Assembly (NCBI GenBank): GCA_027059605.1 | Contig: JALSZC010000212.1 | Span: 1-33,993, forward strand | DNA length: 33,993 nucleotides | Direction: 5' to 3' | DNA from: Ghiorsea sp. | GTDB lineage: Bacteria > Pseudomonadota > Zetaproteobacteria > Mariprofundales > Mariprofundaceae | Shown here: piece after piece, positions 1 to 33,993 of the stretch | Layout: every line of letters starts with the position of its first letter | How positions within the stretch are numbered: the first letter of the stretch is position 1 | Notes under the pieces: model-generated | What the model was told of the DNA's origin: nothing | Seen by the model: only the letters and a program-made list of their open reading frames with translations | Database searches by the model: none | Position numbers and translations under genes: made by a program

Positions 1-204
1 CGCAGGATTCATCAATATCGGCATAACCAGTAACATCTTCTTGTAGAAGGGTGTTAGCTAGGTGCGCATTTTTTCTGACAAGTATTTGAAAAAGATGAAG
101 ACTAAGATGTAATCCCGAAACTCATCAGCATTCATTTTACCGCGCAGTGTGTTTGCAATATTCCAAAGCTGTTGTTGCAATATCCGCTTTTCTTCTTCTG
201 ACAT
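1..204 (-). pseudogene. hsdM: Type I restriction-modification methylase HsdM, 5' end, frameshifted
   Basis: This is the N-terminus of the DNA-methylating subunit of a type I restriction-modification system, read leftwards off the window edge. The reading frame from the ATG at 204 gives MSEEEKRILQQQLWNIANTL and then GKMNADEFRDYIL and FKYLSEKMRT, the typical HsdM N-terminal helical domain. It then hits TAG at 60-58. One base appears to be missing there: adding one base after TA (position 59) restores a Tyr codon and continues as ANTLLQEDVTGYADIDES, which fits the family. A good Shine-Dalgarno (GGGAGG) precedes the ATG. The gene is therefore a single-base frameshift mutant, a reversible variant or a sequencing error. 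The catalytic domain lies outside the window. Confidence 0.8.
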
Positions 205-258
205 CGCCCCTCCCAGAACCAATATAACAAACAGCACTTTGCCACAAGGAGCGGGGGC

Positions 259-285
259 TTGCGTTTCAGAAATATGTGTTATACT
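259..285 (+). promoter_or_regulatory. Extended -10 promoter for the 33-aa peptide gene
   Basis: A -35-like TTGCGT (259-264) and an extended -10 TGTTATACT (-10 hexamer TATACT at 280-285) are separated by 15 bp. They lie 36 bp upstream of a small ORF with a strong ribosome binding site. The arrangement closely resembles the promoter at 1620-1646. Confidence 0.5.
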
Positions 286-321
286 AATTTACGTGATAGT
301 TAAAAGGAGATTGAGATAAAT

Positions 322-423
322 ATGAACTTTTTTAATCAACTGGAGTGGCTTCTGATTGTTTTCTCAACGCCCTTTATTTTGGCGGCATTGTTTGTGTTCG
401 TCAGAAAACATATCAAAAAGTAA
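322..423 (+). CDS. Small single-pass membrane peptide (33 aa)
   Basis: This short ORF is not in the ORF track. It begins at ATG 322 after a strong AAAGGAG (302-308) and ends at TAA 421-423. The product has a short polar N-terminus, one hydrophobic stretch (roughly residues 9-27, LLIVFSTPFILAALFVF) and a basic tail RKHIKK, which predicts a single-pass inner-membrane peptide with a cytoplasmic C-terminus. It is divergent from the hsdM remnant and has its own extended -10 promoter. Its stop is 10 bp from the 3' end of the convergent wHTH gene. I do not recognise a family. Size and shape match many regulatory or toxic small membrane peptides, but no function can be assigned. Coding status is inferred from promoter, ribosome binding site and composition. 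Confidence 0.6.
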   Translation: MNFFNQLEWLLIVFSTPFILAALFVFVRKHIKK

Positions 424-433
424 GGTGTTTGAG

Positions 434-1054
434 CTAGGTCCACGGCGGCAAAAGTCGTTCTCCATCTGCGGACAACCTTAACTCATTGTGGCTTGCTTTT
501 CTGACGAGACTGGCCAAAAGTGCCCAGGGGTCATTGACTTTTTTTCGTTCGCAACATGCTGAAAATTCTGCAAAGACTATTCGTGTAGATTCTGTTGGTA
601 GTTTGGCGCGTTGAACCATTGCGGCAACTCGACTTGGCGCATCTAATTTTGAAATATGAGCAGGAAATTGAACCCCAATTTTATTCTCTATTCCTTCTTG
701 AGTTTCTGTGTTTTTTTGTGGCGCTTTTGTTTGCAGGCTTGAGGCTTGGTAATCAATTTGAGTATGAACCACAGTCTGCCTGCCTTGTAATCGGCCATTT
801 TCGCCTTGTATGAATTCAGTCTTCCAAAGCCCAAGTTCCCGAAGATATTTAACCGCTTTGCTATACCGCTTATCACCAATTCTAAGGTTTTCTTTAATTT
901 GTTTTTTTCGTACAACCCAATTTTCGGGTCGACTTTGTATAAGTGTCCAAATAGCTAGCGCGTCAGCGTTTTTTATATTTTGAATTGTCCTGCGCGAAAG
1001 AATTTGAAAACCTTCGCTGCCAAAGTTTTGTTTCAGCTTTGGATCATTAGTCAT
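434..1054 (-). CDS. Winged-helix replication-initiator-like protein of the island
   Basis: The ORF track starts this at 1111. An ATG at 1054 (MTNDPKLKQNF) is a better start because it overlaps the alpA stop as ATGA, a classic translational coupling; this gives 206 aa. Roughly residues 30-80 of the shorter form (ALAIWTLIQSRPENW, KKQIKENLRIGDKRYSKAV, LRELGLW) follow the helix-turn-helix/wing pattern found in phage and plasmid RepA/O-like replication proteins and in island-borne helix-turn-helix proteins. The C-terminal half is lysine- and glutamine-rich with no domain I recognise. Its place behind an AlpA regulator in an integrase-bearing island suggests replication or gene control of the element. 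The specific role is inference. Confidence 0.7.
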   Translation of the reverse strand: MTNDPKLKQNFGSEGFQILSRRTIQNIKNADALAIWTLIQSRPENWVVRKKQIKENLRIGDKRYSKAVKYLRELGLWKTEFIQGENGRLQGRQTVVHTQIDYQASSLQTKAPQKNTETQEGIENKIGVQFPAHISKLDAPSRVAAMVQRAKLPTESTRIVFAEFSACCERKKVNDPWALLASLVRKASHNELRLSADGERLLPPWT

Positions 1055-1233
1055 GCGTTTGAAGCTCGTTTTCGACTTTGAATCCAGTTCTGGATTTCGT
1101 TTTCTTCCCAACCAACGCTGTTTTTACTAAGCTGGATTCTTTTTGGGAAATCACCAGACTTTTCTAGTCGCCAAATTTGGGTCCGAGAAAGTCCAATGAT
1201 TTCCGATAGTTGTGGCCATCTAATAATTTTCAT
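1051..1233 (-). CDS. AlpA-family DNA-binding regulator
   Basis: This 60-aa protein has the AlpA/excisionase-like winged-helix pattern: IIRWPQLSEIIGLSRTQIWR, then FPKRIQLSKNSVGWEENEI, then a short C-terminal helix with W and R. AlpA proteins are small activators carried by prophages and P4-type islands. In the CP4-57 prophage AlpA switches on the integrase/excision functions. The ribosome binding site is GCAGGAG, ahead of ATG 1233. The stop overlaps the start of the following minus-strand gene as ATGA, so the two form one operon. The cognate target may be the P4-type integrase at 6220-7425, which is inference. Confidence 0.88.
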   Translation of the reverse strand: MKIIRWPQLSEIIGLSRTQIWRLEKSGDFPKRIQLSKNSVGWEENEIQNWIQSRKRASNA

Positions 1234-1265
1234 GCAATCTCCTGCTTAGCGATGTGCAGCGGCAA

Positions 1266-1293
1266 AGGATACAGCAGCAGAAAGTCGTGACAA
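1266..1293 (-). promoter_or_regulatory. Probable sigma70 promoter of the alpA operon
   Basis: On the minus strand there is TTGTCA (plus 1288-1293), a 16-bp spacer, then TATCCT (plus 1266-1271). It lies about 30 bp upstream of the alpA start codon. Confidence 0.5.
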
Positions 1294-1439
1294 ACGAGAA
1301 TGAGACACTTTTTCTGTGCGTTTAAGCAGTTTTTGGTTGTTTCAGACGCTTTTTTATGAGTTTTTTTGAGTAAGAAGGTGATTTGTCCATATTACAATGT
1401 TCTGCATGGGCTACCTGATTTTTTAATTTTTATGTGCGT

Positions 1440-1457
1440 AACCCCGCAGTGCGGGTT
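1440..1457. repeat. Small GC hairpin in an AT-rich non-coding block
   Basis: AACCCCGC and GCGGGTT pair with one bulged C around an AGT loop. The hairpin sits in the 1234-1724 gap, which has no ORF with coding character on either strand. On the plus strand it is followed by a T-rich but interrupted tract, so it could be a weak terminator. No plus-strand gene precedes it. Confidence 0.4.
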
Positions 1458-1520
1458 ATTTATACTATTTTACTTTTTAATATCTTTATTCTTTATGTAC
1501 TTTGTTTTTCGAATGTTTGA

Positions 1521-1540
1521 TTTACCGAATGTTCGGTAAA
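1521..1540. promoter_or_regulatory. Perfect 9-bp palindrome, candidate operator
   Basis: TTTACCGAA and TTCGGTAAA are exact inverted arms separated by TG. A related half-site (GAATGTTTG at 1511-1519) precedes it in the same orientation as GAATGTTCG (1527-1535), and GGTTCGGTGTTCG follows at about 1546-1558. The size and symmetry suit a dimeric repressor, or iteron-type binding next to a replication origin. It lies about 80 bp upstream of the promoter at 1620-1646. Confidence 0.5.
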
Positions 1541-1619
1541 TGCATGGTTCGGTGTTCGTAGTACAGTAACTTCTTAAATAATTGAATTTACTGGGTTTTA
1601 TTATGTGTTTTAGCAGGGG

Positions 1620-1646
1620 TTGTGTTTTGAGAAAATGTGTTATGCT
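1620..1646 (+). promoter_or_regulatory. Extended -10 promoter for the 161-aa gene
   Basis: TTGTGT (1620-1625), a 15-bp spacer, then TGTTATGCT (hexamer TATGCT at 1641-1646). It matches the promoter at 259-285 at 21 of 28 positions, including the spacer length. Confidence 0.5.
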
Positions 1647-1654
1647 ATTAGCAA

Positions 1655-1697
1655 GCGGTGGTTGAGCAAGCTTCACTCCTTGTCTTGCTCCCACCGC
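1655..1697 (+). promoter_or_regulatory. Long stem-loop in the leader of the 161-aa gene
   Basis: GCGGTGG then TT then GAGCAAG pairs with CTTGCTC then CCACCGC: 14 base pairs interrupted only by a TT bulge, around a 13-nt loop. It falls just after the predicted transcription start and 27 bp before the ATG at 1725. It is followed by CTAATTTTTATT, so it could act as an attenuator or as an RNA-stabilising hairpin. Confidence 0.5.
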
Positions 1698-1724
1698 CTA
1701 ATTTTTATTAAAGCGAGGTGTATA

Positions 1725-2210
1725 ATGAAGCAAAAAAGAACGTTTACAGCAGATGAATACCACTTGATCTGGGAATTTTATTCCCAATCCAGCTTGAGCC
1801 ATTGGTTTGAGCTCGATGAAATTACTGATAATTTTGATAAAATCATTGATAAGCTTCATAAGTTGGTACCTGTTCATGGTGTGTCATCTAGTGAGCATAG
1901 AGCATTATTTGCCAATGAATCCTTTGACTTAAAATGGGAAAGGCTACTTAATCACCTATTCATCCAGAGAAATTTGGGAATGTTGCCCTCAGGTGATTTG
2001 CAGCCTACTTTATCAGAGCCTCATCGAGAGGCTTTATCGTATGTTTTGGGTTTAGCTAAACAAAACGCTGTGCCTGAATATATACCTAAGTTCGTTAATC
2101 CTGCCGCAAAACCGTTGTATGACAGGCAACAGGAAGCGTTTTCCAAGGTTGAAACCTTAATATCCAGTGGGGATGTTATAAAGGATGAGTTGGAAGAAGC
2201 TATATTTTAA
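1725..2210 (+). CDS. Hypothetical protein, 161 aa
   Basis: The track begins this ORF at 1620, but the 35 upstream residues run through the promoter and hairpin. The better start is ATG 1725 (MKQKRTFTADEYHLIWEF) behind GCGAGGTG. The predicted product is soluble, acidic overall and mostly helical, with no signal peptide or membrane segment. I see WFELDEITDNFDKIIDKLHK and a C-terminal KVETLISSGDVIKDELEEAI helix. I do not recognise a family. It has its own promoter and a hairpin leader and is convergent with the XRE regulator 25 bp downstream. It is most likely an island accessory gene of unknown role. Confidence 0.7.
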   Translation: MKQKRTFTADEYHLIWEFYSQSSLSHWFELDEITDNFDKIIDKLHKLVPVHGVSSSEHRALFANESFDLKWERLLNHLFIQRNLGMLPSGDLQPTLSEPHREALSYVLGLAKQNAVPEYIPKFVNPAAKPLYDRQQEAFSKVETLISSGDVIKDELEEAIF

Positions 2211-2235
2211 CGGCTTTTTATGGGCAGCATTAAAA

Positions 2236-2490
2236 CTAGAGGTTTCTCTGGCTCAATTTTTCTTCAAGGCGTTTAGCAAACTCGGTTAATGATATATTGC
2301 AAACTTTGCAGTATTCATTTAATTCCAAAATGTCTAGTCGTTTGTCACCCGACTCTACCTTTGCAACGTAAGAGTTGGGTCGCCCAAGAAGTTTTTGAAT
2401 ATTGGGGCCAGATAAACCAGCTTCAAGGCGTATAGACTTTAATAAGTCCAATAATAATGATTCTTGAACACTCCATTTATAACGACCCAT
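2236..2490 (-). CDS. XRE-family helix-turn-helix regulator
   Basis: The track starts at TTG 2547. I prefer ATG 2490 (MGRYKWSVQESLLLDLL), giving 84 aa, because the longer form would run through the palindromic operator. The five-helix Cro/CI fold is visible: LLKSIRLEAGLSGPNIQKLL, then GRPNSYVAKVESGDKRLDIL (recognition helix, then the conserved E-x-G-x-R-x-x-x-x-x-L pattern), then LNEYCKVCNISLTEFAKRL. It is likely a repressor that controls itself and the divergent propeller-protein gene through the inverted repeat at 2515-2537. The ribosome binding site directly before ATG 2490 is weak; an AGGAG lies further upstream. Confidence 0.85.
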   Translation of the reverse strand: MGRYKWSVQESLLLDLLKSIRLEAGLSGPNIQKLLGRPNSYVAKVESGDKRLDILELNEYCKVCNISLTEFAKRLEEKLSQRNL

Positions 2491-2514
2491 GATGCAATGA
2501 TAGATTACAACTTG

Positions 2515-2537
2515 ATTTCTCCTATTATAGGATAAAT
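2515..2537. promoter_or_regulatory. Palindromic operator between the divergent XRE and propeller genes
   Basis: The arms ATTTcTCCTAT and ATAGGAtAAAT match at 10 of 11 positions around a single T. The element overlaps the only plausible plus-strand promoter (TTGATT 2512-2517, then AATACT 2535-2540 with a 17-bp spacer). It lies 25 bp upstream of ATG 2490 and 43 bp upstream of ATG 2581, the expected position for an autoregulated XRE repressor. Confidence 0.55.
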
Positions 2538-2580
2538 ACTGCCGCAAATTTTGAACTTGTATCTCTCGGGAGGGGGTTGA

Positions 2581-5500
2581 ATGAAAAAACTATTACTATC
2601 TCTATTGCTTATCTTTTTACCTATAAATGCGTATGCACTTAATACGCAGTGGTTAAACCCAACGCCACAAAACAGTGATTTGTATAATATCATTTATGCT
2701 GCAAATAAATATATTGCAGTTGGAGCCAGAGGAGCCATTGTTAGCAGCGTCGATGGATATAGTTGGACGAAAGAAAACTCGGGCACAAGTAACTACATAA
2801 ATGATATTGTTTGGAATGGTTCTCAATTTTTAGCCGTAGGTGGTAGTCTTTATCAAGATGAGATTCTCACAAGCCCTGATGGTATCACTTGGTCACAACA
2901 AAGTACTGGTTCTAGCGCATTCTTTAATGCTGTTGTTTGGGATGGTAATCAGTTTGTTATTGTGGCTAACAGCGGGAGAGCTTTAACCAGCAGCGATGGC
3001 ATCACTTGGACTTCACATATTACAGGAAATGGGTTTTCTTTGAATGATGTGTGTTGGAATGGTTCGATACTTGTGGCAGTGGGCACTTCGGGGAAGGTAG
3101 CAACAAGTTTAGATGGGGTAACTTGGTCATTACAAACATCAGGCGCATCTAATAATAGCTTGAATCATATAATATGGACAGGTACTCAGTTTATCGCTCT
3201 TGGTTCTGGTGGTATTATGATAACAAGTCCAGATGGGCTTACTTGGACTTTAAGAAATACAGGAACAGCTAACCCTCTTAATCAATTGGTTTGGACTGGA
3301 TCCTTATATGTTGCAACCTCAAATGCTAGCACAGTTTATACTAGCTTGGATGCTATTACATGGCAACAGCAAACGACAACTGATACTGGTTGGACAAGTG
3401 GGATTGTTTGGTCGGGCACACAGTTTGTGGCGGTTGGTGAAACGGGAGCTATTCTAACGAGTCCTGATGCAATTAACTGGGTTAATCAATCCTTAGTCAC
3501 TCGGGCAAATATCAATGCAGTAGCTTCAAGCGGACAGGTATATGTGGCGGTAGGTGATGCTGGTGAGGTCTTAAGAAGTACCGACGGTATAACGTGGTCG
3601 GTGCAAACATCAGGAGTTACGGTGAATCTATTAGATGTAATGTGGGATGGGTTAAAGTTTATTGCTGTTGGTAATGCTACCATTATTACTAGCGCTGACG
3701 GTATAACTTGGACAGCGCAAGCGGTTCCTGCAGCTCAGGCATTAAATACAATCACTTGGAGCGGTACTAAATATATTGCGGCAGGTGTAAATAGCTCTTT
3801 AGTTGAAAGTCTTGATGGGCTTACTTGGACGGCAGTAACTGGGGTTGGCAATACTTATAGTAGTGCATGGGGAAACGGATTGTTTGTTAGGGTAGGACTA
3901 AGCGGCGGTATTTTTACAAGCCCAGATGGTATTACTTGGACAGGTAATCAAAGTCCTGGAGGCTTGACAGCACTTATTGATATTGTTTGGAATGGCTCTC
4001 AGTTTGTTGCTGTGGGAGCGAGTGGTTTAATAATAAGTAGTACAAATGGAATAGCTTGGACAAGACAGACCTCTGGGACACTTGTAAGTTTAAGTAGCGT
4101 CACCTGGGATGGCGCACAGTTTATAGCTGTTGGAGGTACTGAATTATTAACTAGTGCTGATGGTGTAAACTGGGCATCACAGGTCTCTGGTTCGACGCAA
4201 AGTTTACTAAATGTTATGTCTACTGGTAGCACAACAATTGCTTCTGGCCAGTTAGGTACAATTTTACAGTTTAGTTTTTTGCCAAACCTGCAAGAAATAA
4301 CTCCTGTGCCAGTGCTGGCAAATAATACCACGCCTGCATATACCTTCTCTTCAGATGAGGCTGGAACTATTTCTTATGGAGGGGCTTGTTCATCAGCAAC
4401 CACAGTTGCTGTGGCTGGGAATAATACAATTACCCTAAATGCGTTGCCCGATGGTGTATATAGCAATTGTACAGTATCAGTAACAAATGGCATAGGTAAA
4501 GTGTCAGCACCTTTAACATTATCAACCTTCACTATTGATACTATAGCTCCGAATGCCCCGAGTCTTACTCAACCTTTAAATAATACTGTCACAAATAACA
4601 ACGCTCAACCTTTGATTACAGGTAGTTCAGATAACAATGTGACCATAAGTATCATGGATGGAAATACGAACATCGCGTCTGTGTCTGGAGGAGCAACATG
4701 GGTGTTAAATGCTGGAGTAGGTACCTTCACAGAAGGTTTGCACGTTATCACTGCTTCAGCAGTTGATGGAGCTGGAAATACAAGTTTAAGCTCTTCTCCT
4801 GTCAATTATACTGTTGATTTAACGTCACCAACGATAACAGTACCTTCAAACATTACCGTTGAGGCAACATCAGGGTCGGGAGTAAGTAGTACTCAACCAA
4901 GTATTGCTTCATTTCTTTCTGCAGCCTCGGCAACAGATAATATTGCAGTGTCACCTACAATTTCACACAATGCGCCTGCCCTATTTCCTTTGGGTGATAC
5001 AAGTGTCACATTTACTGCAACTGATGATGCCTTGAACAGTAGGTTTTCAACTGCAATAGTAAGTGTAGTAGATACAACACCACCTGTAATTACCTTAAAT
5101 GGTGCTGCAGATGTGTATGTTGAGGCAGGCTCTAGCTATGTTGAGGCAGGGGCTAGTGCAACAGATATTGTTGATGGAACCGTCACGGTTCAGACTACTG
5201 GCAGTTTGAATACAAATACTGTGGGCATCTATAATTTAACTTACTCAGCTTCTGACAGTCATGCGAACACAGCTTCGTCAGTAGTTCGTCGTGTGCATGT
5301 CATCGACACTACACCTCCTGTTTTTTTAAATTTGCCATTAGCAGATATTTACTCTTCACAGACTAGTATGTCTTTAGCTATACCTAGTGTATCAGATGTG
5401 TCACCTGTAACAGTTTCAAACAATGCACCAAGCGTCTACCCTGTTGGGGTAACTACAGTAACGTGGACTGCAACTGATAGCAGCGGTAATAGCTCAACAG

Positions 5501-5673
5501 CAACCCAAGACATCATTGTGTCATCTTCAGGTGCAAACCCTGTGCCTTCAGGGCAAGATAGTGGCGGCAGCAGTGGTGGTGGATGTATGTCAGGAACAGG
5601 CTTCCCCAATGCTGCCATATTAATACTCTTGTTACTTTATATTCAGCGGAGTTTTATACCCAAAAGTCTTTAA
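2581..5673 (+). CDS. Secreted double beta-propeller / Ig-like surface protein (1030 aa)
   Basis: The start is fixed by a strong GGGAGGGGG and a Sec signal peptide (MKKLLLSLLLIFLPINAYA, cleaved about residue 19). Residues about 30-560 contain some 13-14 repeats of 38-40 aa with the pattern L-N-x-I-V-W-N-G-x-x-F-V-A-V-G, then a TSPDGITW-type loop, resembling BNR/YCF48-type blades. That is enough for two seven-bladed propellers. The next ~430 residues are Ig-like or HYR-type modules (for example DTTPPVITLNGAADVYVEAG, DSSGNSSTATQDI), the kind seen in bacterial adhesins and stalks. The C-terminus has a Gly/Ser-rich stretch, GGGCMSG, a hydrophobic helix (AAILILLLLYI) and a basic tail. This is a CTERM-like sorting signal with a cysteine, suggesting cleavage and surface anchoring. 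It is probably controlled by the divergent XRE protein. Function is likely adhesion or surface display; ligand unknown. Confidence 0.85.
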   Translation: MKKLLLSLLLIFLPINAYALNTQWLNPTPQNSDLYNIIYAANKYIAVGARGAIVSSVDGYSWTKENSGTSNYINDIVWNGSQFLAVGGSLYQDEILTSPDGITWSQQSTGSSAFFNAVVWDGNQFVIVANSGRALTSSDGITWTSHITGNGFSLNDVCWNGSILVAVGTSGKVATSLDGVTWSLQTSGASNNSLNHIIWTGTQFIALGSGGIMITSPDGLTWTLRNTGTANPLNQLVWTGSLYVATSNASTVYTSLDAITWQQQTTTDTGWTSGIVWSGTQFVAVGETGAILTSPDAINWVNQSLVTRANINAVASSGQVYVAVGDAGEVLRSTDGITWSVQTSGVTVNLLDVMWDGLKFIAVGNATIITSADGITWTAQAVPAAQALNTITWSGTKYIAAGVNSSLVESLDGLTWTAVTGVGNTYSSAWGNGLFVRVGLSGGIFTSPDGITWTGNQSPGGLTALIDIVWNGSQFVAVGASGLIISSTNGIAWTRQTSGTLVSLSSVTWDGAQFIAVGGTELLTSADGVNWASQVSGSTQSLLNVMSTGSTTIASGQLGTILQFSFLPNLQEITPVPVLANNTTPAYTFSSDEAGTISYGGACSSATTVAVAGNNTITLNALPDGVYSNCTVSVTNGIGKVSAPLTLSTFTIDTIAPNAPSLTQPLNNTVTNNNAQPLITGSSDNNVTISIMDGNTNIASVSGGATWVLNAGVGTFTEGLHVITASAVDGAGNTSLSSSPVNYTVDLTSPTITVPSNITVEATSGSGVSSTQPSIASFLSAASATDNIAVSPTISHNAPALFPLGDTSVTFTATDDALNSRFSTAIVSVVDTTPPVITLNGAADVYVEAGSSYVEAGASATDIVDGTVTVQTTGSLNTNTVGIYNLTYSASDSHANTASSVVRRVHVIDTTPPVFLNLPLADIYSSQTSMSLAIPSVSDVSPVTVSNNAPSVYPVGVTTVTWTATDSSGNSSTATQDIIVSSSGANPVPSGQDSGGSSGGGCMSGTGFPNAAILILLLLYIQRSFIPKSL

Positions 5674-5683
5674 TAAGCAAAAA

Positions 5684-5711
5684 CCGAGTAATACTCTCGG
5701 GTATCTTTTTT
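5684..5711 (+). terminator. Rho-independent terminator of the propeller gene
   Basis: CCGAG (5684-5688) pairs with CTCGG (5696-5700), followed by GTATCTTTTTTA. The stem is short, but its position 11 bp after the stop codon and the T-run fit. Confidence 0.6.
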
Positions 5712-5725
5712 ATGATTGGTTTATA

Positions 5726-5747
5726 GTGGCCAAAAAAATTTGGCCAC
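5726..5747. repeat. Perfect 9-bp inverted repeat inside the IS3 remnant
   Basis: GTGGCCAAA and TTTGGCCAC flank AAAA. On the minus strand the loop reads as a short T-run within the stem. It may act as a bidirectional terminator-like hairpin after the IS remnant; no function is proven. Confidence 0.45.
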
Positions 5748-6144
5748 GCTATTAGAGTTTTCCAAAATAGCCGTTCAGTAACATTGGGATCCATCCCATC
5801 ATTATGTCGGTGAGGTCTTACTTGGCTGTAATAACCAATGATGTAATCCCACACCGACTGGTTTGCTTCATTAAATGATTGGGGTATCTATTTAGTCCTT
5901 AAACTTCTAAAAAACCTTTCCATCGGGCTATTATCTCAGCAATTTCCTCTTCGACTCATACTTTGGGTCGGAAGCAGGCATTCACTCAACGGCTGTTGGC
6001 GACCAAAAGCAGCCGTTCGGTATTTTCATTTTGAAACCTAATTTGTGTCTACTTTTTAGATGCAGCCACTAACGGTACTCTAGTGGTTCTCTATCGTGCA
6101 TGTATGCGAAGGCAATAAACCAAATGGTTTTAGCAGTGGTTCAT

Positions 6145-6166
6145 CAGTGTACTTGTAGGTACACTG
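6145..6166. repeat. Inverted repeat downstream of the integrase
   Basis: CAGTGTAC (6145-6152) and GTACACTG (6159-6166) are exact 8-bp arms around TTGTAG, 54 bp past the integrase stop codon. No T-run follows on the minus strand, so it is a weak terminator candidate or a protein-binding site. The rest of 5999-6219 shows no gene. Confidence 0.4.
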
Positions 6167-6219
6167 TAAAAATAGGTTAAAATCTTGCGGACAAGGGCTG
6201 TCTGATTGTTGTGGGTGGA

Positions 6220-7425
6220 TTAATTAACTATATTTGAACTTATCTCGTCTAAATAATTTGCCCATGCTTGCATCATTTCTTTTCTTTTGGCTAAATATTT
6301 TGAGCGGTTATAAGCTCTGGATGTTTCTGTACCAATTTGATGTGCGAGTTGGGTTTCAATTGCATCATGATCCCAGCCCTGTTCATGTAATATCGAACTT
6401 GCAGTGGAGCGAAAACCATGGGCAGACATATCATCAGCACCATATCCAAGCCTACGAAGTGCATTTGTCATAACATTTTTGCTGATAGGTTTTGCTCCAT
6501 GCCGTTGGCTAGGGAACACGTAGGGGCTGTAGCCAGTGATGCTTTGGATTTCTTTTAGCTTGGCTAGAACTTGCTTGGCTAAGGGTACAATATGATCCCG
6601 TTCTTTCTTCATTTCCGTGTCAGGAATTCTTAATAGTTTATCTTTGAAGTCTATGTATTTCCATTTTAGTTCGCGCACCTCTTTGGGTCTTAGAAATAGC
6701 CGAGGAATTAGCTTTAATGCTTGAACGGTGCAATAGCTGCCACTTTGATTTGTATCAATGGCATAAATCAGTTTGCCCAGTTGTTTGGGGTTGGTGATAG
6801 CCGCTCTGTGCTTTACTTTTTTAAGTGGTTGCAGAATATCCGAAAGCGGAAACCCTTGGGCAGGGTTGTTGCGGGTTAACCTATGGGCTAAGGCATGACC
6901 AAAAATGCGGTTAATAATAGATAAGATGTTTGATGCAGACCTTGCACGTTCATTCTTTTCAAGCTTGAGCATGATTTCGGTAATATGGCCGTGGTCAATC
7001 TGATCCATGGATAAAGAGCCAATGTCAGGGAATACATCCCGAGTTAACCATCTTTTTATTTTTGTACTATTATCAGTTGTCCAACCCGCAGATTGTTTTT
7101 CCCACCACGTTAGTGCGATATGTTCAAATGTATGGGTAGGGTCGGCCTTTCTTTTTGCCTCTTTTCTTTCAGCCATGGGATTGATTCCGTGAAGAAGTTT
7201 AGCACGGTTTCTGTCAGCAAGTTTTCTTGCATTGGCTAAAGTAATAGTGGGGTATGAGCCGAGAGCCATTTCTTGATGCTTCTTAGCAAATTTATATCGG
7301 AAGCGCCAAAGCTTTGAGCCATTTGATTTTATTAACAGATATAGTCCTTTAGCATCATACAGCTTGTATTGTTTCTTATCCGTAGGCGGCTTTGCTTTTT
7401 CAATTTCTATTGCTGTTAATGGCAT
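6220..7425 (-). CDS. P4-type tyrosine integrase
   Basis: This 401-aa site-specific recombinase catalyses integration and excision of the island. The N-terminal arm-binding domain (DUF4102 type) is clear: AKPPTDKKQYKLYDAKGLYL and MALGSYPTITLANARKLA. A core-binding domain follows at about 100-200, then the catalytic domain at about 210-385. Catalytic residues are visible: Arg246 (LRPKEVRELKW), His336 and Arg339 (HGFRS), His362 (LAHQIG) and nucleophile Tyr372 (AYNRSKYL). The length is normal for the family, so it appears functional. A GAGGTG ribosome binding site precedes ATG 7425. The gene lies next to the groEL 3' end, with TGGGGTAT repeats between. No tRNA target is visible here, so the attachment site is uncertain. 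Confidence 0.95.
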   Translation of the reverse strand: MPLTAIEIEKAKPPTDKKQYKLYDAKGLYLLIKSNGSKLWRFRYKFAKKHQEMALGSYPTITLANARKLADRNRAKLLHGINPMAERKEAKRKADPTHTFEHIALTWWEKQSAGWTTDNSTKIKRWLTRDVFPDIGSLSMDQIDHGHITEIMLKLEKNERARSASNILSIINRIFGHALAHRLTRNNPAQGFPLSDILQPLKKVKHRAAITNPKQLGKLIYAIDTNQSGSYCTVQALKLIPRLFLRPKEVRELKWKYIDFKDKLLRIPDTEMKKERDHIVPLAKQVLAKLKEIQSITGYSPYVFPSQRHGAKPISKNVMTNALRRLGYGADDMSAHGFRSTASSILHEQGWDHDAIETQLAHQIGTETSRAYNRSKYLAKRKEMMQAWANYLDEISSNIVN

Positions 7426-7438
7426 CTAACACCTCTAA

Positions 7439-7520
7439 TGGGGTATAATGTTGGGGTATCCATACATTAAGGCGAAAAAATCAATACTTCAAGCTTGGGT
7501 ATATCCCAAGTTATACCCCA
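7439..7520. repeat. TGGGGTAT repeats upstream of the integrase (arm or att sites?)
   Basis: TGGGGTATAA occurs at 7439-7448 and inverted (TTATACCCCA) at 7511-7520, with TGGGGTATCC at 7452-7461. An inverted repeat, CTTGGG with CCCAAG around TATAT, is at 7494-7510. Such clustered repeats just upstream of a P4-type integrase are typical of arm-type integrase or excisionase binding sites. The remainder of the 7426-7641 gap contains only the groEL terminator. Confidence 0.5.
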
Positions 7521-7575
7521 CTATCAGGGTGCAATACGGTGGATAGTAGTGAAGCACGATGTAACAAGGAGGCAA

Positions 7576-7608
7576 CAAAAAAGCCAGTAAACACTAGGCT
7601 TACTGGCT
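7576..7608 (-). terminator. Terminator of the groESL operon
   Basis: AGCCAGTAA (7582-7590) and TTACTGGCT (7600-7608) form a 9-bp stem with a 9-nt loop. On the minus strand the stem is followed by TTTTTTG, 34 bp after the groEL stop. Confidence 0.85.
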
Positions 7609-7641
7609 CTCTTGAAACTGCCTGAAAAGCAGTTAGGCAGA

Positions 7642-9297
<1,656 letters not shown>

Positions 9298-9330
9298 TTA
9301 AGTATTAAATGAAATTGATTGTTTTTAAGT

Positions 9331-9621
9331 TTAATCGATAACGCCAAGAATGTCGTCTTCACGCATCAAGAGAAGTGTTTCACCATCAATCTTGATTTCG
9401 GTGCCGGCGTAAGTTGAGAAGATAACAGTATCGCCTTCTTTAACGTCCAATGCGCGAAGGTCGCCATTATCCAATAGTTTGCCTTTACCAACAGCGATAA
9501 CTTCACCTTGCAATGGTTTTTCTTTTGCTGCGTCAGGGATAATGATGCCGCCTGCAGTCTTTTCTTCTTCAGCTAAGCGACGAACGATAACACGATCGTG
9601 TAATGGGCGAATGTTTGCCAT
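9331..9621 (-). CDS. groES: Co-chaperonin GroES (10 kDa)
   Basis: This 96-aa heptameric lid of the GroEL chamber is full length. It has the [20 protein letters not shown] start, whose mobile loop ([18 protein letters not shown]) contacts GroEL, the [10 protein letters not shown] motif, and the [13 protein letters not shown] end. An AAGGAG precedes ATG 9621. It is the first gene of groES-groEL. Confidence 0.98.
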
Positions 9622-9659
9622 TTTGTTTCTCCTTCTTTAAGAATCTTAAAAGTAAGGTC

Positions 9660-9688
9660 TATATAAGAACGCGAAATCAGGAATTCAA
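9660..9688 (-). promoter_or_regulatory. Sigma70-type promoter of groESL
   Basis: On the minus strand TTGAAT (plus 9683-9688), a 17-bp spacer, then TATATA (plus 9660-9665). No CIRCE inverted repeat (TTAGCACTC with GAGTGCTAA) is present in the leader, so HrcA control through CIRCE is not supported here. A heat-shock sigma32 -10 (CCCCAT-type) is also not evident. Confidence 0.65.
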
Positions 9689-9719
9689 CCCCTTAGATGC
9701 TTTTTTTTATGCTGCCATG

Positions 9720-11942
9720 TTAAACCTTGAAAAACCGTAAGCGGTTGGCGTTAGAGACCACAGTTACAGATGACATCGCCATAGCTGCACCTGCAAGCAT
9801 GGGGTTGAGTAAAATACCCATAGGCATAAACAAAATACCTGCGGCAACAGGGATGGCTAAGGTATTGTAAATAAATGCACCGAGTAGGTTTTGTTTGATG
9901 TTGGTCAAGGTGGAAGATGAAATGCGAATGGCATCGGGTATGGCTGTTAAGCTAGAGCGCATCAACACCACATCCGCACTTTCAATGGCAATATCTGAAC
10001 CATGGGCAATGGCAAAGCCAACATTAGCGCGGGCTAATGCTGCGGCATCATTAATGCCATCACCCACCATGGCTACGACTTCCCCTTTTTCTTGAAGTTT
10101 TGCGATGACATTGTCTTTATCATCGGGTTTGACTTCGGCAGTGACATCATCAATGCCCACTTCTTTTGCAACTGCCAAGGCGGTTTGCTCATGGTCACCC
10201 GTAAGCATTTGTACTTTTAAGCCTAAAGTATGCAAAGCGGCAATGGCTGCTTTGGCATCAGGTTTGATGGGGTCAGCAATGGCAATAATGGCGATGATTT
10301 GATGATTTTTGGCTAGAAAAACGGGAGTTTTGGCTTGTTTTGCTAAGTTTTTACTAATTTTTTGCCAGTTTTTATCCGATTTTACATTGTTTTCGTGTAA
10401 AAAAGTATCGTTGCCAATCAAAATGTTCGCACCATCCACGCTTGCCGATACGCCGCCACCAAAGCTGGCTGCAAAGTTTTCAGCGTCAGTAATAGTTAAA
10501 CCTTTGTTTTCAGCCGCTTGAACAATGGCTTTGCCCAATGGGTGTTCTGAACCTTTTTCTACGGCTGCGGCAAATATCAAAGCATCATCTTCACTGATTG
10601 ATTCTGTGATAATATCAGTGACTTGGGGTTTGCCTTGGGTAATTGTGCCCGTTTTATCTAATACTACTGTGGTTAAGTGGGACGCACGTTCTAGTGCTTC
10701 ACCTTTGCGAATAAGAATGCCGTATTCGGCAGCCTTACCAATGCCAACAATCATAGAAATGGGGGTTGCCAAACCTAGGGCACATGGGCAGGCAATGAGT
10801 AAAATACTCATGCTGGTTACCAATGCTAAGGTCATATTATCCATATATAGCCACCAAAACAGACCTGTAGATAAAGCGATAAATAAAACGATAGGCACAA
10901 AAACGGATGCAACCTTATCAACCAAGCGTGCAATGTCAGGCTTAGCACTTTGGGCACGACGCACGGTTTCAATGATTTGGGCAAGCGTGGTTTCAGCACC
11001 AATACGTGTAGCTGTGTATAAAAAAGTGCCACTGTCGTTCATAGTGCCTGCAATCACTTCATCACCTTGGGCTTTGGATACAGGCATAGGCTCGCCTGTG
11101 AGCATAGATTCATCGATAAAAGATGCACCTTCAATGATATTGCCATCCACGGGGATTTTCTCGCCAGGGCGTACGCGCACCACATCACCAATAGCTACTT
11201 CTTCAATAGGAATGTAAACTTCTTTACCACCTCGTATAACACATGCAGTTTTTGCTTGTAAAGATAACAGCTTTTCAATGGCCTGATTGGTTTTTCCTCG
11301 GGCACGAGCTTCTAACACATGCCCAATATTCACCAAGGCAATCACAATCAGTGCGGCTTCAAAATAGACATGACGGCTGGCTTCAGGGATAAGGCTTGGA
11401 AATGCAACAACAGCCATGGAATATAACCATGCAACCCCTGTGCCCATGGCAACCAGCGTATCCATGCTGGTATTTTTATGCTTTAAACCATTCCATGTGC
11501 CTTTAAAATAATGCGAGCCTGAATATGCCATCACACCAAGTGTTGCTACAGTAATGAATAACCAAAAACCTTGCGCATCAAGGCTGGGCAATAATCCCAA
11601 CATGTTTGCTGCCATCAGTGGGAAACCAGTGAGTATGGCTAGGGCACTTTGTTTGATGCGATATTGAAGGTGTGCCGCTTCGGCTTCATGTTTTTTGGAT
11701 TCATCATCAGTGGATACCAACACTTTGGCGTGATATGAGCCTGCTGATTCAATGGCATCAATAATGTTGGCTTCGATTGTTCCCGAAGCGTCAGGGCGAG
11801 CTTCAACGCGCGCAGTTCTATCGACCAAATTGATACTTGCCGACACAATACCATCCACAGCATCAAGTTTGTTCTCGATTTTCCCTACACATGATGCGCA
11901 GCCCATGCCTTCAATTGATAAGCGTATTTCTTGGTTTTTCAT
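9720..11942 (-). CDS. copA: Copper(I)-exporting P-type ATPase
   Basis: This inner-membrane pump drives Cu(I) out of the cytoplasm using ATP. One N-terminal heavy-metal-binding domain carries GMGCASC (residues 12-18). The P1B-type core follows: TGEP (282-285, actuator), CPC in [10 protein letters not shown] (385-387, transport site in TM6), DKTGT (429-433, phosphorylated Asp), SEHP (465-468), and GDGIND in the P-domain. YN in TM7 and MAMSS in the last helix are the remaining Cu(I)-site signatures of the P1B-1 subgroup. At 740 aa it has a single HMA domain where some relatives have two. It ends 32 bp from the groES -35 box, is transcribed away from the haemoglobin gene, and has no copper-regulator gene beside it. 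Confidence 0.96.
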
Positions 11943-12043
11943 GCTATTTGTCTGACCTCATTCCATAGAACTGGATAAAATGTACTCGTAGCCTATGCGC
12001 TTGTCATGTATTGTGCGCCTTATTCCATATTGAAGGTAGGGTT

Positions 12044-12463
12044 ATGAATAGTTACGGATTTGAAGATACAACATACAAAGCAGTAGGCGGTCATGATGGT
12101 TTAGTGAAGCTGGTGGATGACTTTTATGAGGCTATGGACACTTTGCCTGAAGCCAAGCACATCCGTGATATGCACCCTGATGATTTGGAAGTGACAAAAG
12201 ATAAGCTAGTTTACTTTTTATCGGGCTGGATGGGTGGCCCGCGCATTTATGGTGAAAAGTATGGTGGTGTTAGTATTCCTATGGCGCACCAACACCTTAA
12301 AATCACAGCCGAAGATGCAAAAGCATGGCTGACTTGTATGAAAGCCGCATTGGATAAGCATGATTTTCCTGATGACTTCAAAGCATATTTGTTGGAACAA
12401 TTAGCATTTCCTGCCAATAGGATTCATCAAGTGAGTCAAATGAAGCACGGGCATACAAGCTAA
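12044..12463 (+). CDS. Group II truncated haemoglobin
   Basis: This 139-aa protein (start ATG 12044, behind GAAGGTAGGG, rather than TTG 12011 in the track) is a 2-on-2 globin. Features visible are FY at 27-28 (Tyr B10), FLSGWMGGPRIYGEKYGG (the GWxGGP stretch typical of group II), the proximal-His region MAHQHLKI (His84), and Trp95 in AWLTCM (position G8). Proteins of this group bind O2 or NO and are linked to protection from nitric oxide or oxidative stress. The role here is inferred. A 16-bp gap and a shared direction link it to the following lipoprotein gene. Confidence 0.92.
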   Translation: MNSYGFEDTTYKAVGGHDGLVKLVDDFYEAMDTLPEAKHIRDMHPDDLEVTKDKLVYFLSGWMGGPRIYGEKYGGVSIPMAHQHLKITAEDAKAWLTCMKAALDKHDFPDDFKAYLLEQLAFPANRIHQVSQMKHGHTS

Positions 12464-12479
12464 AAAAGAGGAGAAAACT

Positions 12480-12695
12480 ATGAAATGGACCATTTGTATA
12501 ATAGCTACGAGCCTATTGCTCACAGGTTGCGCAAGCTATAAGAGAACGCTCACCAACAGCAAGGGTGAAACGATTACCTGTGAAGCTAGTGGTAAGAATG
12601 GTATTATTACAGGGATATATTTACGCAAGGGTTTTAATAATTGTATTAACGAAGCTAAATCAGAAGGGTTTAAAGAAGTAAAAACACCTAAATAA
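12480..12695 (+). CDS. Small lipoprotein
   Basis: This 71-aa protein has a type II signal peptide with lipobox LLTGC (cleavage before Cys17), so it is lipid-anchored, probably in the outer membrane. The mature part is small and basic, with CEASGKNG, ITGIYLRKGFNNCINEAK and GFKEVK. Two further cysteines might form a disulphide. A GAGGAG ribosome binding site precedes ATG 12480. It appears to be the second gene after the truncated haemoglobin. I do not recognise a named family, and the function is unknown. Confidence 0.85.
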   Translation: MKWTICIIATSLLLTGCASYKRTLTNSKGETITCEASGKNGIITGIYLRKGFNNCINEAKSEGFKEVKTPK

Positions 12696-13011
12696 TTAAA
12701 GCTTTTTAACAATTTTCTTGTATCAATTTCTTGGGTTCTCGCTATATTGCAGCGCATTAGTCTGTTGTGCGCATGTGAAATAGCGATATAAATTTTTAAT
12801 CCTGGTCTTCACGTCAACACACGATTTATCACGCGAAAGCGGATGAAAATGTGGCGTACACGTGGAGATATAAGCAATCTTTTTGCAAGTATCCCTTTGA
12901 AAACAATATAAATGGTGATGTTGGTTGATTTCAACCAGCGGTTTGCCGTATGTTTTTTTGAAAGACAAATATAAATGTAAAAAGACGTAAGCGTCAGGAA
13001 ACACAAGAAAA
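12696..13011 (+). promoter_or_regulatory. Long structured leader of the DEAD-box helicase gene
   Basis: This 316-bp gap holds no convincing gene; the minus-strand ORFs in the track here lack ribosome binding sites and domain features. A promoter-like TTGTAT (12718-12723) and TATATT (12743-12748) are spaced 19 bp. Hairpins are TCGCTAT/ATAGCGA (12739-12745 with 12780-12786) enclosing GCGCA/TGCGC, TGGTTG/CAACCA (12923-12938) and GACG/CGTC just before the AGGAA near the start codon. Long, structured 5' untranslated regions are known for cold-induced csdA/deaD genes. That this one works the same way is inference. Confidence 0.5.
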
Positions 13012-14823
13012 ATGTCAGAAAATATAGAAAATACACTCGAAAAAGCTTCGGAAATAACCTTTAAAGATTTGGATTTAAGCCCAGAGGTTCTTAAAGGCTT
13101 GGATGATGTGGGTTATGAAAAACCATCACCCATTCAAGCAGAAATTATTCCACATGTTGTAGAAGGTAGAGATGTGTTGGGTCAGGCGCAAACGGGTACG
13201 GGTAAAACCGCTGCATTTGCACTCCCAGTATTGTCCAAAATTGATTTGAGCCAAAAGAACCCTCAAGTGTTGGTGCTTGCGCCAACCCGTGAGCTTGCAA
13301 TTCAAGTGGCAGAAGCATTTCAAAAATATGCTAAACATATGAAAGGTTTTCATGTGTTGCCCATTTATGGTGGCGCAAGTTATGATGGGCAATTGAAACA
13401 ATTAAGGCGCGGTGTGCATGTTGTGGTGGGCACACCAGGGCGTGTGATGGATCATATGCGCCGCAAAACCTTGAAGCTGGATAACCTTAAAACATTGATT
13501 TTGGATGAAGCAGATGAAATGTTGCGCATGGGTTTTATTGATGATGTAGAATGGGTGCTTGAGCAAACGCCACCAACCCGTCAAATTGCTTTATTTTCAG
13601 CAACTATGCCGTCACAAATTCGTAAAATCACCAACAATTACCTGAACAAACCTGTTCATATCACAATTAAAACCAAAACATCGACTGCGATGACTATTCG
13701 CCAGCGTTATTGGATGGTTAGTGGCCGCCATAAAGTGGATGCATTGACCCGCATTTTAGAAGCGGAAACTTTTGATGGTGTGATTATTTTCGTGCGTACC
13801 AAAACAGCAACGGTTGAACTTGCAGAAAAATTGCAGGCGCGCGGTTATGCTGCTGCGGCCTTAAATGGTGATATTGCACAAAATCAACGTGAACAAATCG
13901 TCAACAAACTGAAAAAAGGTCAAATTGATATTTTGATTGGTACTGATGTTGTGGCGCGTGGGCTTGATGTTGAGCGTATCTCACATGTGATAAACTATGA
14001 TGTGCCACATGATACGGAATCTTATGTGCATCGCATTGGTCGCACTGGCCGTGCAGGACGTTCTGGCGAAGCTATTTTGTTTGTCGCACCACGTGAGAAA
14101 CGTATGTTGTATGCGATTGAACGTGCAACCAACCAACGTGTTGAATTGTATGTGATGCCTTCTACAGAAGATATTAACAACAAACGCATTGAGGACTTTA
14201 AACAGAAAATCACGGCTACGTTGGAAGAGGGCGGTTTGGAGCTGTTTTCCAAAATTATCGAAGAATATGAAGAAGAACATAATGTACCAGCCCAAGAAAT
14301 TGCAGCGGCATTGGCGAAGATGGTACAAGGTTCAGAGCCCTTCTTACTGAAAGATATGCCCAAAGTTCGGGGTGGGCGTGATGAGCCTAGAGATTTGCGT
14401 AGTCATGGTGGCAACCGCGAGTATCATGAAAAGCCGTTAGCAAAAGGTTTTAGTCGTTATCGTTTGGCTGTTGGTTCTGATTTGGGTGTGCGCTCTGGAA
14501 ATATTGTGGGTGCGATTGCCAATGAAGCGGGTATTGATAGCGAGTTTATCAATAACATTGTGATTCGTGATGACCATTCCATGGTTGATTTGCCCGAAGG
14601 TATGCCAGATTCAATTTTTAAAACATTGAAAAAAACACGTATTGCAGGCAAAGCCATCAATTTGGAGCAAGTTGAAGTGGAATTTGGTGGTGATGAACCG
14701 CGTAAACGCCGTGGTAACTTCCGAGGTGGTCGTGGTGGCAGCGGACGTGGTCGTGCGGGTAATAACCGTGGCAGCCGTAGTGGTGGTGGACGTGGTCGCG
14801 GTGCACCAAGACGCGGACGTTAA
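13012..14823 (+). CDS. deaD: DEAD-box RNA helicase, DeaD/CsdA type
   Basis: This ATP-dependent RNA helicase remodels ribosomal and messenger RNA, typically in ribosome assembly and at low temperature. Visible motifs in order: Q-motif FKDLDLSPEVLKGL; Walker A AQTGTGKT (59-66); PTRELAIQV; TPGR; DEAD (165-168); SATMP; ARGLDV; HRIGRTGRAGR. Residues about 481-555 (YRLAVGSDLGVRSG, GEAGIDSEF-like) form the DbpA-type RNA-binding domain, followed by an RGG-rich tail (RGNFRGGRGG and GGRGRGAPRRGR). At 603 aa it is close to E. coli DeaD. A long structured leader precedes it and a strong terminator follows. Confidence 0.96.
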   Translation: MSENIENTLEKASEITFKDLDLSPEVLKGLDDVGYEKPSPIQAEIIPHVVEGRDVLGQAQTGTGKTAAFALPVLSKIDLSQKNPQVLVLAPTRELAIQVAEAFQKYAKHMKGFHVLPIYGGASYDGQLKQLRRGVHVVVGTPGRVMDHMRRKTLKLDNLKTLILDEADEMLRMGFIDDVEWVLEQTPPTRQIALFSATMPSQIRKITNNYLNKPVHITIKTKTSTAMTIRQRYWMVSGRHKVDALTRILEAETFDGVIIFVRTKTATVELAEKLQARGYAAAALNGDIAQNQREQIVNKLKKGQIDILIGTDVVARGLDVERISHVINYDVPHDTESYVHRIGRTGRAGRSGEAILFVAPREKRMLYAIERATNQRVELYVMPSTEDINNKRIEDFKQKITATLEEGGLELFSKIIEEYEEEHNVPAQEIAAALAKMVQGSEPFLLKDMPKVRGGRDEPRDLRSHGGNREYHEKPLAKGFSRYRLAVGSDLGVRSGNIVGAIANEAGIDSEFINNIVIRDDHSMVDLPEGMPDSIFKTLKKTRIAGKAINLEQVEVEFGGDEPRKRRGNFRGGRGGSGRGRAGNNRGSRSGGGRGRGAPRRGR

Positions 14824-14857
14824 GCTCAGCTACGTTAAAACCTGCTGAATAAATCTA

Positions 14858-14894
14858 AGCCTCGATAACAAGTAATTGTTGTCGGGGCTTTTTT
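14858..14894 (+). terminator. Terminator of deaD
   Basis: AGCCTCGATAACAA and TTGTTGTCGGGGCT form a 14-bp stem with two G-U pairs around GTAA, followed by TTTTTT. Confidence 0.93.
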
Positions 14895-14924
14895 ATGCCT
14901 ATAGTTCAGCATACGAGGTGAGCC

Positions 14925-15959
14925 ATGAAATATAACCAGCTTGGAAGCAGTGATTTAAACGTATCTGAAATATGTTTGGGTACCATGACCTTTGGTGAAC
15001 AAAATACTGAAGAAGAAGCGCATGCCCAACTAGATATGGCTGCAGATTATGGGGTAAACTTTATTGATACGGCTGAAATGTATCCTGTTGCACCACGCGC
15101 TGAAACGCAAGGGCGAACTGAATCGTATGTGGGTTCATGGCTGAAAAACCAGCAACGAGATAAGTGGATTGTTGCCACTAAAATCACAGGCCCATCACGC
15201 GGCTTTGAATGGATTCGTGGCGGCCCACGCATCACTAAAGCGCACATTGAAACTGCGATTGAAGATAGTTTGGCGCGTTTGCAAACAGATTATGTTGACC
15301 TCTATCAAATCCATTGGCCAGACCGCTATGTGCCTATGTTTGGCAGCACCAGTTATGATATTCATCAAGCGCATGAAGCCATAGCCATCGAAGAACAACT
15401 TCAGGCATTAGCTGGTTTGGTGGATACCGGTAAAGTACGGTATATTGGTTTGAGTAATGAAACACCTTGGGGTGTGAGTGAATTTAGCCGTTGTGCTAAA
15501 GTATTGGGTTTACCGCATATTGTGAGTATTCAAAATGCATATCATTTGATGAACCGCACTTTTGAGGCTGGGCTTGCCGAAGTTTGCGCACATGAAAAGG
15601 TGGGATTATTGGCTTATAGCCCGCTTGCCTTTGGGCATTTGACGGGCAAATATGTGGATGATCCGCAAGCCAAAGGGCGGGTGACACAATTTCCGCAATT
15701 CACCCAAAGATACAGCAAAACCAATGTGGCAGAAGCCGTGCAGGCGTACACCCAAATCGCGAGAGATGCAGGGCTTAGCCCTGCGCAAATGGCTTTAGCA
15801 TTTGTGCGCAGCCGTTGGTTTACAGCGAGCACCATCATTGGTGCAACCACGTTAGAGCAGCTTAAAGAAAACCTTGAAAGCACGGATGTTGTGTTAACTG
15901 AAGAAGTCTTAGCGCAAATTGAGCAGGTGCATCAGAAGTATCCTAACCCTGCACCATAA
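14925..15959 (+). CDS. tas: NADP(H)-dependent aldo-keto reductase, Tas-like
   Basis: This 344-aa cytoplasmic oxidoreductase has the aldo-keto reductase TIM barrel. The N-terminus MKYNQLGSSDLNVSEICLGT is typical. The catalytic tetrad is visible as DTAEMY (Asp and Tyr), ATKITG (Lys) and YQIHWPD (His). IGLSNETPWGVSEF and IGATTLEQLKENL mark cofactor- and C-terminal-barrel elements. The long insertion after HWPDRYVPMFG matches E. coli Tas, which can support reductase activity in a tyrosine-auxotroph context. The physiological substrate is unknown. A GAGGTG precedes the start. It stands alone between two terminator-like elements. Confidence 0.92.
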   Translation: MKYNQLGSSDLNVSEICLGTMTFGEQNTEEEAHAQLDMAADYGVNFIDTAEMYPVAPRAETQGRTESYVGSWLKNQQRDKWIVATKITGPSRGFEWIRGGPRITKAHIETAIEDSLARLQTDYVDLYQIHWPDRYVPMFGSTSYDIHQAHEAIAIEEQLQALAGLVDTGKVRYIGLSNETPWGVSEFSRCAKVLGLPHIVSIQNAYHLMNRTFEAGLAEVCAHEKVGLLAYSPLAFGHLTGKYVDDPQAKGRVTQFPQFTQRYSKTNVAEAVQAYTQIARDAGLSPAQMALAFVRSRWFTASTIIGATTLEQLKENLESTDVVLTEEVLAQIEQVHQKYPNPAP

Positions 15960-16054
15960 AGACAATTTGAATATGCTGCTTCATCCTTTCTTTTGCTAAC
16001 CACCTTAGCACAGCTATAGCAAAGGGAAGGTGTTGTCACAGCCTACACACCGTC

Positions 16055-16123
16055 ATTTCCGCGCCTCTCCAAGGTGTACTCTCTGCCTTTGGTGTTCACT
16101 TTAAGGCGGGAAATCTTTTTTTT
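16055..16123 (+). terminator. Long-range inverted repeat with T-run after tas
   Basis: ATTTCCGCGCC (16055-16065) pairs, with one bulged base, with GGCGGGAAAT (16105-16114), followed by CTTTTTTTT. It resembles the intergenic palindromic elements with CGTCATTCCCGCG-type arms found in many proteobacterial genomes. It could terminate tas transcription. Confidence 0.5.
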
Positions 16124-16127
16124 CTTC

Positions 16128-16195
16128 GTGCGCTTCGTGTTCTTTGTGGTTCGTTTGTAATTCCTCTGTATTCTCTGCGCTCTCTGTGGTTAGAT
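16128..16195. repeat. Intergenic CTCTGTGGTT-type repeat, copy 1
   Basis: TTCGTGTTCTTTGTGGTTCG is followed by CTCTGTATTCTCTGCG and CTCTCTGTGGTT. This tandem-like imperfect motif recurs in reverse complement at 29753-29781. There is no gene in the 15960-16202 gap. Confidence 0.6.
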
Positions 16196-16202
16196 TGTTT
16201 CG

Positions 16203-16868
16203 TCACTTACCGTTGATATATTCCTCATCATTAAAGGTGACCAGCCAGTTGGGATAATAGCAGATAAAGCCCGAAACAATCCATGTGCTAATCACAGCTT
16301 CCATACCACCCATCAATGCTAAAACCAGAGTGAAATCTTGGTAAATATGGAATGATGGATAGTCTGTCCAGAGCAGTAAGCAGCCCGTGAGCACGGCATC
16401 CACTGCCCACATACACAACAAATCACCAAACCCAACCTTGGCAAAATAAACGGGAACTATGCGAGGAAATTTGTAGTAAAAGAAAAGGTGTACACTTGCA
16501 GCTATGACAACGGGCAACAATACGGATGTGGTGATATTAAAGCCAAGTGTTGAAACATCACCTATGCCCTTGGTAACCAGTAAAAACACATGTACTGCCG
16601 ATAAAATGACAATGGCTGTCCAAGGGCCAACCATCATCACCGTCAGCATTACACCCAACCAATGCATATTCATACCGGGTTTGATATCCGATTGCAGCAT
16701 ATACAAGGCAGATAGTGCTACGAAAATAAAGGCAACCTGCAAACCTTCAGACCAACCTGACCAAAAGCGCGTTTCCGTACGCCAGATGGCAAACAGTATC
16801 ACGGGCACTGCAATGATGTTGCATATCATGATAATATAATCGGGATAAAGACCTGCGGGGATATGCAT
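16203..16868 (-). CDS. CbiM-like ECF transporter permease (orphan)
   Basis: This 221-aa integral membrane protein has about six hydrophobic segments. Its start, MHIPAGLYP, matches the family in which Met1-His2 bind the metal (CbiM/NikM, cobalt or nickel uptake). A second His sits in NMHWLGVMLTVMMVGPW (His69) and the STLGFNITTSVLLPV stretch is also CbiM-like. The usual partners (CbiN, CbiQ, CbiO ATPase) are absent from the window, so it could be an orphan component, a partner of a remote ATPase, or a family member with another role. It lies 15 bp downstream of yqeY on the same strand, probably one transcript. Confidence 0.78.
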   Translation of the reverse strand: MHIPAGLYPDYIIMICNIIAVPVILFAIWRTETRFWSGWSEGLQVAFIFVALSALYMLQSDIKPGMNMHWLGVMLTVMMVGPWTAIVILSAVHVFLLVTKGIGDVSTLGFNITTSVLLPVVIAASVHLFFYYKFPRIVPVYFAKVGFGDLLCMWAVDAVLTGCLLLWTDYPSFHIYQDFTLVLALMGGMEAVISTWIVSGFICYYPNWLVTFNDEEYINGK

Positions 16869-16883
16869 GATTACATCAGTTGG

Positions 16884-17324
16884 CTACTGAAGTGCAGCTT
16901 TCACTTCGGTAGAGACTTTGCTCATGTCAGCCTTGCCTTGCGCTTTGGGTCGGACAATGCCCATCACTTTACCCATGTCTTTCATTGAAGTGGCACCTAC
17001 TTCTGCAACGGCATCAGCAACCAGTTTTTTAATTTCAGTATCATTCATTTGTTCAGGCAAATAAACCTCTAACACTTTAATTTCAGCTTGTTCTTTTTCA
17101 GCCAGCTCAGGGCGACCTGCCTCAAGATATTGGTTTGCTGAGTCTTTACGTTGTTTGATGAGTTTGCCGATGACCGCAAGTGTTTCTGTGTTTTCTAAAG
17201 CTTTGCCCAATTCAATTTCTTTATCTTTAATGGCAGCTCTAAGCATGCGGATAACACTGAGTGCTACCTTATCTTTTGCTTTCATAGCAGCTTTCATATC
17301 ATCTGTAATTTGTTGAATCAGCAT
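16884..17324 (-). CDS. yqeY: GatB/YqeY domain protein
   Basis: This 146-aa cytoplasmic protein is the YqeY family, a helical domain also found at the end of the GatB amidotransferase subunit. The family motifs are visible: IRMLRAAIKDKEIE, KQRKDSANQYLEAGRPELAE, EVYLPEQMND and the C-terminal GATSMKDMGKVMG then GKADMSKVSTEV. A role with tRNA or amidotransferases has been suggested from the shared domain. An AAGGTG precedes ATG 17324. Confidence 0.95.
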   Translation of the reverse strand: MLIQQITDDMKAAMKAKDKVALSVIRMLRAAIKDKEIELGKALENTETLAVIGKLIKQRKDSANQYLEAGRPELAEKEQAEIKVLEVYLPEQMNDTEIKKLVADAVAEVGATSMKDMGKVMGIVRPKAQGKADMSKVSTEVKAALQ

Positions 17325-17357
17325 AGTTTAACACCTTTCGTATAGTTTAGGGCAGAG

Positions 17358-17385
17358 ATATTAGAGGTGTTGTTGGCTCATGCAA
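17358..17385 (-). promoter_or_regulatory. Probable promoter of yqeY-cbiM
   Basis: On the minus strand TTGCAT (plus 17380-17385), a 16-bp spacer, TAATAT (plus 17358-17363), 34 bp upstream of the yqeY start. Confidence 0.5.
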
Positions 17386-17479
17386 GCAAAACACTGTTTT
17401 TTTATAAATATTAAGCTTAAAATTGATGTGTATTTTTTTTAATGTAATATTTATCTTGATGTGGCTATGCTACGCCACC

Positions 17480-19153
17480 ATGACATTTTATCATCAAACA
17501 CTTAAACCTATTCTTTATCGTGTTGGCTCTATGCCAGTTGCGATTTTACTTCTATTGCTGCTGTCCGTTGCTTCGGTAATAGGTACAGTACTCAAGCAAA
17601 ACCAAGATCAAGCTGATTATTTGCATCAGTTTGGACCAACATGGTATTGGACGTTTCGTGCCTTAGGCTTGTTTGACATGTATCATACTTGGTGGTTCTT
17701 GACGATTTTGGGTTTGTTAATGTTTTCTTTGGCGGCATGTTTGTTGCGCAATACACCTAGATATTTACAAGAAATGAAAAACCGCAAAGGTACCATGAAT
17801 GAAAATGCACGTAAGCATATTGAGCATAAGTTTGATTTAACTTTTGATGATAAAGAAAGAGTGGTATCAAGTATTAAAGAATCACTACCTGGGTGGAAAT
17901 GGATGGAGACCCAAGTCGGTGATGTGCTTTGGTTGCGTGGTGATAAAGGACGTTTTCATAAATGGGGTTACATCACTGTTCATACTGCAATGCTGGTTAT
18001 TTTGATTGGTGGTTGGATGAGCGTCCAATTTGGTTTTCGAGGTAATATGGCAGTACCAGAAGGAGGTAAAGAAAGCGAAATTTCTTTCCTTAAAGGTACA
18101 ACTACAGAGTATTTAAAAATGCCATTTGAAATACGTTGTGACGATTTCACTGTGAACTTCTTCTCTACGGGCGCACCATCTGAGTTTCGTAGTACCTTAA
18201 CTATCATTGACGATGGCAAAGAAGTGATGACCAAAGATATTATTGTGAATGAACCATTGTCATATAAAGGTGTGCGCATTTATCAAGCGTCGTTTGGTGA
18301 TGGGGGCTCAATGGTTACATTAAAGCTTCATCGCTTAAATAAAAAAGGTAATGTTGATATAGCTAAAGCCAGAGTTTACACCATGTTTGAGGATCCATAT
18401 TCTGATGTAAGCTTAGAATTTAAAGATTTCCGCCCGTATAATATTGAAAACATGGCAGCGGCAGGAGAACCCAAAGACTTTAAAGATATGGGGCCAGCAG
18501 TCGATTTTGTGATTCGTGGCAAAGGACTGACACCAGTATTGGTGCGTAGCTTTATGAATCCTTTTATTATTAATGGGCAAAATCAAGGCTCTTATATGAT
18601 GGTTTCAACAACGGGTGACGCACGTGATTTTGAAACATTCTTGTTGGGTCTAGATTTCTCAGAGCCTAAGGAATGGGAACTGTTTCAGGCATTTGTACAC
18701 CGTTTACCAACGGAACAGGGTGCAACAAAAGAAGATAACTTAAATGCATTCCGTGCAGCTTTGGATGAAGTTTATCCTGATGGAAGACCGAGTGATTTAC
18801 CGATGTTGGGTAACCGCGTGATTCAAGCTTTGAAAGTATTGCCTGATATGCCGTGGCCATTTGTACCTGTGCTAGAAGATTATGATCAAACCTATTATAC
18901 AGGCTTGCAGCTTGCCAAGGATCCAGGTATGGATGTGGTTTGGATTGGCAGTGCCTTGCTGGTTGGTGGCTTGTGTATCATGTTTTATGTTGCCCACCGT
19001 AAAGTATGGGTGAAAATCCAAGAACAAGAAAACGGTGAAGTCAAAGTAGAAGTGACTGGTTTGAGTAATCGTAACCCTGTTGCTTTTGAACAAGAGTTTG
19101 AAGATTTAGAGAAACAAATCAAAAACGCGTATGAACAAGGAGTGAAAGTATGA
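17480..19153 (+). CDS. resB: Cytochrome c biogenesis protein ResB
   Basis: ResB is half of the System II (ResB-ResC) haem export and cytochrome c assembly complex in the cytoplasmic membrane. The track starts at TTG 17423; I prefer ATG 17480 (MTFYHQTLKPILYRVGSMP), because homologues begin close to the first membrane helix (ILLLLLLSVASVIGTVL). Two more helices are in the N-terminal part (WFLTILGLLMFSLAACLL; HTAMLVILIGGWMSV, with a conserved-type His). A large periplasmic domain follows and a last helix with AHRKVWV near the end. None of the candidate starts has a strong ribosome binding site. The stop overlaps the next start as ATGA. Confidence 0.92.
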   Translation: MTFYHQTLKPILYRVGSMPVAILLLLLLSVASVIGTVLKQNQDQADYLHQFGPTWYWTFRALGLFDMYHTWWFLTILGLLMFSLAACLLRNTPRYLQEMKNRKGTMNENARKHIEHKFDLTFDDKERVVSSIKESLPGWKWMETQVGDVLWLRGDKGRFHKWGYITVHTAMLVILIGGWMSVQFGFRGNMAVPEGGKESEISFLKGTTTEYLKMPFEIRCDDFTVNFFSTGAPSEFRSTLTIIDDGKEVMTKDIIVNEPLSYKGVRIYQASFGDGGSMVTLKLHRLNKKGNVDIAKARVYTMFEDPYSDVSLEFKDFRPYNIENMAAAGEPKDFKDMGPAVDFVIRGKGLTPVLVRSFMNPFIINGQNQGSYMMVSTTGDARDFETFLLGLDFSEPKEWELFQAFVHRLPTEQGATKEDNLNAFRAALDEVYPDGRPSDLPMLGNRVIQALKVLPDMPWPFVPVLEDYDQTYYTGLQLAKDPGMDVVWIGSALLVGGLCIMFYVAHRKVWVKIQEQENGEVKVEVTGLSNRNPVAFEQEFEDLEKQIKNAYEQGVKV

Positions 19154-20391
19154 CAGCGATAACAGCAGATAAAGTTAGTTTTACCAGTTCGATGTATAAA
19201 GGGCGGATTGCCCATGTGCGCAACTGGGCTTATTTGGGCTTGTTGGCAGGTTTGGCGGCTATGGCTATGTTTGGTGGAGATGGTTATGTAGAAGATAACT
19301 TTGTATTCCAAATGTTTAGCCTTGAAGGTGTAAAGTGGATGGCTGGTGGTGCTGTGATTGGTATGGGGTATGCCTTTACAACATCAGAATCCAAGTTTCG
19401 TGCATTTCGTTTTTCTGAGATTCTAGTACCTTGGTTGGATGGTGCAGTATTGATGGTGGCATTGATGGGCTTATATACTTTATTTGAACCATCTGAAGCC
19501 ATGATTACCTATGAAGACCAATCCAATTTGTTCTCAGGTAAAGTCATTATGACCATGAATGTGGCGATGCTATTTTCAGCTCTGTGTTATATTGCATACC
19601 TTTTTGCACCTGATTCATTTATTGGTAAATTGGGTACAGCAACGGCTTGGATTGGTGTGTATGCTGGTGGCTCTGCATTATTACTGCGTTGGTATGAATC
19701 ATATTTATTGATGGGTGGTGATATTGGTCATGCACCTGTGTCGAACTTGTATGAAGTGTTTATCTTATTGTTTTGTGTGATTTGTGTGATTTATTTAACG
19801 CTTGAAAGTCGTCATAATGCGCGTGGTCTTGGTGCATTTGTCATGCCGATTGTGGCAGCAGGTATTTTCTTCTCAATTTGGTTGGAATCAATTGGACAGT
19901 CTGACATCAAACCACTTGTACCAGCATTGCAGTCTTACTGGATGAAGATTCATGTGCCGTTAAACTTTATTGGTTATGGTTCATTTGCTGTAGCTTGTGC
20001 AGCAGGTATGGCTTGGTTGTTCCGTAATCGTTTGGAGCAAAATGGTTCACAATCACGATTGTTGTCGGTGTTCCCATCATTAAAACAATTGGATAGTCTA
20101 GCTTATAAATCTGTTGCAATTGGTTTTCCAGCATTTACTTTGGCAACCATTTTAGGGGCTGCTTGGGCTGCAGAAGCTTGGGGTGGCTATTGGTCTTGGG
20201 ATCCCAAAGAAACTTGGGCATTGATTGTATGGCTTGTGTATGGTGCATATTTGCATGCTAGATTCTCGCATGGTTTGCAGGGTAAAACATTGGCATGGTG
20301 GGCTGTATTAGGCTTCTTGGTAACGATTTTCTGCTTCGTAGGTGTAAACATGTATTTGTCTGGTTTGCACTCATACGGTCAACTTACCTGA
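19150..20391 (+). CDS. resC: Cytochrome c biogenesis protein ResC/CcsA
   Basis: This 413-aa polytopic membrane protein is the haem-handling partner of ResB. The tryptophan-rich WWD haem-binding motif is clear: WGGYWSWDPKETWALIVW, with flanking histidines (HVPLNFIGYGS, YLHARFSHG) for haem ligation. About eight or more hydrophobic helices are visible. It overlaps resB by four bases (ATGA), so translation is coupled. Together they ligate haem to CXXCH apocytochromes in the periplasm, needed for respiratory c-type cytochromes. Confidence 0.95.
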   Translation: MTAITADKVSFTSSMYKGRIAHVRNWAYLGLLAGLAAMAMFGGDGYVEDNFVFQMFSLEGVKWMAGGAVIGMGYAFTTSESKFRAFRFSEILVPWLDGAVLMVALMGLYTLFEPSEAMITYEDQSNLFSGKVIMTMNVAMLFSALCYIAYLFAPDSFIGKLGTATAWIGVYAGGSALLLRWYESYLLMGGDIGHAPVSNLYEVFILLFCVICVIYLTLESRHNARGLGAFVMPIVAAGIFFSIWLESIGQSDIKPLVPALQSYWMKIHVPLNFIGYGSFAVACAAGMAWLFRNRLEQNGSQSRLLSVFPSLKQLDSLAYKSVAIGFPAFTLATILGAAWAAEAWGGYWSWDPKETWALIVWLVYGAYLHARFSHGLQGKTLAWWAVLGFLVTIFCFVGVNMYLSGLHSYGQLT

Positions 20392-20411
20392 TTTAAACTA
20401 TATTTACTTAT

Positions 20412-21053
20412 ATGTCGCTGTTTTCTAAACCTATCTTAGCTTTAGATACAGCGGCGGGTGCGTCAGTGTGTTTATTGTTGTCAGATGGAAAAAGTATATC
20501 TGCAAGCATGAACACACCACGTGCGCATTCGCGTGAGTTACTGCCGCTGTTGGAGCAAGTTGTGATACAGCAAGCTGGTTTGCAGTGGCAAGATTTGGGT
20601 GCTTTTGCTGTTGGCACAGGGCCTGGATCTTTCACTGGTTTAAGGGTTGCATGTGCTACCGTTGCAGGCTTGAATGCATCATTGCACAAGCCTGTATATG
20701 CACTGTCTTCATTAGCGATTACGGCAGAACAAGCTATGGTAGAAGATGAATTATGGGCAATTGAAGATGCTAGGTCAGGGTTGGTTTATGCAGCAAAGTT
20801 TTCAGCAGGTATATGCACTGTAGAGCCTCAATGTTTAACATGGGAGTCATTCTTAAAACTTCCCGCTACGCAATATGTTGCTTTATCCGATATTTCGGTT
20901 GATTTGTCAGGCTGGGAGGCTTTACCTTTACGGCAAACGCGCGAACAAGCATTGATAGCTCAAGTGCGCAAACTTCAACCCAGTAGCAATCATAAAATGT
21001 GGGTTGAACCTTTATACTTACAAGCTTCGCAAGCGGAGAAAAACCTAGTATGA
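20412..21053 (+). CDS. tsaB: tRNA threonylcarbamoyladenosine biosynthesis protein TsaB
   Basis: TsaB is the non-catalytic, Kae1-like partner of TsaD in making the essential t6A37 tRNA modification. The N-terminal ILALDTAAGASVCLL and the signature GTGPGSFTGLRVA (about residue 70) mark the family; HSRELLPLLEQV is also typical. At 213 aa it is slightly short but complete. It starts 20 bp after resC and overlaps the phosphatase gene by four bases (ATGA). Partners TsaC, TsaD and TsaE are outside the window. Confidence 0.94.
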   Translation: MSLFSKPILALDTAAGASVCLLLSDGKSISASMNTPRAHSRELLPLLEQVVIQQAGLQWQDLGAFAVGTGPGSFTGLRVACATVAGLNASLHKPVYALSSLAITAEQAMVEDELWAIEDARSGLVYAAKFSAGICTVEPQCLTWESFLKLPATQYVALSDISVDLSGWEALPLRQTREQALIAQVRKLQPSSNHKMWVEPLYLQASQAEKNLV

Positions 21054-21538
21054 GCCAACCACTACGTGTTCTTTTTGTTTGTTTAGGCAATATTTGTCGC
21101 TCGCCATTGGCAGAAGTGGTGGTCAAATCGGTTGCTCAAGAGCAAGGCTTATTGGATCAGTTTCATTTTGAATCAGCAGGTACAGGTAGTTGGCATGTGG
21201 GCGGTGGTGCAGACCCGCGTTCAGCAAGCAAAGCCTTGGAAAAAGGTTTAAGTTTAGAAAGCCATCAGGCTCAGCAAATTACACGAAGAAACATTGGTGA
21301 TTGGGATATATTTGTGGCTATGGATAGCGATAATAGGCGCAATCTGATTGCGATGGGTGCCAAGCCTGAACAAGTGGTGATGATGCGAGCTTTTGAAGGG
21401 GCAGCACAAGCACCTGATGTGCCAGACCCTTATTATGGTGGTGCTTCAGGTTTTGAAGATGCATACCAAATGCTCAAATTGAACGCACAAGGTCTGCTTC
21501 AATACTTACAACAATGTAAACAACAACACTCATGTTAG
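21050..21538 (+). CDS. Low-molecular-weight protein tyrosine phosphatase
   Basis: This 162-aa cytoplasmic phosphatase has the C-x5-R active site CLGNICRS (Cys11 to Arg17) in VLFVCLGNICRSPLAE, and the general-acid loop VPDPYYGG near residue 126. It removes phosphate from tyrosine or arginine in proteins, depending on the subgroup. The partner kinase is not in the window. It overlaps tsaB by four bases and the next gene by seven. Confidence 0.95.
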   Translation: MSQPLRVLFVCLGNICRSPLAEVVVKSVAQEQGLLDQFHFESAGTGSWHVGGGADPRSASKALEKGLSLESHQAQQITRRNIGDWDIFVAMDSDNRRNLIAMGAKPEQVVMMRAFEGAAQAPDVPDPYYGGASGFEDAYQMLKLNAQGLLQYLQQCKQQHSC

Positions 21539-23328
21539 GTCAATTGCATACACGTTTGCGAAGAATACCTGATTGGCTACGTAGCCATGATACATTGTAT
21601 TTGGGGCTTTGGTCCTTGGTTGTTGGTGTTTTGGCTGGTTATGCTGCGTTGTTGATTCGTTTTGGTATTGAGTGGGTGAGCCGAATTTGGACGGGCGAAG
21701 CCTCATGGTCTGAAGGTTTACACGATATTCACTGGTCTATTTTTATTCTTGCTCCATCCATTGCTGGTTTAATAGTGGGCTGGATTAATAACCGTTGGTT
21801 ACCTGTGACCGAAGAGCGGGTTATTCCTGGTGTGATTGAAGCACTGGCAGAGCGTGGTGGTAAAATATCATTCCGTAAGAGTAGTGGTGAATTTGTTGCC
21901 AATATTGTGTCTGTGGGTAGTGGTGCATCTATGGGGCGTGAAGCACCAACGGTTGCACTTGGCGCAGCTTTATCCTCATTGCTTGGTCAATGGTTAAATT
22001 TATCGGAAAAACAAATCCGTACGCTTATTGGCTGTGGTGTAGCAGGTGGTATTGCAGCATCTTTTAATGCGCCGATTGCAGGAGTGTTGTTTGCCTTAGA
22101 GGTTATCCTGGCAGATTATGCGATTGCCACATTTACACCGATTGTGATGTCGGCAGTAATTGCCACAGTGATTACCCGCTCTGAATTGGGAAACTTCCCC
22201 ATGTTTACCATTCCAGAATTTAGACTTGTTTCATCTTGGGAAATTCCCGCTTATATTGGTTTGGGTATCTTTTGTGGTTTGTTGGCAACGCTGATTGTGA
22301 AGGGTGTACCTACGGCACGACATATGTATGAGCGTTACATTTCATTTCCAATTGTACGACCTGCTGTAGCAGGTTTGTTGTTGGGTTTATGCGCACTGGT
22401 GATTCCAGAAATTATGTCTATTGGTTATGGCACAGTGGATGGCATTCTCTTGGAAAATGTGGAAACCAATATGGTTGGTCAGCATTTACCCTTGATACTA
22501 TTTTTAAGTATTTTGCTGGTAATGAAGTTGATTGTTAGCATTATTTGTTCTGGTGGTAAATTTGGTGGTGGTATGATTGGTCCATCGGTGTTTATTGGGG
22601 CAACAGCAGGTGCACTTTTTGGTGGGCTTGTACATGGTATGTTCCCCACATGGACAGAATCGTATGGCGCATACGCACTGGTGGCTTGTGGCGCAATGGT
22701 GGCGGCGACGATTCAAGCACCCATGAGCTCTATTTTGATGATTTTTGAGTTGTCCAATGATTATCATATTATGGTACCATTGATGACAGCATGTGTTGTT
22801 GCTGCATTGACCAAACGTGCTTTTGGTAGTGATTCTATTTTAACGGAAGTGTTGTCGGAAAAAGGTGTGAATACCGAGTGGTCACTTGAGCGATCATGGA
22901 TGCGTGCAGTTCCTGTATCTCGATTACCATGGCGTTCTGTGCCATCAGTGCATGTATCGGATAAACTGGAAGTGTTGAAAAAAGTCTATATTTCATCGGG
23001 TAAAGGTTGCGTGATTGTGACCAATGATGAAGGAGAAATGGTGGGCATGGTCACCTTCTTTGATTTACAAAAATGGCTGCTTGATTCCTCACTTGACCAA
23101 GTAGTGGTGGCAGAAGAGGTCGCCAATAAGAATGTGATTAGTCTATCAGAAAATGATAGTTTATTGGATGCTATTGATATTTTAGATCGCGCTACCTTTG
23201 AACAAATGCCCGTGACTGATGCCGATAATCCGAAAAGAGTTTTGGGTATTGTATCTCGCAATGCCGTGTTCTCTACGTATCATAAATTGATTGTAAAACA
23301 TGGTGAAGATCATGCTGCTAAGAGTTAG
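21532..23328 (+). CDS. CLC-type chloride channel/transporter with CBS domains
   Basis: This 598-aa membrane protein is a ClC family member (about residues 20-440) with a C-terminal CBS pair (about 470-590) that could sense nucleotides. The gating glutamate is present in GREAPTV (Glu137), as is the GGKFGGGMIGPSVFIGA loop. Unusual features: the position of the E. coli proton glutamate E203 is Val191 (FALEV), the GSGIP loop is replaced by ERVIPGV so that Ser107 is lost, and the central Tyr (SIYT-type) is Leu in SILTEVL. This fits a channel rather than a Cl-/H+ exchanger, which is inference. The start overlaps the phosphatase stop by seven bases. Confidence 0.9.
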   Translation: MLGQLHTRLRRIPDWLRSHDTLYLGLWSLVVGVLAGYAALLIRFGIEWVSRIWTGEASWSEGLHDIHWSIFILAPSIAGLIVGWINNRWLPVTEERVIPGVIEALAERGGKISFRKSSGEFVANIVSVGSGASMGREAPTVALGAALSSLLGQWLNLSEKQIRTLIGCGVAGGIAASFNAPIAGVLFALEVILADYAIATFTPIVMSAVIATVITRSELGNFPMFTIPEFRLVSSWEIPAYIGLGIFCGLLATLIVKGVPTARHMYERYISFPIVRPAVAGLLLGLCALVIPEIMSIGYGTVDGILLENVETNMVGQHLPLILFLSILLVMKLIVSIICSGGKFGGGMIGPSVFIGATAGALFGGLVHGMFPTWTESYGAYALVACGAMVAATIQAPMSSILMIFELSNDYHIMVPLMTACVVAALTKRAFGSDSILTEVLSEKGVNTEWSLERSWMRAVPVSRLPWRSVPSVHVSDKLEVLKKVYISSGKGCVIVTNDEGEMVGMVTFFDLQKWLLDSSLDQVVVAEEVANKNVISLSENDSLLDAIDILDRATFEQMPVTDADNPKRVLGIVSRNAVFSTYHKLIVKHGEDHAAKS

Positions 23329-23331
23329 TCA

Positions 23332-25434
23332 TTGCGTTTAAATACAGCGCAACAAGCTGCAGTTGAGGCAGAAGATGGACCTCAGCTTATTTTGGCAGGA
23401 GCAGGCTCTGGAAAAACACGTACTGTAGTGCACCGCATTGGGCATTTGATTGCTAACCGTGGTTATGCGCCACATCGGATTTTAGCGGTTACTTTCACCA
23501 ACAAAGCAGCCAAAGAATTACAGCAACGGTTATCTGACTTGATTGGTGATGGTGGCGGGGGTGTAATTTCAGGTACATTTCACTCGATTTCACTACGTTT
23601 TTTAAGAAGTTATGCTGATGTGCTGGGTTACCCCAAAAGTTTTCAAGTCATTGATAGTGATGACCAAAAGACGTTGATAAAGCGTATTCTTAAAGCACGA
23701 AATATTCCGTCAGATCGTTTGCACCCTTCGTTTTTGAGTAGCTGGATTGAGCAACAGAAAAATGCGGGTTATCTACCAGAGCAAGCTGAGTCTATGTTGT
23801 GGAGTGGTTTAGATCTTAAAGATTTATATCTTGCTTACCAAGATGAGCTTAAAACACTTGAGCGCATGGACTTCTCAGATTTAATTCTGAATTGTGTGGT
23901 ATTACTTAGAGACTATAAAGATGTGGCGACTGCCATGTTTACCCGCTTTGACCATATTTTGGTCGATGAATATCAAGATACCAACCCCTTGCAACATGAA
24001 TGGTTGTGTCTGCTTGCACAAGAACATCAAAATCTCACTGTTGTTGGTGATGATGATCAGTCTATTTATGGTTGGCGTGGGGCTGATGTACGACATATAT
24101 TGGATTTTGAGCGGGTATGGCACAATGCAAAGGTGCATAGGTTAGAAGAAAATTACCGTTCCACAGAGGCGATACTCAAGCTTGCTAACGCAATCATTTG
24201 TAATAATGAAGATAGACACACAAAAACACTACGTGCAACACGAGAAGGCGGTTTAACACCTGAATTTCACGTATGTGTAGATGAATATGCAGAAGCTCGA
24301 CATATGGCAAAGTTGTTTAATGAACGGTATGCTGATGTGCCTTGGTCAAAGATGGCGGTACTGTATCGTTCCAATCGTCAATCCTTAGCCATTGAACAGA
24401 TATTTCGAGAGGAAGATATTCCATACCGAATCATTGGTGGTTTAAGCTTTTTTGCCCGCATGGAAATCAAAGATGCTTTGGCATTTTGGGCGATTTTGAA
24501 TGACTGCGCTGATAGCATGCATGTGTTGCGTATTTGCAATAAACCCAAGCGTGGTATTGGTGCTAAGGGACAGGAAACGATTGCTGCTTTGTTAAGCGCA
24601 AGTGGTTTAAGGGTGGCAGAGTGGATAGAAAGCATATTGCAAGCCACATCTATGCCTGCACCCATGAAGAAGCTGCTTCCTTTATTGCAGTTGATACATG
24701 ATATCAAAGCAGAAAGCGAAGATATGCCTGATAAAGGACTGATGTTATTGTTAGAGAAATCGGGGTATTTAGACAGCCTTAAAGCACTGGGTGATGTGGA
24801 AGGCGAGTCACGCTTGGAAAACATCAAAACGCTACAAAATTATATTGAGTTGTCTTTGGCATCAGGCATTACGCCGATTGAATTTATGGATAGGGCAGCA
24901 CTGATGGTCAGTGGTGAAGAAGATAATGATGATAAAGATGCGGTGAATCTGATGAGCTTGCACCGCGCCAAAGGTTTGGAGTTTGATACCGTAGTTTTGG
25001 CAGGTGTGGAAGATGGTATGTTACCACATCAAAGGTCGTTGGATGAAGGTGAAGCTGGTATTGCAGAAGAGCGTAGGCTTTTGTATGTAGGGGTGACACG
25101 GGCGGAAAACATTTTACACCTCACTTCAGCACGCTTACGCCGTATTTTTGGTGATATGACTTACCCTATGCCAAGCCGTTTTATTGCAGATTTGGATGAT
25201 GATGTGTTGTTTAAATCTGAAAAAGTACAGCAACCAACAATGTTTAAACAAGCGCAAGCAGCATCATCTGTTCAGGGTATTGCCGTGGGTGCTTATGTGA
25301 ATCATCCCAGCTTTGGTGATGGTTTGATTGTGGATTTAGAGGGTGATGGTGATGCAGTGCGTGTAGCTATTGAGTTTGATGCAGTGGGTTTAAAACGGCT
25401 GATGCTTAAGTATGCAGCCCTGACGGTGTTGTGA
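23332..25434 (+). CDS. UvrD/PcrA-type superfamily 1 DNA helicase
   Basis: This 700-aa 3'-5' DNA helicase for repair or replication-fork processing has all SF1A motifs: AGAGSGKTRT (about residues 23-30), TFTNKAAKEL, VDEYQDTN (motif II), GDDDQSIYGWRGAD, ENYRST, LMSLHRAKGLEFD, and RRLLYVGVTRA. The C-terminal GAYVNHPSFGDGLIVDLEGDGDAV region is the tudor-like domain of PcrA/UvrD. It starts at TTG 23332, three bases after the CLC stop, with only a weak ribosome binding site, so it may be translated by coupling. I cannot tell UvrD from PcrA or Rep without a tree. Confidence 0.94.
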   Translation: MRLNTAQQAAVEAEDGPQLILAGAGSGKTRTVVHRIGHLIANRGYAPHRILAVTFTNKAAKELQQRLSDLIGDGGGGVISGTFHSISLRFLRSYADVLGYPKSFQVIDSDDQKTLIKRILKARNIPSDRLHPSFLSSWIEQQKNAGYLPEQAESMLWSGLDLKDLYLAYQDELKTLERMDFSDLILNCVVLLRDYKDVATAMFTRFDHILVDEYQDTNPLQHEWLCLLAQEHQNLTVVGDDDQSIYGWRGADVRHILDFERVWHNAKVHRLEENYRSTEAILKLANAIICNNEDRHTKTLRATREGGLTPEFHVCVDEYAEARHMAKLFNERYADVPWSKMAVLYRSNRQSLAIEQIFREEDIPYRIIGGLSFFARMEIKDALAFWAILNDCADSMHVLRICNKPKRGIGAKGQETIAALLSASGLRVAEWIESILQATSMPAPMKKLLPLLQLIHDIKAESEDMPDKGLMLLLEKSGYLDSLKALGDVEGESRLENIKTLQNYIELSLASGITPIEFMDRAALMVSGEEDNDDKDAVNLMSLHRAKGLEFDTVVLAGVEDGMLPHQRSLDEGEAGIAEERRLLYVGVTRAENILHLTSARLRRIFGDMTYPMPSRFIADLDDDVLFKSEKVQQPTMFKQAQAASSVQGIAVGAYVNHPSFGDGLIVDLEGDGDAVRVAIEFDAVGLKRLMLKYAALTVL

Positions 25435-25456
25435 TTTAGACTTTCTGTCTTACAAT
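25429..25456 (+). promoter_or_regulatory. Promoter of ppa
   Basis: TTGTGA (25429-25434), a 16-bp spacer, TACAAT (25451-25456), overlapping the end of the helicase gene and 27 bp before the pyrophosphatase start. Confidence 0.55.
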
Positions 25457-25485
25457 GCGCATTTAAAGTGTTTTAGGAGAATATG

Positions 25486-26013
25486 ATGGATCTTAGTAAA
25501 ATCCCAGCAGGTAAAGATACACCCGAAGAAGTAAATGTGGTGATTGAAGTACCACAACATGCCGACCCAATTAAATATGAGTTGGATAAAGATTCAGGTG
25601 CGGTGTTTGTTGACCGTTTTATGCACACAGCGATGCATTACCCATGCAATTATGGTTTTGTGCCCAACACATTGTCTGAAGATGGTGACCCAGTAGATGT
25701 ATTGGTGGTATCAGAGTTTGCATTGGTGCCTGGTTGTGTGGTGGCTTGCCGCCCTATAGCAGTATTGCAAATGGAAGATGAAGCAGGTATGGATGCTAAA
25801 GTATTGGCAGTGCCAATTACAAAGCTAACTCCTGTATATAAAGATGTTACAGGTCCAGAAGGTTTACCTAAGTTTTTGCTTGATCAAATTGAACATTTCT
25901 TTGAACATTATAAAGATTTAGAGCCAAACAAATGGGTGAAAGTTACAGGTTGGGCAGATGCAGCAGCAGCCAAAAAAGAAATTATGGATTCAATCGCACG
26001 TTATAACGATTAA
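25486..26013 (+). CDS. ppa: Inorganic pyrophosphatase (family I)
   Basis: This soluble hydrolase splits pyrophosphate and pulls biosynthetic reactions forward, including ADP-glucose synthesis by GlgC. The metal-binding DGDPVDVLV motif is intact, with YPCNYGFVPNT and KVLAVPITK also typical. There are two in-frame ATGs (25483 and 25486). The second is preferred because AGGAG then has a six-base spacing, giving 175 aa. A strong terminator follows. Confidence 0.97.
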   Translation: MDLSKIPAGKDTPEEVNVVIEVPQHADPIKYELDKDSGAVFVDRFMHTAMHYPCNYGFVPNTLSEDGDPVDVLVVSEFALVPGCVVACRPIAVLQMEDEAGMDAKVLAVPITKLTPVYKDVTGPEGLPKFLLDQIEHFFEHYKDLEPNKWVKVTGWADAAAAKKEIMDSIARYND

Positions 26014-26034
26014 TTGATGTAGATTCTGTAAACT

Positions 26035-26063
26035 AAGGCTCCGCAATAAGTGGAGCCTTTTTT
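26035..26063 (+). terminator. Terminator of ppa
   Basis: AAGGCTCC (26035-26042) and GGAGCCTT (26052-26059) form an 8-bp stem followed by TTTTTT. Confidence 0.93.
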
Positions 26064-26070
26064 ATTTGCA

Positions 26071-26099
26071 GTGACCTAATACTGTTAAGCTGTTATCTT
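26071..26099 (+). promoter_or_regulatory. Possible promoter of zwf-gnd-pgl
   Basis: GTGACC (26071-26076), a 17-bp spacer with TG before the hexamer, then TATCTT (26094-26099). It lies 43 bp upstream of the zwf start. Confidence 0.4.
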
Positions 26100-26142
26100 G
26101 TGGCAGCAATATGAATTTTGAAATTGGTAAAAGCGAAAATAT

Positions 26143-28143
26143 ATGACTCATCAACCGCTAGATTCTTCATCTTCCTTTCCCGCCTTAGGCGGTCAAAGTT
26201 CAGCACCAGACCCATGCGTGTTTGTCATTTTTGGTGCCTCGGGTGATTTAACCAAACGCTTATTAATTCCGTCCCTGTTTAATTTATATATGGATGGCTT
26301 GTTGCCTGATAACTTTGCGGTTTTAGGTTTATCGAGAGACTATTTTAGCGCGGAGTCCTTTCGTAAGAAAATGAGCGAAGATATTCGTGAACATTCACGA
26401 AGAGAATCTTTTGATGATAAGCGTTGGCAAACATTTTGCGATAATATTCATTACCTGCAAGGTAAGTTTGATGACCCTGAAACATTTAAAAATCTCGACC
26501 AATTCCTTAACGCATTTAATGGTCGCCACAATACCCAAGAAAATGTGTTGTTTTATATGGCGACACCACCATCCATTGCAGCCATGGTTTCTGAGGGGCT
26601 GGATGCCGTCAAACTGAACCAAGAAACTAAAGGCTGGCGCAGAATGATTGTTGAGAAACCATTCGGAACAGACCTTGCTTCTGCAAAAAAGCTAAACAAA
26701 ATCTTATTATCCTATTGGAAAGAAAGCCAAATCTACCGTATTGACCATTACCTTGGCAAAGAAGCTGTACAGAATCTGGTCGCATTTCGTTTTGCCAATG
26801 GCATGTTTGAGCCTTTATGGAACCACACCCATATTGATCACATCCAAATCACTGCCAATGAGCAAGTTGGTGTGGAATGGCGTGGTGGTTATTATGATAA
26901 AGCGGGTGTTGTCCGCGATATGATTCAAAACCATTTGTTTCAAATGATGGCATATTTGTGCATGGAGCCGCCCACATCCTTTGATGCTGAAGCCATTCGC
27001 AATGAAAAACATAAACTTTTGAATACAGTACGTATTTTAAAACATGAAGAAGTGCAAACTCATGCGGTGCGCGGTCAATACGATGCAGGGTTTAACCCTG
27101 ATGGCAGCCCTGCCAAGGCATACCGTGATGAACCGCATATTGCTCCTGATTCCAACACAGAAACCTTTGCTGCTATTAAATTGCGCATTGACAACTGGCG
27201 TTGGGATGGTGTGCCTGTGTACTTACGTTCAGGTAAAGGCATGAGCCGAAAATCCACGGAAATCGTGGTGCAATTTAAGCAAGCACCCGACTTCACATTT
27301 AGAGGTACCCCTGCTGCTGAACAACTTGAAGCCAACCAACTTATTTTCCGTATTCAGCCCAAAGAAGGTATTGAACTACACTTTCTCGCCAAGCGTCCTG
27401 GGCCATCCATGAACTTGCGTAATGTGAATATGCGCTTTGAATATGATGAAGCCTTTGTCACCCAACCAGGCACAGGTTATGAAACCATGCTTTATGATTG
27501 TATGCGTGGTGATGCATCTTTATTTTCTCGCTCTGACTTGGTGGAAACATCATGGAAAATTGTGCAGCCTATTTTGGATGTTTGGGGAAGAGAAAAAGAT
27601 GACACATTGCCCAACTATCCCTTTGGTTCTTGGGGGCCAAAAGCATCATTTAGCTTATTATCACCACGCGATAAACGTCGCTGGCCAACCCGCTCATCTA
27701 AGCTTGCTTTAAGAAAAATACCTATGTTTGAAGGTAGTGATGAAGCCATGCTAAGTGCATTTTCATCTATGCTTAAATCGGTTGTTTTTGATGCTGGTGA
27801 CCAAATTGTAAATGCTGAAAGCGAAGCGCACGAACTGTTTATTATTCGTATTGGCACAGTAGAAATTCGCAATGAAAAAAATAAAGTTTTAAAAACACTG
27901 CAGCAAGATGATATTTTTGGTGAGCTAAGCTTATTAAGTAGTGCAGAGCAACTCACCGCCAATGCGTATGCCAAAACCTATTGTGCGTTATACACCATGA
28001 GTAAACGTGATTTCTGTCGTGTGTTAACAGATAACCCATTATTTGCAGCATCCATGAAAAAAATCGCCAAAGAACGCTACGATATTCTTATTGATGCCCA
28101 AGATTGGGTGGATTCTGCCGCAGTAAACACAGAAGGAGCTTAA
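26143..28143 (+). CDS. zwf: Glucose-6-phosphate dehydrogenase with C-terminal cyclic-nucleotide-binding-like domain
   Basis: The first ~500 residues are a full glucose-6-phosphate dehydrogenase, the NADP+-dependent entry step of the oxidative pentose-phosphate path. Visible: GASGDLTKR (31-39, coenzyme), EKPFG, RIDHYLGKE (199-207, substrate site) and AVRDMIQNH-like VVRDMIQNHLFQ. After a linker ending SPRDKRRWPTRSSK, residues about 526-650 form a Crp-like cyclic-nucleotide-binding domain (VVFDAGDQIVNAESEAHELF, DDIFGELSLLSS). The family phosphate-binding cassette normally has Arg before the Thr/Ser-Ala; here it reads QLTANAY, with Leu604 at the Arg position. Usual Zwf is ~490 aa, so this 666-aa form is a fusion. 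No internal stop or frameshift is seen. The ribosome binding site is weak. The gene is first in zwf-gnd-pgl. Confidence 0.95.
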   Translation: MTHQPLDSSSSFPALGGQSSAPDPCVFVIFGASGDLTKRLLIPSLFNLYMDGLLPDNFAVLGLSRDYFSAESFRKKMSEDIREHSRRESFDDKRWQTFCDNIHYLQGKFDDPETFKNLDQFLNAFNGRHNTQENVLFYMATPPSIAAMVSEGLDAVKLNQETKGWRRMIVEKPFGTDLASAKKLNKILLSYWKESQIYRIDHYLGKEAVQNLVAFRFANGMFEPLWNHTHIDHIQITANEQVGVEWRGGYYDKAGVVRDMIQNHLFQMMAYLCMEPPTSFDAEAIRNEKHKLLNTVRILKHEEVQTHAVRGQYDAGFNPDGSPAKAYRDEPHIAPDSNTETFAAIKLRIDNWRWDGVPVYLRSGKGMSRKSTEIVVQFKQAPDFTFRGTPAAEQLEANQLIFRIQPKEGIELHFLAKRPGPSMNLRNVNMRFEYDEAFVTQPGTGYETMLYDCMRGDASLFSRSDLVETSWKIVQPILDVWGREKDDTLPNYPFGSWGPKASFSLLSPRDKRRWPTRSSKLALRKIPMFEGSDEAMLSAFSSMLKSVVFDAGDQIVNAESEAHELFIIRIGTVEIRNEKNKVLKTLQQDDIFGELSLLSSAEQLTANAYAKTYCALYTMSKRDFCRVLTDNPLFAASMKKIAKERYDILIDAQDWVDSAAVNTEGA

Positions 28144-28145
28144 CA

Positions 28146-29063
28146 ATGAAATTAGCAATGATTGGACTTGGTCGCATGGGCGGCAATATGGTCAAGCGTT
28201 TGATGCAAGGCGACCATGACGTGGTGGCGTATGATGTAGATGCTGCGCCTGGCAAAGCTTTAGCCGAAGAGTTTGACCGTGTACAAGCTGCATCTGATTT
28301 AAAAGACGTGATTGCCAAGCTGCCAAGCCCTCGCGTGCTTTGGGTGATGGTACCGCATGAATATGTGGATGACACGATTAATAACTTGCTTGAAGCAGGT
28401 GTGCAAGCAGGTGATTTGATTATTGATGGTGGTAATTCCAACTACAAAGAAGGGCAGCGCCGTGGTGCTGAATTGGCTGAAAAAGGCATTTTATTTGCCG
28501 ATTGTGGCACATCAGGTGGCGTTTGGGGTTTACAAAATGGTTATTCATTGATGATTGGTGGCGAAAAAGATGCCATTGATTTGATTGCGCCAGCTTTAAC
28601 CACGCTAGCTTCTGATGATGGTAAAGGTTGGGGGCATATGGGGCCAATCGGTTCTGGTCACTTCGTCAAAATGGTTCATAACGGCATTGAATACGGCATG
28701 ATGCAAGCCTTTGCAGAAGGTTATGACATCATGAAAGCCAAAAAAGAATTTGATTTGGATATGCATCAAATTTCTCGTGTTTGGCAACATGGTTCCGTGG
28801 TCAGTTCATGGCTATTGGATTTAACAGGTGATGCACTTGAGCAAGATGTAGAGCTATCTTCATTGTCCGATTGGATGGATGATTCAGGCGAAGGTCGCTG
28901 GACAGTGAATGAATCTATTGATTTGGGTGTTCCTGCGCCAGTGCTTACTTTGGCATTGCAAATGCGCTTTAGAAGCCGACAAAAAGATGCGTATGCAGGT
29001 AAAATCGTCAATGCTCAACGCGCTGGTTTTGGTGGGCATAAAATCAAACCTGCTAAGAAATAA
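28146..29063 (+). CDS. gnd: 6-phosphogluconate dehydrogenase, short decarboxylating type
   Basis: This enzyme makes ribulose-5-P, CO2 and NADPH (or NADH) from 6-phosphogluconate. The track start (28104) is too early: ATG 28146 (MKLAMIGLGRMGGNM) follows AAGGAG. GLGRMGGNM is the nucleotide-binding motif; HFVKMVHNGIEYGMMQ holds the catalytic Lys and Asn; the end AGFGGH is typical. The 305-aa length fits the short form rather than the ~470-aa E. coli form. It lies two bases after the zwf stop, so the two are translationally linked. Confidence 0.96.
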   Translation: MKLAMIGLGRMGGNMVKRLMQGDHDVVAYDVDAAPGKALAEEFDRVQAASDLKDVIAKLPSPRVLWVMVPHEYVDDTINNLLEAGVQAGDLIIDGGNSNYKEGQRRGAELAEKGILFADCGTSGGVWGLQNGYSLMIGGEKDAIDLIAPALTTLASDDGKGWGHMGPIGSGHFVKMVHNGIEYGMMQAFAEGYDIMKAKKEFDLDMHQISRVWQHGSVVSSWLLDLTGDALEQDVELSSLSDWMDDSGEGRWTVNESIDLGVPAPVLTLALQMRFRSRQKDAYAGKIVNAQRAGFGGHKIKPAKK

Positions 29064-29072
29064 GTACCCCCC

Positions 29073-29753
29073 ATGTCTTTCGAGCCAAACCAACTGCAAC
29101 GCTTTGAAAATGGTGAACAAGCCGCGCAATTTGTTGCTGATGAAATCGTTACAGCTTGCGGACAAGCTATTGCAGAACGCGATGTGTTTCATTGGGTATT
29201 AGCAGGAGGCAGCACGCCAGAATTATGCTATCGCTTATTAAGAAATGCAGATATGGATTGGTCTAAAGTGCATGTGTGGTTTGGTGATGAGCGTGCCTTA
29301 CCTAAAGGTGACACCGATAGAAATGAAACCATGGCACGAAATGCTTTATTCGACTTTGTAGCTATCCCTGAGACCAACATTCATAGCATTGATTTTAGCA
29401 ACGGCACACAAGCCGCCGCATTATCTTATGCTCAAGAGATTGAAGGCATTGATAGCTTTGATGTGGTGATGTTGGGCATGGGCGAAGATGGGCATACAGC
29501 AAGCTTATTTCCCAATCATGATACGCTGCAAAGCAATGAATTAGCTGTGGCAGAATTTGATTCGCCCAAACCACCATCTGAGCGGGTAAGTATGGGTTTT
29601 AAAGCCTTAAATAATCATAGGCAATGTTTTATTTTAGCCACAGGTGCATCCAAAAAAGATATTTTACAAGACATCGCTAATGGTGCGGATTTACCAGTCA
29701 CCCATATTGAAAATGCAATATGGGTCGTGGATAACGCTGCTTGGCATATTTGA
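29073..29753 (+). CDS. pgl: 6-phosphogluconolactonase (DevB type)
   Basis: This 226-aa hydrolase opens 6-phosphogluconolactone between the Zwf and Gnd steps. Family motifs: LAGGSTPELCYRLL, VWFGDERALP, and LGMGEDGHTASLFP (active-site region). It starts nine bases after gnd. The gene order zwf-gnd-pgl gives a complete oxidative pentose-phosphate operon. A 10-bp hairpin (ACCCATATTG with CAATATGGGT) lies in its last codons. Confidence 0.96.
   Translation: MSFEPNQLQRFENGEQAAQFVADEIVTACGQAIAERDVFHWVLAGGSTPELCYRLLRNADMDWSKVHVWFGDERALPKGDTDRNETMARNALFDFVAIPETNIHSIDFSNGTQAAALSYAQEIEGIDSFDVVMLGMGEDGHTASLFPNHDTLQSNELAVAEFDSPKPPSERVSMGFKALNNHRQCFILATGASKKDILQDIANGADLPVTHIENAIWVVDNAAWHI
29700..29725. repeat. 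Perfect 10-bp hairpin in the last codons of pgl
   Basis: ACCCATATTG and CAATATGGGT are exact inverted arms around AAAATG, 26 bases upstream of the pgl stop codon's last base. A T-run (29782-29787) comes later. It may assist 3'-end formation or protect the mRNA end. Confidence 0.45.
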
Positions 29754-29781
29754 ACCACAGAGAACACAGAGTAACGCAGAG
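29753..29781. repeat. Intergenic CTCTGTGGTT-type repeat, copy 2
   Basis: The plus strand reads AACCACAGAGAACACAGAG then TAACGCAGAG, the reverse complement of the family at 16128-16195. A TTTTTT follows at 29782-29787. Confidence 0.6.
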
Positions 29782-29793
29782 TTTTTTATAGCT

Positions 29794-29860
29794 GTCATGT
29801 CGAGCGTAGTCGAGACATCTACAACACCCCGTCACTTCGTGCTATCCCTCTACTAGAGGG
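29794..29860. repeat. Palindrome-rich intergenic element between pgl and glgB
   Basis: ATGTCGAG and CTCGACAT-like arms occur around GCGTAGT (29797-29818), followed by CCCTCTA and TAGAGGG around a single C (29846-29860). Such GTCATGTCGAG-type elements are scattered in many genomes. No gene occurs in the 29754-29937 gap, which separates two convergent operons. Confidence 0.5.
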
Positions 29861-29937
29861 GAATACAAACAACTCAACAAATCGTCATTTCCCTGTTATC
29901 GCTTTGCCAAAAGTAGCTGCCTATATTGATAAGCTCT

Positions 29938-32120
29938 CTAACGTTTTAATTTGAAAATAACACAAGCTAGCGGTGGCAAGGTAACCTCAATCGAATGTGC
30001 TTGCTCCATCCATGGTTGTGCATCTGATTGAACACCACCTACATTACCAAGGTTTGAACCACCATAAGTATTAGCATCTGTATTCATGATTTCTTGATAA
30101 TATCCTGCTTTGGGCACACCCAACCTATAGTTTTCACGAGGTACGGGGGTTAAGTTCATCACCACAATTACTTCACCGCCATTTTTATCACGGCGAATAA
30201 AGCTAAGTACGGATTGTGCAGCATCATTGCAATCTATCCATTGAAAACCTGCGCCATCAAAATCCACTTCATGCAAAGCAGGTTCATCTTTATATACATG
30301 ATTCATATCGCGCATCATCAGTTGCAAACCACGGTGTGGCATAAAGTTGGACTGTTCCCAAGCCAATGAACTATCAAAATCCCATTCTGGCCATTGCCCG
30401 AACTCTAAACCCATAAATTGCAATTTTTTACCAGGGTGGGCATACATATAAGCATACAATAGACGTTGGTTAGCAAACTTCTGCCAATCATCGCCCGGCA
30501 TTTTTTCAGGCATAGAGCCTTTGCCATGCACCACTTCATCATGGGAGAAGGGTAGAATAAAGTTTTCTGTAAACGCATAAACAGCAGAAAAGGTGAGTGC
30601 ATGATGATGGTAAGAGCGATTGATGGGGTCTTCTTTAAAATAAGACAGGGTGTCATTCATCCAACCCATATTCCATTTCATGGTAAAACCTAAACCACCC
30701 AAATAGGTGGGGCGCGATACCATAGGGAATGATGTGGATTCTTCTGCCATAGTCACCGCACCGGGGAAACGCTCATGTACAAGGCAGTTAAATTGTTTTA
30801 AAAACTCAATGGCTTCAAGGTTTTCTCGTCCGCCATGTTTATTGGGTAGCCACTCGCCTTCTTCACGCGAATAATCCAAGTATAACATGGATGCCACAGC
30901 ATCTACTCTTAAGCCATCTATGTGGTATTCATCCAACCAGAATAATGCGGATGCAATCAAGAAATTGCGTACTTCATTGCGCCCAAAGTTGAAGATATAT
31001 GTGCCCCAATCTTTATGCTCGCCAAGGCGAGGGTCTTCATGTTCATACAATGGTGTGCCATCAAATCGCGCCAAACCATGTGCATCTTTGGGAAAGTGGG
31101 CAGGCACCCAATCCAAAAACACGCCCAACCCATGCTGATGACAATAATCGACAAAATAACGAAATTCATCAGGTGAACCAAAACGGCTGGTGGGCGCAAA
31201 ATAACCCACAGTTTGATAGCCCCAAGAGCCATCATACGGGTATTCTGTTATCGGCATAAGTTCGATATGTGTGTAACCCATCCAATTGCAATATTCGACC
31301 ACTTGATGCGCCAAATCTTTGTAGCTCAAATATGTACCATTTTCTCTGCGCCATGAACCAAGATGCAACTCATAAATACTCATGGGTTTATCCAAAGCTT
31401 GAGTTTCAGGGCGTTTTTTTATCCAATCGGTATCTAGCCAAGTATAATGCTTTGGGTTATGCACTACCGATGCCGTGGCAGGGCGCAGCTCCATTTGCTG
31501 GGCATAAGGGTCAGTTTTTTGGAATACATCACCATTGCTGGCACGAATTTCAAACTTGTATGTTTCACCTTCACATAGCTCAGGAATAAAAATTTCCCAA
31601 ATACCCGATGAACCGCGTACTCGCATTTGATGTTCTCTGCCATCCCAATGGTTAAAGTTACCCACCACACTGATGCGCTCAGCAGCAGGTGCCCACACTG
31701 CAAAACCAACACCATGCACACCTTCATGTTCGCGAACATGTGCACCTAGAATACGGTATTTCTCAAAATGATTGCCTTCACCAATCAAATGCAAATCCAT
31801 ATCACCCAACATGGGTGCAAAGCGGTACACATCTTCTTGCTGCCAAGTGTGACCTTCATGATTTTCAATGCGAAGGGTGTAATCCTTATCAAAGCTTCCT
31901 TTTTTCCAATGTTTTTCAAATACATCGGTGCCTTCAATGCGTGTCATCATTTGAGCACGACCACCCTTGGGCACAAGCCACATTTTTTCAGCTTGGGGTT
32001 TTAAAGCACGAATAATAATGCCGCCATCAGGGTGTTCATGTCTGCCCAACCAAGCAAAAGGATCATGGCTTCGTGCTTCAACAACTGCCCATGCTTCAGG
32101 GGATAAAATAGGCGCAGACA

Positions 32121-32121
<1 letters not shown>
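29938..32121 (-). CDS. glgB: 1,4-alpha-glucan branching enzyme GlgB
   Basis: GlgB makes the alpha-1,6 branches of glycogen. The N-terminal part ([15 protein letters not shown] and the following CBM48-like domain, to about residue 240) precedes a GH13 barrel. HLGSWRRE and [17 protein letters not shown] are typical; the nucleophile is in [16 protein letters not shown], the acid in MAEESTSFP, and the transition-state residues in [15 protein letters not shown]. At 727 aa it equals the E. coli length. Its start overlaps the pgm stop by one base (TGATG), so the two are translationally coupled. Confidence 0.97.

Positions 32122-33993
<1,872 letters not shown>

Follow-up and report, generated by a model that had tools for sequence, protein, structure and literature searches.

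Glucose-6-phosphate dehydrogenase (G6PDH, Zwf) is the enzyme at which carbon is committed to the oxidative pentose-phosphate pathway. In a stretch of 33,993 nucleotides from a Ghiorsea genome (the whole stretch is referred to here as the window), a gene that we call zwfF joins this enzyme to a cyclic nucleotide (cNMP)-binding-like domain, and the locus raises the question of whether a second messenger could control entry into the pathway directly. The original prediction had proposed that a complete Zwf and the additional domain lie in one uninterrupted frame, and this was confirmed: frame +1 is open from an ATG to a TAA over 666 amino acids, and Pfam recovers all the expected domains (Table 1). 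Both G6PD_N and G6PD_C are complete and exceed their curated cut-offs, the NCBIfam equivalog TIGR00871 (zwf) matches the protein with 609 bits, and the cNMP_binding match (residues 548–629, 7.9e-14) scores 51.8 bits, nearly twice its cut-off of 27.5. The motifs GASGDLTKR (residues 31–39, the GxxGDL cofactor motif), EKPFG (171) and RIDHYLGKE (199) are present, and from these sequence features we infer a working G6PDH with predicted catalytic activity.

Table 1. Features of the zwfF locus, with positions in the window and the evidence for each.
Feature	Positions	Strand	Evidence
zwfF, glucose-6-phosphate dehydrogenase with C-terminal cNMP-binding domain, 666 aa	26143..28143	+	open frame, Pfam/NCBIfam, conserved fusion
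G6PD_N (NAD(P)-binding) domain, residues 28–211	26224..26775	+	Pfam 3.3e-65
Arg65 codon, E. coli R50 equivalent, cofactor-discriminating position	26335..26337	+	alignment; rule from PMC8546961
RIDHYLGK substrate/catalytic motif, residues 199–206	26737..26760	+	motif; nearly invariant across aligned ZwfF and ZwfU
G6PD_C domain, residues 214–514	26782..27684	+	Pfam 1.1e-117
Short linker, residues 515–522 (~8), adjoining invariant R512/W514	27685..27708	+	alignments
cNMP-binding-like beta-roll and flanking helices, residues 523–650	27709..28092	+	Pfam 7.9e-14; structure models; Foldseek
Degenerate phosphate-binding cassette FGELSLLSSAEQLTANAYA, residues 592–610	27916..27972	+	FGE retained; Leu604 in place of Arg
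gnd, short NAD-type 6-phosphogluconate dehydrogenase	28146..29063	+	TIGR00872, 377 bits versus cut-off 297; Pfam
pgl, 6-phosphogluconolactonase	29073..29753	+	TIGR01198, Pfam
glgB, glycogen branching enzyme, convergent neighbour	29938..32121	-	NF003811
pgm, phosphoglucomutase, convergent neighbour	32121..33932	-	NF005737

The source genome is fragmented (362 contigs, 89% complete, 7.8% contamination), which would suit an explanation by assembly or frame artefact, or by a chance fusion in a single genome. The probability of this is negligible: there is no frame error around position 27700, where the original prediction had placed the point to check, and the same single frame recurs in 27 further loci and in full-length hits from 40 genomes, some of them isolates, which refutes the artefact. 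The 27 loci, together with one contig-edge fragment, came from a scan of genome contigs and belong without exception to Zetaproteobacteria; two of the sources are isolates, Mariprofundus ferrooxydans PV-1 and M. erugo P3. The scan used exact short peptide patterns, so that distant fusions outside Mariprofundales could escape it. A profile spanning the last ~70 G6PDH residues and the cNMP domain, run on a sample of 399 genomes from one phylum, matched end to end in Mariprofundales only (40 genomes). Outside this order the same sample yielded no fusion, the G6PDH tail and the cNMP domain matching different proteins, and no plasmid record covered 80% of the combined query. The fused protein, ZwfF, is present in 41 of 78 Mariprofundales genomes (40 full-length; one, G003, cut by a contig end) and an unfused G6PDH, ZwfU, in 37; 17 genomes have both forms, 24 ZwfF only, 20 ZwfU only and 17 neither, many of these last being incomplete. 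The G6PDH-cNMP fusion is a real, conserved architecture, confined to Mariprofundales within the genomes searched, and the suspicion that it is unusual for a Zwf was well founded. Judged by titles and abstracts, searches of the open-access literature, including those on Zwf or the pentose-phosphate pathway in Mariprofundus and Zetaproteobacteria, yielded no paper that seems to describe it, which is weak evidence of absence; the architecture is apparently undescribed so far, a variant of known families.

By sequence profile and by fold, the C-terminal domain belongs to the cyclic nucleotide-binding superfamily. Structure prediction places a beta-roll at about residues 545–620, followed by helices at 621–646, with a pLDDT of about 70–89 over most of the roll in the domain-only model, and the best PDB fold matches of this model (Foldseek) are the cNMP domains of HCN2, SpIH and SthK (E about 1e-11). 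The domain had been described as Crp-like, a label that does not survive these comparisons. PDB sequence matches of the window domain alone are PKA-R, HCN2 and SthK/LliK (1e-17 to 1e-13), and those of the ZwfF family profile are PKG, PKA-R, LliK, SthK and HCN/HCN2, whereas the NCBIfam CRP model reaches only 1.6e-6. Elsewhere in the phylum, the highest-scoring cNMP-only proteins resemble channels, and Pfam identifies four of the six inspected as Ion_trans plus cNMP_binding. Pfam finds no helix-turn-helix, a Crp/Fnr trait, after the cNMP domain, and the protein ends ~16 residues past it. As judged by sequence and fold, the ZwfF domain is nearer to the cNMP domains of HCN/CNG/SthK channels and PKA-R/PKG than to Crp.

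Across ZwfF the length of the linker is fixed within one or two residues, and R512 and W514 are invariant. This near-constancy argues for mechanical coupling of the two parts rather than a loose tether. In the full-length model the N-terminal and cNMP parts are good and the G6PD_C half is poor (mean pLDDT 59.5, pTM 0.42), so that domain packing is not readable from it.

In the window protein the phosphate-binding cassette retains FGELSLL at residues 592–598, while the position of the nucleotide-contacting Arg is taken by Leu604 (codon CTC, 27952–27954) within QLTANAY, exactly as the original prediction had read it; the combination of FGE and Arg that marks a canonical cAMP/cGMP cassette is absent here and present in 21 of the 28 ZwfF sequences, including that of M. 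ferrooxydans PV-1. In these 21 the cassette is FGELSLLxTKxRxA(T/S)VRAxTYC, identical or close to the canonical form (FGE(L/V)S(L/M)L....R.A(T/S/N)V), and lines up at each position with the cNMP domains of six-TM channels. All seven sequences of one Ghiorsea clade (support 100/100), the window's among them, have Leu at the Arg604 position; L038, the sister of this clade, retains Arg604, and FGE is retained in all 28. Most simply, these sequences point to a single loss of Arg604 within Ghiorsea. The clade has a cassette pattern of its own, Q-L-x-[AT]-N-x-[YF]-A as against R-x-A-[ST]-V-R-A elsewhere. A one-residue insertion in the cassette loop, Ala601 (27943–27945), is seen only in the window and its 98% identical sister L034. 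The dN/dS of the domain is 0.06–0.12, similar to that of the catalytic part, and 0.076 in the Leu clade, a rough figure as dS is near saturation; the domain of the Ghiorsea Leu clade is still under purifying selection. The doubt originally raised about a canonical ligand is therefore upheld by Leu604 for the window protein and not for the family, where, with 21 of 28 members keeping Arg, the ligand is most likely a canonical cyclic nucleotide.

Class III cyclase domains were found in 40 of the 41 Mariprofundales genomes searched, with five such domains in the window's genome. Since these cyclases occur in lineages with Arg-type and with Leu-type ZwfF, a source of ligand exists in both. They are equally common in genomes without ZwfF and show no co-occurrence with it. 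Loss of the cyclases is ruled out as the cause of the loss of Arg604, as genomes of the genus Ghiorsea retain four to seven of them.

On balance, we favour an account in which ZwfF is gated by cAMP or cGMP through a channel/PKA-type domain, with sensing lost or altered in Ghiorsea. In Arg604-type ZwfF the C-terminal roll would most likely bind cAMP (or cGMP) made by class III cyclases, and the linker would carry the resulting domain movement to the G6PDH oligomer, altering its activity or oligomer state. The second messenger would in this way set the entry of hexose phosphate, for example from glycogen, into the oxidative pentose-phosphate pathway, with a direction and size of effect that are conjectural. 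In an autotroph using RuBisCO, such gating of G6PDH would prevent a futile cycle. RuBisCO is present in 60 of the 78 Mariprofundales genomes and glgB and pgm lie beside the window operon, which makes control of glycogen-derived glucose 6-phosphate against the Calvin cycle plausible. The window's own genome (89% complete) yielded no RuBisCO; the sister genome G004, whose ZwfF is 98% identical, has it.

The same cassette data bear on two other explanations. The domain could be purely structural and nucleotide-free in every member, stabilising or building the ZwfF oligomer or docking a partner such as Gnd or Pgl. The loss of Arg in Ghiorsea under continued constraint indicates that the domain can be retained without a canonical pocket, and ligand-free cNMP-homology domains exist, the EAG1 CNBHD being among the fold matches; we nevertheless regard this role as unlikely, because 21 of 28 ZwfF hold a full cassette, including Arg604 and Glu594, for which a scaffold has no need. 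Alternatively, the domain could sense some other small molecule (another nucleotide, or a redox or nitrogen signal), either in all ZwfF or following a switch of ligand in Ghiorsea. A cassette pattern shared within Ghiorsea and kept by purifying selection is more in keeping with a changed pocket than with decay, yet the ancestral cassette is canonical and positive evidence favours no particular ligand, and we hold this to be distinctly improbable. We retain gating by a cyclic nucleotide as the preferred reading for Arg604-type ZwfF. As the window protein is without the key Arg, cAMP control is not to be assumed for it; in the Ghiorsea Leu clade the canonical cAMP response has most likely gone, and the domain may have a structural role or one with an altered ligand. 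The regulatory reading, drawn as it is from sequence, appears well motivated for the ZwfF family and weak for the window's protein.

The start of gnd in the window lies 3 bases downstream of zwfF, and pgl follows gnd after ~10 bases. Three gene orders were found: gnd-zwfU-pgl; zwfF-gnd-pgl (the window and M. ferrooxydans); and zwfF-gnd-zwfU-pgl, a tandem at about 5700–11200 in L049, L050, L054 and L055 that unites two G6PDH lineages in one operon and is likely an intermediate of gene replacement. M. ferrooxydans PV-1 (G131) appears to have both forms on separate contigs (L115, 4114–5628, and L116, 5002–8703): zwfF-gnd-pgl on one, and on the other a solitary zwfU that adjoins haem-biosynthesis genes. 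One genus has zwfF without gnd and pgl (L113 of genome G030, 9833–16895; likewise G127 by coordinates); here a gene for the RuBisCO large subunit, flanked on each side by LysR regulators, lies ~3.5 kb away. Elsewhere in the window, a CLC-type chloride channel with CBS domains (21532–23328) is another transport protein with a domain of nucleotide-sensing type, and 2581–5673 encodes a probably surface-exposed protein of 1030 aa that contains HYR and bacterial Ig-like domains.

The ZwfU of Mariprofundales resembles ZwfF in its expected reaction and in sharing an operon with the same gnd and pgl, but is only ~42–48% identical, lacks the cNMP domain and always has Arg at the NADP position. In the tree, the 28 ZwfF form one clade (support 100/100) and the 17 ZwfU another (100/98 or better). 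The two are not sisters: in this unrooted tree with its long ZwfF branch, ZwfF stands beside a mixed G6PDH group sharing a KRLLxP-like motif. An origin of ZwfF by duplication of the local ZwfU is unsupported, given that the clades are not sisters and ZwfF groups with KRLLxP-type G6PDHs, with the root unset. The nearest solved structure to ZwfF is Synechocystis G6PDH (9EMM/9EMN; 482 bits for 9EMM, 343 for the next structure), and plasmid-borne Zwf of Nostocales is 52–53% identical; these similarities are suggestive of horizontal gain from cyanobacteria, but the tree sets the ZwfF branch outside the mixed group and we do not claim it. The C-terminal cNMP domain lies outside every matched Zwf structure and NCBIfam Zwf model.

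Arg at the position of E. coli R50 has been read as marking NADP use, and its absence as a loosened or NAD-type specificity (PMC8546961). The equivalent residue is Arg in all 17 ZwfU; in the 28 ZwfF, residue 65 is Met in 20, Ile in three (L035, L038, L058) and Arg in the five of the window's subclade, so that the window protein is of the NADP type by this rule. Most ZwfF are predicted to be NAD-type G6PDHs, the NADP-favouring Arg having been regained in the window's subclade. The simplest order of changes on the tree would have Met65 replaced by Ile first, Arg604 by Leu second and Ile65 by Arg last. A rule that the NADP-type Arg was regained because ZwfF is the sole G6PDH is unsupported, as other genera with ZwfF only retain Met65.

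Together, these features tentatively suggest a new mode of G6PDH control, a possibility that we advance with some doubt: in iron-oxidising autotrophs cAMP or cGMP would directly gate an NAD-type ZwfF, which in many genomes stands beside an NADP-type, unregulated ZwfU. Ghiorsea, in which no G6PDH other than ZwfF was found, would have lost the sensing and regained the use of NADP. If true, cyclic-nucleotide signalling in iron-oxidising bacteria would be tied to the Calvin cycle and to the use of glycogen. A ready comparison is offered by the natural Arg604 and Leu604 forms and by the ZwfF/ZwfU pair of M. ferrooxydans. Regulation of G6PDH by a redox partner (OpcA) is known; in the open-access literature searched there is no report of a second messenger that binds the enzyme directly.

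The domain of ZwfF is like those of CNG/HCN/SthK channels and PKA-R/PKG in sequence, in fold and, in most members, in its cassette; unlike in the channels, it sits on a soluble dehydrogenase without a transmembrane part, and in the window's clade the Arg is lost. The purpose proposed for ZwfF gating is analogous to that of OpcA, an allosteric switch of G6PDH that in cyanobacteria keeps glycogen catabolism apart from the Calvin cycle and regulates the Synechocystis enzyme as a separate protein (PMC13071761); OpcA senses redox state, and we claim no homology between it and the cNMP domain. A parallel in architecture is the mycobacterial acetyltransferase Pat (MtKat/MsKat), likewise an enzyme with a fused cNMP domain, through which it is directly activated by cAMP (PMC5861322), and the NCBIfam Pat model matches the M. 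ferrooxydans ZwfF domain at 1.1e-12. Pat differs in that it carries its domain N-terminally on a GNAT enzyme that catalyses another reaction in another pathway, whereas in ZwfF the domain follows the dehydrogenase.
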